Origin: Pelagibius sp. Alg239-R121
Lineage (GTDB): Bacteria > Pseudomonadota > Alphaproteobacteria > Kiloniellales > Kiloniellaceae
Direction: 5' to 3'
Assembly (NCBI RefSeq): GCF_947331435.1
Contig: NZ_CAMZOF010000002.1
Location: 620,001-684,000, forward strand
DNA length: 64,000 nucleotides
The notes beneath the pieces are model-generated. The model was not told the DNA's origin and did no database searches. It worked only from the letters and a program-made list of their open reading frames with translations. Position 1 is the first letter of the stretch, and the number at the start of each line of letters is the position of its first letter. Of this stretch, positions 1 through 64,000 are shown piece after piece. A program made the translations under genes and the position numbers.

Positions 1-169
1 TGTTGCAGGACGCGCCAGTGAACCAGCGGCCATAGACGCCGGCGTCAGGGTCAAAGGTCTTGCTCCAGGGTTCGAACCAGTCCAACTCCTCCGCGCAATC
101 TGCCCAAAAAGCCTCCGGGTCCGATTGCCAACGCGCATAGGTCTCGTGATACCGCGAATTGCTTGTCAT
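1..169 (-). CDS. prpE: propionyl-CoA synthetase (acyl-CoA synthetase), N-terminal fragment
   Basis: Only the first 56 codons lie in the window; the gene continues past the left edge. The translation begins MTSNSRYHETYARWQSDPEA and has the Trp- and Asp-rich look of the N-terminal cap of acetyl/propionyl-CoA synthetases (FWADCAEELDWFEPW). The ATG at 169 has a strong SD (AGGGAGG) about six bases upstream, which supports this start. It is the last gene of the bioY-pccB-pccA-mutase operon, 68 bp behind the mutase. In that context it should activate propionate to propionyl-CoA for the carboxylase and mutase. The adenylation core is not visible, so acetyl-CoA synthetase or another acyl-CoA synthetase remains possible; PrpE is chosen mainly from context. 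Confidence 0.72.
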   Translation of the reverse strand, partial: MTSNSRYHETYARWQSDPEAFWADCAEELDWFEPWSKTFDPDAGVYGRWFTGASCN

Positions 170-237
170 CTGAACCTCCCTTTCATTCCCATTGCGGAGA
201 CTTCTGCGGGGCGCCGCGAAGACTCCGAACCTCGGCT

Positions 238-2373
238 CTATCGATTGCGTCTGAAGCCGGATACGCGGCCAAGCACGGCATTGGCCGCTTCGATCACATT
301 GGTGCCCGGCCCGAAGATGTCGGCCACACCTGCAGCCCGCAGGAAGCCATAATCCTGTTCCGGGATGACCCCGCCGCAAACGACCGTGATGTCCTCGGTC
401 GATTTGTCTTTGAGCGTCTCGATCAGCTCCGGGATCAGGGTCTTATGTCCTGCCGCGAGAGAGGAGACTCCGACGACATCAACCTTCAAAGCGATCGCCT
501 TCTCGGCCACTTCCTGCGGGGTTTCGAACATTTCCGAGAGGTCGACGGTAAAGCCCATGTCGGCGAAGGCGGTGGCGATCACTTTGGCGCCGCGGTCGTG
601 CCCATCCTGTCCCATCTTGGCAAGCAGAATATGCGGTTTACGCCCGTTACTTTCGGCGAAATCCAGGATGCGCTTTTGGAGGGATTCGTACTCCACATCC
701 CCCGCATAGACTTGGTCATAAACTCCGGCAATGACCCGGGTTGCCGCCTTGTGCCGATCGAAGGCCTGTTCCATGGCGTTAGAGATCTCACCCAGACTGG
801 CGCGGGCTCTCGCCGCCACGACGGCAGCTTCCAGCAGATTGCCCTGTCCCGTTGCCGCGACCGCCGCCAAATCCTTCAGCGCGTCATTGCAGAGCGCTTT
901 GTTTCGCGTCTTGCGCACACGTGTCAGACGGGCGATCTGCGCTTCGCGTACCTTGACATTGTCGATGTCCAGAATATCGACGGGCGGCTCGTTCTCAAGA
1001 GTGTATTTGTTGACACCGACGACCACGTCTTCGCGCTGATCGATGCGCGCCTGGCGTTTGGCGGCGGCTTCCTCGATCCGCATCTTAGGCAGCCCCTGCT
1101 CGACGGCCTTGGTCATTCCGCCCAGCGCCTCGACTTCCTGGATCATCGCCCAGGCCTCGTCGGCAAGATCCTTGGTCAGGCGTTCGATGTAATAGGATCC
1201 ACCCAACGGATCCACAACGTCGGTCACGCCCGTTTCGTGTTGCAAAATAAGTTGTGTATTGCGGGCGATACGCGCCGAGAATTCGGTCGGCAAGGCGATA
1301 GCTTCATCAAACGAATTGGTGTGCAGCGACTGGGTTCCCCCCAGAACGGCGGCCATGGCTTCAAAGGCCGTGCGCACGACGTTGTTGTAGGGGTCTTGTT
1401 CGGTGAGTGACACACCAGAGGTCTGACAATGGGTCCGCAGCATTTTCGAACGCTCGGATCTGGCGCCGAAATCGGTCATGATTTTGGCCCAGAGCTGACG
1501 CGCGGCGCGGAGTTTCGCGGCCTCCATAAAGAAATTCATGCCGATACAGAAGAAGAACGAGAGCCGTCCCGCAAAGTCGTCGACATCGAGCCCCTTGGAC
1601 ATGGCGGCCCGGACATATTCCATGCCGTCTGCCAGCGTATAAGCAAGCTCCTGCGCCAAGGTTGAGCCGGCTTCCTGCATGTGATAGCCGGAGATCGAGA
1701 TCGAGTTGAACTTCGGCATCTCCTTTGCAGTGTAGGCGATGATGTCCGCGATGATGCGCATGGAAGGTTCGGGCGGATAGATATAGGTGTTCCGCACCAT
1801 GAACTCTTTCAGGATGTCGTTCTGGATCGTCCCGGATAGCTTGGCAGGCGCTACTCCCTGTTCTTCACCAGCCACGATAAACATGGCCAGAACCGGGATC
1901 ACCGCGCCGTTCATGGTCATTGAGACCGACATCTGATCCAGCGGGATACTGTCGAAGAGGATCTTCATGTCCTCGACGCTGTCGATGGCAACACCCGCCT
2001 TGCCGACGTCGCCGACCACCCGTGGATGATCGGAATCGTAACCGCGATGGGTCGCGAGATCGAAAGCGACGGAAAGTCCCTTTTGCCCCGCTGCCAGGTT
2101 CTTGCGATAGAAGGCGTTGGACTCCTCCGCCGTCGAAAAGCCGGCATATTGCCTGATCGTCCAGGGCCTGCCGGCATACATGGTCGCCCGCACTCCGCGC
2201 GTGAAGGGCGCGACCCCGGGGACTTCTCCGGCCGCCTCTTCGGGCAGATCATCCACCGTGTAAAGCGGCTTGATCGTCAGACCTTCCGGTGTTGCTTTTT
2301 CCAGCTTGCCCAGATCACCGCCTTTGAGCTCATGAGATGCCAGGCTGTTCCAGCTATCGATGTTATCACTCAT
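238..2373 (-). CDS. scpA: methylmalonyl-CoA mutase (single-chain, B12-dependent)
   Basis: This 711-residue protein has the full-length architecture of single-chain methylmalonyl-CoA mutase. An N-terminal TIM-barrel substrate domain (about 1-560) contains [13 protein letters not shown] and [22 protein letters not shown]-terminal cobalamin-binding domain carries the DGHDRG motif at 590-595, whose His592 would be the lower cobalt ligand. It interconverts (R)-methylmalonyl-CoA and succinyl-CoA, feeding propionyl-CoA carbon into the TCA cycle. Its ATG overlaps the pccA stop by four bases, so translation is probably coupled. A methylmalonyl-CoA epimerase, normally needed because the carboxylase makes the S isomer, is not in the window. 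Confidence in the function is very high. Confidence 0.97.
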
Positions 2374-4376
2374 GCTGCGAACTCCATGATGATGTCGTCG
2401 ACCGCAAGGCTGTCACCGACGCTGACCGGTATCTTGCCGATCACAGCCGACTTGTCGGCGCGCAGAACGTTCTCCATTTTCATGGCTTCGACGATTGCGA
2501 GTGTCTGTCCTTCCTCGACGGTGTCGCCTTCATTTACGTGCAGTGCGATCACCAAGCCGGGCATGGGGCAAAGCAACAGGTTGGAGGTATCCGGTGGTTC
2601 CTTGCGCGGCATTCGGTCGGCAAGCTCTGCCAGGCGCGGCACAAGGACCTGAAGCCTGCAGTCAGCCCCGCGATGCCGGAGGCGAAAGCCACCAGGAATT
2701 GCGGAAACCTTGAACCAATATGCCGCCCCGTCAATCTGCATTTCGGCGACGGCGCATCCCGGTGACCAAGCCGTCCTGACAACCAATCCCGCATCGCCGC
2801 CGAAGGAAACGAGATATCCGTCGACCTCAGTCTCCAACCCGACCAGGATGCGCTTTTCCTCAAGGCAAACCACACGTTTTTCTGTGCCGGCAGCCTGTTT
2901 CCTGCGGAAACGGTTCCCAGAGATGTCTGCCCGCCGGTTTTCCAGGATCCGGTTCAAGACGGTGGCAGTGGCCGCGAGGCGCCGTTCCATAGTTTCATCG
3001 GGCGTAACGCCCATAAAGCCGTCCGGGTATTCCTCGGCGATAAAGCCGGTGGTCAGCCGGCCGTCGCGCCAACGCGGATGATCCATCAGAGCCGATAGGA
3101 AGGGAAGGTTGTTCCCCACGCCCTCGACAACGAACTGGTCCAGGGCATCCGCCATGGCATCGACAGCCTCCAAACGCGTCGGCGCCCAGGTGCAGAGCTT
3201 TGCGATCATCGGGTCGTAAAACATCGAGATCTCGGAACCCTCGACGACGCCGGTGTCGTTGCGGACGGCAAGATCCGAGCCCGCGGTTTCTTCCGGCGGT
3301 TTGTACCCGGTCAGACGTCCGATCGACGGCAGGAACTTGCGGTAAGGATCCTCCGCGTAGAGCCGGCTTTCCACCGCCCAGCCATTCAAAGTCACCTGTT
3401 CTTGGGTGAAGTCGAGTTTTTCGCCTGCCGCAACGCGGATCATCTGCTCGACCAAGTCGATTCCGGTGATCAGTTCGGTCACCGGGTGCTCGACCTGCAA
3501 GCGGGTGTTCATCTCCAAGAAATAGAAATTGCGGTTCTTGTCGGCGATGAATTCAACCGTGCCGGCAGAGTGATAGCCCACCGCCTGGGCCAGCGCGACC
3601 GACTGCTCCCCCATGGCTTTACGGGTTTCCGGATCGAGAAACGGCGACGGCGCTTCTTCCACGACTTTCTGATTCCGTCGCTGGATCGAGCACTCCCGCT
3701 CACCGGCGTAAATACAGTTGCCATGCTGGTCGGCGAGTATCTGGATTTCGATGTGACGGGGTTCAGTGACGAACTTTTCGATAAAGATCCGGTCATCGCC
3801 AAAACTCGACGCGGCTTCGGACTTCGAGCGCTCGAAACCTTCCCGCGCTTCATCGTCGTTCCATGCGACGCGCATGCCTTTTCCGCCACCGCCGGCCGAG
3901 GCCTTGATCATCACCGGATAACCGATGCCGGATGCGATCTCAGCGGCATGTTCCGCGCTGTCGATCAGTCCCATATAGCCGGGGACAGTCGAAACATTGG
4001 CCTCGGCGGCGATCTTTTTGGAGGTGATCTTGTCGCCCATGGCGTCAATCGCATTGGGCGGCGGACCGATAAAGGTAATGCCTTCAGCCTTCAGGCGCTC
4101 GGCAAAGGCGGAGCGCTCTGAAAGAAAGCCATACCCTGGATGCACCGCATCCGCACCGCTCTCCTTACAGGCATCGATGATCTTGTCGATCACCAGATAG
4201 CTGTCGGCGGCCGGCGAAGGACCGATATGAACGGCCTCGTCCGCCATTTGAACATGGACGGCGTCTCTATCGGCGTCAGAATAAACGGCGACAGTGCCGA
4301 TTCCCAGGCGCCTGGCGGTCTTAAAGACCCGGCAGGCGATCTCACCACGATTGGCAACCAGTATTTTCTTGAACAT
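2370..4376 (-). CDS. pccA: propionyl-CoA carboxylase alpha subunit (biotin carboxylase + biotin carrier)
   Basis: Biotin carboxylase / ATP-grasp domain begins at the N-terminus ([16 protein letters not shown], then the Gly-rich ATP loop [11 protein letters not shown]). A C-terminal biotinyl domain has EAMKMEN, with the biotin lysine at about residue 633. It carboxylates its own biotin with bicarbonate and ATP; PccB then transfers the carboxyl to propionyl-CoA. The longest frame starts at a GTG at 4385 directly after the pccB stop. The ATG at 4376 is better: it is preceded by AGGTGG at SD distance, and those bases contain the GTG. This gives 668 residues, normal for PccA. Together with pccB and the mutase this is the methylmalonyl-CoA pathway. 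Confidence 0.95.
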
Positions 4377-4385
4377 TTCAGCCAC

Positions 4386-5918
4386 CTAAATCGGAATGTT
4401 GTCGTGTTTCTTTTCGGGCAGACTCTGTTTCTTGGTCTTTAAGGACTCGAAAGCACGAACCACCCGCCGGCGCGTGGAGTGCGGCATGATCACCTCGTCG
4501 ATGAAACCGCGTTGCGCTGCGATGAAGGGATTGGCGAAACGGTCTTCGTATTCCTTCGTGCGTTGCGCGATCTTGTCAGGATCGCCGAGTTCGGAACGGT
4601 AGAGAATCTCGGTCGCGCCCTTGGCGCCCATGACTGCAATCTGTGCGGTCGGCCAGGCATAGTTGACGTCGGCGCGAATATGTTTGGAGGCCATGACGTC
4701 ATAGGCACCGCCATAGGCCTTGCGCGTAATCACCGTGACCTTCGGCACCGTCGCTTCGGCGTAGGCAAAGAGCAGCTTTGCGCCGTGCTTGATGATTCCG
4801 CCATATTCCTGCCCGACACCCGGCAGGAAGCCCGGGACATCGACTAAGGTGAGCAGCGGAATGTTAAAGGCGTCGCAGAAGCGCACGAAGCGCCCGGCCT
4901 TTTTCGAGCTGTCGATATCAAGGCAACCGGCCAGCACCATGGGCTGGTTTGCGACCACCCCCACCGTCGAGCCGTTCAGCCGGATGAAACCGCAAAGAAT
5001 GTTACCGGCGTGCGCCTGTTGAACCTCGAAGAACTCGCCCTCGTCCGCGATCTTCGCGATAACCTCGTGCATGTCGTAAGGCTTATTGGCGTTGTCCGGG
5101 ATGATGGTATCGAGCGACGTTTCCAGCCGCTCCGGATCGTCAGCTGTCGGCAGAACCGGTGGCGCTTCGCGAAAGGAGAGCGGCAGAAAATCGAAGAGAC
5201 GCCGGATCTCGAGCAAAGCTTCCAGGTCGTTTTCGAAGGCGCCGTCGGCAACCGAGGACTTCTTGGTATGGGTTGAGGCGCCGCCCAGTTCTTCGGCCGT
5301 AACGATTTCGTTCGTGACCGTTTTGACCACATCGGGACCGGTCACAAACATGTAGCTGGTGTCCTTCACCATGTAGATGAAGTCGGTCATGGCAGGCGAA
5401 TAGACGGCTCCCCCCGCGCAGGGCCCCATAATCACCGAAATCTGCGGGATCACGCCGGAGGCCTGAACGTTGCGCCAGAAAACCTCGGCATAGCCGCCCA
5501 GAGACGCAACACCTTCCTGGATGCGCGCGCCGCCGGAATCGTTCAGTCCGATAATGGGGACGCCGTTCTGGACGGCAAGATCCATCACCTTACAGATCTT
5601 TTCGGCATGGGTTTCTGACAGGGAGCCGCCGAGAACCGTAAAGTCCTGGCTAAAAACATAAACCGGACGGCCATTGATCGTGCCCCAACCGGTCACCACA
5701 CCATCGCCCGGAATTTCAACCTCACCCATCCCGAAGTCGCTGCAGCGATGGGTTTTGTACATGTCGTATTCTTCGAAGGAACCTTCGTCGAGCAGAACTT
5801 CGAGCCGTTCGCGCGCCGTCAGCTTTCCCTTGGCATGTTGGGCATCGATCCGGCGCTGACCACCACCCAGCCAGGCCTGTTCGCGACGCCTCTCAAGCTG
5901 TTCAAGGATCTCCTGCAT
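4386..5918 (-). CDS. pccB: propionyl-CoA carboxylase beta subunit (carboxyltransferase)
   Basis: The 510-residue acyl-CoA carboxyltransferase contains two crotonase-fold halves. Typical segments are [13 protein letters not shown] and [12 protein letters not shown] in the N-terminal half, and [20 protein letters not shown] and [13 protein letters not shown] in the C-terminal half. These form the acyl-CoA and carboxybiotin oxyanion pockets. Length and sequence fit propionyl-CoA rather than acetyl-CoA carboxylase, and the adjacent mutase supports this. Its ATG overlaps the stop of bioY by one base (TGATG), so it should be co-translated with the biotin transporter. pccA follows directly. Confidence 0.96.
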
Positions 5919-6496
5919 CAGCCAATCCCCCGCGCCTTAAGGAACCGCCAGGCCGCTGGAAACACGGCGGCTGCCAGGGCAGCTTTCGTCAGATCGCCCA
6001 ACACGAAGGGATAAAGCCCCCACTCTAGGATTGGTTTGTCCCAACCGAAGAGAGACCCAAGCCAAAGGAGACCGGGGAGATAGAGAACGACACCCCCAAC
6101 CAAGGCGGCCGCAAAGGCGCCAAAGACATTCCTGTCCCATCCGCGCTTCGCCAGCAGTCCTGCCGCAAAGGCGGCAAAGAGATAGCCGAGCAAGTAACCA
6201 CCGGTTGGGCCGGCCATATAGGCAAGACCGATGCCCTTTTCAGGGGTGCCGGCAAAAACCGGAAGTCCAAATGCTCCCTGCATCAGATAAAGCCCCACGG
6301 CAGCCAAGCCCAATGTTGGACCCAGAGCCAAACCCAGACCGATCACGACAAAGGTCTGCAAGGTCAGCGGAACCGGGTAAAAGGGAATCGAAACCTTCGC
6401 CGACAGCGTCAGGAGCAACGACCCGACAATAGCAATACCGACGTTCCGGAGCATCGATTCGTCAAAATTCTTCGAAAGCGCTGCATGCAATGTCAC
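5918..6496 (-). CDS. bioY: biotin transporter BioY (copy 1)
   Basis: A 192-residue polytopic membrane protein with about six hydrophobic segments and the BioY signature [21 protein letters not shown] in the middle. BioY is the biotin-binding S component of energy-coupling factor transporters; solitary BioY proteins without BioM/BioN occur in alphaproteobacteria, and no bioMN is seen here. The start is a GTG at 6496 with a clear SD (GGAGAG) five to seven bases upstream. It is the first gene of the propionyl-CoA carboxylase operon, so biotin uptake would rise with demand for the biotin-dependent carboxylase. A second copy lies at 10473-11069. Confidence 0.95.
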
Positions 6497-6641
6497 TTTA
6501 TCTCTCCATATCTTGGAAACATGCCGGGTCTTGGTAACCTGGGCTGCTGTTTACACCTCCTACCGATCTAATATCAGGGTTGAAAATGTGGCGTTGCTAA
6601 TTTATTAATGTTGCAACTAATTATTTGCAAAAAAGCGAACA
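6497..6641. promoter_or_regulatory. divergent control region with TTTGCAAA-type operator sites (bioY-pcc / scfR)
   Basis: The 145-bp gap between bioY (minus) and the ScfR-like regulator (plus) carries three related palindromic elements. They are GTTGCTAA at 6593-6600, a perfect GTTGCAAC at 6610-6617 and a perfect TTTGCAAA at 6624-6631. The last two are centred 14 bp apart, and TTTGCAAA sits 10 bp before the regulator ATG. ScfR/RamB-type regulators are known to act at TTTGCAAA-like sites, so this is the likely operator for both directions. An SD-like AGGAGGTG on the minus strand (6556-6563) has no start codon behind it. Promoter hexamers are not clear. Confidence 0.55.
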
Positions 6642-8060
6642 ATGCGTGCAAGAAAGCTTTTTGTCGGGCGCCAGATTAAAGAGATTCGGCAAGCAAACAC
6701 CCTGACCCAGGCAGCCTTCGCCGATCGGCTTGGCATCTCAACAAGCTACCTGAACCAGCTCGAAAACAATCAACGCCACATCACCGCGCCGGTCCTGCTT
6801 TCGCTTGCCGAAGCCTTTACAATCGATATTTCAAGCTTGTCGGAACATGACGACGACCGTTTGATTGCCGATATGGCTGAGGCCGTGGCCGATCCACTCC
6901 TCGGCGGCCAGCAACCCACCAAACAAGACCTAAAGGTCGTGGTCCAGAACGCCCCGACCATGGCGCGGGCTTTTCTTTCCATGCATCAGGCCCTGCGCCG
7001 CGCCGGCGAACAGCTGGCGGAGCTGGACGAGACTCTGGAGCGTTCCGGCGCCTTGAACGAGCCGACACCCTACGAGGAAGTGCGGGATTTCTTTCACTAT
7101 CGCGACAACTACATCCACGACCTGGATCTGGCAGCCGAAAAGCTCGCTAACGAACTCGCGGGCGGCTCGCGCAACCGGGTTCGTGTACTCGCCGATTATG
7201 TGGAACGGCGCCATCGGGTGCGGGTTGTGATCGGCAACGATACCGATGCGCCTGGTGCGATCCGGCGCTACGACCCGACAGGCCGGGTTTTGACACTCAA
7301 CCCGACCGTCACACCTTCAACTCACGCCTTTCAGATTGCCCATCAGATCGCAATCCTGGAGCACAGTCGGATCATCGATTCAATTGTGGAAACCGCCGAG
7401 TTCCGGTCCCAGGATGCCGCTCCCGTCTGCCGTATTGGCCTCGCAAACTACTTCGCCGGAAGTGCCTTGCTGCCCTATGAAACCTTCGCCGGCGCAGCGC
7501 GTGAACTCAAACACGATCTCGATCTTCTGGGTGACAGATTCGGCGCCAGCCACGAACAGGTCGCACATCGCCTGAGCACACTGCAAAGACCGGGGCAAAA
7601 GGGCGTGCCGTTTTTCTTCGCCCGGGTCGACCAGGCCGGCACCATCACCAAACGCCACAGCGCGACCAAGCTGCAGTTCGCGCGCTTCGGTTCGGCCTGC
7701 CCGCTCTGGAATGTTCATCGGGCATTCGAAACCCCAACGCGGATTATCCGGCAACTGGCCGAAACGCCCGATGGCATGCGCTATCTCTGTCTCGCCATGG
7801 CGGTGACCAAGCGTGGCGGCGGTTTCCGCGATCCCGCTCAGCGCTACGCCCTTGCATTGGGCTGCGAGATCAAACATGCCTCGGAATTGGTCTATGCGGA
7901 CGATCTCGACCTTGAACGCGAGCAAGCCTTCGAGCCCATCGGGATCTCCTGCCGCATCTGCGAGCGCCGAGGATGCCACCAGCGGGCCGTTCCACCCTTA
8001 AAGCGCGCGCTGGAAGTCGATCCCAACGTCCGGAATACGATTCCCTACGCCTTTCGCTGA
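6642..8060 (+). CDS. ScfR/PccR-family short-chain fatty acyl-CoA transcriptional regulator
   Basis: The 472-residue protein has an N-terminal XRE-type helix-turn-helix (about 8-60; IKEIRQANTLTQAAFADRLG then STSYLNQLENNQRHI). A central IrrE/ImmA-like domain follows, in which the metalloprotease HExxH is degenerate (AHQIA, near residue 235). The C-terminal DUF2083-type domain ends with a Cys cluster CRICERRGC near residue 440. This is the architecture of RamB, PrpC2-regulator and PccR proteins, which sense short-chain acyl-CoA and control propionate or acetate use. It is divergent from the bioY-pccB-pccA-mutase-prpE operon, its probable target. The ATG lacks a strong SD and is close to the TTTGCAAA site, consistent with autoregulation (inferred). 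Confidence 0.88.
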   Translation: MRARKLFVGRQIKEIRQANTLTQAAFADRLGISTSYLNQLENNQRHITAPVLLSLAEAFTIDISSLSEHDDDRLIADMAEAVADPLLGGQQPTKQDLKVVVQNAPTMARAFLSMHQALRRAGEQLAELDETLERSGALNEPTPYEEVRDFFHYRDNYIHDLDLAAEKLANELAGGSRNRVRVLADYVERRHRVRVVIGNDTDAPGAIRRYDPTGRVLTLNPTVTPSTHAFQIAHQIAILEHSRIIDSIVETAEFRSQDAAPVCRIGLANYFAGSALLPYETFAGAARELKHDLDLLGDRFGASHEQVAHRLSTLQRPGQKGVPFFFARVDQAGTITKRHSATKLQFARFGSACPLWNVHRAFETPTRIIRQLAETPDGMRYLCLAMAVTKRGGGFRDPAQRYALALGCEIKHASELVYADDLDLEREQAFEPIGISCRICERRGCHQRAVPPLKRALEVDPNVRNTIPYAFR

Positions 8061-8075
8061 ACATCCAGCCGCTTG

Positions 8076-10439
8076 TTAAACCTTGTTGATCGCGCGCCAC
8101 ACTTTCTCGGGCGTCGCCGGCATATCGATATGCCGTACGCCATCAGACTGCAGGGCGTTGCAAATCGCATTGATAGTCGCCGCGGGACCGGCGATGGCTG
8201 CTGCTTCGCCGCAACCTTTGGCTCCGACGGGATTGGTGCTGCAGATGGTTTCGAAGGAATGAAATTCGACGGCAGGCAGATCGGATGCGCGTGGCATGGC
8301 GTAATCCATGAAGGATCCGGTTAGAAGCTGGCCGGTTTCCTTGTCATAGCGGCATTCCTCCATGCAGGCCTGACCAATCGCCTGCGCTGCCCCGCCATGA
8401 ATCTGGCCCTCCACGATCATCGGATTGACGACCCTCCCGAAGTCATCGATCGCCAAATAGCGCTCAATGAATACGCGGCCGGTGTCCCGGTCCACCTCCA
8501 GCTCGACGAGATGGCATCCGTACGGAAAAGTGAAGGCTTCCGGATCGTAATAGGTCACTTCTTCCAGGCCCGGCTCCAGATCTTCCGGAAAGTTCACCGG
8601 CGCATAGGCCCGGCCCGCAACCTCGACAAAGGTCGCAGTCCGATTTGTAGGGCGGGCCTTGAAGATTCCGTCTTCAAGATCGACCTCGGAAGGTTCCGCG
8701 TCGAGCATACGCGCAGCAATGCGCTTCATTTTCGCGACGACTTTGCGCGTCGAGCCCAAAATGGCGCTTCCGCCCACCGCAAGAGATCTGGATCCGTAGG
8801 TACCGATTCCATAGGGCACCTTGTCCGTATCGCCATGGACGATCTCTATGAGAGAGGGGTCAAGCCCGGTCTCTTCGGCAACAAGCTGCGCAAACGCCGT
8901 TTCGTGCCCCTGGCCGTGGGAATGGCTGCCGGTCAGAACGGTGATGCCGCCTGTCGGGCTCACCCGGACAGTGGAAACTTCATACTGCCCGCCACCGCAA
9001 CCCTGCTCGATCAGCATTTCGGACGGTCCCATGCCGCAGGCTTCCATATAGAAGGCGATCCCAAGACCGCGCGCCCGCCCGCGTGCTCGGGATTGTTGTT
9101 TCCGCTCGGCAATCCCCGGCAGGTCCGCCGCTTCTTGGCAAGAGTTGAGCACGCGAGGCAGATCACCCGAATCATAGGTCCAGAGAAAGGGCGTTTCGTA
9201 GGGAATCTGTGGCGGAGTTATCAGATTTTTCTGCCTGATCTCGAAGGGATCCATTCCGAGCTTTTCGGCGGCGCACTCAACAATCCTCTCGAGAACATAG
9301 GTCGCTTCGGGCCGTCCCGCGCCGCGGTAGGCGTCGACAGAGGTGGTATTTGTAAACGCACCGCGGACGTGGACATAAACGTCGCGCAGTGCATAGGGAC
9401 CGGGGAGGGGATTGCCATAAAAGAAAGTTGGGATGGCCGGTGCGAAGGTCGAAAGATACGCTCCCATGTTGGCGATGGTCTCGACCTTGAGCGCCAAGAA
9501 TCTTCCATCTCCGTCAAGCCCAAGCGCAACCTTCGTCACATGATCCCGGGCGTAGGTATCGACAAGAAAAGCCTCGGACCTGCTCGCGATCCAACGCACC
9601 GGACGGCCGGTTCGTTTCGAGGCGATCAGAACCAGGACTTCTTCGTTGTAGTGATAGATCTTCATCCCGAAGCCACCACCAACATCGGGCGAGATCACGC
9701 GGATCTTCTCCTCGGGGACCTTCAGGGTGCTGGCCGAGAGCATCACTCTGATTGGGTGCGGGTTTTGATTCGAGGTATAGAGCGTATAGTGATCGCGCCC
9801 CCTGTCGTAGATGCCAACCGTTCCCCGGGTTTCCATTGGGCTCGCATTGACCCGGTTTTGTACAAGGTCAAGCTCTACAACATGCGGCGCACTCTGTAAG
9901 AGATCTGCAATGCGCGCCTCATTACCCAGCTCCCAGTCGAAACACTGATTGTTCGAAAGACCGGAATGCACAACGGGCGCCTGAGGTTTCAGGCAAGTTG
10001 CAAGGTCCGTTTGGCTGGGCAGGACCGAATAGTCGATTTCGATCATTTCGGCCGCTGCTTCGGCTGCTTCAGCTGTTTTCGCGACAACGGCTACAACCGG
10101 ATCACCAACATGCAGAGCCCGCCCTGTAACCAGAACCGGGTGTTCCGGGGCAGCCATTGGCGTGCCGTCCCGGCTGTTCACCGGCCAGGCGCAAGGCAAA
10201 CCGCCAATGCCGGCCGCCGACAGCTCTTTTCCAGTAAAAATATCCAGAACGCCCGGCTGCTGCAGGGCACGATCTATACGGATTGCTCCGATTTCCGCGC
10301 AGGCATGGGGCGAGCGCACGATGTGAAGACACACGATGCCCGATAACTTGTCGGCAACATCGGCGACATAGTTACCCGCCCCGGTGACAAACCTGGCATC
10401 TTCTTTCCGACGAAGAGGTTTACCGATCCACTCGCTCAT
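8076..10439 (-). CDS. xanthine dehydrogenase-family molybdopterin-binding large subunit (form II CoxL-like)
   Basis: The 787-residue molybdenum hydroxylase large subunit has GGGFGMK at 254-260, AYRGAGR at 370-376 and GCGEAAA with the probable catalytic Glu at 745. AYRGAGR marks the form II CoxL group rather than true CO dehydrogenase (AYxCSFR), so oxidation or hydroxylation of a small organic or heterocyclic substrate is more likely than CO oxidation. The usual FAD (CoxM) and iron-sulfur (CoxS) subunits are not next to it. The ATG has a strong GAGGAGGGG SD. It is the last gene of the ABC-pxp-bioY unit and ends 15 bp from the convergent regulator gene. Substrate unknown. Confidence 0.88.
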
Positions 10440-10472
10440 ACCCAGCCCCTCCTCGTCGTCTAGCGCAATTGT

Positions 10473-11069
10473 CTAACGCTTGTCGCGTTTGACCAGGCGC
10501 CATGCCAACGGCATCGCAATGGCGGCCAGAAGGAGTTTTGCGGCATCGCCCGGGAGGAACGGCAGGAGACCCCAGTCCAGAACGGGTTTATCCCAGCCGA
10601 CGATTGTTCCGAGCCAAAGAAGGCCAAGCAGATAGATCAGAGCATTGCCGATAAACATTGCGGCAGCGGTTTTGAGGATCGAGCGGTCCCAACCTCTCTC
10701 CGCAAGCCAACCAACGGCAACGGCAGCGACGAGGAACCCGGCCAGATATCCACCGGTCGGGCCGACCATGTAAGCCAGACCAATCCCTTTCTCGGGTGTT
10801 CCCGCAAAGACCGGCAGACCGGCAGCGCCTTCGGCGAGATACAAAAGTATCGTCGCCGCCCCCAAGCGCCAGCCATAGGCCATGCCGATCGCGAGAACGA
10901 CAAGGGTCTGCATGGTCATGGGCACCGGAAAGAAGGGCACCTGAATTTTGGCCGAGATCCAGAGCGCCGCACTGCCGAAAACCGCAAGAACGATGTTGCG
11001 AACGGCCGCTTTGTCGCGATCCCATAGCGTATCGACAAGGGTGGGATGAGAAACCGTAGATGTAAGCAT
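10473..11069 (-). CDS. bioY: biotin transporter BioY (copy 2)
   Basis: The 198-residue polytopic protein is clearly paralogous to the BioY at 5918-6496; [21 protein letters not shown] and GLLWLG...GWDKPVLDWGLLPF are nearly shared. It should bind and import biotin. Its ATG has an AGGAGAGG SD. It follows the carboxyltransferase gene pxpC by 41 bp, in the same direction as the biotin carboxylase and biotin carrier genes, so this second biotin-dependent enzyme also brings its own biotin uptake gene. No bioM or bioN is nearby. Confidence 0.94.
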   Translation of the reverse strand: MLTSTVSHPTLVDTLWDRDKAAVRNIVLAVFGSAALWISAKIQVPFFPVPMTMQTLVVLAIGMAYGWRLGAATILLYLAEGAAGLPVFAGTPEKGIGLAYMVGPTGGYLAGFLVAAVAVGWLAERGWDRSILKTAAAMFIGNALIYLLGLLWLGTIVGWDKPVLDWGLLPFLPGDAAKLLLAAIAMPLAWRLVKRDKR

Positions 11070-11110
11070 TTACCTCTCCTGTACCTTCAGTATCGCCCGT
11101 CTGCTGCGTC

Positions 11111-12085
11111 TTAACTCAGCGCGGCACGGATTTGATCGAGTGTCTGCGCGCGGCTTCGTCTGGCAGCCAATGCCGTATGCATGTTGACCTTGACGAATTT
11201 GGTTTCCGTGTGTGGCTGAAGCTGTCCGATGAAATCCATGTCTGCAGAGATCACGGTACCCAGCATGAAATAGCCGCCGCCCGAAACCGCATCCCGGTGG
11301 AGTACGATGGGCTCGGCACCGCTCGGCACCTGTATGGAACCGTAGGGATAACAGGCGTCCGTGATATTCGACGGGTCTGATCCCGCGCCAAATGGCGGTT
11401 CGCGATCGACGAACTCCAACGCGCGGCCGCCCTGAAAACGATACCCCATCCGGTCCGCCTCCGGTGCGACCTTCCAACTGTCCGTAAAGAAATTACGCCC
11501 AGAAGCCTCCGTGATCCGGTGCCAATAAAGCCCCGGTAGCACACGAAGCTCCGCAGGATTTCCAGGGGCTCGTCGAAGATCAGCGGGCAGGCTTCGCCCT
11601 TCCGCTGTAGCCTCGTCCTGGGGCCCAAGCGGCAAGGCGTCACCGGGCTGGATGGCACGGCCACCGACACCCCCAAGCGCGCCAATGGCATAGGTTGATC
11701 GGCTGCCCAACGCTGGCGGCGTTGCGATTCCGCCAGAAATCGCGATGTAGGCACGTGCTCCGGCACGCAGGTAATCGAAGGAAAGCACCTGTCCCGATTT
11801 GACTCTAAAGGATGTCCAGGTTTCTCGCGGTTCGCCGTCGAGCTTGGGCGGCAGCTCACCGCCGGTGACGGCGACCGTCGCATCCTCGGTGAACTCCAAT
11901 TCCGGTCCCATAAAGACCGCCTCGAGGGCTGCGGCATTCTCCCCATTGCCGACCAGCAGGTTGGCAGCACGCAATGCCAGGCGATCCATTGCACCACCGA
12001 TTGGGATACCGAGGTGGTAGTAGCCGGGCCGGCCGAGATCCTGAATCGTCGTGGCGAGCCCCGCTGTGTTGACTTTAACCGGCAT
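11111..12085 (-). CDS. pxpC: biotin-dependent carboxyltransferase / 5-oxoprolinase subunit C (KipA-like)
   Basis: The 324-residue protein of the KipA/PxpC (allophanate hydrolase subunit 2) family begins MPVKVNTAGLATTIQDLGRP, the typical family start, and includes GIPIGGAMDRLALR and GGYFMLGTVISADMD. The longest reading frame begins 42 codons earlier at 12211, but that part lies inside pxpB in another frame and does not resemble the family. The ATG at 12085 overlaps the pxpB stop by 11 bases. PxpB and PxpC form the cyclophilin-fold pair that acts on 5-oxoproline with PxpA; related pairs are the carboxyltransferase half of urea carboxylase. The neighbouring biotin carboxylase and carrier genes favour a biotin-dependent version here. 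Confidence 0.88.
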   Translation of the reverse strand: MPVKVNTAGLATTIQDLGRPGYYHLGIPIGGAMDRLALRAANLLVGNGENAAALEAVFMGPELEFTEDATVAVTGGELPPKLDGEPRETWTSFRVKSGQVLSFDYLRAGARAYIAISGGIATPPALGSRSTYAIGALGGVGGRAIQPGDALPLGPQDEATAEGRSLPADLRRAPGNPAELRVLPGLYWHRITEASGRNFFTDSWKVAPEADRMGYRFQGGRALEFVDREPPFGAGSDPSNITDACYPYGSIQVPSGAEPIVLHRDAVSGGGYFMLGTVISADMDFIGQLQPHTETKFVKVNMHTALAARRSRAQTLDQIRAALS

Positions 12086-12950
12086 AGAGCGCCTCCTCGA
12101 GCTTGGCGTTGGTTCCGTCGATATCCTTGTTAAAATCATCAAGCGAAAAGACGACGTCGCGCATCCGCGGCATGAACTTACCGGCCTCGACATCGGCGAC
12201 AGCCTGGTCATAGGCCTCGCGGTCGATCGGCTTCCACTTCACGATATCGCCGGGCTTGAAGAGCACCATGAAGTCCTTGAGGTAATTGACTTCCTGATTC
12301 GGATCATAGATCGGCATGGGTGTAATGCCGAACATCTGGTAGCCGCCGGCCCCACGCACCGAATAGATGCAGGAAAAGCACCCGCCGTAACCGACCGTCA
12401 ACTTCGGTGTATCGGTCCGTGGACGCAGGTACTTGGGCACCTGAATCTGCCGCGGTCGATCAACCATCTGATAGAGAAATGGCAGGCCTGAGACGAACCC
12501 CACCATCGAGACGAACCAGGGCGCACCGGCATGGGCGGCGATGAAGTCCTCGACCGTATTAAAGTCGTTGATCCGGGCGGCGAATTCGATGTCTGAGGCG
12601 TCCGGGTCTTGATGACGTTCTCGAAAACGCATCAAGGTCTCGTGGGTCCAGGGATCCTGATAGTAGACCGGGATCTCGATGATGCGGGTATTGAGGACCG
12701 CTTCCGCCTGATCCGCCCCTTCTTCGAGACGCTTCAATTCGGTCATGAGATCGTCGGGGTGGATCGCATCCGGATCAAACTTGATTTGGAAGGAAGCATT
12801 GGCGGGGCAGATCTCCGTCACGCCCTTGATTGCGGACTCGCGAACCGCATTGGTCATCGAAAGGCTTTTAAAGAAGGCTTCCAGCGACATCGCTTCATCG
12901 ACTTCGACGAAAATGTGTTCGTCGCCGCCAAAGGTGTATCTCGAAGTCAT
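12075..12950 (-). CDS. pxpB: 5-oxoprolinase subunit B / carboxyltransferase domain protein (KipI-like)
   Basis: The 291-residue protein belongs to the allophanate hydrolase subunit 1 / KipI / PxpB family. Supporting segments are AHAGAPWFVSMVGFVSGLPF (typically written as GF.PGF.YL) and SVRGAGGYQMFGITPMPIYD. It is longer than many PxpB proteins (about 220-230 residues), with an extended C-terminal tail of charged residues. It overlaps the biotin carboxylase gene upstream by four bases and pxpC downstream by 11 bases, which fits a stoichiometric complex. The predicted role is half of a carboxyltransferase or lactamase that acts on an amide or lactam nitrogen; the exact substrate is not readable from sequence. 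Confidence 0.85.
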   Translation of the reverse strand: MTSRYTFGGDEHIFVEVDEAMSLEAFFKSLSMTNAVRESAIKGVTEICPANASFQIKFDPDAIHPDDLMTELKRLEEGADQAEAVLNTRIIEIPVYYQDPWTHETLMRFRERHQDPDASDIEFAARINDFNTVEDFIAAHAGAPWFVSMVGFVSGLPFLYQMVDRPRQIQVPKYLRPRTDTPKLTVGYGGCFSCIYSVRGAGGYQMFGITPMPIYDPNQEVNYLKDFMVLFKPGDIVKWKPIDREAYDQAVADVEAGKFMPRMRDVVFSLDDFNKDIDGTNAKLEEALYAG

Positions 12951-14347
12951 GATGCAGCGTCTCCTTCCGCAAGAGTGAGTGGTTTGCTTAGCTTTTCGGC
13001 GTTGGTTTCCAGCCAGGGCTCGAGCCAGCGGGTATGAACCTGCCCCCGCAAGAGTTCTTCGTCCTCAGCCAAAGCCAGGAAGAGTGGCGTCGTGGTTTTC
13101 AGTCCATCGGTCTGGAGCTCGGAAGCTGCACGCTTCAACCTCGCGATGGCATGTTCCCGGGTCTCTCCCGAAACAATCAGCTTGCCCAAAAGAGAGTCGT
13201 AGAATGGCGGGATCTGATATCCGGAGTAGAGCATGTGATCGAAACGAACGCCCGGTCCGCCGGGTACACGCAGATCCGCGACAACGCCTGGAAAGGGCAT
13301 GAAGCCGTTTGCCGGATCTTCGGCATTGATCCGGACCTCGATGGCATGCCCTGAGATCGAAATATCGGACTGTCGAAGAGAAAGCGGTTCGCCGGCCGCT
13401 ATCCGGATCATTTCAGCCACCAGATCGATCCCGGTTATCTGTTCGGTAACCGGATGTTCGACTTGGATTCGGGTATTCATCTCGATGAAGTAAAATGCAC
13501 CTGTGACATCGTCATAGAGATACTCGATCGTCCCCGCGCCACGATAATCGACGGACTTGGCCAGAGCGACGGCTGAGGCACAGAGCTGTTCGCGCGTATC
13601 TGGCGCCAATACGGCTGCGGGGGCCTCTTCCCAAACCTTTTGGCGGCGGCGCTGTAGTGAGCATTCGCGCTCAAAACAATGGACGAACCGCTGGCCGTCA
13701 CCAAGGATCTGCACCTCGATGTGGCGGGCGCGTTCGATAACCTTCTCAAGATAGAGTCCGCCATCGCCAAAAGCCGCTTTCGCCTCCGCGGCGGCTTGCG
13801 ATGCCAGCTGTTCGAATTCCACGGCGGTCTCGGCCACTCTGATACCTCGTCCCCCACCACCCGCCGTTGCCTTGATCATGACCGGGAATCCGATTGCTTC
13901 GGCAATCGCACGCGCCTCGCTCAAATCTTCAAGCAGTCCATCACTGCCCGGCACAGTCGGAACTCCGGCATTCTTGGCAGCTCTGCGCGCCGTCGCCTTG
14001 TCACCCATCGCCCGGATGGTATCGCCACTGGGACCGACGAAGGCCACGCCAGCCGCTTCGACGGCATCCGCAAATTCGGCATTCTCGGCCAGAAAGCCGT
14101 AACCCGGGTGGATGGCGTCGGCGCCCGACTGACGGGCTGCCTCTAGAATCGCGTCGACTTTAAGATAGGATTTCGCCGCCTGCGGCGGACCGATTTCGAC
14201 AGCCTCATCTGCCAACTCCACCGCGAGAGACTGCGCGTCAGCTGAGCTGTAGACCTGGACAGTCCGAATCCCGAGATCGCGCGCAGCGCGAATAATTCGC
14301 ACTGCAATTTCCCCGCGATTGGCAATCAGGAGCTTGTTGATTGGCAT
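12947..14347 (-). CDS. biotin carboxylase subunit (AccC-like)
   Basis: The 466-residue stand-alone biotin carboxylase has NKLLIANRGEIAVRIIRAARDLG at its start, the ATP-grasp Gly loop KATAGGGGRGIRV near 160, and the [21 protein letters not shown] active-site segment near 290. It uses ATP and bicarbonate to carboxylate biotin on a carrier protein. Location between the carrier gene and pxpB, with 4-bp overlap with pxpB, argues that it serves the PxpB/PxpC carboxyltransferase rather than fatty-acid synthesis. The C-terminal tail past the usual 450 residues is short. A housekeeping accC is expected elsewhere in the genome. Confidence 0.93.
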   Translation of the reverse strand: MPINKLLIANRGEIAVRIIRAARDLGIRTVQVYSSADAQSLAVELADEAVEIGPPQAAKSYLKVDAILEAARQSGADAIHPGYGFLAENAEFADAVEAAGVAFVGPSGDTIRAMGDKATARRAAKNAGVPTVPGSDGLLEDLSEARAIAEAIGFPVMIKATAGGGGRGIRVAETAVEFEQLASQAAAEAKAAFGDGGLYLEKVIERARHIEVQILGDGQRFVHCFERECSLQRRRQKVWEEAPAAVLAPDTREQLCASAVALAKSVDYRGAGTIEYLYDDVTGAFYFIEMNTRIQVEHPVTEQITGIDLVAEMIRIAAGEPLSLRQSDISISGHAIEVRINAEDPANGFMPFPGVVADLRVPGGPGVRFDHMLYSGYQIPPFYDSLLGKLIVSGETREHAIARLKRAASELQTDGLKTTTPLFLALAEDEELLRGQVHTRWLEPWLETNAEKLSKPLTLAEGDAAS

Positions 14348-14362
14348 TGATCTGCTCGCTCC

Positions 14363-14605
14363 TTAAGTTTCGACCTCGACAAGAACCTGACCGGGAGAGA
14401 TCGGATCCTCGTTCTCGGCAAGGAAGGCTTTCACCACGCCGTCAACATCGGATCTGATTTCGTGAAACGACTTCATGACTTCGACGAGGCCGATGACATC
14501 GCCCTTGGCAACCTGATCGCCCGGCTCCTTGTAGGCAGGCTGATCCGGAGCGGGTTTGCGATAAAAAGTGCCCGGTAGCGGGGTCCGAATTTCCGAGGTA
14601 GGCAT
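14363..14605 (-). CDS. biotin carboxyl carrier protein (AccB-like, short form)
   Basis: An 80-residue biotinyl domain with almost nothing else. The lysine in EVMKSF, about residue 45, is the expected biotinylation site, flanked by the usual beta-hammerhead (TPLPGTFYRKPAP, VLVEVET). The first in-frame ATG at 14617 gives four extra residues, but those bases (ATGGAGGAAACC) form the SD GGAGGA for the ATG at 14605, so the later start is chosen. It lies between pxpA and the biotin carboxylase gene. Full-length AccB has a long Pro/Ala linker that is absent here, fitting a dedicated carrier for the pxp complex. Confidence 0.92.
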   Translation of the reverse strand: MPTSEIRTPLPGTFYRKPAPDQPAYKEPGDQVAKGDVIGLVEVMKSFHEIRSDVDGVVKAFLAENEDPISPGQVLVEVET

Positions 14606-14653
14606 GGTTTCCTCCATTGCGCCTTGTTCTAAGCGACAAGGTATTTGTGGATA

Positions 14654-15382
14654 TCAGGCCGCCAGATGCGGCGACAGAGCGGCGCGAACGGCCTGGACGA
14701 CATCGACCGCGTTGGGCGTGTCGGAATGACAGCAGATTGTTTCGGCGCGCACCGCAACGTCTTTTCCACCCGTACTCCGAACGAGGCCATCGGTGACGGC
14801 ACGAACGGCTTTGCTTGCCGCCAGCTCCGGCGGCACGGCATCGTGCTCGCGCGTGATCAGCAGATTTCCGTCATCGTCATAATCCAGATCCGCAAAAAAC
14901 TCCGCCCTGAACTCCAATCCCCGCGCGCTGTAGATCTCTTCATGCAGAGTCCCCGCCAGTCCGAAAATCGGTACGCGAAAATGCTCGCCGACATCAGCGA
15001 TCGCATGGGCAATGTGTTCCTGCCGCGCCGCCATCCCATAGAGTACGCCGTGCGGCTTAAGGTGGCTGAGAGGAACATCGGCCATATCAAGAAAAGCCTT
15101 CAAAGCGCCGATCTGATAGGCAACGATGTTCGCCATCTCCTCTCGGCCGATCTTCATTTCCCGGCGGCCAAAGCCTGGCAAATCCGGAAGGGAGAAATGT
15201 GCCCCCACCTTGACGCCATGGCGTTTTGCAAGCTCGACCGTGCTGCGCATATGGTTCGGGTCGGATGCATGGAACCCACAGGCTACGTTCGCCTCGGTCA
15301 CAAAGGGCATGATCCCTTCATCGTCCCCCATCTTATAGAGGCCAAAGCTCTCACCCATGTCGCAGTTGATATCGACCGTCAC
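14654..15382 (-). CDS. pxpA: 5-oxoprolinase subunit A (LamB/YcsF family)
   Basis: The 242-residue LamB/YcsF protein begins VDINCDMGESFG and continues with GDDEGIMPFVTEANVACGFHASDP, the family's metal/active-site block; CHSDTPNAVD near the C-terminus is also typical. PxpA with PxpB and PxpC hydrolyses 5-oxoproline (pyroglutamate) to glutamate using ATP; relatives act on other lactams. The start is a GTG at 15382 with AGGAG eight bases upstream. It lies 17 bp after the ABC permease gene and leads the pxpA-carrier-carboxylase-pxpB-pxpC series. Confidence 0.92.
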   Translation of the reverse strand: MTVDINCDMGESFGLYKMGDDEGIMPFVTEANVACGFHASDPNHMRSTVELAKRHGVKVGAHFSLPDLPGFGRREMKIGREEMANIVAYQIGALKAFLDMADVPLSHLKPHGVLYGMAARQEHIAHAIADVGEHFRVPIFGLAGTLHEEIYSARGLEFRAEFFADLDYDDDGNLLITREHDAVPPELAASKAVRAVTDGLVRSTGGKDVAVRAETICCHSDTPNAVDVVQAVRAALSPHLAA

Positions 15383-15399
15383 ACCGGTTTCTCCTTAAT

Positions 15400-16431
15400 C
15401 TAGTCTTTCAGTGAAGCGACAAAACGCAGCCGGATCTGATCGGCGATCACGGCAAGAATAAGCAGCGCGCCGAGAACGACAGTCTGCAGATAGGATTCGA
15501 TCCGGGCGAGATTCATTCCGTTCTGAACAATCCCGATAAACAATGCGCCGAGGACAACGTTTTCCAGCCGCCCGACACCACCGCGAAGGCTGACACCTGC
15601 GATCACACAGGCGGCAATCGATTCCAGAGGCATCGACGCGCCAATATTGGCCTCGCCGGTATCGAGGCGGGCCGTCAGCAACATCCCCGAGATAGCCGCT
15701 AGCATTGCGCAAAGGACGTAGGTCCAAAAGAGCGTCAGCCGCGTATTGATGCCCGACAGGCCTGCTGCCTTGATATTGCCGCCGACGGCATAAAAGTAGC
15801 GCCCGAACGGCGTCCAATTCAGGAACAGATACAGCGCAACGAGAATGACGGCCGCTACGTAGAGAGGCGTTGGAATTCCCAAGAGGGTCCCGAAACCAAA
15901 GCTGTCGCCGAATTCCTGCGGCATGCCGTAGACCGGCACACCACCCGTGAGATAAAGCGCAACCCCAAAGCCAATCGACGCCATACCCAGCGACATCATG
16001 AAGGGCGATACGTTGAAGACGGCAACGCCGATGCCGTTGCACACGCCAATGAGGCTGCCTGCGGCTACGCCCGCCAAACAGCCAAGCAGAATGGCCAACC
16101 ATACGGCATCCGGCATCGCCGCGTAGGCGCTCGCCATAGTCAAGGCGCCAACCACCGAAGTCAGTGCCAGAACCGTTCCAACAGAAAGATCGAAGCCGCC
16201 CGTCAGCAGCGCGAACATCTGGCCCAACGACACGATGGTCAGATAGACCGACTGCCGCATGACATTCATGAGGTTCCGTCCGGTCAGAAAGTTGTCCGAA
16301 ATGAGGGCGAAAACGATCACCGCGATCGCGAGAAGAAATGGCAGGATTCCCAAGCGGACGAAAAGCCGCTTCAGGACGATCACGAAACCTTTGGTTTCTT
16401 TTGCTGCCGCATCGGTCTGGCTCGCCATCAT
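15400..16431 (-). CDS. sugar-type ABC transporter permease (RbsC-like)
   Basis: The 343-residue inner-membrane protein has about nine to ten hydrophobic helices and the RbsC/branched-type permease features GGFDLSVGTVLALTSVVGAL and GVSLRGGVGRLENVVLGALF. It forms the membrane channel for the ATPase encoded just upstream, whose stop overlaps its ATG (ATGA). The binding protein gene heads the unit. Position directly before pxpA suggests that the importer supplies the substrate of the lactam/amide enzymes, although this transporter class usually carries sugars, autoinducer-2 or purine nucleosides. Confidence 0.92.
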   Translation of the reverse strand: MMASQTDAAAKETKGFVIVLKRLFVRLGILPFLLAIAVIVFALISDNFLTGRNLMNVMRQSVYLTIVSLGQMFALLTGGFDLSVGTVLALTSVVGALTMASAYAAMPDAVWLAILLGCLAGVAAGSLIGVCNGIGVAVFNVSPFMMSLGMASIGFGVALYLTGGVPVYGMPQEFGDSFGFGTLLGIPTPLYVAAVILVALYLFLNWTPFGRYFYAVGGNIKAAGLSGINTRLTLFWTYVLCAMLAAISGMLLTARLDTGEANIGASMPLESIAACVIAGVSLRGGVGRLENVVLGALFIGIVQNGMNLARIESYLQTVVLGALLILAVIADQIRLRFVASLKD

Positions 16432-17969
16432 GCCGCCTCCCGTTCAAAGAAGTGAGAGAGCACATTGGCCTCGGTAATTTCGTTGCCGGCGAGCTCTGCC
16501 TGAATCCGTCCCCGGTAGAAGACATAGGCCCGGTTGCTCAGATGCAGAATCTCCGGCAAATCGGATGAGATCAGAAGAACGGCAGCGCCGCCCTCGCAAA
16601 GCTCAGCGATGAAGGCATAGATAGCCGCCCGCGTTCCAACATCCACGCCGACGGTCGGCTCGTCGAAAACGATGAGATCGAAGTCCCGGGTCAGGCTGCG
16701 TGCCAGCATCACCTTTTGCTGGTTACCGCCGGAAAAATGCTCAACCGCGCGCTCTACACGCTTGGGCGACAGATTCAATCGGTCAGCCAGATCGCCTGCC
16801 GTCCTTGTCTCGGCCCTCTTGTCGAGGACCCAACCGTTGGAAAACGGGCGGGTCGTCAAGGAAGCTAGGCTCATATTTTCACGCGCCGACCGCATCATCA
16901 TCAGGCCATCGGTACGACGGTCCGACGGCAGGTAGAGAAACCCGCTGTCCAGCATGCTCTGCGTCGTCGCACCGGTGACATCTGTCCCCTTGAAGGTAAC
17001 CGATCCGGCCGAAAGCCTGCGGGCACCGAAGCAAGCCTGTGCAAATTTGGATTTACCCGAACCCACCAGTCCCGCGAAACCGACAATTTCCCCACGCCGG
17101 ACGCTGGCCGATGCGCCACGAACCGAGCCTTCCGAAGTGTGCAGATCTTCGACCTGCAAAATGACTTCACCCGGCGCATAGGAGACATCTGGAAAGATCT
17201 GGCCGACAACACGCCCGGTCATCAGCCGAACAAGCTTGTCCTCTGAAGTCGTCCCGGCATCGACAGTGTCAATGAAGCGGCCGTCACGCAGCACCGTGAT
17301 CCGATCCCCGATCTGCCGGATTTCAGCCATGCGGTGCGTGATGTAGATAATCCCAACACCCTGCTCTTTCAGCCGGCCGATCAATCGGAAAAGCTGTTCC
17401 GTCTCGTGATTGGTCAGAGAAGCCGTCGGCTCGTCAAGAATCAGCACAGAGAGATCTGAGCGGAAAGCCTTGGCGATTTCCACCATCTGCTGCTCAGCGC
17501 GCGTCAGATGATCAACACGCCGGCCCGGCGACAATTGGAAGTCCAGATCGTTGAGCACTTCCTGGGCACGGTCCCGAAGCACGCCCTTTTGGAGGAATCC
17601 AAAGCGGGTCTGTTCCGCGCCCAGAAACAAGTTCTCAGCCACCGTCATCTGCGGGATAAGCGAGAACTCCTGAAAGACCGCGCTGATTCCCAGACTGCGG
17701 GCCTGATGGACTGAGGACAATCGAACCGCGTTCCCGTTAAAGCGAATCTCCCCGCCGCTGGGTGTGTTGGCGCCAGCAATCAATGAGATCAGGGTGGACT
17801 TTCCGGCACCGTTCTCACCGAAGAGAACATGCACTTCACCGGCACGCAGCTCGAAATCGACATCATCCAGGGCTTTCACACCAGGATAGTCTTTGGAAAT
17901 CTTGAGGGTTTCGAGGAGCGGACGCGCGTCACCATTACGCGCGTCCTCCTCGAGGTGCAGGGAAGGCAT
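16428..17969 (-). CDS. sugar-type ABC transporter ATP-binding protein (RbsA-like, two ABC domains)
   Basis: The protein has two fused ABC cassettes. The first has Walker A GENGAGKST and Walker B VLILDEPTASLT. The second has GLVGSGKSKFAQ in the Walker A position, degenerate as usual for RbsA-type proteins, the signature FSGGNQQKVMLAR, and LIVFDEPTVGVD. The longest frame begins with a TTG at 18002 overlapping the binding-protein stop. I prefer the ATG at 17969 (513 residues), which has GAAGGAG at SD distance and begins MPSLHLEEDARNG. It energises the RbsC-like permease encoded immediately downstream. Confidence 0.92.
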   Translation of the reverse strand: MPSLHLEEDARNGDARPLLETLKISKDYPGVKALDDVDFELRAGEVHVLFGENGAGKSTLISLIAGANTPSGGEIRFNGNAVRLSSVHQARSLGISAVFQEFSLIPQMTVAENLFLGAEQTRFGFLQKGVLRDRAQEVLNDLDFQLSPGRRVDHLTRAEQQMVEIAKAFRSDLSVLILDEPTASLTNHETEQLFRLIGRLKEQGVGIIYITHRMAEIRQIGDRITVLRDGRFIDTVDAGTTSEDKLVRLMTGRVVGQIFPDVSYAPGEVILQVEDLHTSEGSVRGASASVRRGEIVGFAGLVGSGKSKFAQACFGARRLSAGSVTFKGTDVTGATTQSMLDSGFLYLPSDRRTDGLMMMRSARENMSLASLTTRPFSNGWVLDKRAETRTAGDLADRLNLSPKRVERAVEHFSGGNQQKVMLARSLTRDFDLIVFDEPTVGVDVGTRAAIYAFIAELCEGGAAVLLISSDLPEILHLSNRAYVFYRGRIQAELAGNEITEANVLSHFFEREAA

Positions 17970-17998
17970 CACCCCGGCTCCTTCTTCTACGCGGTCAA

Positions 17999-19075
17999 TC
18001 AATCGACGCGGAAGATTGGCTTGAAGCCCTTCGGCGCGAGCGTCGAAGAAGTATCGAAGTCGGCAAGATTATCCTGCTTCACGACGAACAGCGCAGGACC
18101 GACGTGCTTCTCGTAGCTCTCGCCCTCCAGAATGCGAACCGCCTGATCGATCGCGATCCGGCCCTGGACCACGGTTGAATCTGTTGGCGCCGCCATGATC
18201 TGCCCGCGGCGGATACCCTGATCAACACCGGGGGTGTAGTAGTAGGAAACAACCTTGATCTGATCGGTCAGGCCCCGCGCCCGCAGAATCGGAATCGCCG
18301 CTTCCGCAGTTACCGCCGTTCCAACCACGTAGGACAGATCCGGATGGGCCTCAAGCGTATCCTCGACCAGCTTGGCCTGCGCTTCCTTTCCGGTATCACC
18401 ATACCTGGTCTCGACAAGATCAATACCACTGCCTTTGATGGCACTGGCGAACCCGCTGTTGCCGGCTTCAACCCAGCCAGCCCCCGCGGGACCAGGAAAC
18501 CAGGCCGTCTTGACCTTCGCACCGCCGGCGGGATGAAGCTCCGCCAGGAACGCGCCCGCCTTCTGACCCATTTCACCGAACGACACGAGAGATTTGGCCG
18601 AGAGCTCCGGCGACGACATGCCATTGATGACGTCGATGACCGGAATGCCTTTTGCGCGGGTTTCCTTGACGATGTTGTTCAGTCCGTCGAAGGATATGGC
18701 ACCAATGACCACGGCATCGGCGCCTGCCGCGACACAGTCTTCGATCTGCGAAATCTGATTGTTCAGTTCGGTGTATCCGCCCGCTTCCACGAGCTGCATC
18801 TTGACCCCAAGACGCTTGGCTTCTTCAGCGACACCGTAGTTCACGCCGAGCCAGTAGGCGTCCTTCATGTGCGGGAAGGAGACGCAGATCTCCCAGGACT
18901 TGGAAGCCTTCGCGAGCGGCGAGTAATCTGTCGTCGAACGCGGGCTTTCCATGTTGAACGGAGGGTCCCAGACTTCGACCGGATATGGAAACCATTCCTC
19001 GGCCTGAGCGGACCCGGTTGTCATCGTGGCCGCGATAGCCGCCGTCCCCAGCAATGCCAGCACTGAACGTTGCAT
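17999..19075 (-). CDS. periplasmic substrate-binding protein, TorT-like, of the ABC importer
   Basis: After a signal peptide (MQRSVLALLGTAAIAATMTT, cleavage likely after AQA), this 358-residue protein strongly resembles E. coli TorT. The shared pattern is WEICVSFPHMKDAYWLGVNYG and LVEAGGYTELNNQISQIEDC, and later VVGTAVTAEAA and SPGGF-like APKGFKPIF. TorT is the periplasmic sensor partner of TorS for trimethylamine N-oxide; here no torS or torR is present and the gene is followed by RbsA- and RbsC-like genes, so it is more likely the importer's binding protein. The ATG at 19075 has an AGGGAGAA SD; the 27 codons upstream are discarded. Ligand unknown. Confidence 0.85.
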   Translation of the reverse strand: MQRSVLALLGTAAIAATMTTGSAQAEEWFPYPVEVWDPPFNMESPRSTTDYSPLAKASKSWEICVSFPHMKDAYWLGVNYGVAEEAKRLGVKMQLVEAGGYTELNNQISQIEDCVAAGADAVVIGAISFDGLNNIVKETRAKGIPVIDVINGMSSPELSAKSLVSFGEMGQKAGAFLAELHPAGGAKVKTAWFPGPAGAGWVEAGNSGFASAIKGSGIDLVETRYGDTGKEAQAKLVEDTLEAHPDLSYVVGTAVTAEAAIPILRARGLTDQIKVVSYYYTPGVDQGIRRGQIMAAPTDSTVVQGRIAIDQAVRILEGESYEKHVGPALFVVKQDNLADFDTSSTLAPKGFKPIFRVD

Positions 19076-19459
19076 GTTGTTTTCTCCCTGTTGAATGTGA
19101 CAGCGCCCGCTCGCTCGGTTTCCCTGTTGGTCCAGGTGTTGATCCGATCGTCGCAAGAGGCGGCTGTCTCCCGTGTCCGAGAATGATAGGAAGAACGACA
19201 GTGTATTGTGAAATACGATTTTAAATTAAATTATATCTGTTTTTTTGATTCATACTGACGTATGCCATTGCATCATGAGCACAAAGAAAGACCAACGGTG
19301 GCGTCAGTCAGCTTACCTCTCGCATTACTTAAGCTATATAACCTGGGGTTAGATACCAGCTTCAAACAGGCCTTATCGACCCAAACAACTTCCCTCCGGG
19401 GGAAATTGCTGGGCAGTGGATTGAATCGAATTTTTTGATATCGAGAATCGGAAATATAG
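19076..19459. promoter_or_regulatory. divergent intergenic region between the ABC-pxp unit and lysR
   Basis: This 384-bp region has no convincing gene. Its centre (about 19200-19260) is strongly AT-rich, as expected for divergent promoters. A short inverted repeat GTATT-GTGA-AATAC lies at 19202-19215, a plausible LysR-type operator. ATTATA at 19229-19234 could be a minus-strand -10 box (TATAAT), but no good -35 was found at the right distance. The 119-codon minus-strand frame at 19273-19632 runs into lysR antisense and shows no protein-like features. Confidence 0.4.
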
Positions 19460-20386
19460 ATGGAACCATCTCTTCGGCAAATACGATATTTCATTGCGAC
19501 AGCAAATGCCGGCCAGGTATCGCGCGCGGCCATTGATATCAACGTCTCGCAATCGGCCGTCACTTCGGCGATCAAGTCACTGGAGGAAATTATTGGCGCC
19601 CCGCTGTTTGAGCGGCATCCCGGCGGCGTCAAGCTGACTTACGAAGGCAACCTTTTTCTCGATCACGCCCGGCACATCATCGCAACGGTTGAAGAAGCGG
19701 TCCGCCTGCCTCGCCGCATCCGGGAAGACATCCGCGGCAGCTTCAATCTCGCAGTCAGCTATACGGTCGCAGGTTATTTTCTGCCGGCACATCTGGCTCG
19801 CTTTTCCCGCGGTTTCCCGAACATCGAAGTCAACCTGACCGAGGCTGATCGCGGCGATATCGAGGAAGGCTTGATCTCCGGCGGGTTCGATCTCGCCGTG
19901 ATGCTCACCTCGAATATCATCAATCAGGAAGACCTTTCCTACGACCCCCTTCTGCGGTCGCGCCGCCGGCTCTGGCTGGATGCTCATCATCACTTTCTCA
20001 CCCGCCCCAACGTCTCTCTGCAGGATATTTCAGCAGAGCCCTACATCATGCTGACGGTAGACGAAGCGAGCAACACGGCACAAAGGTACTGGAATCGCAG
20101 CCCGTACCGGCCCGATACGATCTTCCGCACCTCGTCAGTGGAAGCGGTTCGCAGCATGGTCGCGAACGGGATGGGCGTTGCCGTTCTCTCCGACATGGTC
20201 TACCGGCCCTGGTCTCTGGAAGGCCGGCGCGTGGAAGTCATGCCCGTTCAAGACAACATACCCACGATGGATGTTGGACTGGCCTGGTCGAACTCCGCAG
20301 AGCAGAGCGAAGCAGTGCGCGCATTCGTCGAGTTCATGCATCTGGCGATGGGCGCGGAACAACCCTTCAATCGGGACCGTACATAA
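19460..20386 (+). CDS. LysR-family transcriptional regulator
   Basis: The 308-residue protein has an N-terminal winged helix-turn-helix (about 5-64; LRQIRYFIATANAGQVSRAA, then NVSQSAVTSAIKSLEEIIGAPLFER) and a C-terminal two-lobe effector domain (about 90-300; SYTVAGYFLPAHLARF, MVANGMGVAVLSD). It is transcribed away from the ABC-pxp-bioY-molybdenum hydroxylase unit, so autoregulation and control of that unit is the simplest reading. The effector would then be the imported substrate or a product. Its start ATG is the first reasonable one, matching the usual LysR start. Confidence 0.9.
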   Translation: MEPSLRQIRYFIATANAGQVSRAAIDINVSQSAVTSAIKSLEEIIGAPLFERHPGGVKLTYEGNLFLDHARHIIATVEEAVRLPRRIREDIRGSFNLAVSYTVAGYFLPAHLARFSRGFPNIEVNLTEADRGDIEEGLISGGFDLAVMLTSNIINQEDLSYDPLLRSRRRLWLDAHHHFLTRPNVSLQDISAEPYIMLTVDEASNTAQRYWNRSPYRPDTIFRTSSVEAVRSMVANGMGVAVLSDMVYRPWSLEGRRVEVMPVQDNIPTMDVGLAWSNSAEQSEAVRAFVEFMHLAMGAEQPFNRDRT

Positions 20387-20472
20387 CCGGCGATGTGACC
20401 TTCACTTCCGCATCGTACAAAAGAGCAGACTGTCAGGCGACGCTTAAGCAGAAAGAGCGGCCAACGGCAGCG

Positions 20473-21108
20473 CTAGGCATCACGCCTCTCGTCATCCGCA
20501 TCTTCATCGAGCATCCGATGCAGAATCGTTTTCCAATTACTGCGAAGGCCATCGTAGTATTCGGCATCATTGCGCACGATAGTCTGGACGCCCATGCCGC
20601 GCATCAAACAAAGCGTCGTGTTGAGGAGGATCTGAACCTTATGTGGTGAGGTCTTGCGGTAAGTGAAGAATTGCGACCAAATCTCGTTCAGAGATTTATG
20701 AAAGTTCAAGCTGACCGGAATGACCGCCTCGCGCAGCTTCTCGTCGGTGCGCGCGCTAGACAGGAAATCGATGGTGATCATGAACAGCCGGCCTGAAAAC
20801 CGACTCCAGAGGTAATCAACGAAATCGTCGATAGTCAGTTTCTTATGAGCGTAATCGTCGGCAATCCCGCGCAAGTCAGTGATTTCAGCCTCCAACAAAC
20901 TCTCGACGGCTGAGCCGATCAGCACCTCCTTGGTAGGAAAGTGATGCAGCATCGCGCCTCGGGAAACACCGGCACGACTGGCGATTTCCGTTGTCGAGGC
21001 GTTCTGATACCCGAGCTCGTGGATGGAATCGAGTGTCGCTGTCAGAATTCTCTCACGCATGCGCGCAGAGCGAGCTTCCTGCTTGCTCAACTTAACGGGT
21101 GCATTCAT
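20473..21108 (-). CDS. TetR-family transcriptional regulator
   Basis: The 211-residue protein has an N-terminal TetR helix-turn-helix (about 15-62; RMRERILTATLDSIHELGYQ then TTEIASRAGVSRGAMLHHFP) and an alpha-helical ligand domain resembling the BetI/TetR_C group. The longer frame to 21156 adds 16 unlikely residues; MNAPVKLSKQEARSARMRER at 21108 is chosen. It lies 254 bp behind the amidohydrolase gene of the TRAP operon, same strand, and converges with lysR. It probably represses the TRAP-amidohydrolase operon; a palindrome at the dctP promoter is a candidate site. Confidence 0.88.
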   Translation of the reverse strand: MNAPVKLSKQEARSARMRERILTATLDSIHELGYQNASTTEIASRAGVSRGAMLHHFPTKEVLIGSAVESLLEAEITDLRGIADDYAHKKLTIDDFVDYLWSRFSGRLFMITIDFLSSARTDEKLREAVIPVSLNFHKSLNEIWSQFFTYRKTSPHKVQILLNTTLCLMRGMGVQTIVRNDAEYYDGLRSNWKTILHRMLDEDADDERRDA

Positions 21109-21362
21109 CTTTGATCTTTCTTGGAAGGTATCTCTAATCGCCGCCCAAAGTACCACGTCCGTGATCAGGCTCGAAACTCATCGGATCCCTATTTTTGGCA
21201 CCCCTGATTTCCCCAACCTTAATCTCCCAACCGATCGGAGCGGCTCAGATGACCGCGGCGATCGCTGTGGAGTCTGCTCCACAGAGTTGAGGCCTCAATC
21301 GGTGTCAACAATCACGAATAACTGCATTCTCAAGTCTGCGAATCCTGCTGACCCTCGTTCTT
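21109..21362. other. intergenic region upstream of tetR with a perfect 8-bp inverted repeat
   Basis: No gene is seen in these 254 bp. The main element is CTGTGGAG-TCTG-CTCCACAG at 21265-21284, a perfect inverted repeat with a four-base spacer. It is 80 bp beyond the amidohydrolase stop and 157 bp before the tetR start. There is no T-run after it on either strand, so it is not a classical intrinsic terminator; it could be a TetR operator or an mRNA 3-prime-end hairpin. Confidence 0.45.
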
Positions 21363-22595
21363 TCAAAGTGCGTTACGAAAGATGACACCGTCCTTAGCGA
21401 CGAATTTCAGATAACGGTCGGGCTCCTGCAGAACGGTGATGTCGGAAAGCGGGTCGCCTTCGACGGCAATGAGATCGGCGCGGGCTCCCGGCACGACCTC
21501 GCCGATTTCTCCCTCCAACTGGAATAACTCAGCCGCGTTCACGGTAGCCGATCGGATGATCTCGGCCGGAGTCTGAAAGGCACTGCGAATCTTAAACTCG
21601 AGCAACTGGTGCCTGTGCATCGGTCCCAAAAGGTCGGTCCCGAAGACCATCTTCACACCCCGCGAATGAGCGTGTGCGTGAGTCTTATGTCCTGCCTCAA
21701 CGATTTCGAACACCTTGTCGCACATATGCTTGGGCATTCCGCCGGCGACACCTTCCGCACCGAGCACCTCGTGCGTCGACATGGTCGGCACCAGAAAAGC
21801 TTTCTTCTCCAATAGGAGGTCGATCGTCGAATCGTCGATGAGGTTACCGTGTTCGATCGAGCGAACCCCGCATTCCAACGCGCGATTGGCGGCGCGGGCA
21901 GTGTAGACATGCGCGGCAACATAGGTTTCCGCCGCTTCTGCTTCCTCGACGGCTGCGATAATTTCCTCGCGTGCGAACTGAGTGTTTCCAATACGGTCTG
22001 TCGGCGAGGACACACCGCCGGACGCCATAATCTTGATGAAATGCGCTCCCTTGCGCAGCTCCTCCCGGCAAGCTTTACGGACCTCCGGCACGCCGTCCGC
22101 TACCCGGCCAAGACCAGCGCAACAAGTACTGGCTTCCCAGTCCTCTCCCTTATCGCGCATGTCTGCATGGCCGCCGGTCTGCGAAATCGCATGACCGCTG
22201 AATAGAACACGCGGACCAATCAGATAACCTTCCTCGACGGCCTGCACCAGGCCATGGTCGGCGCCACCGCAATCCCGGACTGTTGTGAAGCCGCGCATCA
22301 GCATGCCCGATAAAATCTGACCTGCGCGTGCGGTCACATACATGGGCGACCAGCGCATCAGGTCAGGAAAACTTGCTGTCGCCGCGACGACATGAACATG
22401 CGCATCGCAAAGACCTGGCATCAATGTGGCCCCATCAAGATCGACAACATCTTCACCTTGGGACACGGGGGAAGATGATACCTCCCGAATGCGGCCACCT
22501 TCGATGTAAAGGTTCGTCGCACCGGTCAGCTTACCCGCGCGCACGTCGAGAAGATTTGCATTGTTCAAAGTCAGGCTTCTCGGAGTCTGTGTCAT
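21363..22595 (-). CDS. metal-dependent amidohydrolase (imidazolonepropionase/Xaa-Pro dipeptidase-like)
   Basis: This amidohydrolase-superfamily protein has a small beta-sandwich formed by both termini around a TIM barrel. Metal-binding positions are visible: HVH at about 66-68, the Lys in HFIKIMASGG (probably carboxylated), His in AAHVYTARA, His in SIEHGNLID and Asp in VFGTDLLG. The family hydrolyses cyclic or linear amides, dipeptides or organophosphates. The ATG at 22595 (410 residues) directly follows the GAF-protein stop; an upstream ATG at 22616 lacks an SD. It is the last gene of the TRAP operon, so it probably acts on the imported compound, which cannot be named. Confidence 0.85.
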   Translation of the reverse strand: MTQTPRSLTLNNANLLDVRAGKLTGATNLYIEGGRIREVSSSPVSQGEDVVDLDGATLMPGLCDAHVHVVAATASFPDLMRWSPMYVTARAGQILSGMLMRGFTTVRDCGGADHGLVQAVEEGYLIGPRVLFSGHAISQTGGHADMRDKGEDWEASTCCAGLGRVADGVPEVRKACREELRKGAHFIKIMASGGVSSPTDRIGNTQFAREEIIAAVEEAEAAETYVAAHVYTARAANRALECGVRSIEHGNLIDDSTIDLLLEKKAFLVPTMSTHEVLGAEGVAGGMPKHMCDKVFEIVEAGHKTHAHAHSRGVKMVFGTDLLGPMHRHQLLEFKIRSAFQTPAEIIRSATVNAAELFQLEGEIGEVVPGARADLIAVEGDPLSDITVLQEPDRYLKFVAKDGVIFRNAL

Positions 22596-22596
22596 C

Positions 22597-23154
22597 TTAT
22601 GAGATTCTCGTTTCATGATTTGATGAGTGTTCGGATGGGTACTGCACCAGAAGAGGTGTCAGCAAAGCTGCAAGTATGCTTCCGGCCTGCAGATGGCCGT
22701 CATGATAGTATCCCGATTGGTGAGTGAGGTTTATCGTTCCCAAGGTCTCACCGGAGAGCCGCATCGGTAGGTTCAGGGCCGATTCCAGGCCCATTCCGAT
22801 AATCGTCTCGTGATCGGGATAAGCCCAACGGACAGCGTCCGCATCCGGGCCAACAAAGGGTTTCCCGCGCTTGAGGACCAATTCGCCCCAGGGCGTCGGC
22901 CCCATGGGCTTAGTTCCACCGACCGGGTAGGCATCAGGTTTGTTGGTATAGAGCCGTGCGACTTCGCCGCGTTCCTCAACGTAACGAAGCACCGTAAACA
23001 TACGGTGTCCGATGACTTCGCCAAAAACCGCATCAGCCTGCGCCCAGACCTCATCGATGCGACGAACGTTAGCCACGGCTTCGGCCAGACTTGCCATCGA
23101 ACCGAGGAAATCCCCTGAGCCGCTCGTTGTTGTTGCAATCTTGGTCTCAGTCAT
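22597..23154 (-). CDS. GAF-domain protein of the TRAP operon
   Basis: A 185-residue soluble protein. Residues about 25-165 look like a GAF domain (GHRMFTVLRYVEERGEVARL, LVLKRGKPFVGPDADAVRWA, ALNLPMRLSGETLGTINLTH). No output domain is attached. The long frame to 23370 is rejected: the ATG at 23154 overlaps the dctM stop as ATGA. It lies between dctM and the amidohydrolase gene. GAF domains bind small molecules, and some stand-alone ones are found with hydrolase genes; whether it senses the TRAP substrate or acts as an enzyme partner is unknown. Confidence 0.75.
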   Translation of the reverse strand: MTETKIATTTSGSGDFLGSMASLAEAVANVRRIDEVWAQADAVFGEVIGHRMFTVLRYVEERGEVARLYTNKPDAYPVGGTKPMGPTPWGELVLKRGKPFVGPDADAVRWAYPDHETIIGMGLESALNLPMRLSGETLGTINLTHQSGYYHDGHLQAGSILAALLTPLLVQYPSEHSSNHETRIS

Positions 23155-24464
23155 CGTCCAGTCACCTGTTCGGGAAGCCAAAGGGCGATTTGCGGAAAAG
23201 CCGTTAACAGGATCACACCAAGGCAAAGCAGCAAAAAGAACGGAAAGGCAGCCTTCGCGATCTGTCCAATCGACATCTTGGTCAGGCCCTGAAGCACAAA
23301 GAGGTTGAAACCGACCGGCGGCGTAATGGTGGCCAGTTCGACCATCAGGATCAGGAAAATTCCAAACCACAGAGGATCAAAGCCGGCCTGCAAGATAAGA
23401 GGGAGTGTGATAGGCAGAGTCATAACCGTGATCGAGATACCTTCCAGGCAGAGTCCTAAGAGAATGTAGAACAGCGAAAGCATCGCGATGAGCGCGTAGG
23501 GCGACAGCTCAAGACCAGCAATCAGCGCCGCGACGCTTTGCGGCAAGTGCAGATAGCCCATGGTGGTGGACAAAAGAGCGGCGGCTAGAACCAGCGAAAC
23601 CACCATGGCCGACATCTTCACCGCGCTCATCAGAGACTCGGTGAAGAGCCGGAAGTTCAACTGGCCGATCACTGCCGTCATGATCAGGGTAGCTGCAACG
23701 CCGATGGCCGCCGCCTCGGAGGGCGTCGCAAGCCCCGAATAAATCGACCCCAGGACGATGAAGACGAGTAAGAGCACGGGCATCAGATTGCCGAAGTCGC
23801 GCCAGGCGACAGGTCGCATGCGTTCAACCGGCGCGTCCGCCGCGATCGCGGGTATCACAGACGTGCGTACCGCGATAAAGGTAGAATAGAGCGCCGCGAT
23901 CATCAGTCCGGGCAGAATGCCAGCGGTGAAAAGCGCGATGATCGATACCTCGGCCAGGATTCCGTATACGATCATGACGATGGAAGGCGGGATCAGCAGT
24001 CCAAGACTTCCGGCGCCCGCCAGCGATCCCACAGCGATAGTCTGATCGTAGTGGCGACGGGACAGCTCCTCCAGAGAGATTTTTCCAACCGTGACGGTCG
24101 TTGCTGTGCTCGACCCGCTGACCGCCGCAAAGAGCGTGCAGCCGATTATATTGGTGTGTAGCAGGCGACCCGGAATCCGATCAACCATTGGTGCTAAGCC
24201 GCTGAACAACCGATTCGAGATATCTGTGCGGAAAATGATGTCGCCCATCCAGATGAACATCGGAATCGCCGCGAGTTCCCAGGCGCTCGCGCTACGCAGC
24301 AGGATACGCGCGGTAATCGAGCCGATTTTGTCGACATGGAATCCCAGAACAAAAAGCTGCACGGTCACGGCTACCATGATAAGCCCCACGAAGACCCAGA
24401 TACCGATACCCAGATAGAAGAAGATCAGAAGCAGGACCACAATGCCGGCGCCGAGTTCGGTCAT
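23151..24464 (-). CDS. dctM: TRAP transporter large permease (DctM)
   Basis: The approximately 437-residue inner-membrane protein has about 12 hydrophobic segments and typical DctM features: AVSGSSTATTVTVGKI near the first third, LGLLIPPSIVMIVYGILAEV, and ITPPVGFNLFVLQGL near the end. It couples import to the ion gradient together with DctQ and the periplasmic DctP. The frame opens at 24494, but the ATG at 24464 has a GAGAGGG SD and starts MTELGAGIVVLLLIFF, with no overlap into dctQ. Second gene of the dctP-dctQ-dctM order is dctQ, just upstream. Confidence 0.93.
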   Translation of the reverse strand: MTELGAGIVVLLLIFFYLGIGIWVFVGLIMVAVTVQLFVLGFHVDKIGSITARILLRSASAWELAAIPMFIWMGDIIFRTDISNRLFSGLAPMVDRIPGRLLHTNIIGCTLFAAVSGSSTATTVTVGKISLEELSRRHYDQTIAVGSLAGAGSLGLLIPPSIVMIVYGILAEVSIIALFTAGILPGLMIAALYSTFIAVRTSVIPAIAADAPVERMRPVAWRDFGNLMPVLLLVFIVLGSIYSGLATPSEAAAIGVAATLIMTAVIGQLNFRLFTESLMSAVKMSAMVVSLVLAAALLSTTMGYLHLPQSVAALIAGLELSPYALIAMLSLFYILLGLCLEGISITVMTLPITLPLILQAGFDPLWFGIFLILMVELATITPPVGFNLFVLQGLTKMSIGQIAKAAFPFFLLLCLGVILLTAFPQIALWLPEQVTGR

Positions 24465-24474
24465 GACAGCCCTC

Positions 24475-24978
24475 TCACAGTTCTTCCTGTGCATCGAGGA
24501 TCGGCGCCCCGCGCGCGTAGCGCAGCGTGAGCAGAAGAAACTGCAGCACCAGAATCACAATTCCCAGAAGCAAGGTGAATTCGGGAATCCACAGCGGGAC
24601 TTCTGCCACGGAATTACTCACGGTCCCGCGCAGGAAATCGCGCAGGAACAACTTGCCGAAATAGAACGCGATCACAGAGAACAGAATGGTGCCGAGCGCG
24701 CAGGACAACACTTCAATAACTCGCCTTGGAACAGACCCGACGTTGGCCAGCACAAGATTTACCCTGATGAAGACATTATCCTTCAAGGCTGCGGCAAAGG
24801 ATAGGAACGTCATGGTGGCAACGCCGTAGCCGATAAATTCATCGAGGACATAAGTCGAAGACGCGAAGGCGCTGCGCAGAAGGATCTCGTAGAGAATCAG
24901 GACCACCATAGCGACGAGGATGCAACAGGCACCTGTAGCAGCGACCCGGGCAAGATTGTCGATCAAGCGGCCTAACAT
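24475..24978 (-). CDS. dctQ: TRAP transporter small permease (DctQ)
   Basis: The 167-residue membrane protein has four hydrophobic helices and the DctQ pattern RVNLVLANVGSVPRRVIEVL between helices 2 and 3. It pairs with the DctM encoded 10 bp downstream. A 130-bp gap, with no clear terminator, separates it from dctP upstream. Confidence 0.9.
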   Translation of the reverse strand: MLGRLIDNLARVAATGACCILVAMVVLILYEILLRSAFASSTYVLDEFIGYGVATMTFLSFAAALKDNVFIRVNLVLANVGSVPRRVIEVLSCALGTILFSVIAFYFGKLFLRDFLRGTVSNSVAEVPLWIPEFTLLLGIVILVLQFLLLTLRYARGAPILDAQEEL

Positions 24979-25108
24979 CGCTTCCCCATTTTTCCATTCA
25001 CTACAGCAGACTGTTCCACAAGCCTTTGTTCCGGCGCAGCCACGATCCGCGCCGGGGCGGCTTCACCGAAGCTCACCCAGTCGAGAATCAGCAACAAGAT
25101 AGCGCTGC

Positions 25109-26137
25109 TTAGTTGTTGGTGCGCTTCCTGTATTCGGCGATGATGGAAGCCCCGCGATCGCCGGTTTTCGCCAGCCACTCGTCCAGAACCGCGCCACCGG
25201 CTTTCCCCAGGTCCTGCAGGAAATTATCGCTGAGCTCAGTCGCAATAATACCGCCTTCGCCCTTGAGGATATCGTAGTTCCTTTGGGTGCGCCCGACGAC
25301 CTCCGCCCAATTCCGGGCCGAGGCCTCATCAGCCGCCGCCATGACCGCGGCCTGCAACTCAGGCGACAACGCGTCGTAAGTTTCCATGTTCATGTGAACG
25401 AAGTTGAGCGGTACCGCGTAGTTGATTTCGGTAAAATGAGGCGTGTGTTGAACGAACTTTTGAGTGACCCCACCTTCGGCCGATGTAAGGACCGCAGAAA
25501 TGCCACCGGTCGCCAGCTGAGGCACCACATCCGCCCAGGCGAGTTGGATTGGTGCGGCGCCGATGGCCTTGAACGTCTTGGTTCCACTTGGATCGTAGGT
25601 CCGGATTTTCACCGCATCGAGATCCGCGGCGGATCCGATGGCCTTTTTCGCCCAGATTCCAGACGCCGGCCAAGGCGAGGCGTAGAGAACTTTCTGCCCG
25701 CCTGCTTCGAAGATCTTTTCATATTCCGGCATGGCAACGTCCATCAGGACGCGGGCATCGTCGACTGTCTTGGCAAGGAATGGCAGAGATGAAAGCAGCA
25801 TGAATGGGTCGATCCCACCCAAAAAGTTACCGGGCGTATCGGCAATCTCGACCGCACCGTCACTCACGGCATCAAAATGGTCTTTCGATTTGTATCCGAG
25901 TGCGCCACCGGTATGGACGGTGACTTTGATTTCGCCGTTGGTAAGCTTGGCGATGGCGTCCGCGAAGACGACATTGCCTTCGCCGTGAATACTGGTCGCC
26001 CCGTAAGCATTGGCGAGATTCCAGTTTTCGGCGGCGCCGACAGTTCCAGCGCTCAGCAAAAATCCGACGGATGTCAGTACGGCCCCCATGAGCCGGGCCC
26101 GGCGACGGCTTATCATACTCTCAAACTGAGTGTTCAT
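25109..26137 (-). CDS. dctP: TRAP transporter substrate-binding protein (DctP)
   Basis: The 342-residue periplasmic protein starts MNTQFESMISRRRARLMGAV, with an arginine-rich n-region followed by a hydrophobic stretch and AGTVGAAENW; a signal peptide of roughly 35 residues. DctP features include GALGYKSKDHFDAVSDGAVE near 80, GIWAKKAIGSAADLDAVKIR near 170 (the family's conserved Arg that binds a carboxylate) and AQLATGGISAVLTSAEGG-like placement. The 22 extra codons of the longest frame are dropped because the ATG at 26137 has a GGGAGAGGGG SD. Ligand probably a carboxylate or a carboxylated amide, judged from the family and the amidohydrolase gene. Confidence 0.92.
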   Translation of the reverse strand: MNTQFESMISRRRARLMGAVLTSVGFLLSAGTVGAAENWNLANAYGATSIHGEGNVVFADAIAKLTNGEIKVTVHTGGALGYKSKDHFDAVSDGAVEIADTPGNFLGGIDPFMLLSSLPFLAKTVDDARVLMDVAMPEYEKIFEAGGQKVLYASPWPASGIWAKKAIGSAADLDAVKIRTYDPSGTKTFKAIGAAPIQLAWADVVPQLATGGISAVLTSAEGGVTQKFVQHTPHFTEINYAVPLNFVHMNMETYDALSPELQAAVMAAADEASARNWAEVVGRTQRNYDILKGEGGIIATELSDNFLQDLGKAGGAVLDEWLAKTGDRGASIIAEYRKRTNN

Positions 26138-26358
26138 TGCCCCTCTCCCTGATTTGCGCCCGGTCTGCCGGACATTCTTCATATTTGAGTTTAAATTCTG
26201 CATATTTATAAAAAAACAGTCAATACTGTTTCTTTTTTTGATTTACTTTTGCATTACCTTCAATCAACATAATAATTATAAATAACAACACTTTAGCTCG
26301 ATATTTCTTTGACTTGCCGACGATGCGCCAGCTTGAACCGAGGGGCGGTTTTGGACAA
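26138..26358. promoter_or_regulatory. dctP promoter region with overlapping palindrome
   Basis: AT-rich gap between dctP and the end of the tail cluster. On the minus strand TTGACT (26218-26223) and CAGAAT (26195-26200) are 17 bp apart, a fair sigma70 promoter for dctP with a leader of about 40-50 bases. A palindrome AAACAGT-CAAT-ACTGTTT at 26214-26231 covers the -35 box, the position expected for a repressor operator; TetR (20473-21108) is the local candidate. No transcription terminator for the tail operon is obvious, only a weak AACCG/CGGTT stem near 26340. Confidence 0.5.
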
Positions 26359-26895
26359 TCAGCCCTTTCCCGCGAGCTTTTTTAAACGATCGATCTCGGT
26401 AAAGGCCTGTTTGAAGGCTTTGTCGTATCTGCTTTTACGTTGCGATGATTTCGCGGTCCGGTCTTTTACCGCCGCTGCAGTCTTGGCCAGAATCTTGGTG
26501 CTTCCGGGAATCGCGGTCCGTACCTGCTTGATTAAGGCTTTGTCGGCGAGGCGATCTGTCGTAGCCTTATCCGAAGCTCCGCTACGCTCGAATTGTTCTT
26601 CCAGCATCTGCGCGGCAAGTTCCATGCGCAGCTTCGTCTCGTCCAAAGCCCCGTCCAGATCTGCCGTCGTCTTGGTAACACGCTCGGTCGTTGCCAAGCC
26701 CACATCCGACGGGACGATAATGACTCTGCCGGTACGAAATGCCTTTTTGTCCGATAGGCTGGGATTGGCACGTAAGAGCGCGCGCTCTGCGCGGCGCTGG
26801 GCGTCAGTATTGTTGCGCCCTTCGATCACATAGACACGTTGGGCAAGGGTCGAGATGCTCTTTTCACGTCCCAGTTTTGCAACGGCGGCTGCCAT
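26359..26895 (-). CDS. uncharacterised LysM-like protein, last gene of the tail cluster
   Basis: The 178-residue protein is not confidently assignable. Residues about 15-65 show a LysM/tail-protein-X-like pattern (TLAQRVYVIEG, LLRANPSLSD, FRTGRVIIVPSDVG). The remainder is highly charged, Lys- and Arg-rich and probably alpha-helical or coiled-coil. The ATG has a GCGAGGAGAC SD and sits 23 bp behind the DUF6519 gene, so it belongs to the tail operon. It could be a small tail-associated or peptidoglycan-contacting factor. Function unknown. Confidence 0.6.
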   Translation of the reverse strand: MAAAVAKLGREKSISTLAQRVYVIEGRNNTDAQRRAERALLRANPSLSDKKAFRTGRVIIVPSDVGLATTERVTKTTADLDGALDETKLRMELAAQMLEEQFERSGASDKATTDRLADKALIKQVRTAIPGSTKILAKTAAAVKDRTAKSSQRKSRYDKAFKQAFTEIDRLKKLAGKG

Positions 26896-26918
26896 AGTCG
26901 GTCTCCTCGCTTCGCAAG

Positions 26919-29900
26919 CTAATTGTTTTTGAGGTTAAGCGTTGCAAACGCCGGATTTAAACCAGTTGGGATGACTTCAATCGAACCCGTCGTAATGTTT
27001 CCGACCGGTGCTGCCGCGCCCGACCGGCCGATGCTGAGCAGCATCGATATCGAATCACTTTGATGCCGGACAACGTTGCTGCTGGCCGTGATACGCGGCG
27101 CACCGATCAGAACGACCGCACGCACACCTCCGCCGGCATCCTGCTCACATTGGTTCTGATTAAAGGAAACCGCAGAAGCCGCTGAATCGACAATTGAGAT
27201 CATAGCGCGAAGCAGGCGGGCCGCGTGATGGACCTGATTGTTCTGCACCATTATTTGACTCCGACGCGCGCGCGCAATGGCAAGGAAGTCGGCACGGGAG
27301 AAAGCAAAGACCTCGCCACCCACGGCAGCAAATCCCAAATCGTCCGATGCGACCCTCGGCACAGCGGCCAGAAAGCCCTGCGGCGATGGCGTTGATCCGA
27401 TATTGGGATCGATCTCATCGGCAATTCCCAAGGGACCGACTTCGATCGCCATCCAGCCAGTCGAGTTATCGCTGCGTGCGGCCACACCATTGATCCGGTT
27501 TGACTGAATCGAAAGCTGCGCAACAGGTGGCCGGGCCATGATCGCGGCCGCGCGAACGTCGGCGCGGTCGGGGCCGATCAGAGAGAAGACGTTACTGTCG
27601 ATCGCAACGCTCCCCACGCCTTGCACTGCGACCCCTGCCATTGACGTGCCTTCAGGTGCATTCTGCCCGATGGCCCTGATACTATTGCCAATAATCTGAC
27701 CCGTCGCAACGCGGGTTAAGATCACGGCGCCAGTGCCGTCCTGGTTGATTGATTCGCCGATTTCTTCGATGACGTTATTATCGACGGCGATATGCCTTAT
27801 GATGGCATCCGGTGCGGTCAGAATGCCCGCCGTGCCACATCGGCGAATGACGTTACGCTTGATCAGCAGAGCACCGTGACGCCCTTCGATACTGATCCCC
27901 GTAGCAGCGAGATCTCCGATCCTGTTGCCGATGATCTGGGCATCGGTCTCGGCATCGGGCGCAACATTGGGAATCAGACGAACGCCGCTACCGTTCTGCG
28001 GCCCACCGCTGATCTCATTGTCCTGCAAACGCAGGTCGGACAGTCCGAGGACCGCCGCGTCCCCGTTCGAGAAAATCGTGTTGTCATCAAGCGCCGTCGC
28101 TCCAATGGGCGGCTCGTACCAATTGATCTGCACACCGCGGTCCGCGCCGAAGAACAGATTCCGGGTGGCCGTGACGCCTGCAACGTTGAACGCGGTGCCG
28201 CTGAAGCGCATGGCCGCACGCATGCCAAACAAGATATTGTCGAGGGCACGAAACTCTGCAACAGCGAGATAACCCGGCCCCTCATTGTCGGGATCCAGCG
28301 CCGAAAAAGAACCCAGCGCAATGGGTGCCAGCACAAGGCATTCTTCGATCTTGGATCCGATCGCGACACCCTCTATGGCAATGCCATGATCCTGACGCGC
28401 TTCGCCGAGAGCACCGACCAATACAGCCAGGCGCCGAAGCGCGAGAAAGGCTGTATTGGTTGCCGTGATCCCGTTCGCGAACAGCAAATTGCCTGCAGCG
28501 TCCTCACCATCCGGCGCGACCAGAACACTCAAGCGTTCGATCTGCACATCAACGGACCCGGTGACGGCGATCGCAGAATCGTTGCCCTGATAAAGTATCA
28601 GCGTGGCAAGGCCCTGCCCGCGCAGGGTGATGGCCGTGCGAGACGTAATGTTGATCTGTTCATTGATCGTATAGGCGCCGCCGTCCAGACAGACGGTACC
28701 ACCCTCGGGCCCGATCTGATCGATGGCGGCCTGGATGGTCAGCTGACCGGAATTATGGCCCTCAGGTGTAACGCAGACCGTGCAGCCACAGCTTTCGCCG
28801 ACTTCACCGATTTCCGGCGGCCAGAAGACACGGCAATCCTGCACTGAGTTCGGGAAGGTCACAACTGCCAGACGGCAATAGTGACGTTGGACCGATTGCG
28901 GTGGTGCGTTACGCAGTTCTTCGATCTGTGTCCCGGCGGTCCGGGCGGCAAAGCTCCAGCAATCCATTTCCCTGAAGCCGCCAGGTCCCGCAGCGGTTGA
29001 GAAGGAGACGGTTACGCCCGATTCCAACATGATCGCCGTACCATCAGACGGGACTGGAATCAGCCCGTCCGAGCCGGGTGCATCCAGATCAACCCACTCC
29101 GTACCGTCTGCAAGCCGGACCACACCACGCTGATCCCAGCGGATGATGCGGCTGCGGCGGGTCTCAACCGTGTCGCCAGGAGCTCCCGAGGGAACGAGGT
29201 TGGCATTGATGGTGCCTTCCAGTTCAATCTCACGGGTTTCCTCGTTGACCAGTGCAACGCGAAGCATCTGACCTGAATGGTGATCAAGCTCCCGGCGGTC
29301 GTCCGTGATCTCAACCCAGTCGCCCGCCCGGAAGCGCAGGATTTCATCGCGACCGATCCGCCGCACCGTGATCCGGTCGGCAGGATTGGCGAAGGTTTCT
29401 ATTGCGGCCGCGACCGAACCGTTTTCACGCGAGAACTTGAAGCGCGCGTCTTCCTGCGTATCACCTACGCTGTGCAGCTTGGCGCAGTAGAACTGGTTCT
29501 CAATCCCGATGTAGCCGTCGGTCGGCGGGACAAGGCAGGGGTTTTCGGGGTCTTCTACATCCACCGTATCGGTCGTCAGACGCGCCGTAGAGGGCGCAAT
29601 CGTATTGATCCAGCCTTCCAGCTGATCGTCTTCCGTCGCGCAGGTCGCATTCGGACCTACATTCGGTAAGACACGGACCTGCCAAACCGTCTGCCAGCGT
29701 GTCGTGGTATCGATGCCACCCAGCGCCGGCTCCAATAGTTCGGGTTGTTCAAGTGGCGTGACCTCGCGGTGCCAGGCAACGACATAGACCAAATGCGGCC
29801 CGGCGCCAGTCGGTAGAGATTCGACATCCGGCCAGTAGGGCTGGCGATCATAAGGCAGGAAATCGCCTGTTTCTTGCGAAATCAGCTCGTCGAGCACCCC

Positions 29901-30260
29901 CTCAGGTCCGTCTGTCCCTTCGCGGGCCCGATCAAATACGGGATCGGCGAAATCGTCGTCGCCTGAGCCTGGATAATTCGCGGCCCCATGGCACTCTAGA
30001 AGCATTCCATCGAGGTATTTCCGGCCCCGCCCGATTTCCAGTCCTCCGCCAGCGGCAATCCTAATCTGAAAACCCAGAATGGTTTCACGCGGAACCACAG
30101 CCCGGCCGATGGTATCGATTGTGCCGGTGCGGATGCGGCGCTCGAAGATCTCGACCATTTCGTTCCAGTCGGAATCGAGAACCGCGCGGCCCTGTTGGAG
30201 AAACACCCCGGCGTAGTCCCGAAGGGCATCGAAACTGTCTCTGCTATAGTCGCCGCTCAT
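26919..30260 (-). CDS. DUF6519-type large protein with parallel beta-helix region
   Basis: This 1113-residue protein begins MSGDYSRDSFDALRDYAGVF and continues with QQGRAVLDSDWNEMVEI, the start seen in DUF6519 proteins of phage-tail-like clusters. The N-terminal half (to about 480) is the DUF6519 module and includes VVAWHREVTPLEQPELLEPAL. The C-terminal half, about 500-1100, has right-handed beta-helix character: an IQAAIDQIGPEGGTVCLDGG ladder start, then many short N/G-rich turns such as ATRNLFFG, LQDNEISGG, IIGNRIGD and IKRNVIRR. It follows the gpI-like gene and probably forms a baseplate-attached fibre or plate. No signal peptide. Confidence 0.75.
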   Translation of the reverse strand: MSGDYSRDSFDALRDYAGVFLQQGRAVLDSDWNEMVEIFERRIRTGTIDTIGRAVVPRETILGFQIRIAAGGGLEIGRGRKYLDGMLLECHGAANYPGSGDDDFADPVFDRAREGTDGPEGVLDELISQETGDFLPYDRQPYWPDVESLPTGAGPHLVYVVAWHREVTPLEQPELLEPALGGIDTTTRWQTVWQVRVLPNVGPNATCATEDDQLEGWINTIAPSTARLTTDTVDVEDPENPCLVPPTDGYIGIENQFYCAKLHSVGDTQEDARFKFSRENGSVAAAIETFANPADRITVRRIGRDEILRFRAGDWVEITDDRRELDHHSGQMLRVALVNEETREIELEGTINANLVPSGAPGDTVETRRSRIIRWDQRGVVRLADGTEWVDLDAPGSDGLIPVPSDGTAIMLESGVTVSFSTAAGPGGFREMDCWSFAARTAGTQIEELRNAPPQSVQRHYCRLAVVTFPNSVQDCRVFWPPEIGEVGESCGCTVCVTPEGHNSGQLTIQAAIDQIGPEGGTVCLDGGAYTINEQINITSRTAITLRGQGLATLILYQGNDSAIAVTGSVDVQIERLSVLVAPDGEDAAGNLLFANGITATNTAFLALRRLAVLVGALGEARQDHGIAIEGVAIGSKIEECLVLAPIALGSFSALDPDNEGPGYLAVAEFRALDNILFGMRAAMRFSGTAFNVAGVTATRNLFFGADRGVQINWYEPPIGATALDDNTIFSNGDAAVLGLSDLRLQDNEISGGPQNGSGVRLIPNVAPDAETDAQIIGNRIGDLAATGISIEGRHGALLIKRNVIRRCGTAGILTAPDAIIRHIAVDNNVIEEIGESINQDGTGAVILTRVATGQIIGNSIRAIGQNAPEGTSMAGVAVQGVGSVAIDSNVFSLIGPDRADVRAAAIMARPPVAQLSIQSNRINGVAARSDNSTGWMAIEVGPLGIADEIDPNIGSTPSPQGFLAAVPRVASDDLGFAAVGGEVFAFSRADFLAIARARRSQIMVQNNQVHHAARLLRAMISIVDSAASAVSFNQNQCEQDAGGGVRAVVLIGAPRITASSNVVRHQSDSISMLLSIGRSGAAAPVGNITTGSIEVIPTGLNPAFATLNLKNN

Positions 30261-30283
30261 AGGGTCGCCCCTCTCTTAAAAAT

Positions 30284-32506
30284 TCAAGTTTCAAAAAATA
30301 CGCCGGCTTCCAGACCAAACCGCAAATACTCTTCCAGACGAATCCGCAAATTGGCTTCTCGCTGTGGCTGGAACAGCACGTGATAAACGCCCATTTCACC
30401 GCCATCCGACGCGCCTGTGCGAATTTCTGCGGGCGCTACCTGGCGCAATTGCGCATAGGCAGGAGCACTGGCGCTTAAGGCCGTAAAACTCGGGCGCAGC
30501 CACCGCCGTATCCGCAACGCGATAAGCGCCCGTTCTGCTGCAGTGGCAGGCACACCGGTTTCTTCCTCGCGTGCTGTAACGGCCTGATCGATGGCCAGCT
30601 GCGGCTGACAACGATACCGCCGCGGTGTGACCGATCCGTCGGGGACGTAACTGAAGCGCATGCAGCCCTCTTGTTTGCGCAGGGCCCGAACGGGTGCTGA
30701 CCCGTCACCGGGATCGCGTGCAAACAGGATAGCGTCGGAGACCAAGGGGAAGCTGCGGGTGAGAATACGTCCAATGACTGTGGAAGTCAGAATCGTGAGC
30801 GCGCCTGCAGGGTCGCCCTCACCGGCAAGCCCCGACACCGCCAGCCCCTCGGCGCTGTCCAACGACGCCAAAGATGCCGCATCGATGATACAGTCTTCGA
30901 TCCTTACATTGGTCGTGTCGAGCATGCGCATCGGTCCGGCGATGGAGCGCGCAATGTCCAACTCAACCCCAGTTGCCGTAATGCGCAGGCTTTCCGCACC
31001 GGGACTTTGCGGTGCACCGGTCTCTGTGAAAGCCAGACCCGGAACGAGTGTCATGTGAGACAGGCTGACCGCACCCAATGACGCGCCTGACGGATCCGGC
31101 ACGATATGAAGAGCCGCACCTTCGACAACAAGGCCGTTTAGGCTCACCCGGGCATCCGATCCGCCGTGAATTTCGATTGGCGCTGCCGCCCGCAGTATGG
31201 GCCGGGCACCATCCGCCGCCCGCAAGCCGACCTCCGTTGCCGCGGCCGCCGTAATCGTAGCCGGGGCAACAAAGACGTCGTTGGTTGTAATTTCGACAAT
31301 GCCGCCATCGGGCTGCAGCGCATCGAGCGCGTCCTGTAAGGTTGCATGCTCGGCGCTCGGAAAGGCAATCACCGGTGTCCCGCTCATCGCGGTTGCAAGG
31401 CTGCTGGCGCGATTGTATTCGCCGCCGCCGATCGGAGCCGGAAAGGCCGTGTGATAGGTGACCCGCACTTCGCGGGTTTCGGGTTCAGGAAATGCCATCC
31501 GGCCCAGTTCCGGGTCGATCCGCAAGAGTGCGTTCGGCGCAGGTACTTCGGGTGCCGGTGCGCCTTCGAGATCGGCCAGCAGCGACGGATCGATGGCATC
31601 GTGGGGCGAGTGGTTCCACCCCGGCGCGTCATCAGACAGATCGCAGGCTTCGATACGTGTGACCGGAATCGCCACGTTGTCGATGAACACCTCCAGGCTG
31701 CGCAGGCTGCCTGCGTCGGTCCGCCCATACCAGAGTGCAGGATCGTCGTGCAGCATCCGGCGCGTGATGTCGCCAGGAACGTTGATCGGCTGGGCGAGAC
31801 TTTCGATCTCGGTTTCCGCCTCCTGCCGGTTTACAAGCTGGCGGGGGGCGCCCAGGGGATCGAAGAGGTAGCGCCGCGCATCGATCTGCGTGGCCGGCAC
31901 ATTACTCAGCCGTTGTGCCGCCAAACGCCAAAGGAAGATACCAATGTTCGGCAGGTTATGCTTTCCACCTGTGGACTTGCGCCCCGCACCCTGTGTGATC
32001 GAGCGCACATCGACGGAACGGGTTACCGAATCAAAGGCGCGTCCCAGCGGTTCCAGCATGAGCGGGTCGTGCAGGTCCGGGGTCGCGTGATGGCCGGCCC
32101 GGATATGGTTCATATGCTGGCAGGTGGCGACCAGCTGAAAATACTCGACCACCCGGGCCGGCCAGCCGGTGACATCTCTGGCCAATTGTTCCAGCACGGC
32201 GGCGGTACCTTTGCGCCGACGGTACGCGATGGTGTTGGCGACTTCCGCTCTCGTGCCCGTGGTCAAACCTTCGACCGGAAAAAGGGTCCTATAACCGATC
32301 ACGCCGCCAATGTAGGGGGCGGCCCAGGGTGCACAGGTTTCGATGAAGAGATCGTCGAGCAATTGTTCGATATTCTCTTCAACGGCAGCCCCCTCACGCG
32401 CCAGCACTGCAATCAATGCCCGCAGAGGTTCTCCTTCGTCCGCATCACGCAGACGATGGACAGCAGGAAGGAGCGCGTAGAGATTGTCTGCGTTGATCCG
32501 GTTCAT
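30284..32506 (-). CDS. gpI-like phage tail (baseplate) protein with a beta-helix insertion
   Basis: The 740-residue protein has an N-terminal phage tail protein I-like region (about 1-250; LYALLPAVHRLRDADEGEPL, APWAAPYIGGVIGYRT, RRRKGTAAVLEQLARDVTGW). A Pro/Ala-rich middle and a repetitive beta-helix-like stretch (about 370-560; HATLQDALDALQPDGGIVEI, SLNGLVVEG, IEDCIIDA) follow. The C-terminus is a compact all-alpha/beta segment. gpI sits at the baseplate between wedge proteins and fibres. Its start overlaps the stop of the upstream baseplate gene as ATGA. The beta-helix insertion is unusual compared with classical gpI (about 200 residues). Confidence 0.75.
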   Translation of the reverse strand: MNRINADNLYALLPAVHRLRDADEGEPLRALIAVLAREGAAVEENIEQLLDDLFIETCAPWAAPYIGGVIGYRTLFPVEGLTTGTRAEVANTIAYRRRKGTAAVLEQLARDVTGWPARVVEYFQLVATCQHMNHIRAGHHATPDLHDPLMLEPLGRAFDSVTRSVDVRSITQGAGRKSTGGKHNLPNIGIFLWRLAAQRLSNVPATQIDARRYLFDPLGAPRQLVNRQEAETEIESLAQPINVPGDITRRMLHDDPALWYGRTDAGSLRSLEVFIDNVAIPVTRIEACDLSDDAPGWNHSPHDAIDPSLLADLEGAPAPEVPAPNALLRIDPELGRMAFPEPETREVRVTYHTAFPAPIGGGEYNRASSLATAMSGTPVIAFPSAEHATLQDALDALQPDGGIVEITTNDVFVAPATITAAAATEVGLRAADGARPILRAAAPIEIHGGSDARVSLNGLVVEGAALHIVPDPSGASLGAVSLSHMTLVPGLAFTETGAPQSPGAESLRITATGVELDIARSIAGPMRMLDTTNVRIEDCIIDAASLASLDSAEGLAVSGLAGEGDPAGALTILTSTVIGRILTRSFPLVSDAILFARDPGDGSAPVRALRKQEGCMRFSYVPDGSVTPRRYRCQPQLAIDQAVTAREEETGVPATAAERALIALRIRRWLRPSFTALSASAPAYAQLRQVAPAEIRTGASDGGEMGVYHVLFQPQREANLRIRLEEYLRFGLEAGVFFET

Positions 32507-35334
32507 GCCATCACCTCCAGCAGATCGAAGGGTTCAGGCGAGAGCGTGAGAATTTCGGCGGGCAGCAAAGATCCATCAATTCCCCGTCGCCCTGTCTGCG
32601 ATACCAGGAGCCTATGATCGGTCGGGTTGGTTTGCGGGTCGATGTCCCGGTAGAGCCGGTCGATATCGACCGCCATGACGCCGTCGACCTCATGGGCTCG
32701 AGCAGCAACGTCGCTCAGTGCAACCGATTGGGCAAAATCGCGGCGCGCAAAGCTAAAGGCGTCCCGTAATGCTGCCTCCACTTCCGTCAGCACGGTGCTG
32801 TCGTCGTAGGCGCCATCGACGGCCACCTTCAGTCCCAGACGGAAGGTGGCGGGCTGATAGGTAATCAGGTCGAAGGTCACGAGTGGGTCGCCATAGGTAC
32901 GATACGCATCCAAAAGTGCGGAAAAGACCGGACCATCAACTGGAATCTCCACTCCGTCGTCGCCTGCAATGGTCACCACGATCCGGCGTGTCTCGCCCTG
33001 CCAGACCCAGCGCGCGTCGGCTTTTGCGATACCGGGGAAACCAAGCGCGAAATCCCGGTAGTCGGTCACTGAGACGACGCGCCCGAGCGTCAGCGTATAG
33101 ATCGGTGCATTTTGCCGTGCGGCGGCGGCGGCCTCAGCATCGGCGCCGCCGCTCGAGGGCAGTGGATTTGTGACCTCCCGGAGCCCGAGCGGCCGATCAA
33201 GCGGCAACGAAAGCTGACCGGCATTCAGGTTCCCAGCCCGTCCCAGGCCCTGTCGATATTCCGCCTGGATGTTGTCTCGGCCAGCCGGCGGGCGGGCGCC
33301 GGAGATGCCATCGCCGAACTGCACGGTCGTCTCACCCGCGTCCGACAGACTGGTAGTAAAGACTCGTTCGGTCGGCTGGCGGGCATAGAGATTGGGGACC
33401 TCATCCCACTGCACCCCGTCAATCCGCAACTGAAGAGTCGAAGCGACGCCGTTTTCTGTCGGCGCAACCAGATGTGTCACCGGGTTCTGTTTCAGGACGG
33501 CGGTTTGGAACGGGCGGGACGGATCACCGCCGCCGAGAATGTCGGAGACGCTTTCCCCATGCGAGCCAACAGCCACATTTGCGTGAATCGAGAGGCTGCG
33601 GCGGTCGAAGGCCGCGGACAAGGCATCTTGCAGGACGAGGGTTGAATGAGTCGCATCGACAAAGTTCACCCGATCAAGAATTGCCGTTTCCGCAATGATT
33701 TCCGAAGTGTCGTCCGCGACTATAGTCTCAAAATAACTGTCCGGCGCATTAACAGCCCCGGCAAATCCGTCCGCTTCTCCAAGCGTCCAGGTCAAGAGGC
33801 TGGACGAGCCTGGAACGGCGACGGGTTCACCATAGAGCGCGACACGCTGTCCCTTGCTGACGACCCGCGAAGCACCCTCAATCGATGTAAGTGTCAAGCT
33901 GTCGGCTCGAACGATCATCTGCGCACGGTGGCCAGCGAAAACCAAACGCCGCCCCTCGGGCAGCGCGGCTGCCGCCGTATCCAGCTCGATCACATTGCCG
34001 GTGACCGGGTCAATCAGAGGTTTTTCCGCCAACGCGATTTCTTCGCTGGCGCCATAAACCGAAACGCGCCTGTAATCGTCGTCGAAAACGCTCAAGCCTT
34101 CCGTCGTATCGAGCGTCAGACGCGTGGTTTTGCCGCTCACGGCATAGCGTGCCTCGGCATCATCCTTAGCCTCGACGATTCGATACAGCTCCACCAGACC
34201 CGTGGGCACCGTCAGCGCAACCCACCCCCCCTCTACAAAGCCTTTGTAGACGGCATCGAGCGATATCTGTCCGGTCCCCGGGAACTTGAAGGACCAGTCC
34301 CCGATGTTTGTCGCTGAACCCACGATCTTAGAAGGCGAGTTTTGCGGTGTTTCATCGCCGATGATGATAACCAACAGATCGGTTGTGTAACCGAAAGTGT
34401 CGCGTTGCTCCTTGGAAAGAACACGCGGATGAGGAGCATTGTAGCCGAAAAGCGACGCGCGCTCGCGCATCACGAAAAAGCGGTGATCTGCCTGCGCAGG
34501 CAGACCGGGCGGCGTATCGGATCCAAGCGGTTGGTCCCAACGCACCAGCGTCTTGTTCAGATCCGGATAGGGTGTGACCTGCAGGATCCGCCGGAAATCC
34601 CAGAGCTCCGAACCGGGATCATAGTCCGCGGCCGAGGGATCTCCGCGCTGCCGGCCCACGATCACTATCGCATCGCCTTTCTGCAGTGTCGGAAGCCCCT
34701 CAAGCCAGGTTTCGAAATCGTCATTTGCGGGTGCGATGCGCCGGTTCTGACGGGGACGCAGCCTGTTCCAGGCGACCCGGGCGTGAAACGCTTCAAGGGT
34801 TTCAAATGTCTGGGGTTCTTCGTCCGGTCCTGGCTGGCTTTGCACGCGCGTTCCGGCGGGCACCTCCAGATCGGCCACATCGGCCTCTGCACCCGGCGGA
34901 TCATCCATCAGAAAAACGAGATCAGTTTCGGCCGCGGACCCGGGATGCAGCCGATAACCAATCAGACGCGCGATCTCGGCAATGGATAGCCGTTCAAGTG
35001 CCGTCTGAATATAGGCTTCGTTTGCATGGCGTTCCTGATAGAAGCTCAGCACATCACAGACGCTTGCCCAGGCATCGATCAGAGCGATGGTAAAGTCATC
35101 ATCCTCGCGCGTGCCCAAGCCGAGAAGAGGCGGATGAGCGGATGACGCGAGATTTGCCAGCATCGAAGCCTTGAAGCGCCCGTGGTCCCCAATCCGGTAA
35201 TCAATGGCCGTGAGGTTCGGCCGGTTCTCGACGGCCTGCAAAGTCGAAAGCGTCGTGCCGTCGCAGCAATCGCAGGTGCTGCCGATGTCCTGACCTAAAT
35301 CAGCGTGTCCGATGCGAATAGGAGCGTCGCTCAC
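32503..35334 (-). CDS. baseplate assembly protein J-like (large, 943 residues)
   Basis: The protein fits the group of large baseplate J-like proteins in contractile-tail clusters. The N-terminus includes a CDCCDG cysteine cluster near 20. The C-terminal half has the gpJ-like features QFGDGISGARPPAGRDNIQA, LPSSGGADAEAAAAARQNAP and VVSVTDYRDFALGFPGIAKA. gpJ/gp6 relatives form the wedge ring around the spike. It lies between a second gpJ-like gene and the gpI-like gene, overlapping both by four bases. The two J-like genes share only the C-terminal pattern and are not recent duplicates. Confidence 0.82.
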   Translation of the reverse strand: MSDAPIRIGHADLGQDIGSTCDCCDGTTLSTLQAVENRPNLTAIDYRIGDHGRFKASMLANLASSAHPPLLGLGTREDDDFTIALIDAWASVCDVLSFYQERHANEAYIQTALERLSIAEIARLIGYRLHPGSAAETDLVFLMDDPPGAEADVADLEVPAGTRVQSQPGPDEEPQTFETLEAFHARVAWNRLRPRQNRRIAPANDDFETWLEGLPTLQKGDAIVIVGRQRGDPSAADYDPGSELWDFRRILQVTPYPDLNKTLVRWDQPLGSDTPPGLPAQADHRFFVMRERASLFGYNAPHPRVLSKEQRDTFGYTTDLLVIIIGDETPQNSPSKIVGSATNIGDWSFKFPGTGQISLDAVYKGFVEGGWVALTVPTGLVELYRIVEAKDDAEARYAVSGKTTRLTLDTTEGLSVFDDDYRRVSVYGASEEIALAEKPLIDPVTGNVIELDTAAAALPEGRRLVFAGHRAQMIVRADSLTLTSIEGASRVVSKGQRVALYGEPVAVPGSSSLLTWTLGEADGFAGAVNAPDSYFETIVADDTSEIIAETAILDRVNFVDATHSTLVLQDALSAAFDRRSLSIHANVAVGSHGESVSDILGGGDPSRPFQTAVLKQNPVTHLVAPTENGVASTLQLRIDGVQWDEVPNLYARQPTERVFTTSLSDAGETTVQFGDGISGARPPAGRDNIQAEYRQGLGRAGNLNAGQLSLPLDRPLGLREVTNPLPSSGGADAEAAAAARQNAPIYTLTLGRVVSVTDYRDFALGFPGIAKADARWVWQGETRRIVVTIAGDDGVEIPVDGPVFSALLDAYRTYGDPLVTFDLITYQPATFRLGLKVAVDGAYDDSTVLTEVEAALRDAFSFARRDFAQSVALSDVAARAHEVDGVMAVDIDRLYRDIDPQTNPTDHRLLVSQTGRRGIDGSLLPAEILTLSPEPFDLLEVMA

Positions 35335-37853
35335 TTGCCGCCTCCCATTTCTATGGTGATCGCGCCGCGTTCCGGGAAGTTCGGGTTGTTCTCGAGCTGG
35401 GCGATCTCAAGCCGACCCAATGCGATGACGCCATCCTTGAGAGGAGTGGTCGTGGTGGTGCCCCGGCGCCGGAACCGAGTAGCCTTCACCGAAGTTACAC
35501 CCTCGACGGCCATGACCGCTGCGTAGATCGGGCTCAGATAAACCGCCTCGCCAAAACTCAGATTGTCCGGATGGAAGTGCCCGAGCGTTCCGTCGCTGAA
35601 ACCCGCGGTTCCAAGCACCGCCATCACCTCTCGACGCACTTCCGAACGGAAGTGTTCGGGGCTCGCACAGACGAACAATCCCAGTTCCAGGGCGACAAAG
35701 CGCGGCGCATCGATCTCCAGGTCGTAGCCTGCCATGCGGAAGCGATCGAGGAAGCTCCGCAGTCCAGCTTCGAATTCCGACGTGACAGGACGCCCGCCAA
35801 AACGGTCCACCGTGACAAAAACTGTGTGCCCATGGCCGTTCCAACGGAAAGTGGCCGCCGCCCGCTGCACGTCCGGATAGCGTCGGGCGAGATCGGCATA
35901 ATCATCCGCCGTTACCGCGCGTTCCTGGCGCCGGTAAGCATAGGGCGCCGCTTTACGGACTTCCTCCATGGATTCCGGATTCGCCCCGCCGGTGGCAGGC
36001 AACGGGTTGCGCAGCTCAATGATCCCGCCCTGATCCGTAATCACATGGCGCAACGCATCGGCGCCGATATTCCCAATGGCACCGTTACCGACCCGATAAG
36101 ACGCGGAAAAGCCCGTGCGGGCATTCGGCCGGCGTCCATTCCGATCATCGCCAAAGCGCAGACGGGCACGCCCGTCGCGTTCGGTCTCGACGACGAAATG
36201 CCGATCATCGGCGAAGGATTGCAGCAGATCGCGACGCGCCAGCCAGCGTTCCGAAGGAGTCAGATCGTCATCGAGCCGCACGTCGGGCCGGCGATTATCG
36301 ATACGCTGATCCGTCGCATCGAACGCGGACGGACTGATGTCGGGATCATAGTCGGGCGATAGCTGCGTGACCGGCCCAAGCTCTAGAGCCGGGCGGTACC
36401 GGGGCGCCACGGGAATGGGATCGGCCCGTTCGCAAGCGTCGTTCGTCGGTTCCGCAACAAGGCTCAGATAAGGCGCAGGAACGCGCGACAATTCCTCACC
36501 CGAAACCGAACGGCCGTGATCAGCCAGCAGGATGTTGCCGAGAGCATGAGAAACCCGGTTGACCGGTCCACCGCCGACAGCGTCGTCGAGCGTCGCAGAG
36601 ATGCAGAATGGGAAAGGCAAGGCGTCTTCTTCGGCCCAGCGGATCTCCGTAATCTCGGCGCCGGTCAGTTCATCCGTCAATCCACTCTCGATCGCGCAGA
36701 GTCGAACTGCATGTCGAATATTGGGATCGGCATCCGCGCCGCGGCCGGTCCGCGGGCCAACCCACTCCTCGAAAATCAGGATGTCACCGTTCGCGAGATC
36801 GGGAAAATTTCCAGCCAGGGTGGCACGGGTGGCACCCCTGGTCAGACAGCATTCGGCATCGCCCCATTCGTAAAAATCCATCGCATTGTGGGCGGCGAAC
36901 AGCTCCTTGTCGTGCAGTGGCTCAAACACCAGCGGCAGGCGGTTCAAAACCCGGTCGCGCGAAGCAGGCGCGACGACCGGATCCAGCCCGGTCAGACGGG
37001 TCAGAAACTGTTCTTCGTTTTGCCGGATGATGACACCATCCACATCCACGCTGATCTGAATCCAGACCCGCGCGTTGCCGCCATCATGCATCTGATAATC
37101 GACCAACCGTGCATGCCTGCGAACCGACGAACGGCGGCGTGCAGTGGCCAGATAAGCCTCAGTCGCGACCGCATCCTGAGCATAACTCAAGCGGTCTCCG
37201 GTGAAGGCCAGCATTTCCACCAAGGTAATCCCCAAATCAGCTGGATTGCGTTCGCGCCAGTCGGGCATGATCTGCGCCATACGGTTGAGCATCAGGCGGC
37301 GGAAGCTCTGATAATCCTTGGCCAGATAGGAAATTGCCGGATTGTCCGTCAGATCGCCGGGGCAATCGTTGCGCGGCGCGCAGTCGAAGTCGGTCGGACA
37401 TTCCACCTTGAAGGAAAAATCGACCTGGGAGAGAAGACGGTCGATTCCGGCAGGGGGCGACAGCGCGCCCAAGGTCGATACCAGACGAAGCGTATAGGTC
37501 GCGTAGTCGCCATTGGAGCTGGTCCGCAAGACCAGAACCTGATCGGCCTCGGGCAAGGCGGTCAAGAACCCCGGCAAGCCTGCCTCGATCGGGTCGATCA
37601 GGCTTAGATCGGGAGCGTCGGCCCGGGTGACCCACTCAATTTCCACCCCAGTAATCCGCTCGCCACCTGACAGCTCCAGATTATCAAGCGTCAGATCAGG
37701 CGCCGGCTTCAGAAAGCGCAGCAGCAACGTGCGTTGACGCGGCGTGTTCTCGGGCGCTTCCAGGTCCAGGACTTCGATGAAGTCGATACCGTTGAGAACG
37801 GCGTCCGCCAGCACGAGTTCCCGGCGGCGGGCATCGCAGCAGTGATAGATCAC
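35331..37853 (-). CDS. baseplate assembly protein J-like (840 residues)
   Basis: This is the second J-like baseplate protein. Typical features are YLAKDYQSFRRLMLNRMAQI and ERNPADLGITLVEMLAFTGD in the first third, LRFGDDRNGRRPNARTGFSA, then LPATGGANPESMEEVRKAAP and AVTADDYADLARRYPDVQRA in the last third. It begins MIYHCCDARRRELVLADAVL. It overlaps the gp25 gene upstream and the other J-like gene downstream by four bases each. Role: wedge/ring component of the injection baseplate, cytoplasmic until particle release. Confidence 0.85.
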   Translation of the reverse strand: MIYHCCDARRRELVLADAVLNGIDFIEVLDLEAPENTPRQRTLLLRFLKPAPDLTLDNLELSGGERITGVEIEWVTRADAPDLSLIDPIEAGLPGFLTALPEADQVLVLRTSSNGDYATYTLRLVSTLGALSPPAGIDRLLSQVDFSFKVECPTDFDCAPRNDCPGDLTDNPAISYLAKDYQSFRRLMLNRMAQIMPDWRERNPADLGITLVEMLAFTGDRLSYAQDAVATEAYLATARRRSSVRRHARLVDYQMHDGGNARVWIQISVDVDGVIIRQNEEQFLTRLTGLDPVVAPASRDRVLNRLPLVFEPLHDKELFAAHNAMDFYEWGDAECCLTRGATRATLAGNFPDLANGDILIFEEWVGPRTGRGADADPNIRHAVRLCAIESGLTDELTGAEITEIRWAEEDALPFPFCISATLDDAVGGGPVNRVSHALGNILLADHGRSVSGEELSRVPAPYLSLVAEPTNDACERADPIPVAPRYRPALELGPVTQLSPDYDPDISPSAFDATDQRIDNRRPDVRLDDDLTPSERWLARRDLLQSFADDRHFVVETERDGRARLRFGDDRNGRRPNARTGFSASYRVGNGAIGNIGADALRHVITDQGGIIELRNPLPATGGANPESMEEVRKAAPYAYRRQERAVTADDYADLARRYPDVQRAAATFRWNGHGHTVFVTVDRFGGRPVTSEFEAGLRSFLDRFRMAGYDLEIDAPRFVALELGLFVCASPEHFRSEVRREVMAVLGTAGFSDGTLGHFHPDNLSFGEAVYLSPIYAAVMAVEGVTSVKATRFRRRGTTTTTPLKDGVIALGRLEIAQLENNPNFPERGAITIEMGGGK

Positions 37854-38212
37854 GGTCCGCCTCCCATCTCAAACTCAGCCAGCTGCTGCGTATCATCGCT
37901 CAACAGACGATAGGCAATGCGAATGCGCAGCGCGGAGTCTTCGGCTTCGGTTTGAACGCCATCCACGACGATCCGCTGCCCAAGATTTTGCTGCAAAGCG
38001 CCTTTGATCATGAATTCGGCAGTCGCAGCGGCCTCGGGGCTGGCGGCAGCAAAAACCAGTTGAAGAATGCCTGCGCCGAATTCGGGGCGGTTCACCCGCT
38101 CGCCGGGTGAGGTGAAGAGAATCTGCTCGATCAGATTTCGGACATGCTCGGCTTCCGACACATTGGCGGTGCGGTCGCGCCCGTCGAAATGATATGGGAA
38201 ATCGATCTGCAT
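37850..38212 (-). CDS. gp25/GPW-family baseplate wedge protein
   Basis: The 120-residue protein begins MQIDFPYHFDGRDRTANVSE and has the gp25 core HVRNLIEQILFTSPGERVNR followed by PEFGAGILQLVF. The EPR/PEFG-type motif is central to gp25, which nucleates sheath assembly on the baseplate. The longer frame to 38398 is rejected because its first 62 codons are out-of-family and overlap the PAAR-like gene. It overlaps the J-like gene by four bases and lies five bases after the PAAR-like gene. Confidence 0.92.
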   Translation of the reverse strand: MQIDFPYHFDGRDRTANVSEAEHVRNLIEQILFTSPGERVNRPEFGAGILQLVFAAASPEAAATAEFMIKGALQQNLGQRIVVDGVQTEAEDSALRIRIAYRLLSDDTQQLAEFEMGGGP

Positions 38213-38217
38213 GCGCC

Positions 38218-38538
38218 TTAGCTCCCGATCACGCGGGTTTGGGCTTGAATGGGCAGCATCGGCGTTCCGGTCGGCACGCAGGTGCTGACGCTGTCCTGCA
38301 GAACGACCGGCGCACCACCGGCAAATACCCGGGTCGCGGCAACAACGAACGTGCCGGTAACGCAGGGTCCGTTGCCGCCGGGCGGCACGAAGCCACAACC
38401 TGCGACCACCCAGGGAGAGGTCTGTGTCACCGCCGGCTGCCCGGACAGCAGAACCCGGGGAAAGGGAGTGGTTGGCGTCGCCTGGCCACCGTGACTGCAG
38501 GTGACCGTCGCACCGAGATGGAGTATGGGACCTGGCAT
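38218..38538 (-). CDS. PAAR-like spike-tip protein
   Basis: The 106-residue protein begins MPGPILHLGATVTCSHGGQA and has repeating short beta-strands rich in Gly, Pro and Thr, with cysteines at C14, C48, C59 and C87 or nearby. The start and the CxHGG-type segment match PAAR-like proteins that sharpen the spike in contractile tails. It lies between gpV (spike trunk) and gp25, the normal order. A metal site formed by Cys/His is likely, as in other PAAR-like tips. Confidence 0.8.
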   Translation of the reverse strand: MPGPILHLGATVTCSHGGQATPTTPFPRVLLSGQPAVTQTSPWVVAGCGFVPPGGNGPCVTGTFVVAATRVFAGGAPVVLQDSVSTCVPTGTPMLPIQAQTRVIGS

Positions 38539-38551
38539 GCTCTTCCCTTTC

Positions 38552-39061
38552 TCAGATGACCGTCAACGCGCCGTTGTTGATGGTAACGGCCGGTCCGGTC
38601 ATCACGATGGACGCCCCCCGGCCGTTCTGGATGTAAATCCCGGTATCATTGACGATAAGCGACGCACCGGTCGCCGTTTTCAATACGATCCCGCCGGTCG
38701 GCCCGGGCAAATCCGTGACCGTGATGCCGTTTTGCAGAAGCGTCTGCATGGTCATCGCAGAAACACCCGGAGGCGTTAGTTGATGAAGCACCGGCACCTC
38801 AGCGGCTGAGCCGAAATAGCAGCCGGTCCAGATCGGATAATCCGGATCGCCACGCTCGAACTCGATCCAGACGCCGGCTCCGATCGGCGGCACACCCATA
38901 TTGGCCGTTTGAATGCCCGCGACCGGAAAACAGGGCATCGCCCAACTGGTCAGGGCAATGGAGGAAACATCCGGCACGATTGCCTGAATACGACCGGTCA
39001 ACATGGGATCGATATTGTTGACCACCGTCCCGCGATATTTGCCGTAATAGGTTTCTGTCAT
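38552..39061 (-). CDS. baseplate assembly protein V-like (spike trunk, VgrG C-terminal-like)
   Basis: The 169-residue protein has an OB-fold start (YYGKYRGTVVNNIDPMLTGR, IQAIVPDV) and the PPIGAGVWIEFERGDPDYPI-WTGCYFG block seen in gpV and VgrG gp5-like domains. It ends with a beta-prism-like repetitive tail (GGIVLKTATGASLIVNDTGI). It forms the trunk of the puncturing spike with gpD. Its start overlaps the gpD-like stop by four bases. Confidence 0.92.
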   Translation of the reverse strand: MTETYYGKYRGTVVNNIDPMLTGRIQAIVPDVSSIALTSWAMPCFPVAGIQTANMGVPPIGAGVWIEFERGDPDYPIWTGCYFGSAAEVPVLHQLTPPGVSAMTMQTLLQNGITVTDLPGPTGGIVLKTATGASLIVNDTGIYIQNGRGASIVMTGPAVTINNGALTVI

Positions 39062-40185
39062 GCCGGAACCGATGTTTGTGTGGGCAAAAGCCCGTTGCGT
39101 TTAAGGGTGAAAGACTGCTTGTAGGCGCCGCGCGTCAGCTCATGCGTTACGCTGTCGACGTAGTGAACGCCGTCGTAGGCTTGACCGGCGCCACGCACGC
39201 CAACCAGAGAGCGGGCCTTAAGAATCCTGCCGTAGCGAACCACGTCGATCTTTCCGGTACCCGTGACCGCGTCGGCGTGCTGAGCCGCGTAAGCAAATCC
39301 GCGAACGACGGCTTCAAAAGGATTCAGGCGGGCGGTGTCGCGCAGGCGGGTGATCTTTGGCGGCAACGGCGGAATCGCGCCCAAGGGTGGGTGAAACGGG
39401 ATTGCCGACGGAATCGGAATGGGGATCGGTGCCTTGGTCAACTGGTTCTGTATAAACACGATCGGGATCTCTGTGCCGTCTTTGTTAAAGGTAAAACTCA
39501 GCTCCTCGGCATTGGTCGGACTGCCGGACTCGATCGTCAGGGCGGGCTGTACATCGCCGATACGAACCTCGGGGCCCCAGTAGGCAAAGCTGGTGGCCGG
39601 TGCAGGGCCGGGCTTCATGAAAAAGGTGTACCCTGCCTCGCCAGCGAGCATGCGGATGTATTCGAGATCCGTATCTTGATGCCGGGGCAGTTTTTCGGTC
39701 GGCAGGGGCGGCCCTTCGAGAGACGGAATGACTTGTGGAATCAGGCCCAGCCAGGCATATTTGGCCAGGATCAAGTTGACCCGGACAAAAGGCGGCATCG
39801 CGATGTAGGGCAGACCCGAGAAATCGAAAAGCTCCATGGTCGCCGTGAGATCTTTGCCCATCACCTTCAGCATAGCGGGTGCGCCGCCGGTGCCCGGATT
39901 CAACTCCGTACGGGTTACGACACCATTGATCAGTGGCGTCGCACGGCCATTCACGGTGGCAATGAGTGCGACACGAAGGATCGGAAGTGCGGATCCGCCT
40001 GCGAGCAGAAAAATTGTGTTGAGCGGAGAATTCTTTTCCAGCGCGAACAGCAGATCGAATCCGCTTTGTGTTTCGCCCGAGTTTTCGTGGACCGTAACGG
40101 ATTGGAGGGCATCGACAACGGGACGTGGCGCCGCGATCGGCACACCCGGTCCAAACATCACCGTAAGATCGACGCCCTTGATCAT
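39058..40185 (-). CDS. phage late control protein D-like (spike hub, VgrG N-terminal-like)
   Basis: The 375-residue gpD-like hub protein has VNLILAKYAWLGLIPQ, HQDTDLEYIRMLAGEAGYTF-FMKPG and YVDSVTHELTRGAYKQSFTL-KRNG, all typical of gpD/gp27 proteins. A Pro-rich loop (PIPIPIPSAIPFHPPLGAIP) near 270-290 is an unusual insertion. The frame opens with a GTG at 40218, but the ATG at 40185 (MIKGVDLTVMFGPG) with GGAAGGA upstream is preferred. gpD and gpV together correspond to the VgrG of type VI systems. Confidence 0.9.
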   Translation of the reverse strand: MIKGVDLTVMFGPGVPIAAPRPVVDALQSVTVHENSGETQSGFDLLFALEKNSPLNTIFLLAGGSALPILRVALIATVNGRATPLINGVVTRTELNPGTGGAPAMLKVMGKDLTATMELFDFSGLPYIAMPPFVRVNLILAKYAWLGLIPQVIPSLEGPPLPTEKLPRHQDTDLEYIRMLAGEAGYTFFMKPGPAPATSFAYWGPEVRIGDVQPALTIESGSPTNAEELSFTFNKDGTEIPIVFIQNQLTKAPIPIPIPSAIPFHPPLGAIPPLPPKITRLRDTARLNPFEAVVRGFAYAAQHADAVTGTGKIDVVRYGRILKARSLVGVRGAGQAYDGVHYVDSVTHELTRGAYKQSFTLKRNGLLPTQTSVPA

Positions 40186-40192
40186 ACCAATG

Positions 40193-40552
40193 TCATCCTT
40201 CCTCGGGCCCGGGCACACCTTGCGGCAGAGTTATGCGCACGTCGGCGCCCTCTTCTTCCAGCTCCTCCGCCCAGAGGCTGCCGTTAGCGTCGCAAAGCAT
40301 CCAAAAGGCTTCGGGATTCCCGACCTCCGCGGCAGTGATCTGATCCAACCGCTCGCCCTGCAGGACACGGCGCAGGCGCAGCGTATGAAAGGACTCCGGT
40401 TGCGGCGCAAAGCGGCGCTGCAGATAGGTGGTCGCGACCCCATCCGCTCCGACAATCACGCTTGTGGGAACTCCGTGATATCGGCTTTCGGGTGGAAAAT
40501 CTGTGCGCTCGACAACACCGGCCTCGAACATGGCCTGAATGGGGTTTTTCAT
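40193..40552 (-). CDS. LysM-domain tail protein (gpX / Afp7-like adaptor)
   Basis: A 119-residue protein with a LysM-like C-terminal half (HTLRLRRVLQGERLDQITAA, GNPEAFWMLCDANG, ITLPQG). In contractile tails a LysM protein links the inner tube to the spike hub. It sits between the tube-initiator gene (4-bp overlap) and gpD (seven bases), the expected location. Confidence 0.8.
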   Translation of the reverse strand: MKNPIQAMFEAGVVERTDFPPESRYHGVPTSVIVGADGVATTYLQRRFAPQPESFHTLRLRRVLQGERLDQITAAEVGNPEAFWMLCDANGSLWAEELEEEGADVRITLPQGVPGPEEG

Positions 40553-41205
40553 GGCAGACCTCCGATGCCGAAGTCAGCAAGCGGACCACTGGCAGAGCGG
40601 GAAGCAAGCTGTTCCTTGCCTTGCAGATAAGCCATGAAGAGGCCGCTGCCGCGATGTTTGAACCCGAGGTCATCGACGCTCAGGACCCTCAGACTAAGAC
40701 TGACTTTGGCGCGGATTGGATTCAGCGCGGCATCGAAGAATTCTTCGGTGATCGATAGATCGGTGACGCGCACAGGCACCACCCGGTTGCGGCTCCAGAC
40801 GAAAAGCGCGAGCGGTGTTTCAGCAGGTGTGATTTCGAAACTTCCGGCATCCGACTGGGCATTCTGCCGCTCCAGCTGCGCTACGCTCGGATGCAGCAGG
40901 GTCTCCATTGCCGAAAGGGCCGGGAAGATGCCGGCCTCCACGGCATCGGCATTCTGCTTTGGAAACTCCAACTGATCGGTGGCATCAAGCTCGGCTTCCA
41001 GGGTGATGGTCTCAACCGCCGGGCCCGTCAACCGCAGAGGTTGCGAACGGTCCGGCTCATCCTGGATCGACTGAACCTGAAGCGATCGCTGCAGAGTTTC
41101 AGATGCATATTGCAGCGTAATGATACGCTCGATCGCACCGCTCTCCGGCTCTATCAAAACAAGCCCGGCGCGGGTGAGTTTCGGGGATCTGGGAAAGCCT
41201 GTCAT
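40549..41205 (-). CDS. CIS tube-family protein (tube initiator)
   Basis: The 218-residue protein begins with KLTRAGLVLIEPESGAIERI-ITLQYASETLQRSLQVQ, the pattern of the CIS tube protein family (Afp7 N-terminal domain, gp53/gp54-like). The middle is a beta-rich tube fold (VETITLEAELDATDQLEFPK) with a conserved ALFVWSRNRVVPVRVTDLSI segment. It probably caps the baseplate and starts polymerisation of the inner tube. It follows the DUF4157 genes after a 58-bp gap, the largest within this half of the operon. Confidence 0.85.
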   Translation of the reverse strand: MTGFPRSPKLTRAGLVLIEPESGAIERIITLQYASETLQRSLQVQSIQDEPDRSQPLRLTGPAVETITLEAELDATDQLEFPKQNADAVEAGIFPALSAMETLLHPSVAQLERQNAQSDAGSFEITPAETPLALFVWSRNRVVPVRVTDLSITEEFFDAALNPIRAKVSLSLRVLSVDDLGFKHRGSGLFMAYLQGKEQLASRSASGPLADFGIGGLP

Positions 41206-41263
41206 CTTGGTTCTGCTTTCATCCTAAATTCGAAGTCCGCTGACGCATTTTTCTCTCGCGGCT

Positions 41264-43087
41264 TCATGGTGCCGGCCGGGGATATCTGGTTTCAAAAAAG
41301 GCAAAGGTCCTGGGACGCAACGCGCGGAGTCTGGCCGGGTCGGCCATGTAGAGCATGAAGGACTCGGCAAAGAGCTCCTCATAGTCGGAATCCGAATAGG
41401 TCGTGACCCCGCGCCGCAGAGTCGCCACAGAACCTTCGGGGGTATTCCGGGTAGCTGTTTCATCCTCGACACCGTCAGCGCGGACTGCGACCCGGAACGC
41501 AGGGGTCCGATCCGTCGCCTCGAATTCCCGATTGTATTCGCCGTCCGCATCCTGCTTGAATCGCGAACCTGAGAGCGAGCGCTGCTGCAGCAATCGCCGA
41601 CGTGCGGCTGGCGTTTGGCCTGCAGCGTCGAATCTGTTCCACTCAGCCTCCAGCGGGCGCAGATCCAATGCGTGGCCGATTTCATGCACCAGATTACGCA
41701 CGGCCTGGGAATGCCCGCCAAACCGCAAGGAGCTCGTGCTGAAGCTATCGTCGAACATCTCTACTACGTCGTTGACTTCATCGTAGTGTGCCGGCTCGCC
41801 GCCGGGGGCATCACCGCTCCGCCGCGCGAAGGTGAGGCCGTTTGCTGCAGTCACGGCGGCCGGAGTTAGGAGATGAAGCGCTTGATGGAGCGAGGAATAT
41901 TCGCCGGCAGTCCACGTTCCCGTCAGAGTGAATGTGCTGCCTCCGACCGTGACACTCGTTGGTACATCCGCTTGTGCAGGCGTGGCAGTCTCGGCCCCGA
42001 TGTCTTCGATCAGCATGACATGGGTGCTCGTTGCACTAGGTCCCTGACCCGTGACGTGCGTGAAGCGCGTAAAGCGATAAACCCGATGCGCGCCACCATG
42101 TGCCGAAAGATCCAGTGCAACTTCGATGCTCGTGCTCAGGGGCAACGCATTGGTGTTCCCTCCGAGCCAGGCGCCCATGCTCCCGAGCCCCACATGAAGC
42201 GATGCGTCTATCCCCGGGTCGAAACTGTTGGTGGCGCCAATCGATCGGGTTGAACCATGCCGTCCGCTGTCGTTTACCTCGAAATACTCCGTGACGATGG
42301 CCGCCGGAATATCGATGGGAATCGCGGATACCTGGATTTCCCGTCGTTCATTCTGGGGTATGGCACCAAGGCTGGTTGGCTGGCGTTGCAGAACCCCGCC
42401 TCTGGAACCGCCTTTCGCGACCTGCTGAAAAGTGTGGGTCAGCTCATGCGCCAGCAAATGGCGCCCTGCGGATGATTGCGGAGCATATTCCCCTGTGGCG
42501 AAAGCGATATGATTCCGCAGAGTATAAGCGCGCGCATTGATGCCGCGGGCCGCGGATTGCGCCTCGGATCCGGTGTGAATACGGACATGCGAAAGGTCGC
42601 GCCCAAAACGCGGCTCGAAATAGCCGCGCGCGGACAGTGACAGAGGTTGGCCGCCGGAGGCGACCGCGCGTGCCGCAAGTTGGGTTGGCGACGTTTGCGC
42701 TGGCGCCCTGTTAGAAACCGCCTGCGGACCCGCCAGCTTGGCCTGCAGCGTTTCTTCCTCGTCTTCTTCATCGCTTTGACGCTGCACCAAGGGTGAGATG
42801 GGCAGCACGGCAGTCTGCCCAACCGGCCGGTCGGACACGACTCGGTCGGACACGACTCGGTCGGACACGACCTGATCGGCAATACGGTCTGCTTCTTGTT
42901 CGTACCGATCGCCAGGAGTATTTACAGAAAGTTTAGGCTGAACAGAGAGCTTGGCTCCCAACGCACAGCCATCGCACTTGCCGGTAATTCCAGCCGTTTC
43001 ACCGCAAGAACAGGCGTCCCGCAACGTTGACCGGGCTTGTACGGCAGCGGTTTCAGCGATGGCTTGGCTGCCCTGTCTCATTGCCAT
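41264..43087 (-). CDS. DUF4157 protein with second HExxH domain (candidate payload A)
   Basis: This 607-residue protein has a modular N-terminal half: C26-x-C28 and C38-xx-C41 (probable zinc knuckle), RYEQEADRIADQVV, three VVSDR repeats (72-87), an acidic DEEDEEE patch, and a DUF4157 domain with HELTH at 213-217. Residues about 250-420 are beta-rich and contain a Gly-rich wall. A second zincin motif, HEIGH at 467-471 followed by ALDLRP, is in the C-terminal third. DUF4157 is known from eCIS-associated toxins. It overlaps the next DUF4157 gene by up to ten bases; the ATG at 43081 is an alternative start. Likely a protease-type cargo delivered by the tail (inference). Confidence 0.8.
   Translation of the reverse strand: MAMRQGSQAIAETAAVQARSTLRDACSCGETAGITGKCDGCALGAKLSVQPKLSVNTPGDRYEQEADRIADQVVSDRVVSDRVVSDRPVGQTAVLPISPLVQRQSDEEDEEETLQAKLAGPQAVSNRAPAQTSPTQLAARAVASGGQPLSLSARGYFEPRFGRDLSHVRIHTGSEAQSAARGINARAYTLRNHIAFATGEYAPQSSAGRHLLAHELTHTFQQVAKGGSRGGVLQRQPTSLGAIPQNERREIQVSAIPIDIPAAIVTEYFEVNDSGRHGSTRSIGATNSFDPGIDASLHVGLGSMGAWLGGNTNALPLSTSIEVALDLSAHGGAHRVYRFTRFTHVTGQGPSATSTHVMLIEDIGAETATPAQADVPTSVTVGGSTFTLTGTWTAGEYSSLHQALHLLTPAAVTAANGLTFARRSGDAPGGEPAHYDEVNDVVEMFDDSFSTSSLRFGGHSQAVRNLVHEIGHALDLRPLEAEWNRFDAAGQTPAARRRLLQQRSLSGSRFKQDADGEYNREFEATDRTPAFRVAVRADGVEDETATRNTPEGSVATLRRGVTTYSDSDYEELFAESFMLYMADPARLRALRPRTFAFFETRYPRPAP
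42829..42873 (-). repeat. three tandem 15-bp units encoding VVSDR
   Basis: Two identical copies of ggtcggacacgactc and a third copy differing only in the last bases lie in tandem inside payload gene A. Translated, they give three VVSDR/VVSDRP units. The paralogous gene B lacks this expansion. Slippage-prone coding repeats of this kind can change length between strains; here they fall in the linker before the acidic patch. Confidence 0.85.
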
Positions 43088-44940
43088 TTCCGTTTCCGCT
43101 TGAGGTCTTCGCCTTTTGGCTGCTTATGAGGATTGGTCAAAGGAAACTTGTCGGCATCGGCTTCGATGGTTTTGGCGTCACCGAAGACGGACTTGGGAGG
43201 CGAACCGCAGAGCGGGTCGGTTTGGTCGCAGTTTCTCGCTCTATCCTTGGCAGGTTTGCGATCCCAGGACTCCCGCAGGCGTTCGATCATTCCCGCATTT
43301 TGTGGAATATATGGCGTCAATAGCGCTTTCGCCCGGCCTTCAATCTGCATGACAGGAAGATCGTCGAGCCTTGCGTTTATGCAAGTGTCAAAGTCTCCGC
43401 CGGCCAGGGCGCAGATGTCCTGATCGTTCATCGAAGCCGCGGAATGTTCATCCTTCATCATGGATTGATCGGCAAGCGGATCGAAGTCCCGGCCCATCTG
43501 CTCGCGGAACCAAAAGAGCCGGTCCTTAAAAACCATGTTCTCATTGGCGGCATGGCCCTCGATATAGTTGTACCGGTCTTCAAGACCGAGCAGATGATGG
43601 GCCTCGTGCGCGATGGTTTGGGGATCGCCGACCCAATTGCCTGAATTTGTCCATTGCGACGGATCCACGCCCACAGTGAAAATGTCTTGTGCACCGTTCT
43701 TTTTCACGAAATCGATGTCCAGCGTGTAACCGCGGGTCGAGGAGGCCTTTTCGATCGCGTCAACGATGGCCTTGGTGCGCTTGACGTCGTCTTCAGTCCC
43801 CTTGCCCTTGGGTTTCAGCAGGACTTTCATACGCACGACGATGTTCGTGGGATCGGTCCGATCGACCTGAAACTCCTTGCCCCCTTCGCCCTTCCTGGAT
43901 ACGAAATTCGGTTCGGAACGATCGGCGATGTCCTCTTCAACGCCGGAAAGTTTGCCCGCAGTTGGGTCGGCCAGGCGGGTCTCCTCTTTCTTTTCGGCCT
44001 TTTCGGTCATATCCCGATTCTCGTCTGCCAGTTTGTCACCTGACGCCATGGGTGTATTGAACATGAGCAGTAGCTTGTCGATGTAATACATCGGGCAGGC
44101 ACTGTTGCGGGCGCCGTCGATGATGTGGCGGGTATAACCCTTGGCCCTCCAGTCCAACTTCCTCAAATAAACCGCGTGATTCAAAGCCTCATCGGCCTTT
44201 TTCTCAAAATCTTCTTTCGTGCCGGTGGGGATTTTCGCCGGATCACTGGGGCAGGTCCGGCGGATCGTCCGGCCGCCGTTCTGCTGGAAGGTATGGGTCA
44301 GCTCGTGCGCCAGAAGGTGACGGCCTCTCGGTGTTTCCGGCTCGTACTGCCCCGGGGCAAAAGCAATGTGGTTCCCGAGCGTATAAGCCCGCGCATTGAT
44401 GCCACGGGCGGCAGACTGCGCCTCTCCCCCGGTATGCAGACGGACGTGTGTAAGGTCATGGCCGAAACGTGGCTCAAAATAACTGCGGTCCGATCGCGAG
44501 AGTGGCCGTCCGCCAGAGGCAACCGCGCGAACCGCCGATTGGGTTGCGGTTGCTTGACCTGTCGTAGATTGTCCTGCTGTCGACTGTCCTGCCGCCGGCG
44601 ATGTCGATTTGGCCTGCAGCATCTCCTCCTCTTCCTCCTCGGCATCGTTTTGCCGCTGCACAAGAGGTGAGATCGAAAGCGAGGACCTCAGCGGTGATGC
44701 CTGCCCCGGCGCAATCTCGCTGGAAACAACCTGATCAGCGATGCGGTCGGCCTCCTGCTCATACCGATCGCCCGGTGCGCTGATCGTCATCTTTGATTGG
44801 ATGCCCAATTTCTCGGCCGAAGCGCAGCTGCCACACTTACCCGATATGCCGGCGGCTTCACCGCAGCTGCAGGCCCGCTGGATTTTCGTGTTCGCGACCG
44901 TCGGAGTCTCGGTCACGGCCTGATGATTCTGAACGCTCAT
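43078..44940 (-). CDS. DUF4157 protein with metzincin-like HExxHxxGxxD domain (candidate payload B)
   Basis: The 620-residue protein shares its first 220 residues closely with payload A: Cys24/26/36/39, RYEQEADRIADQVV, LVQRQ, an E-rich patch and HELTH at 212-216. A low-complexity AGQSTAGQSTTGQAT linker (about 117-131) takes the place of the VVSDR repeats. The C-terminal half is unrelated to A and carries HEAHHLLGLED at 445-455, a HExxHxxGxxD zincin motif with EDRYNY behind it. Conserved N-module plus new C-module is typical of delivered toxin families. Its start overlaps the stop of the next gene upstream as ATGA. Confidence 0.82.
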   Translation of the reverse strand: MSVQNHQAVTETPTVANTKIQRACSCGEAAGISGKCGSCASAEKLGIQSKMTISAPGDRYEQEADRIADQVVSSEIAPGQASPLRSSLSISPLVQRQNDAEEEEEEMLQAKSTSPAAGQSTAGQSTTGQATATQSAVRAVASGGRPLSRSDRSYFEPRFGHDLTHVRLHTGGEAQSAARGINARAYTLGNHIAFAPGQYEPETPRGRHLLAHELTHTFQQNGGRTIRRTCPSDPAKIPTGTKEDFEKKADEALNHAVYLRKLDWRAKGYTRHIIDGARNSACPMYYIDKLLLMFNTPMASGDKLADENRDMTEKAEKKEETRLADPTAGKLSGVEEDIADRSEPNFVSRKGEGGKEFQVDRTDPTNIVVRMKVLLKPKGKGTEDDVKRTKAIVDAIEKASSTRGYTLDIDFVKKNGAQDIFTVGVDPSQWTNSGNWVGDPQTIAHEAHHLLGLEDRYNYIEGHAANENMVFKDRLFWFREQMGRDFDPLADQSMMKDEHSAASMNDQDICALAGGDFDTCINARLDDLPVMQIEGRAKALLTPYIPQNAGMIERLRESWDRKPAKDRARNCDQTDPLCGSPPKSVFGDAKTIEADADKFPLTNPHKQPKGEDLKRKRKWQ

Positions 44941-46673
44941 GGCGTGCCTCCCCGGATCAGAAACATCTCGACGCGCCGGTTCATCGCCCGGGTGATGGCA
45001 TCCTCTTCCGTCACGGTCGGGCGGCTTTCACCGAAGTGCGGCGGCCGATTGGCATCGACCATCCTATTCCAAGGCACGCCCTCTTGATGGGCCATTCGAT
45101 AGAACGCAACAGAGCGGCGCCGGGACATATCCATGTTCGCGGCGTCACTGCCCGGTCCCGAGGAATGACCGACAAACCGGACTTTCAGTTGGGGGTCACT
45201 GTCCAAGCGATCGGTCTTGACGCTTTGAAAAGCCGTCTCATGTTCCGTTTTCGGTTGCGCCTCGCCAAAACCAAGGTTCAGAAAGCGGAAATGCTCGCCG
45301 GGCACCACTGTCTGAAACAGGCCACTGCCGCTGCGAGAAGCTTTACGTTCTTCGTTTTGGTTCGAACCCTCGCGAATTCCGGTGTCGTCCTCGAAGGCAG
45401 AGCGCGCTTCGGCACTCCGGGTTTCCAGGCGCCAGACTTCGCCCAGGAAAAACGCCCTCGCGACACCATCCTCGGAGACGTTTGCGCCGATCTGGTCCTG
45501 CACCGTATCGACTCGCGCCTGATAGTTATTACGCCCCGTAAGCTCCGTGGAAGTCATGACCTTGCGGGCCAGCCACTCGGTCAAACCTTCGTTGTAGTGA
45601 CGGATATCGCGGGAAGCATCGACCCAAGCCTTGTAGCGTGTATGCCGGTAGAGATGCACAATCTCGTGGATGAGAGTCGTCTGACGAGGTCCCGCCTGAA
45701 CACGCGGATGCACGAAAATTTCCCGGTTTGCTGCTTCACCCCGCGCAAAGGCAGATTGTCGCGCCGCCAGGGTCACAATTTTCGGGCCGACATCGGTGTC
45801 GTTGATCAACTTAGTGATCATCGCCCGGTAATTAACGTTTGTAGGGTCAATGTCGAAATCCTCGGAATCCGACATCTTCTCGAGAACGTTGTCCATCCAC
45901 TGGTTCAAAAAGTCCGCATCGCTCGACACGACAGACGGCTTCATCAACGACACCCGGTTCTCGATTTCAGTGTCGCTGAGCGGCGAAGAGATCTGTGGGA
46001 AGTGCGCGGTCACTCGCTTGTGCATCGCGACCGCATCACTATCGAGATTGGCATTGGTCGTGTTGGTCGATGCAGGGCGATTGAAGTTTCGCGCATCCAG
46101 GAAGTTGAACGCCTGCGTGAAGAGATGATCGGCGGTGCCACCGCTTCCCAGCGCCCCGTCGACCCAAGGTTTACGCTGCGTACTGCCACCCGGTGAAGCC
46201 GGCGCGCGGGGCGGACCATCAACCCGGACTCCCTGATGAACATCACCCAGACGTCCCGGGCTGACGAGATCTCGGCTCAGGCGCAGCCCGTGACCACCGG
46301 TAATCGGTCCGCCGCCTGATACAACAGATTGCGCTTCCCGCTCGGCCGGATCGCCAGCGCGGCTGACAGGAACCCTCCCGGTCGGTTCAGCCATACCCTG
46401 TTGAAGTGCGTGGACAGCCTCATGGGCGAGCGTATCAGGCACCGCCATCCTTGACAGTGCGACGTCGCGTCCAACAGCAAACCCGCGGGCGCCCAGCGCC
46501 GAAGACGCCCGATCGACCGCAGGTCCCTCATGAATCCGGAGAGAAGAAAGATCACCACCCAGACGGGCTTCCAGCCCGGCACGTTCTGCCCCCAGTCCCC
46601 GCGCAGGTGTCGCGAGCGCCGCAGACACCGGAACGCTCAGCACGTCGTTTGTCTGTTTGGCCCGTGCTCTCAT
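44937..46673 (-). CDS. DUF4157 protein with gluzincin-like site and OmpA-like C-terminus (candidate payload C)
   Basis: The 578-residue protein starts MRARAKQTNDVLSVPVSAAL at 46673; the reading frame extends to 46988, but those 105 codons overlap two other genes and the ATG at 46673 overlaps a stop as ATGA. A short DUF4157-like domain has HEAVH at 84-88. A second motif, HEIVH at 336-340 with a downstream NEGLTEW (Glu362/Glu366), looks gluzincin-like. The last 90 residues resemble an OmpA-type peptidoglycan-binding domain (KVRFVGHSSGPGSDAANMDM, SRRRSVAFYRMA, MNRRVEMFL). It lacks the N-terminal cysteine module of A and B. A cell-wall-directed cargo or an anchoring factor are both possible. Confidence 0.78.
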   Translation of the reverse strand: MRARAKQTNDVLSVPVSAALATPARGLGAERAGLEARLGGDLSSLRIHEGPAVDRASSALGARGFAVGRDVALSRMAVPDTLAHEAVHALQQGMAEPTGRVPVSRAGDPAEREAQSVVSGGGPITGGHGLRLSRDLVSPGRLGDVHQGVRVDGPPRAPASPGGSTQRKPWVDGALGSGGTADHLFTQAFNFLDARNFNRPASTNTTNANLDSDAVAMHKRVTAHFPQISSPLSDTEIENRVSLMKPSVVSSDADFLNQWMDNVLEKMSDSEDFDIDPTNVNYRAMITKLINDTDVGPKIVTLAARQSAFARGEAANREIFVHPRVQAGPRQTTLIHEIVHLYRHTRYKAWVDASRDIRHYNEGLTEWLARKVMTSTELTGRNNYQARVDTVQDQIGANVSEDGVARAFFLGEVWRLETRSAEARSAFEDDTGIREGSNQNEERKASRSGSGLFQTVVPGEHFRFLNLGFGEAQPKTEHETAFQSVKTDRLDSDPQLKVRFVGHSSGPGSDAANMDMSRRRSVAFYRMAHQEGVPWNRMVDANRPPHFGESRPTVTEEDAITRAMNRRVEMFLIRGGTP

Positions 46674-46921
46674 CCCTTCAGCACTCCCAATGCCGCCCGG
46701 GCAACCGCTTGCCCCACACCGGCTTCCGAGCCACGGCCCTTCACCTGACCGCCATCGAGAGACCGGATTCTGGCGTTCAACGGATTCTGCAAACCTGCCG
46801 GCTGCTGATGGATCAACGCAGTCAGCTCCGCCTCGATGGCTGCCGACAGTTCGCGTCGGGAGAAGCGCCCACTGGGAACCGTGACCGAGTCGATCTTCAG
46901 AGTGATCCGGCGCCGGCTCAT
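46670..46921 (-). CDS. small uncharacterised tail-cluster protein
   Basis: The 83-residue protein begins MSRRRITLKIDSVTVPSGRF and has a basic N-terminus, a helix (ELSAAIEAELTALIHQQ) and a Gly/Ala-rich C-terminus ending in AVARAALGVLKG. It overlaps the AAA ATPase gene and payload C by four bases each, so it is very likely translated. Position beside the ATPase and payload genes suggests a cargo adaptor or chaperone, but nothing in the sequence proves that. Confidence 0.7.
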   Translation of the reverse strand: MSRRRITLKIDSVTVPSGRFSRRELSAAIEAELTALIHQQPAGLQNPLNARIRSLDGGQVKGRGSEAGVGQAVARAALGVLKG

Positions 46922-48852
46922 GTGATCCCTCCGATCTCCGCTGCCGAGAAGGGTTTTTCCAGCTTGGCATATTCGCGCCGGGCCGCATTCAAAACATGCT
47001 GCGGCATCACCGGCGTGTTCGCGCCCGCTGCCAGAAAGCTTGCATTGAGGGCGACTGAGCGAATCGAGCCGCCCGAGAGATTCATACGCGACAGTTTTTG
47101 TGGATCGAGGCCTTCGACTGGTGTGGCCTGTGGGAAAATCCGCGCCCAGATTTCGGCGCGCGCCGTGGCGTCGGGGAACGGGAACTGAATAACGTAACGC
47201 AGGCGGCGTAGAAACGCGCTGTCGAGTGCGGATTTTTGGTTCGTGGTAAGGACAGCCAGGCCACGATAAGCCTCCATCCGTTGCAACAGGTAGCTGACCT
47301 CAACGTTGGCGTAACGGTCGTGACTGTCCTTGACCTCGCTACGTTTGCCGAACAGCGCATCGGCTTCATCGAACAAGAGAATTGCCCCGCCATCCTCGGC
47401 GGCGGTGAAGATCCGCGAGAGGTTCTTTTCGGTTTCACCGATGTATTTACTGACGACCTGGCTGAGGTCGATGCGATAAAGATCGAGCCCCAGACGGTTG
47501 GCAAGAACTTCCGCCGCGAAGGTTTTTCCGGTTCCGGACGGGCCCGAGAAAAGTGCCGCCGCGCCTAAGCCGCGCGGGCTTTTTTGCTTCCAGCCCCAGG
47601 CTTCGCTGATCCGCCAGGATTCCTGCACGTGCATTGCGAGATCGCCCAACAATGCCATCTGTTGTTCGGGTAGAACGAGGTCGTCCCAATCGGCCTGACT
47701 TTCGATCCTCTCGGCCAGGCCGTCCAGCTGGCGCCGCCCCTGTTCGCGAGCGGCCTGCCACAAGCGGCCGAAAACCTTATCGGGGTCAACCGCTGTTCCG
47801 TTGAGTGAAGCCTCAACTGCCGCGAACACACCCGCCCGATCGAGAGAGAACTGTTCGGCGAGACGGTCTAGACCAGTGCCCAGCGCTTCAGCTTGCGGGC
47901 CAACGGTTTCATGCCATATCGCCCGCCTTTCACTGACCGTTGCCTCGGGAATATCGATCCTCAGCCTGGGGCCGCGTTCCGGAACGGCAGGGTCTATCGC
48001 AGCAATCGCAGTCGGTCCCGCCAGCATGTCCGCCAAGCGTCCAGCCTGGCCTCCCTCGGTTTCATAACTCTCGATCAGGATCGCGCCGTCCGAAAGTGCC
48101 ATTTCCCGATCCAGGTAAACCGCCAGTGCGTGGCGTTGAGTCCAATCGGTGGGAATGTCGCTTTCACTAATCCGAAAAAGACTGAGGCGCAGCGCGTCAG
48201 TGGCAGCTGCCAGGGTGGCGCGGGCAATAAGCTTGTCACGGCCTGCAAGCAATAGAACCGGCATCGCGGTCGGCACGGACCAGGCGGCAAGGACCCTATG
48301 GGCAGACGCGTTTTGATCAACCGGGTTCAAGACGGCGCCCGACGACCGTACCCGCGTTACGATGCCCTCGAGCCGCGTATCCAGGTAGTTCAGCCCCATC
48401 AAGAAATTCAACAGGCGCTCATCGACTTCTATCTTGCGCCGCAGGAAGGGGCCCGAACCGGAAAGATCCAGCAAGCGACATCGTCTTAATGGCGCCGCCG
48501 GGCACAGGGCATCCCAGCCTGTATCACCGAAAAGAGCCTGCGCAAGTGCGACGTCGGGTTGGGGTGATCCGGCCGCGCTCTTGATCTCGTCAGACAGCTG
48601 TGCGTCAAGCTCAGCCCCTGCCGACAGGCACAAGATGCCGCGCTCAGTGGGCGTCAGACGGAAGAGATCGTCGAGCGCATCCAACGCGGACCCACTGCGC
48701 CGTACGGACGGCGATTCCAGAGGCGTCTCACCAGCGCGGAATGCCGACAGGCGCGCACGCAGTTCCGCGCAGTCCTGTGCCAAAGCCGCGCGCATCTCAC
48801 CGACCAAGTTACGCGGCACATCAGATTCGGCGTGGATGGATTCCGCGCTCAT
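46918..48852 (-). CDS. AAA+ ATPase of the contractile tail cluster (Afp15/Pvc15-like)
   Basis: The 644-residue protein has a divergent N-terminal half (1-400, including a degenerate ATPase-like part) and a C-terminal AAA module. Walker A GPSGTGKT is at 437-444, the SKYIGETEKNL pore-region motif follows, Walker B LLFDEAD is at 492-498 and RRLRYVIQF provides the arginine-finger region. Each eCIS cluster encodes one such ATPase; it is thought to load cargo or remodel the particle. It overlaps the DUF4255 gene upstream by four bases. Confidence 0.92.
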   Translation of the reverse strand: MSAESIHAESDVPRNLVGEMRAALAQDCAELRARLSAFRAGETPLESPSVRRSGSALDALDDLFRLTPTERGILCLSAGAELDAQLSDEIKSAAGSPQPDVALAQALFGDTGWDALCPAAPLRRCRLLDLSGSGPFLRRKIEVDERLLNFLMGLNYLDTRLEGIVTRVRSSGAVLNPVDQNASAHRVLAAWSVPTAMPVLLLAGRDKLIARATLAAATDALRLSLFRISESDIPTDWTQRHALAVYLDREMALSDGAILIESYETEGGQAGRLADMLAGPTAIAAIDPAVPERGPRLRIDIPEATVSERRAIWHETVGPQAEALGTGLDRLAEQFSLDRAGVFAAVEASLNGTAVDPDKVFGRLWQAAREQGRRQLDGLAERIESQADWDDLVLPEQQMALLGDLAMHVQESWRISEAWGWKQKSPRGLGAAALFSGPSGTGKTFAAEVLANRLGLDLYRIDLSQVVSKYIGETEKNLSRIFTAAEDGGAILLFDEADALFGKRSEVKDSHDRYANVEVSYLLQRMEAYRGLAVLTTNQKSALDSAFLRRLRYVIQFPFPDATARAEIWARIFPQATPVEGLDPQKLSRMNLSGGSIRSVALNASFLAAGANTPVMPQHVLNAARREYAKLEKPFSAAEIGGIT

Positions 48853-50183
48853 GGGATCGTCACCGTTTCAAGCACCGGGGGTTCGGCTTGGCGGTCGATG
48901 ACCGGACTGTCGATGCCGTCCACCCGCAGACGAACGGGGAGTGCAGCGCCCGAGTTCAAACCTGCGAACACGGCCTGGACCTGATCGACCGCCGCAACAG
49001 GAGAAGCAATCTGCGCCGTATGCTGACCAACAAGGATCTCCACCGTTTGGCCCGGTCGGATCGGCGGCTCCGAGGTCATGGTGATGGCAACACCGCCCGC
49101 ATCGGGCGCGGCTGACGGCGTTGTGGCCGGGGCAAGCGCCAGGGGCAAAGCGTTGGAGAAGACTTCCCGTCCATCGCCGTCGAGCACCCGGACATCGATT
49201 GAATAGGACCCGATACGCCAGGCTCCCGGGTCGTTTCCCGAGCCTGCAAGCGGGTGTGCCGCTGCCAAGGCGGGGCCACTGGGCAGGTCGATCAGCAACC
49301 GGTTGGGGGCTGCGGGTGCCAGCGGGACCAGCTCCAGAACCAGTCCGGTTCCCGGTTCGGAAAAGCGCACGGTCGCGTCCCCGCCATCAAGGGCAAACCC
49401 GGTGACTGCAACCCGTCCTCCCAGCCGCATGACCGGCTGCTCATCGAGAGGTTCGACGGTCAACAAGGTGGGGACCGACGACATCAGATCAGGCCGGACA
49501 GTCACGCCCGGATCGCGCCCCGTTGCTGGATCGACCAATCCGCCGCGGCTGAGAACCGGCAGGCTCGGACGGGTCGGCTGATCGCGCTCGATCAAGACCA
49601 AAGAGACGTCATAGGCCACGGTGGTGCGGTAATTCGCCTGAAGCGCCGTCCACATCTTGGACATGTCATCCATCGAGAGGGTGCGTGGCGTGATTTTTAG
49701 GAGTTCGATCTGATCGGCGATCTCTGCAGCCTGGATGACACCCAGATCGTTGGGCAGAATATCGCCAGGCACTGCGCCCATCAATGCAGTCCGGATGCGC
49801 TCCCGCGGCAGGATCGCCGTTTCATGAAACAGCTGCATGGCATAACCGAGAAGAATCTCTGCATGGAGTTCTTCTCCCGAGACTGCCGTCAGCATGTAAT
49901 GCAGATCAAGCGCCAGTCTGGGTCGGCAGACGATCCGGCCTTCGCTGCTGCGCGTGGGCAGGTCGGTGTTGCGAAGCGCGGCGTTCGGCGTGATCCGATG
50001 CAGAAAGACATTGAGCTGCGTGGCCTGACTATCTCCGTTATCGGCGACCACGCGATCCGGCGGAAGGGCAGTGACCGAAAAATCCGCCCCGAGAGCCTGG
50101 CTGACATCGCCATCGATCATCGCATCGTTCAGAAGATCCTTCAGAAGCTGAGTCACAGCGGCAATGGCCAGGACGTTGCTCAT
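48849..50183 (-). CDS. DUF4255 / Pvc16-like tail terminator protein
   Basis: The 444-residue protein starts MSNVLAIAAVTQLLKDLLND and shows the DUF4255 (Pvc16 N-terminal) pattern: LNVFLHRITPNAALRNTDLP, LALDLHYMLTAVSGEELHAE, ILLGYAMQLFHE. The C-terminal half (about 210-430) looks like an Ig/IPT-type beta-sandwich (DLMSSVPTLLTVEPLDEQ, VAVTGFALDGGDATVRF), larger than the minimal Pvc16. In eCIS particles this protein caps the tube and sheath. Operon neighbours overlap by four bases on both sides. Confidence 0.88.
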   Translation of the reverse strand: MSNVLAIAAVTQLLKDLLNDAMIDGDVSQALGADFSVTALPPDRVVADNGDSQATQLNVFLHRITPNAALRNTDLPTRSSEGRIVCRPRLALDLHYMLTAVSGEELHAEILLGYAMQLFHETAILPRERIRTALMGAVPGDILPNDLGVIQAAEIADQIELLKITPRTLSMDDMSKMWTALQANYRTTVAYDVSLVLIERDQPTRPSLPVLSRGGLVDPATGRDPGVTVRPDLMSSVPTLLTVEPLDEQPVMRLGGRVAVTGFALDGGDATVRFSEPGTGLVLELVPLAPAAPNRLLIDLPSGPALAAAHPLAGSGNDPGAWRIGSYSIDVRVLDGDGREVFSNALPLALAPATTPSAAPDAGGVAITMTSEPPIRPGQTVEILVGQHTAQIASPVAAVDQVQAVFAGLNSGAALPVRLRVDGIDSPVIDRQAEPPVLETVTIP

Positions 50184-50947
50184 CCGCTCCCCCTGCCGCT
50201 CTTAAGGTAATCTGCAAGCGATGTCATCTGGGGCTGACGAAGCTGTGGCCGCTTAGGTTGTTTTTGTGCGACCGGTTCGGCACGAACGTCAATGCGGCCG
50301 ATTTCGATGACGATGTCTGGTGTCGCTGGCGCGCTGGGATCTTCCCGATGCAACGATCTGCTGGAGACACGCTGACGGGCGGAATCCGGCTCGTAGCGGC
50401 CGGAATCTTCGCCCTCCGGCGGAGAATAGTGATGTTGGGGAAGGAGAGGTTCCGGCGGGCGAGCGGGCTGTGTTGCTCGGGGTGCCGGCAACGCAATATC
50501 CACGGTGGATGATGGCAAATCAGCAACAGCCTCGTTGGGCAACGTCGCCGCAATGGGCGCAGGAGGCACGGCTTGCTCTCTGACTGGCATATCATCCGTC
50601 TTCCGATGGTCCCGATGGCTCTGCAGAGGATCGGACTGCCTGGGCAAAGGGCTTGCCGGTAAAAGCGGTGATGGACGGTTCTCGAGGCTGGGCGCCTGCG
50701 CGCGACGCAACGTTCTTTTGTCGAGCTCTGCAGGATCTGTTGCCAGCGGAGATCTTGAGTCTGGCACGGGTTCACTCGGCTTGGGCGGCACTACAGGTGG
50801 TTCAGCCGGAATACTTTCATTTACTGTTTCCGGCGCACTGCCCCACTCGGTGGATGGCACCTCGAAACGCGATGCCACACGGGGGCTTAACCCTGGACCG
50901 GCGGTTCCATTGGCGCGCGCGACCAGACGTGACAGAACACCGCTCAT
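50180..50947 (-). CDS. proline-rich uncharacterised tail-cluster protein
   Basis: The 255-residue protein has a long low-complexity middle (about 25-210) rich in Pro, Ala, Ser, Arg and Glu, certainly disordered. The C-terminus is ordered-looking: DIVIEIGRIDVRAEP, then a basic stretch and TSLADYLKSGRG. I have no family name; the IEIGRIDVRA...L..YL pattern recurs in proteins placed beside DUF4255 genes as I remember them, but this is weak. The N-terminus MSGVLSRLVARANGTAGPGL may bind a partner. It overlaps the neighbours by four bases. A flexible tether or cargo adaptor is a guess. Confidence 0.65.
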   Translation of the reverse strand: MSGVLSRLVARANGTAGPGLSPRVASRFEVPSTEWGSAPETVNESIPAEPPVVPPKPSEPVPDSRSPLATDPAELDKRTLRRAQAPSLENRPSPLLPASPLPRQSDPLQSHRDHRKTDDMPVREQAVPPAPIAATLPNEAVADLPSSTVDIALPAPRATQPARPPEPLLPQHHYSPPEGEDSGRYEPDSARQRVSSRSLHREDPSAPATPDIVIEIGRIDVRAEPVAQKQPKRPQLRQPQMTSLADYLKSGRGSG

Positions 50948-51639
50948 CCGCTTCTCGCCAAGTTTAGATAAGCGGATCTTCGGACTCCGCTCATCGCCAG
51001 TATTTCAGACTCCGCCCAGCCGAAAGCCGCTGCAATTTCGCCAACCTCACCCAGAAGCCGCAGGGCCGCTGCTTCGATTTCCCGCCAGATATGGGCGCCC
51101 ACGTCCAGTTGGTCGGTCCATTGCGTCTCGCAGTCCGCACAGCTCAATGTGATGTTAAGCTCGCCTGCCGCCTCCCGCTCTTCGATCAGGTCATCGATCT
51201 GTTTGAGCACCTGAGGTGCCAACTCAACCGCTTCGCCTGCAAGCTGATGCCGGATGAAGGCCGTAACATCGGTTTCAGGCAGATAAGCCGCGGCAGCCAG
51301 GTCCCGACTGTTGAGCGGCCGCAATTCGATCTGCACCCCCTCGACATCGAAGACTTCTCGCTTGGGGGCCGCAAGTGATTCCGCTAAAGCCTGAACATCT
51401 AGTTCAATCTCCATCTGAGATCCACAGTCCGGGCATTTCGCAACCGAGTTAAGCGTTGCGCCAAACGTCGCGTGACGCAGATACAGAAGTTGCCGGTCGC
51501 GTTCAGCTAACGGAAGCGCGGCGAGATCCGCCTCCCCAGCTGCAGCCCAAAGAACAGCGATCGCACGGTCGAGCGGACCGCGGCCAGCACCGGTTTCCCA
51601 GGCTGCGATTATCCCTGATGCTGTCAATGCGGCTGTCAT
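50944..51639 (-). CDS. T4 gp26-like baseplate-associated protein with two CxxC pairs
   Basis: The 231-residue protein resembles the T4-like baseplate protein family found beside tube genes. It starts with an all-helical segment (PLDRAIAVLWAAAGEADLAA), then CPDC at 69-72 and CADC at 167-170. The two pairs are far apart in sequence but each sits in an equivalent context (SVAKCPDCGSQMEIELDV and LSCADCETQWTDQLDVGA), so they may jointly bind one zinc ion. It follows the tube gene after 104 bp. Likely a structural or chaperone component for tube assembly. Confidence 0.7.
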   Translation of the reverse strand: MTAALTASGIIAAWETGAGRGPLDRAIAVLWAAAGEADLAALPLAERDRQLLYLRHATFGATLNSVAKCPDCGSQMEIELDVQALAESLAAPKREVFDVEGVQIELRPLNSRDLAAAAYLPETDVTAFIRHQLAGEAVELAPQVLKQIDDLIEEREAAGELNITLSCADCETQWTDQLDVGAHIWREIEAAALRLLGEVGEIAAAFGWAESEILAMSGVRRSAYLNLARSG

Positions 51640-51743
51640 GTTACTCCAGCGGCTAGAATCTGATCATTAGAGGGCAATTCGGTTTCTGACGGGTCCGGTC
51701 AATAACGATCGCACTCTAGGGGTTCCAAAGCGGATTCTGCCTG

Positions 51744-52262
51744 TTACGCATCTAGCGACGGCTCGCTGGGCTCCGTCACTTCGACGTCGCGGATCCAACC
51801 TTCATTTTCGAGTTTGATGGTCTGGATCGCGACGGCGTTGGCGTTGGCGTCAAGTTCCGGCAAAGCCTGATACTCAGAGACCCAGCAACGGAAGATCTTG
51901 TATGCGATCGCCAGCTGGCCGGCCTCGTTGTACATCTCGAGCGTAATGTCTTTGCGGAAATCCGCGAGCGAGACCTCGGCGCCAAGTCCAGCCTCGACAT
52001 TCCAGACCTTCTTCGCCCAGTTCTCGAACTCCGGATCATGAGTCACACCGCGTTCCAGTGTGATTGCCTCGAACTTGGTACGCCCGGGTGACTTTCGGCT
52101 GGTGGAGCCGTCTCCACCAACGCGATGCTCCACGACCTCGGTACTCAGTTTCAGGGCACCTACCTTGCAAACCCCGGCGACGTAGCGATTGTCCCAGCGA
52201 ACCCGAAATTTGAAGTTCTTGTAGGGATCAAAGCGCTGTGGATTGACGCTGAATTCAACCAT
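51744..52262 (-). CDS. inner tail tube protein (gp19/Hcp-like)
   Basis: The 172-residue protein has the tube-family pattern: FDPYKNFKFRVRWDNRYVAG, GALKLSTEVVEHRVGGDGST, KFEAITLERGVTHDPEFENW, KIFRCWVSEYQALPELD. These are hallmarks of the Afp1/Pvc1 tube of contractile systems. It polymerises into the inner tube that crosses the target envelope. It follows the sheath gene by 19 bp. Only one tube gene is seen here; Afp and PVC clusters have several. Confidence 0.93.
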   Translation of the reverse strand: MVEFSVNPQRFDPYKNFKFRVRWDNRYVAGVCKVGALKLSTEVVEHRVGGDGSTSRKSPGRTKFEAITLERGVTHDPEFENWAKKVWNVEAGLGAEVSLADFRKDITLEMYNEAGQLAIAYKIFRCWVSEYQALPELDANANAVAIQTIKLENEGWIRDVEVTEPSEPSLDA

Positions 52263-52281
52263 GTCTGTTACTCCTTAGCGC

Positions 52282-54579
52282 TCAGGCTTGGCTCTGGCCG
52301 GCCAGTTGCTGGATCTGGATGATGACGAACTCGGCCGGCTTCAACGGCGCAAAACCGACCAGAATATTGACGATGCCCAGGTCGATATCCGCCTGCGTGG
52401 TCGTGGAAGAATCACAACGCACCAAGTAGGCATCCTGTGGTGTCGCTCCCTGGAACGCGCCCTGCCGGAAAAGGTTGTTCATAAAGGAGCCCACACTTAA
52501 GCGGATCTGCGCCCAGAGCGGTTCGTCGTTCGGCTCAAACACCACGAATTGGGTGCCGCGATAGAGACTTTCCTCGATATAGAGCGCCAATCTTCGTATC
52601 GGAACATACTTCCACTCACTGGTCAGGGCATCAGCGCCAACCAAAGTGCGTGCGCCCCAGCTGACGGAACCGAACACCGGGAATGTCCGCAGACAGTTGA
52701 GCCCCAGCGGATTCAAGACCCCGTTCTCAGGATCGGACAACACATAGTCGAGAGCCTGAACGCCGCGCAGACGTGCCTCAATCCCGGCAGGTGCCTTCCA
52801 TACTCCGCGCGCGGCATCGGTTCTGGAATAGAGCCCGGCCATCAGGCCCGAATTGGCGAAGGGACGCGACCGGTTCCCCTGTAACGGATCAGGCATCGAC
52901 ACTCTGGGGAAATAGGTGACGGCGTTACGATGTCGCAGCCCAGCATTGGCGGGATCGTTAATCCATTCCCGCGCCTCATCGAAGTTGTTCACACCGGCAT
53001 CCATGTCGACCAGAATCATCGACCGGCGTTCCTCGGCATAGGCGATGGCGTTGGCGAGAACGCCGGTGTCGGACACTTCCGGCAGATTAAGGATGTTGAA
53101 GAGATCGACATCCTCCAGGGCGAAGATACCGGTCTTCTGTGCCCGGGATCCCTGGATTTCGAGCGCGCTGGGTGGCGCCCCGTCTGCGCCGCCGACTGCC
53201 GACTCTTGGGCAGCCACTGTTGGACCGACCCCTAGCTGATAGGCGGCAACATTGATAAAGGAACCGCCACCAGTCAGGCCGAGCAAAGCCGCACCGCCAG
53301 AGCTGAAGGTGAAGCGCAGGGACTGGTCGGCGCCACCGGGTGTAATCACCAGCGCTTCGTCGATGACCTCGACACGTGCTTGCGAGAAAGCGTCTTGGGT
53401 CGATCCACGCATCGCAGCTTCGATCTGCGCGCGTGCCTCGGCAAGACTTGCAGGTGCAGCGATCGGATCGGCCAATCCGGTGTTTTGCAGTTCGAAGGTC
53501 AAGGTTCCCACGTTGCCGCCGGCGCTGTCCAAAAGATCGACCGTCAGGTCTTCCGGATCGGCAAAAACAACTGCGGAAAAATCGGCAATCCGCGCGCCCG
53601 ATGTGCCTGTTGCGGCCGGACGCGTAGGGGCAGAACCCTGCGTTTCGCGGCCGCCTGCTGCCAAGCCGAGCAATAGTGTTGCGGTCGCACTGCGGATTGA
53701 CGCCTGCCTGAAACTGACAGCAGACTGCCGGGAGGTACTCCCCGACGTAGCAACGATTTCATTGGTTGCGCCATCAATGGCGCAGGTGAATCCCGTGAAG
53801 GCGGGGTTGCCGGGCTCAAGGGCTGTGACTGCATCGGTAATACGCGTGGCGACGTCGGCAAGGTCGGTCGCACTGCCACCCACATCGAACAGATCGAATT
53901 CGTAATAGGGCCCCCCGTCCAGCGAAACCGCGAGCCGGCGAACGTCGTCGTTCAAATCATTCACGACGGCATTCTGCAAAGGTCTGCTGCGCGATTCGCC
54001 CTGAATGGCACCTACCGCACCTTCATCCCTCAGCTCAACGAGATCTGAGTTCGCATTGACTGCCGCGACAGCGTAGTTACCCGACTGAGAATCCATCGAA
54101 AGGTTGCGATGGGTTTCGCTGCGTGCCGTGATGAAACGTCCATTGCGTTCCACAAGCTCGGTCACGGTCAGATTGAAGCTGCTGGCGGAATTGGCGGTCC
54201 CGTAGTCAACCGACAGGACCAGCGCATTTCCCCACAAACCTTCGCTCGCGGCCGTTGCCGTCAGGGTCAAATTCCCTGCCGTCGTCTGGAGACCGATTTC
54301 GGCGGCGGCAGCCCCTGATGCAACGCGTACGACCCAGGCGTTCGCACCACCGTTCAGGAAGAAATGATTGACCGCATAACCGAGCGGACTGTCGAGGTGC
54401 AGTCCGCCGAACGCTCTCTCAAAATCGCCAAAGCTGAAAAGCTGCTCAGGTTCATTGACCGGGCCACGTGCTGTGTAGCCGACAAAAGCAGCAATGGAAG
54501 TCGGCACGCCGGCAATCGCGCGCGAACCGCTGGGAACCTCTTGGATGTAGACACCGGGGTAAGAGACGGCGACGGCCAT
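52282..54579 (-). CDS. contractile tail sheath protein
   Basis: The 765-residue protein starts with the sheath signature SYPGVYIQEVPSGSRAIAGV then PTSIAAFVGYTARGPVNEPE, followed by GGLHLDSPLGYAVNHFFLNG. The C-terminal domain carries LEYVLSDPE-like and SEWKYVPIRRLALYIEESLY, then ending QADIDLGIVNILVGFAPLKP plus AEFVIIQIQQLAG, the classic sheath terminus. Central residues about 130-420 form a large variable insertion. It contracts to drive the tube. It is the first gene after the promoter at 54811-54839. Confidence 0.96.
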   Translation of the reverse strand: MAVAVSYPGVYIQEVPSGSRAIAGVPTSIAAFVGYTARGPVNEPEQLFSFGDFERAFGGLHLDSPLGYAVNHFFLNGGANAWVVRVASGAAAAEIGLQTTAGNLTLTATAASEGLWGNALVLSVDYGTANSASSFNLTVTELVERNGRFITARSETHRNLSMDSQSGNYAVAAVNANSDLVELRDEGAVGAIQGESRSRPLQNAVVNDLNDDVRRLAVSLDGGPYYEFDLFDVGGSATDLADVATRITDAVTALEPGNPAFTGFTCAIDGATNEIVATSGSTSRQSAVSFRQASIRSATATLLLGLAAGGRETQGSAPTRPAATGTSGARIADFSAVVFADPEDLTVDLLDSAGGNVGTLTFELQNTGLADPIAAPASLAEARAQIEAAMRGSTQDAFSQARVEVIDEALVITPGGADQSLRFTFSSGGAALLGLTGGGSFINVAAYQLGVGPTVAAQESAVGGADGAPPSALEIQGSRAQKTGIFALEDVDLFNILNLPEVSDTGVLANAIAYAEERRSMILVDMDAGVNNFDEAREWINDPANAGLRHRNAVTYFPRVSMPDPLQGNRSRPFANSGLMAGLYSRTDAARGVWKAPAGIEARLRGVQALDYVLSDPENGVLNPLGLNCLRTFPVFGSVSWGARTLVGADALTSEWKYVPIRRLALYIEESLYRGTQFVVFEPNDEPLWAQIRLSVGSFMNNLFRQGAFQGATPQDAYLVRCDSSTTTQADIDLGIVNILVGFAPLKPAEFVIIQIQQLAGQSQA

Positions 54580-54771
54580 GATCTACGCTCCTTGCATCAA
54601 AAATCGAGTCCGAAAAATTGGACGCGAAACCTCGGAAAACAAGGAGATCAGCTGATGATGTTGTAGCTGTATTCGGGTCGTGCGACAGGAATTTGGAAAC
54701 GAAAGAAATCAGATGGTAGAAAAATCAAGACCCAAACGATGAACTCGATGCATCCCTCGAAAGCGCGCTCG

Positions 54772-54793
54772 CTTGCACCCAGGGGGGCGCAAG
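54772..54793 (-). promoter_or_regulatory. stem-loop in the leader of the tail operon
   Basis: On the minus strand CTTGCGCCC, loop CCCT, GGGTGCAAG forms a nine-pair stem with one G-U pair. It begins about 11 bases after the predicted transcription start and about 190 bases before the sheath ATG. There is no U-run behind it, so it may be a 5-prime stabilising hairpin or regulatory leader element rather than a terminator. Confidence 0.55.
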
Positions 54794-54810
54794 AATTCAT
54801 ATGTGTTATA

Positions 54811-54839
54811 ATTATTCTCCAACAACGAGTCGGAGTCAA
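54811..54839 (-). promoter_or_regulatory. sigma70-type promoter of the tail operon
   Basis: On the minus strand TTGACT (54834-54839) and AATAAT (54811-54816) are separated by exactly 17 bp; both hexamers match the consensus in five of six positions. A start near 54804 gives a leader of about 225 bases before the sheath gene. All 21 genes down to 26359 run in the same direction with mostly overlapping ends, so this promoter could drive the full 28-kb unit. Confidence 0.65.
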
Positions 54840-55077
54840 TACACCGGACCATATCTCACTCAAGTTGAAGGCTCTTGTTCGCGATCATCGGGCAAAAACC
54901 TGGAGATAGCTGTCATGTCGCCGTGAAGTTCGATAAGAGTGCGACTCGGAAACAATCTCGCGACTCCGTTTCGCCGACCCGAAACAAGATCAGTCTCACG
55001 CAGAGAAACTGTTCGCAGTGATCCGTTGTCCAAGAGTCTAGAGGGCGGTTCAGACTGAGAGGTCTCGCTAGCAAAGC

Positions 55078-56055
55078 CTAGGAAGCTTCGACGACCGCTT
55101 CAACAATTGCGTCGGCCGACATACGATACTTCTGCAGCAAATAGGGAAGTGAACCACCCTCGGCGAACCGATCCTTAAGCCCCACCCGGACCAGACGAGC
55201 GCCAGCGTTCTCTTCTGCGAGAACCTCAGCCACCGCCGACCCCAATCCGCCGATAATAGAATGGTTTTCCGCCGTAACGATGAGCTGACAACGTCTTGCC
55301 CATTGCGTTATTGCATTCCGGTCCAACGGCTTGATCGTATGCAGGTTGACGACCGCCGTGGAAATGCCGCGCTTTGACAGTTTGGTTGCGGCCTGCCGCG
55401 CCTGCCCGATCATCAGACCGGATGCTACGATCGCGACATCAGCGCCGTCTTTGAGGGTTTGCGCCTTGCCAAGCTCGAAAGGCGGCAAGGTCTGGTCTTT
55501 TTGGAGCGGCCGATCGGCTCGTTGCAGACGCAGATAGACCGGTCCGTCGATCTCGATCGCGGCCTTGACGGCAGGAACAATCTGATCCGGGCCGCCGGGT
55601 TCAATGATGGTCATATTCGGCAGAGCGCGCATCAAGGCAATATCGTCGATCGCTTGATGGGAAACCCCAAGCAAAGTGGAGAGGCCAGGCAGGAAGCCCG
55701 CCAATTTCACATTTGCCTTGGGATAGGCAACCTGCATCGCGATCTGGTCGTAACAGCGGCGCGTTAGAAAGACACTGAAGCTATTGGCAAAGGGAATGTC
55801 GCCCATTTTTGCCATGCCTGACGCAACACCGATGAGGTTCGCTTCCTGAATGCCAACCATGAAAAACCGATCAGGCATCGCATCACGGATGACATCCGTT
55901 TCGGTTGGAGCTGAGAGGTCCGCTCCCAGCGCGACCACGCGCGGATCGGATGCGGCAGAGGCCACAAGAGCGTCGCCATAGTAGCGCGGCATTCCACCGG
56001 CACCGTACACGTTGGCAGCAGAGGTGAAATCGCCGAGATGAAGAGAACCGCTCAT
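55078..56055 (-). CDS. transketolase C-terminal half (split transketolase subunit B)
   Basis: The 325-residue protein holds the pyrimidine-binding and C-terminal domains of transketolase: RFFMVGIQEANLIGVASGMA with the conserved catalytic Glu near 70, YDQIAMQVAYPKANVKLAGF, GVSHQAIDDIALMRALPNMT, and the C-terminal NAITQWARRCQLIVTAENHS block. It needs the N-terminal half encoded directly upstream (stop and start nearly touch) to bind thiamine diphosphate. Split transketolases in catabolic operons usually act on a specialised ketose rather than in the central pentose cycle. The TRAP transporter genes in the same operon point the same way. Confidence 0.92.
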   Translation of the reverse strand: MSGSLHLGDFTSAANVYGAGGMPRYYGDALVASAASDPRVVALGADLSAPTETDVIRDAMPDRFFMVGIQEANLIGVASGMAKMGDIPFANSFSVFLTRRCYDQIAMQVAYPKANVKLAGFLPGLSTLLGVSHQAIDDIALMRALPNMTIIEPGGPDQIVPAVKAAIEIDGPVYLRLQRADRPLQKDQTLPPFELGKAQTLKDGADVAIVASGLMIGQARQAATKLSKRGISTAVVNLHTIKPLDRNAITQWARRCQLIVTAENHSIIGGLGSAVAEVLAEENAGARLVRVGLKDRFAEGGSLPYLLQKYRMSADAIVEAVVEAS

Positions 56056-56056
56056 A

Positions 56057-56881
56057 TCAGGCTTCCAGGAAATTCAAAGCTTGTTCCGCAACATCTTTGG
56101 GCAGAACCATATTGTGACTGAGCTTGCCTTCAAGGAATGGAACACCGGAGCCGACCAGTGTGCCAGCGATGATCACGCTTGGTTTTTCCTTCACATCGCG
56201 CGCCTCGTCATAGGCTTGCATAAGCGCCTCGATCGAATTCCCATCGCAGGATATGGTATGCCAGCCGAACGCGGTCCATTTGTCGGCAACAGGCTCCATA
56301 TTCAATACGGAATCGATATGCCCTTCGGCCTGCATATTATTCATGTCGATCGTCAGGCAGAGGTTATCGAGGCTATAGCTGGCGGCGCACATTGCAGCTT
56401 CCCAAACCTGACCCTCCTGCATTTCTCCATCCCCAAGGATGACGTGGTAGCGCGCTCTGGACTCTCTACGGCGCGCCGAAAGCGCCATACCGACGGCAAC
56501 AGAAAGACCCTGACCAAGCGATCCGCAGGTGGCTTCAACCGAAGCGCCCATGCGTTCGGAAACGTTGATTTCCAGCTGAGATCCATCCTGACAGTAACTG
56601 TCCAGCCTGGAGGTCTCGATCAGCCCACGCACCGCCAGAGTTGCGTGAAACACTGCGGAATTATGCGCTGTCGACAAAATACAGCGATCCCGCTCCAAAT
56701 CATTGCCGTCCAGGTGCAGTTCAGAGAAGTAAAGAACGGTAAAAAGATCGGCCGCTCCCAGACCCTGCTGGACATACCCCTGTCCGTGGCGAGCAACCAT
56801 ACGGACAACATGTTTACGGATCTCTTTCGCCTTATGGCATAGCGTATCGATATCGATGGAGTTTCTCGCTTTGGGGTCCAT
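56057..56881 (-). CDS. transketolase N-terminal half (split transketolase subunit A)
   Basis: The 274-residue thiamine diphosphate-binding half has HGQGYVQQGLGAADLFTVLY, GSLGQGLSVAVGMALSARRR and the cofactor motif GDGEMQEGQ...MNN (GDG near 150, Asn near 181). The usual LSKGH segment reads LSTAHNSA, keeping the His but changing Lys-Gly to Thr-Ala, perhaps reflecting a different substrate. The longest frame uses a TTG at 56893; the ATG at 56881 is preferred. It follows the binding-protein gene dctP after a 125-bp gap that includes a strong stem-loop. Confidence 0.9.
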   Translation of the reverse strand: MDPKARNSIDIDTLCHKAKEIRKHVVRMVARHGQGYVQQGLGAADLFTVLYFSELHLDGNDLERDRCILSTAHNSAVFHATLAVRGLIETSRLDSYCQDGSQLEINVSERMGASVEATCGSLGQGLSVAVGMALSARRRESRARYHVILGDGEMQEGQVWEAAMCAASYSLDNLCLTIDMNNMQAEGHIDSVLNMEPVADKWTAFGWHTISCDGNSIEALMQAYDEARDVKEKPSVIIAGTLVGSGVPFLEGKLSHNMVLPKDVAEQALNFLEA

Positions 56882-56946
56882 TACTGTTTCCAAATTAAGT
56901 GCACAGGCCTCTCGCCGCTGAACGCCTTGCCACTCGGATCACGAAT

Positions 56947-56988
56947 CCTGCCGGCGAACCGCGCTTGCGCGTGCAGGGCGCCGGCAGG
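56947..56988 (-). promoter_or_regulatory. intercistronic stem-loop between dctP and transketolase genes
   Basis: CCTGCCGGCG (56947-56956) and CGCCGGCAGG (56979-56988) are perfect 10-bp arms; the 22-base loop contains a further GCGC-TT-GCGC pairing. No U-run follows. Stable hairpins behind binding-protein genes commonly protect the upstream transcript or partly attenuate readthrough, giving more binding protein than downstream product; that role is inferred here. Confidence 0.55.
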
Positions 56989-57006
56989 AATGTCACAAGG
57001 CTGCGT

Positions 57007-58062
57007 TCAGCGACCCAGAATCCGCTTGCGATCGGAATCGATCGCGGATTCGGCATCCGCAACAGCCTGTTCGAACAACTTCAGCCATTCGTCACCATAC
57101 TTTTCCGTGAACCAGACCTTCATGGCGTCACGGGCCGGCAGGAAGGTTGCTTTCTCCTCTGCCGTCGGAACATAGACCGTTCCACCGGCTTCCTGGAATT
57201 GGGCAAGGCTGCGCGATTCATATTCCTTATTCCAGTCCGACTGAATCATGGAAGCCTGCTGGACGCCGTCGACCACCAAATCCTGCAGATGCGGCGGCAG
57301 TTGCTTCAACCAGGCATCGCTCATCCACCAGAAGGCAAAGAGATAGGCGTGCTCGTCGATGGTTACGTTCTTGACGACCTCATGCATATTGGTCGGCACG
57401 ATATCGGTGGCCGCGTTCTTGGTTCCCTCAATCACGCCGGTCTGCAACGAGGTATAAACCTCGCCCCAGGCAACCGGTGTGGGGTTGCCACCGAGGAAAC
57501 GGACGAACTCGATTTGCAGAGGCGAGTTGATCGTCCGCATCTTGATGCCCTTCATATCGGCCGCCGTCTTGACCAATTTTTTCGAAGTGAAAAAACTGCG
57601 CCAGCGCCCTGTGTTGCCGACAGCAACGAGCCGAACGTTTCCGGTCTTTTCCATGACCGTGTCACGCACCTTGTCCATGAAGGGGCTTTGGGCGATTTTT
57701 TCCACGACCATGTCGTCGCGCATCATGTAGGGAATATCGGTGACCTGAAGTTCCGGCACAAAGCTGGCGATACCGCCGACTGTCGTATGGGTCAGCTCGA
57801 GTGTGTTGAGCTGAACCTGTTCGATCAAATCGCGGAAGTTACCCAACTGCGCAGCAGGATAGATTTCGACCTTGATCTGGCCCTGAGAGCGGGCCTCGAG
57901 GAAAGATTTGAGAAATTCACCGGGCACCTGATCATCAGAATTGACGGGCCCCACATGACCGTACTTCAACACCCACTCTTCGGCGCTGGTTGCGCCGGAT
58001 GTTACCATTGTCAGCAATGCGCCTGCTGCCAAGGCCACAATGGCTTTTGATTTTCCTGACAT
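57007..58062 (-). CDS. dctP: TRAP transporter substrate-binding protein (DctP, second system)
   Basis: The 351-residue periplasmic protein begins MSGKSKAIVALAAGALLTMV with cleavage likely after TSAEE's Ala (signal about 26 residues). It has ARSQGQIKVEIYPAAQLGNF, KGIKMRTINSPLQIEFVRFL with the conserved Arg for a ligand carboxylate, and NPTPVAWGEVYTSLQTGVIE-GTKN, all typical of DctP. The ATG at 58062 has a near-perfect AAGGAGG SD; the ten codons upstream are dropped. It follows dctM by 73 bp, with small inverted repeats in between. Confidence 0.93.
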   Translation of the reverse strand: MSGKSKAIVALAAGALLTMVTSGATSAEEWVLKYGHVGPVNSDDQVPGEFLKSFLEARSQGQIKVEIYPAAQLGNFRDLIEQVQLNTLELTHTTVGGIASFVPELQVTDIPYMMRDDMVVEKIAQSPFMDKVRDTVMEKTGNVRLVAVGNTGRWRSFFTSKKLVKTAADMKGIKMRTINSPLQIEFVRFLGGNPTPVAWGEVYTSLQTGVIEGTKNAATDIVPTNMHEVVKNVTIDEHAYLFAFWWMSDAWLKQLPPHLQDLVVDGVQQASMIQSDWNKEYESRSLAQFQEAGGTVYVPTAEEKATFLPARDAMKVWFTEKYGDEWLKLFEQAVADAESAIDSDRKRILGR

Positions 58063-58100
58063 TTTTTCCTCCTTGTTATGGCAATCCGCCATCTTGTTGT

Positions 58101-58121
58101 GCCCGGCTTATGCTTCCGGGC
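58101..58121 (-). promoter_or_regulatory. small inverted repeat between dctM and dctP
   Basis: GCCCGG and CCGGGC with a nine-base spacer lie between the TRAP large permease and binding-protein genes, next to a second 5-bp stem ATGGC/GCCAT (58079-58091, approximate). These may form hairpins that set relative expression of permease and binding protein; weak evidence. Confidence 0.35.
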
Positions 58122-58135
58122 AGTCGGTTCGGCTT

Positions 58136-59428
58136 TTACTGCAGGTACCCCAACCAGCGGGGCACCGACAGCGACAGGGCCGGTACGTAGGTAATCAGCA
58201 GAATGATTGCGAGATGGACGCAGTAATACGGCAGCATCTCGCGGGCGATGTGTTCGACGCGTTCCCGGCTGACCGTTGAAGCGACGAACAGGATGAGGCC
58301 CATTGGCGGCGTCGCTAACCCGATCGTCAGGTTGACGCACATGATGATCGCGAAATGCAGCGGTTCGATCCCGAGTTGCTGCATCAAGGGCGCGAGAATC
58401 GGGCCGAGTATCAGGATCGCCGGGCCGGCATCCAGGAACATACCGATGATCAACAACAGGATATTGACCATGAGCAGCAGAAGAAGAGGGTCGTCCGTGA
58501 TGGAAAAGACAAAACCAGTCAGTTTGGTCGGAATTCCGGAAATCGTCGCGACCCAGCCAAAGACATTCGCCGTTCCGACTGCCAGGAGGATGATCGACGA
58601 CGCAACTGCGGTGCGCAGAAGCAGCTTACTGAAATGCTGGAAAGTCAGAGTCCGCATGACGAAAGTGCTGAGAAGCAATGCGTAGACCACCGCAGCGCCC
58701 GCCGCTTCCGTCGGCGTAAAGATACCGGACAGAATTCCGCCCAGAATAATGACAGGGGTCAAAAGCGGCAGCGCGGCGTCGAAACCGGCGCGGCCGACTT
58801 CCACTACCGTGGCCCGGCGGTTGGCTTTAGGGTAGTTACGGCGGCGCGCGATTACTGCGGTCACTGCCATCAAGCCCGCGCCGGTCAGGACTCCTGGAAC
58901 GATACCGCCGAGAAACAGTCCGGCCACCGATACCTGCATAATATAGGCATAGATGACCATGATGATGCTGGGTGGAATGATCGGCCCGATCACCGACGAT
59001 GCCGCCGTAACGGCAGCCGCGAATCGCCGGCTATAGCCCTGCTTCTCCATCGCAGGAATCAGCATCGAGCCCAATGCCGAAGTATCGGCGACCGCGGACC
59101 CGCTAAGACCGGCAAAAAAGATTGAGGATACGATGTTCACATGCGCGAGGCCGCCGCGGAAATGTCCAACCAGGGCGTTGGCGAACCCGACCAGGCGTGT
59201 GGTGATGCCGCCGACATTCATGATCTCACCCGCGAGGATGAATAGCGGTATCGCCAGCAGAGGAAACTGATTGATACCGGTATAGAGTCGCTGGGCGATC
59301 AGCTTTAGGAAGACCTCTTTGTCGGCCATGATGAACGCGGCCATCGGCGCGACACCGAGCGCGAATACGATCGGCACGCCAACGGCGATCAGAATGAAAA
59401 GGACCCAGATGAAACTCGCGGGAACCAT
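58136..59428 (-). CDS. dctM: TRAP transporter large permease (DctM, second system)
   Basis: The 430-residue membrane protein has about 12 hydrophobic segments. DctM hallmarks are VNIVSSIFFAGLSGSAVADT, IGPIIPPSIIMVIYAYIMQV and NLTIGLATPPMGLILFVAST near the end. It is encoded six bases after dctQ and before dctP, so the order is dctQ-dctM-dctP, different from the first TRAP system (dctP-dctQ-dctM). It should import a carboxylate compound used by the transketolase and hydroxyacid enzymes. Confidence 0.94.
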   Translation of the reverse strand: MVPASFIWVLFILIAVGVPIVFALGVAPMAAFIMADKEVFLKLIAQRLYTGINQFPLLAIPLFILAGEIMNVGGITTRLVGFANALVGHFRGGLAHVNIVSSIFFAGLSGSAVADTSALGSMLIPAMEKQGYSRRFAAAVTAASSVIGPIIPPSIIMVIYAYIMQVSVAGLFLGGIVPGVLTGAGLMAVTAVIARRRNYPKANRRATVVEVGRAGFDAALPLLTPVIILGGILSGIFTPTEAAGAAVVYALLLSTFVMRTLTFQHFSKLLLRTAVASSIILLAVGTANVFGWVATISGIPTKLTGFVFSITDDPLLLLLMVNILLLIIGMFLDAGPAILILGPILAPLMQQLGIEPLHFAIIMCVNLTIGLATPPMGLILFVASTVSRERVEHIAREMLPYYCVHLAIILLITYVPALSLSVPRWLGYLQ

Positions 59429-59434
59429 GCCGTT

Positions 59435-60001
59435 CTATCCTACGTCCCTGAGGTCGGGTCCGTACTTCGTCTCGAACCGGTCCGTTTCGCGCAGACCGGG
59501 GGCAAAGGCATCGAGGAGGTTCTCGAAGACCTGCTGACTCGCGATCAGAAACATAATTGCCGCACCGATGGGTATTGAAACGAAGATCCAGAACATCGAG
59601 ACGTCTCCGATCGCGATGGCGACCTGGGTGCGTCCGTTCCAGGCAAACTGGAAACTCACATAGGCAAGCATGCCGCAGAAGCCGGAGACCACGAGGGAAA
59701 TCGCGGCCAGAAGCGTTGACCGCAAGCGGCTGGGCAGCAGGTTCGGAAACATCTCGATGGAAATGTGATCGCCGACACGCAGCGCGATCGGTGCGGCAAC
59801 AAAGACCAGCCAAACCATCATGAATTTGGCCATCTCCTCGTACCAGGAGAGAGAGTCGTTCAGCACGTAGCGCCAGAAAACACCGACCGCAACGACAACG
59901 GCAATCCCTGCCGAGAGGACAACGGCGGACAGCCTGCAGACTTCGAGGCTTGCCAGATTGATAAGAGAGAGGACTCGAATCACTTTGACGCACCAGTTCA
60001 T
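59435..60001 (-). CDS. dctQ: TRAP transporter small permease (DctQ, second system)
   Basis: The 188-residue protein has four hydrophobic segments and the DctQ core VFWRYVLNDSLSWYEEMAKF then MMVWLVFVAAPIALRVGDHI. The frame opens at 60016; the ATG at 60001 is chosen because GGGAGG lies seven bases upstream. That ATG also overlaps the stop of the 61-codon frame upstream as ATGA. Confidence 0.9.
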   Translation of the reverse strand: MNWCVKVIRVLSLINLASLEVCRLSAVVLSAGIAVVVAVGVFWRYVLNDSLSWYEEMAKFMMVWLVFVAAPIALRVGDHISIEMFPNLLPSRLRSTLLAAISLVVSGFCGMLAYVSFQFAWNGRTQVAIAIGDVSMFWIFVSIPIGAAIMFLIASQQVFENLLDAFAPGLRETDRFETKYGPDLRDVG

Positions 60002-60183
60002 GTCAGTGCCTCCCATGAACAGCTTGCAGGTCCGGTGAATTCTTCATCGCGCTCAGAGTTCGATGATCCGCTTCCACCGGCATGCCCATAGAGACCTCGG
60101 AAGGCAACGAAGACAGCTGCGATACCGACGGCACCGGCGCAGCAATTACGCAGGCTGAACGATCTCCGCCCGAATTGCGGCAT
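59998..60183 (-). CDS. possible small membrane peptide upstream of dctQ (61 residues)
   Basis: A 61-codon frame starting MPQFGRRSFSLRNCCAGAVG, with a basic N-terminus, one hydrophobic segment (about 14-33) and an acidic/polar C-terminus. It has AAGGGAG about ten bases upstream of the ATG, and its TGA overlaps the dctQ ATG, the usual sign of coupled genes in this window. I know no matching family. It might be an accessory TRAP peptide or only a translated leader; codon use is not decisive. Confidence 0.4.
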   Translation of the reverse strand: MPQFGRRSFSLRNCCAGAVGIAAVFVAFRGLYGHAGGSGSSNSERDEEFTGPASCSWEALT

Positions 60184-60235
60184 CACGGCTTCGCTCCCTT
60201 GTTCTTACGCCTGTTTAAGATCGGCGTTGCTTTTA

Positions 60236-60251
60236 ATGGTACCGGTAACAT
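60236..60251. promoter_or_regulatory. LacI/GntR-type operator site 1
   Basis: ATGGTACCGGTAACAT is a 16-bp near-palindrome (seven of eight pairs) around CCGG. It differs from site 2 in one base. The form ATGNTACCGGTAACAT resembles the operators of LacI-family sugar-acid regulators. It lies on the side of the TRAP-transketolase arm. Confidence 0.65.
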
Positions 60252-60336
60252 ACATTGACTTATCGCCCCCCTACGGCTTGTCAATTGTCAAACCTCCAGT
60301 GACTGCAACCCGCTCACATGCCGGTTGACAGGAATC

Positions 60337-60352
60337 ATGATACCGGTAACAT
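60337..60352. promoter_or_regulatory. LacI/GntR-type operator site 2
   Basis: ATGATACCGGTAACAT repeats site 1 in the same orientation with 15 of 16 bases identical, centred 101 bp away. It falls between the TTGACA and CATAAT boxes of the plus-strand promoter candidate, where a bound repressor would block initiation. Two sites at this spacing could also permit DNA looping. Confidence 0.68.
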
Positions 60353-60542
60353 AATAAGATGCAAGTCACGAATCTCCGTGGGCCGAGATTTCACGACAGA
60401 GCGAAAGATTTGGCGAAACCTTTTGGATTTGTGAGGCCGCATTCCTGATCGAGATCCGGCAGGTTTGCCGCCGCATAACAGCCCGCGGGTCGTACTGTTT
60501 TAAAGACATCTATCGAAATTGAACCGTCTGGGACGAAGAAGA

Positions 60543-61436
60543 ATGAGTGAAAAGGTTGGGCTGGTCGGTTACGGCATCATGGGGGCGGCCATGGCACCGA
60601 AGTTGATCGGGAAAGGCTACGAGGTGCTGGTCTACGACGTCAGCGCCGATGCGGCATCCCGCGCCCGAAGGGATGGCTGCACCGTCTGTGAGACATTGAT
60701 CGAGGTTGCCCAGCGGGCGCGCGTGGTCGTGATTTCGCTGCCCAAGCCAGAACATGTCACGTCGGTCGTTCGAGAGGGCAATGATTGCTTGCTCGCCGGC
60801 GCGTCCGAGGGGTCGGTCTTTGTCGATACCAGCACAGTGGATCCCGAAACATCGCGCCGCAATGCGGAAGCCGGTGCTGCGAAGGGAGTCGGATATCTCG
60901 ACAGCCCTGTGCTCGGCCGTCCCAGCGCCTGCGGCAACTGGACCCTGCCCACCGGCGGAGAAGCCAAGCACATCCGCATTGCCGAACCGGTGTTGGAAAG
61001 CTTCGCAGCCAAGATCGTGCACGTCGGTGCTTCCGGCCAGGGGAACACGCTTAAGCTGCTCAACAACCTGATGTTCGGTACGATCAATTCGATTACCTGC
61101 GAGATCTTCGCGCTGGGTGAACGCCTGGGCATGGAACCCAAGCTGCTGTTCGACACTATTTCAAACAGTGGTGCGGGCACGGTGAGCAAGTTGTTTCAGG
61201 AGCTGGGGCCGAAGATCGTCGCGCAAGAGTTCACTCCCAACTTTACCATCGACAACATGCACAAGGATGTGGGGCTCGGCCTCAAGCTTGCAGAGCAGTG
61301 CGGCATGACCCTTGCCATCGGTAACAGGGTGCAAGAACAAAACAAACTGGCACAGGAAGCCGGGCTTGGCAGGGAAGATACCGCAGCCCTGGTCAAAATT
61401 TACCAGGATGCATCAACACGCAAAGGCAGCGCATAA
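60543..61436 (+). CDS. beta-hydroxyacid dehydrogenase (3-hydroxyisobutyrate / tartronate semialdehyde reductase family)
   Basis: The 297-residue NAD(P)-dependent enzyme has a Rossmann start KVGLVGYGIMGAAMAPKLI, TSTVDPETSRRNAEAGA-like substrate segment (VDTSTVDPETSRR), the cofactor/substrate loop LDSPVLGRPSACGNW where most relatives have APVSGG, and the catalytic Lys in GNTLKLLNN near 172. The longest frame starts at a TTG at 60519; the ATG at 60543 with GAAGAAGA upstream is chosen. It heads the plus-strand arm with larA and larC. The substrate is probably a 2- or 3-hydroxyacid; the altered loop suggests it is not simple 3-hydroxyisobutyrate. Confidence 0.88.
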   Translation: MSEKVGLVGYGIMGAAMAPKLIGKGYEVLVYDVSADAASRARRDGCTVCETLIEVAQRARVVVISLPKPEHVTSVVREGNDCLLAGASEGSVFVDTSTVDPETSRRNAEAGAAKGVGYLDSPVLGRPSACGNWTLPTGGEAKHIRIAEPVLESFAAKIVHVGASGQGNTLKLLNNLMFGTINSITCEIFALGERLGMEPKLLFDTISNSGAGTVSKLFQELGPKIVAQEFTPNFTIDNMHKDVGLGLKLAEQCGMTLAIGNRVQEQNKLAQEAGLGREDTAALVKIYQDASTRKGSA

Positions 61437-61437
61437 A

Positions 61438-62874
61438 ATGAAACAGGTTGAGCTCGACTACGGCAGGGGAAAAATGTCTGTGGAACTTCCGGACACATCC
61501 GTTGTTGTGCGCTACGGCGAAAGCTACCAGGATCCGCCCAACGCCGACGCAGTCGCAGTGACGCGTGCCGCCCTCGACAACCCGTTGGAGATGCCGCCGC
61601 TACGGGATCTGGCCGGTCCGGGTAAGACAGCGGCGATCGTCTTTCCCGACCGGGTGAAAGGTGGCGCTCATCGTCTTGCGCACCGGCGGGTTTGCATTCC
61701 GATGATCGTCGAGGATCTGCTGGCCGGCGGCTGCCTGCTGGAGGACATAAAGCTGATCTGCGCTCAAGGGCTGCACCGGCGAAACACCTACGAAGAATGG
61801 CTATGGTATCTGGGCGCGGAGATTGTCGATAATTTCTGGCCCGACCGGATCATTAATCACGACGCCGAAGGCCCCGACCTGCTGGATCTCGGCCTGGACG
61901 ACATGGGCAATTCGGTGCAGACGAACCGTTTGGTTGCCGAGTCTGACATCTCCGTCCTCGTCGGCCATTGTGCAGCCAATCCCTACGGAGGCTACTCGGG
62001 CGGGTACAAGATGATGGTCACAGGCCTGGCGGGTATGCGGTCGATCGCCAGCCATCACACACCCAAAACAATGCTGCGCAAGGACTGGCTCGGCGGCGGC
62101 GCAAAATCGCACATGCGCAATCAATTCCAATCCATCGGCGAAGCCATTGAAGAGCGCACCGGCACGCGCTTTTTCACCATCGATGCCGTCCTGGGTCAAA
62201 AGGGTGACGTACTCGACGTCAAAGCAGGCCGAACCGCCGCTGTCGAAAAAGCAACCTGGCCCTTAGCCAATCAACGTTCGAACGTGGTGCTGGACGAACT
62301 CACCGAACCGGCGGACGTGCTGCTCGTGGGAATGCCGCGCGACTTTCACTACGGACCGGGGATGGGGACCAACCCCATTCTGATGAGCCTTGGGATCGGT
62401 GTGCAATATTCGCGCTGCTACAAAGCACTTCGGCCCGGTGCCGCGATCATCGCCGTATCCTGGTGCGACGGCTGGTTCAATCCCGGCTGGTTCCCCTCTT
62501 ACGAAGAAACCTATCTTGCGCTGCAGAACTACGATACTGCGGAAGCTTTTCTGGCCTCCGAAGATGCCCTGCACATCTCCACCGACAACGAGTACTGTTT
62601 TAGTTACTCGAACCGCTACACCTATCACCCGTTCCATGCCATGTCGATGACGTCGGGTGGCAGCGTTCCCTTCAAATGGTGCTCCGAAATCTACATGGTT
62701 GGCGCGCAAAAACCCGGCTATGCCCGGGGCATGGGCTACAAAACGCTCCCAAGCGTACAGGACGCACTGAAGGATGTGGAACGCCATGTCGGCAAAAACC
62801 CCCAGATCCTCTGCACGCCCGAATGTTACTCCGGCGGCATGGCAGTCAATCTCGCCGGTCCGGGCGCGGCTTGA
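61438..62874 (+). CDS. larA: LarA-family nickel-pincer racemase/epimerase
   Basis: The 478-residue protein has the LarA domain (about 1-300) with catalytic features visible: DRVK at 71-74, H113 in AQGLHRR, H177 in VGHCAANP, the pincer-attachment Lys191 in GGYSGGYKMMVTGLAG and H206/H207. LarA enzymes use a nickel pincer nucleotide to invert the 2-hydroxyl of hydroxyacids. The C-terminal extension (about 310-478; GMGTNPILMSLGIGVQYSRC) is longer than in lactate racemase (about 425 residues), so a different hydroxyacid is likely. ATG at 61438 follows the dehydrogenase stop by one base. Longer frames starting at 61312 overlap that gene and are rejected. Confidence 0.9.
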   Translation: MKQVELDYGRGKMSVELPDTSVVVRYGESYQDPPNADAVAVTRAALDNPLEMPPLRDLAGPGKTAAIVFPDRVKGGAHRLAHRRVCIPMIVEDLLAGGCLLEDIKLICAQGLHRRNTYEEWLWYLGAEIVDNFWPDRIINHDAEGPDLLDLGLDDMGNSVQTNRLVAESDISVLVGHCAANPYGGYSGGYKMMVTGLAGMRSIASHHTPKTMLRKDWLGGGAKSHMRNQFQSIGEAIEERTGTRFFTIDAVLGQKGDVLDVKAGRTAAVEKATWPLANQRSNVVLDELTEPADVLLVGMPRDFHYGPGMGTNPILMSLGIGVQYSRCYKALRPGAAIIAVSWCDGWFNPGWFPSYEETYLALQNYDTAEAFLASEDALHISTDNEYCFSYSNRYTYHPFHAMSMTSGGSVPFKWCSEIYMVGAQKPGYARGMGYKTLPSVQDALKDVERHVGKNPQILCTPECYSGGMAVNLAGPGAA

Positions 62875-62948
62875 GAAACTGCAGGCCTGAAGGAAGCGCC
62901 GGTATGAGTTCCTGTACCCCTATGAGCCCTTACAAATGAGCCAATACA

Positions 62949-64000
62949 ATGGATGACGATCAGGAAACGCAGCGTGCCACACACATCCACCTCGATGTTC
63001 TGGGTGGGATCGCAGGCGATATGTTCATGGCCGCCTGCCTGGATACCCGGCCGGATCTTGCCGCCGGCGTGATCGACGCCATCCGGGCCGCCGGACTCCC
63101 CGCCGACTGGGTTGTTGCGCCTGAGAGCGCCAAGGACGGCGGCTTAACAGGAACCAAAATGAAGATCGGTCCGCGCAAGCCTGCGACGACCGGACAGGAT
63201 GGCGGACATGACCACTACCACTATCCCGCCCTCCTTGAAAATCTCGACAAAGCGCCGCTGGCCGAAGCCGTGCGCATCAGGGCGCAGAAAATCCTGCATC
63301 TGATTGCCGAGGCCGAAGCGCAAGTACACGGAATCGGCATCGGACAGGTGGCGCTGCACGAGGTTGGCGCCCTTGATTCGATCGCCGATGTCGTGGGCGC
63401 AGCATTTCTGATCGAGGAGATGTCACCCTGTAGCTGGTCCATCAGTCCGCTGCCGGTCGGCGGCGGATTTATTCAATCCGCCCACGGGCGGCTGCCAGTT
63501 CCAGCACCCGCCACGCAAACTCTGCTTCAGGGTTTCCCCTTCATTGACGATGGCGTTATGGGAGAGCGAATCACACCGACTGGCGCTGCAATCCTGCGTC
63601 ATCTGGAACCGTCACTTAGGATGCCCGACGGCATTTGGAACGCAGTTGCAACCGGCGCGGGGTTCGGAACCCGGTCGCTGCCGGGCCTCGCAAATATGTT
63701 GCGTCTCCGCTGCTACAAATCACACAGACCCGCTGAGAGGAACGAGCAGATTGCGGTCATAGAATTCATGGTAGATGACCAAACTCCCGAGGATCTGGCT
63801 GCCGGGGTCGAGGCATTGCGAGAATGCCCGGGTGTCCTCGATGTTCTGCAGATTCCCGCGACAGGAAAGAAGAGCCGGCTGGGACATTTGATACAGGTGC
63901 TGACAAGGCCTGATTCGCTGGAACAAACGACCGAATCCTGTTTCAGGGAAACCACGACAATTGGGCTGCGGCAACGGCTTGAAAACAGAATTGTCCTTTC
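62949..64000 (+). CDS. larC: LarC, nickel-pincer cofactor nickel insertase (C-terminus beyond the window)
   Basis: The frame is open from the ATG at 62949 to the end of the window (350 codons, family about 400). It shows HLDVLGGIAGDMFMAACLD at the start, a His-rich stretch GGHDHYHY near 80, LHEVGALDSIADVVG near 137, RITPTGAAIL near 205 and TTIGLRQRLENRIVLS at the edge, all LarC/DUF111 features. LarC puts nickel into the pincer nucleotide of LarA. LarC1 and LarC2 parts are in one frame; no frameshift is needed in what is visible. An 11-codon frame at 62904-62939 with a better SD lies just upstream and may act as a leader. larB and larE are not in the window. Confidence 0.9.
   Translation, partial: MDDDQETQRATHIHLDVLGGIAGDMFMAACLDTRPDLAAGVIDAIRAAGLPADWVVAPESAKDGGLTGTKMKIGPRKPATTGQDGGHDHYHYPALLENLDKAPLAEAVRIRAQKILHLIAEAEAQVHGIGIGQVALHEVGALDSIADVVGAAFLIEEMSPCSWSISPLPVGGGFIQSAHGRLPVPAPATQTLLQGFPFIDDGVMGERITPTGAAILRHLEPSLRMPDGIWNAVATGAGFGTRSLPGLANMLRLRCYKSHRPAERNEQIAVIEFMVDDQTPEDLAAGVEALRECPGVLDVLQIPATGKKSRLGHLIQVLTRPDSLEQTTESCFRETTTIGLRQRLENRIVL

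Follow-up and report, generated by a model that had tools for sequence, protein, structure and literature searches.

Three consecutive genes, A, B and C, in an operon of the window (the whole 64,000-nt stretch of DNA analysed) for an eCIS, a phage-tail-like injection machine, probably encode eCIS cargo that joins a constant eCIS_core module to exchangeable payloads predicted to be of zinc-metalloprotease type, a reading to which we give a probability of roughly 0.8. Its computed basis is the domain make-up, the operon context, the recurrence of the tails in other genera, the enrichment of second zincin motifs and the modelled fold of A; loading, zinc binding, proteolysis, toxicity and target are what we infer for these proteins. 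Sheath, gp19 tube, gp25, Baseplate_J, Pvc16 and AAA+ genes surround A, B and C and identify the setting as an eCIS operon:

26919..40552 (-), eCIS genes on the baseplate side
40549..41205 (-), CIS_tube-like protein (E 0.0012, below cut-off), one flank of the cargo slot
41264..46673 (-), predicted cargo genes A, B and C, side by side between the AAA+ ATPase gene and the CIS_tube-like gene
46670..46921 (-), 83-codon ORF between the AAA+ gene and C
46918..48852 (-), AAA+ ATPase, the other flank of the cargo slot
48849..54579 (-), sheath/tube side: Pvc16, 255-aa protein, T4 baseplate-like protein, gp19 tube and sheath

The AAA+ ATPase is presumably the counterpart of Pvc15/Afp15. The baseplate side includes a DUF6519 plus beta-helix protein (putative fibre), a 740-aa protein, two Baseplate_J proteins, gp25, an OB-fold spike, one small protein and a 386-aa protein that had no family match and is called hub-like from its position only. 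The wider comparison sample comprised 87 eCIS loci; of the 18 in which both flanks are in view, 17 encode the eCIS_core module beside the AAA+ gene. We rejected the idea that this internal slot is the sole position of eCIS_core, because in six loci (L055, L064, L070, L075, L087 and L099) eCIS_core genes come after a DUF6519-type gene, the type of gene with which the window's operon ends downstream.

A and B are built alike in their N-terminal parts. A consists of a Cys4 motif, a PGD...EQEAD motif, an acidic linker, the eCIS_core and a lethal-factor/PPEP-like tail:

41264..43087 (-), gene A, 607 aa
42398..43087 (-), A residues 1-230, the constant module at the N-terminus, which shares 63% identity with B
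42965..43012 (-), A residues 26-41, Cys4 motif
42419..42646 (-), A residues 148-223, eCIS_core, with HELTH at 42434-42448
41672..41686 (-), A residues 468-472, second motif HEIGH
41267..41980 (-), A residues 370-607, structure model with a lethal-factor/PPEP-like metalloprotease fold
41363..41377 (-), A residues 571-575, E-x-F-x-E, shared by four aligned sequences
43078..44940 (-), gene B, 620 aa, with an A-like N-terminal module, eCIS_core and a metzincin-like tail
44260..44940 (-), B residues 1-227, B copy of the constant module
44824-44871 (-), B Cys4 motif
44272-44505 (-), B eCIS_core, with HELTH at 44293-44307
43576..43608 (-), B residues 445-455, HEAHHLLGLED, of HExxHxxGxxD type (HEAHH at 43594-43608)
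43456..43461 (-), B Met494-Met495, conserved in three aligned sequences

The preliminary description had announced three consecutive DUF4157 proteins, and Pfam eCIS_core (PF13699, formerly DUF4157) indeed passes its curated cut-off of 22 bits in A (99.9 bits, E 9e-29), B (105.8 bits, E 1e-30) and C (51.4 bits, E 1e-13). It had also held that A and B share their first 220 residues, including a Cys4 knuckle, and then diverge completely. CxCG...CxxC is present in both and the module is homologous (222 aligned residues), but at 63% identity the two copies are not nearly identical; past the module the divergence stands, the local score of 50 lying within the range of shuffled sequences (200 shuffles, mean 36, maximum 68). 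Third codon positions are only 38% identical between A and B, so the duplication is old, and a recent duplication behind their likeness was rejected.

In the structure model, HEIGH of A lies within the predicted lethal-factor/PPEP-like protease fold; among the matches ranked by Foldseek, alignments to lethal factor/PPEP-type folds have 16–19% identity. HExxH and a downstream Glu are conserved in all four aligned tails, including those of L044 and L080, which are marginal matches (E 0.64 and 0.018) picked partly for the motif, and E-x-F-x-E provides a candidate third zinc ligand. Pfam ATLF (PF07737) scores 17.1 bits in A, 18.9 in L040, 16.3 in L044 and 13.1 in L080 against a curated cut-off of 27.4, and we therefore call the A tail lethal-factor/PPEP 'like' and do not file it as a member. 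When the A profile was run against the PDB, antibody light chains ranked above lethal factor and PPEP, all with E of at least 0.04, and we give this result no weight. Published eCIS signal peptides are described as a hydrophilic, disordered N-terminus with an aromatic residue (PMC11297309). The first 50 residues of A do not share this hydrophilicity (they sum to +2.9, against -11.6 in B and -7.0 in C), which, judged from the residues, appears to count against loading, and none of the three proteins has an aromatic residue within its first eight.

Structure prediction of the second domains of A and B, proposed earlier as a check, supports the motif of A but left the zinc site of B unmodellable: the B model is poor (pLDDT 52, zincin part <50) and a fold search with it yielded nothing at the E 0.001 threshold. 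The B tail reaches the cut-off of no Pfam or NCBIfam family. The HExxHxxGxxH/D motif fits B itself, its Gly being Lys in both homologs, and the Met-Met pair, which lies 45–46 residues past the second His of HEAHH in three aligned sequences, is a candidate Met-turn.

C departs from this plan at both ends:

44937..46673 (-), gene C, 578 aa when started at Met 46673, with a diverged eCIS_core, a gluzincin-like middle and an OmpA-like C-terminus
46392..46583 (-), C eCIS_core, with HEAVH at 46410-46424
45576..45668 (-), stretch of C from HEIVH (45654-45668) through the E-x-x-x-E of NEGLTEW (45576-45590)
44961..45251 (-), OmpA-like domain at the C-terminus of C

The long ORF of C spans 44937-46988 and overlaps the separate 83-codon ORF. 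A start at 46988 was rejected, since from there the frame would overlap both that ORF and the stop of the AAA+ gene; the earlier choice of 46673 is supported by the Phaeobacter ortholog (L060), whose alignment starts at this residue and which likewise has a Met there. No Cys follows the likely start. The downstream ExxxE noted before is present, its Glu residues 26 and 30 positions past the first His of HEIVH, and L060 has HEIIH and NEGLTEW. The middle matches a gluzincin/M78-like pattern (HExxH plus a Glu about 20–30 residues on); Pfam M78 gives 15.4 bits for C and 20.6 for L060 against a cut-off of 22, and C is therefore not filed as M78. The OmpA-like end matches the NCBIfam YiaD model (E 1e-11) and the PDB OprF domain (E 4e-5), with all NCBIfam matches under their cut-offs and Pfam OmpA at 20.6 of the 27.2 bits needed. 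Small ORFs similar to the 83-codon one occupy the equivalent position in L060, L054 and L042; the slots of L054 and L042 are without C, so we rejected it as an immunity gene for C.

OmpA domains bind peptidoglycan, and C could be an accessory part, for example a peptidoglycan anchor, rather than cargo like A and B. It is without the Cys4 motif and the acidic linker, its core has diverged, and the two loci that carry C have it as the first gene past the AAA+ gene and the small ORF. We nevertheless find this doubtful: C is absent from the slots of the sister loci L039, L040, L042 and L054, which have the same machinery, and is therefore not a required part, and OmpA at the extreme C-terminus was described as a putative toxin feature of PVC toxins (PMC3482391 section 36).

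The preliminary description proposed a fixed module with interchangeable domains. The module is not the same in C, but the tails of A, B and C each recur on an eCIS_core protein of another genus, with other neighbours in the same operon slot, which supports a constant N-terminus with exchangeable C-terminal domains. The N-terminal tree by itself is no proof of swapping, because a constraint that keeps the B-type rows together was not rejected (p 0.12), nor was one that keeps together those of A type (p 0.38), and among the three B-type N-termini two, L039 and L042, do cluster according to tail (100/95). Among 385 genomes of the class, the A tail was found in two, its own and one with a marginal match (E 6e-4) whose frame is unconfirmed as a gene and was dropped; the B tail was found in its own genome (1/385). 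For the C tail there were 103; apart from its own genome, nearly all of these matched in the OmpA part, and one in the HEIVH part (G109, 39 residues, E 8e-4). Family and order samples gave previously found genomes for each tail (C 1/248, B 2/248, A 1/249). Scans of viral contigs, whether by individual tails or by alignments of tails, found no relatives, and tblastn of the three tails against plasmids gave no match. Full-length A had hits in 83 plasmid records, each covering less than 80% of A; none of the best 40 of the 83 extends past residue 264 of 607.

All six HExxH motifs listed earlier, with differing second ones, translate as described. By residue shuffling, the chance of HExxH in the tails of A, B and C is 0.021, 0.008 and 0.024, and the comparison with other DUF4157 proteins suggested at the outset shows that, among the eCIS_core tails sampled, a second zincin motif is common (35/157, strongly enriched over controls). 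Aspzincin_M35 is the most frequent Pfam family, in 8 of the 38 scanned tails with such a motif. Across 17 comparable slots, 14 of 33 genes carry an HExxH tail, so three proteases in a row are less special than they appear; that the run is remarkable in itself was rejected (P 0.011 at the 35/157 rate, 0.08 at the slot rate). The poor B model, and the finding that growth inhibition by AlgoCIS Cgo1 is independent of the HExxH motifs of both its DUF4157 and C-terminal domains (PMC8894135), would suit chance or degenerate second motifs on tails with another role. This is very improbable given the enrichment, the modelled fold of A and the retention of HExxH in the few aligned homologs.

In the mechanism we propose, A, B and C are cargo encoded in an internal slot running from the loader AAA+ ATPase gene to the tube-protein gene. 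The N-terminal module and eCIS_core would be the constant part, most likely handling loading or release, and the C-terminal domains exchangeable payloads of three different zinc-metalloprotease types acting in the struck cell: lethal factor/Pro-Pro endopeptidase-like in A, metzincin-like in B, and gluzincin-like with an OmpA-like end in C.

What eCIS_core itself does can be read in two ways. It may be an autoprocessing protease that frees the C-terminal payload at or after export, whereupon the tail acts on its targets, as proposed for DUF4157/PVC-metallopeptidase in 2012 (PMC3482391 section 13). We hold this tentatively, somewhat short of even odds: eCIS_core lies N-terminal to variable tails and HExxH is present in 158 of 161 eCIS_core ORFs (of the exceptions, one is truncated where the locus ends, another has a frame that ends before the motif and the third has HELTL), but such conservation also fits a structural zinc site, the Cgo1 effect does not depend on the motif, and no demonstrated cleavage was found in the literature excerpts consulted. 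Alternatively, eCIS_core may be a loading chaperone or adaptor with a structural zinc site, so that the tails alone matter. Danov et al. (PMC11297309) raise the possibility of a chaperone that acts in cis or in trans, and the adjacency to the AAA+ gene agrees with one. Against it, almost every copy keeps the catalytic Glu, which goes beyond the needs of a structural site, and VgrG2b, whose relatives are annotated DUF4157, requires HExxH for toxicity (PMC6899460); we judge this role possible, if again a little under an even chance. It seems improbable that a dedicated cross-phylum slot, lying between loader-ATPase and tube genes, is biased towards cargos with two zincins, the one in eCIS_core serving to release or activate a zymogen-like second one; were it so, the particle would deliver protease relays instead of single toxins. 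With the same slot, closely similar machinery and differing tails, the window and five alphaproteobacterial loci form a natural comparison set for the role of DUF4157 in eCIS cargo, and structures of the B and C tails, which are without a clear family, would be informative.

The general cargo design has been known since 2012; the exact parts here are new. Like A, B and C, the PVC-metallopeptidase toxins of Zhang et al. 2012 (PMC3482391) combine a constant N-terminal DUF4157 with a variable C-terminal toxin, may carry OmpA at the extreme C-terminus and often are without an immunity gene. The present case differs from that account in its three neighbours each with a second zincin motif, in a B tail without a family above cut-off and in a C tail that unites a gluzincin-like motif with OmpA. 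AlgoCIS Cgo1 and Cgo2 are likewise neighbouring DUF4157 proteins with a common N-terminal part and differing C-terminal domains, and Cgo1 has two HExxH motifs; however, AlgoCIS has two cargos as against three here, with tails likened by description, and Cgo1 and Cgo2 were seen in the tube lumen, whereas A, B and C are known from genes alone (PMC8894135). EATs share the N-terminal DUF4157, the C-terminal toxin-type domain and the eCIS operon, but tend to lie at or downstream of the operon 3′ end (PMC8213781, PMC11297309), whereas A, B and C are internal, between AAA+ and tube genes. Finally, the A tail resembles anthrax lethal factor and the Pro-Pro endopeptidases (PF07737) in its modelled fold and in HExxH with a conserved downstream Glu pair; its sequence score falls under the family cut-off, and its delivery would be by contractile tail.

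Family searches of the window proteins revealed a complete eCIS operon around the three adjoining genes A, B and C, all of which encode an eCIS_core domain (DUF4157) above the Pfam cut-off. Translation bore out both the HExxH motifs and the coordinates given in the preliminary description. Consecutive genes overlap, by 4 bases (C/B) and 10 bases (B/A).

Features of the operon discussed here
46673–44937, minus strand: gene C, first of the three in reading order
44940–43078, minus strand: gene B, second in reading order
43087–41264, minus strand: gene A, third in reading order
46670–46921, minus strand: 83-codon ORF between the AAA+ ATPase gene and the cargo genes
30284–32506, minus strand: 740-residue protein with no Pfam or PHROGs match
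26919–30260, minus strand: DUF6519 and right-handed beta-helix protein at the operon end, weakly similar to a phage tail spike

Upstream lie genes for a sheath, a gp19 tube, a T4-baseplate-like protein and Pvc16, with an AAA+ ATPase immediately before the cargo genes; downstream are a CIS_tube-like protein (below the cut-off), an OB-fold spike, gp25, two Baseplate_J proteins and the DUF6519/beta-helix protein, a putative fibre that may set the choice of target. Gene C is taken from Met 46673, where the alignment with its Phaeobacter ortholog begins; a start at 46988 was dropped, the first 105 codons of that long frame overlapping the AAA+ stop and the 83-codon ORF. This ORF, a candidate loading adaptor or structural part, has counterparts (36–40% identity) in the same place in three fetched loci (L060, L054 and L042), irrespective of cargo. 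A search of the source genome (8.0 Mb, 48 contigs) found no eCIS_core genes beyond A–C.

A and B share 63% identity over their first 222 aligned residues, including a Cys4 motif, an EQEAD motif, an acidic linker and eCIS_core. Only 38% of their third codon positions are identical, which argues that the likeness has been kept by selection on the protein and is not due to recency. C does not carry the same module: it lacks the Cys4 motif and the acidic linker, and its core has diverged. For comparison, we scanned an N-terminal alignment against an 84,980-species genome collection, which gave at least 441 confirmed relatives, and kept the 80 highest-ranking ones, which lie in 77 loci. Of the 12 loci L004–L015 from an order-wide search, 10 were added, two matches below the family cut-off being excluded. 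The resulting 87 loci, 85 of which hold a total of 161 eCIS_core ORFs, were selected for N-termini resembling those of A, B and two congener proteins, and are not a random sample. By pattern count the Cys4 motif, retained in two eCIS_core proteins of a congener, occurs in 56 of the 161 ORFs and is thus common, not universal; the HExxH of eCIS_core, present in 158, may serve self-release or only structure.

Each tail recurs on other eCIS_core proteins among the 87 loci: that of A in Microvirga sp. BSC39 (E 4e-29, 32% identity), that of B in Ruegeria haliotis and a Sedimentitalea MAG (45–47%), and that of C in Phaeobacter marinintestinus (54%). This linkage is not independent, because the loci had been retrieved through eCIS_core; used alone as queries on genome samples, the tails led back to these places and, at the limits applied, to nowhere else. 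The B tail carries Met-Met 45–46 residues past the second His of HEAHH.

Of the eCIS_core ORFs, 157 extend 100 residues or more past the core, and 38 of these tails contain HExxH, against 1.38 expected from shuffles; in three of the 38 the only such motif repeats that of the core, and without them 35 remain. With one tail per sequence cluster, the figures are 27 of 127 and 0.89. Six control motifs (HExxH reordered or with one letter changed) occur in 0–2 of the 157 tails; two motifs of other letters are more frequent (DE..D in 13, RE..R in 22), probably because their residues are commoner. HExxH also occurs in 5 of 182 other ORFs, not confirmed as genes, of the same loci. A second zincin sequence motif is therefore enriched in the eCIS_core tails of this non-random sample. 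A Pfam scan (E 0.05) of 38 tails, the 35 and the window's three, matched Aspzincin_M35 in 8, ATLF in 2, M78 in 2 and OmpA in 3. At L081, L096 and L109 the eCIS_core-type motif is repeated in the tail. Both eCIS_core proteins of congener G036 (L004, L012) likewise have a second HExxH and match Aspzincin_M35 below the cut-off (E 5e-4 and 5e-6).

The window and L039, L040, L042, L054 and L060 share the order AAA+, cargo genes, CIS_tube-like gene and next two genes, and their CIS_tube-like proteins are 71–81% identical to the window's; the slot contents differ in each. Together with the recurrence of every tail, this upholds the proposal of interchangeable C-terminal domains. It also explains why no two of the window's tails were found in one locus among those fetched outside it. 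BLAST with the window proteins placed both AAA+ and CIS_tube-like genes in view in 18 of 85 loci, and in 17 of these, from several phyla to judge by their record titles, eCIS_core genes lie directly between them (the exception is L061); the remainder have one flank only (20), only other eCIS genes (10) or none (37). In six loci (L055, L064, L070, L075, L087 and L099) eCIS_core genes instead follow a DUF6519-type gene, which counts against a single cargo position and agrees with the 3′-end placement of eCIS cargo described in the parts consulted of Geller et al. (PMC8213781) and Danov et al. (PMC11297309). The portions of the eCIS literature examined describe no internal AAA+/CIS_tube slot, though a description may exist. 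Relatives of the 740-residue protein adjoin DUF6519-type genes in L055, L064, L075, L087 and L099.

In a tree of 31 N-termini, seven loci have copies that cluster together irrespective of tail: the window (A with B, 95/68), L044, L058, L061, L084, L085 and L096. The copies of L039 and of L046 stand apart, L054 falls between those of L060, a row of L039 falls among those of L040, and the placement of the G036 copies is not settled. The B-type N-termini of L039 and L042 cluster according to tail; constraining the three B-type rows (p 0.12) or the A-type rows (p 0.38) to group together was not rejected.

The operon context, the recurrence of the tails and the predicted protease fold of A's tail are computational results. 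Beyond them we infer that the AAA+ ATPase and the constant module likely serve to load A, B and C into the particle, that the loaded particle would fire into a target cell, and that the tails, on release, probably act there as proteases. Because the cargo genes overlap, no immunity gene could fit between them, in agreement with distant targets as argued, in the sections consulted, by Zhang et al. (PMC3482391).

The same 2012 study, in those sections, describes a PVC-metallopeptidase that stays constant while the C-termini vary through recombination. It reports that lethal-factor-like metallopeptidases occur mainly in PVC toxins, that OmpA can stand at the extreme C-terminus and that immunity genes are frequently absent. 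According to the parts seen of Xu et al. 2022 (PMC8894135), Cgo1 and Cgo2 lie inside the AlgoCIS tube and have a common N-terminal part with DUF4157 and differ thereafter; Cgo1 has two HExxH motifs and inhibits growth independently of both. Excerpts on Pseudomonas VgrG2b, whose C-terminal relatives are annotated DUF4157, report toxicity in the periplasm that requires HExxH (PMC6899460), and those on a Parabacteroides DUF4157 cargo report that its activity was weak and seen only when the protein bore a periplasmic tag (PMC12210884). As far as these sources were seen, experimental evidence on DUF4157 proteins is split, and the design of a constant module with variable tails is already known.
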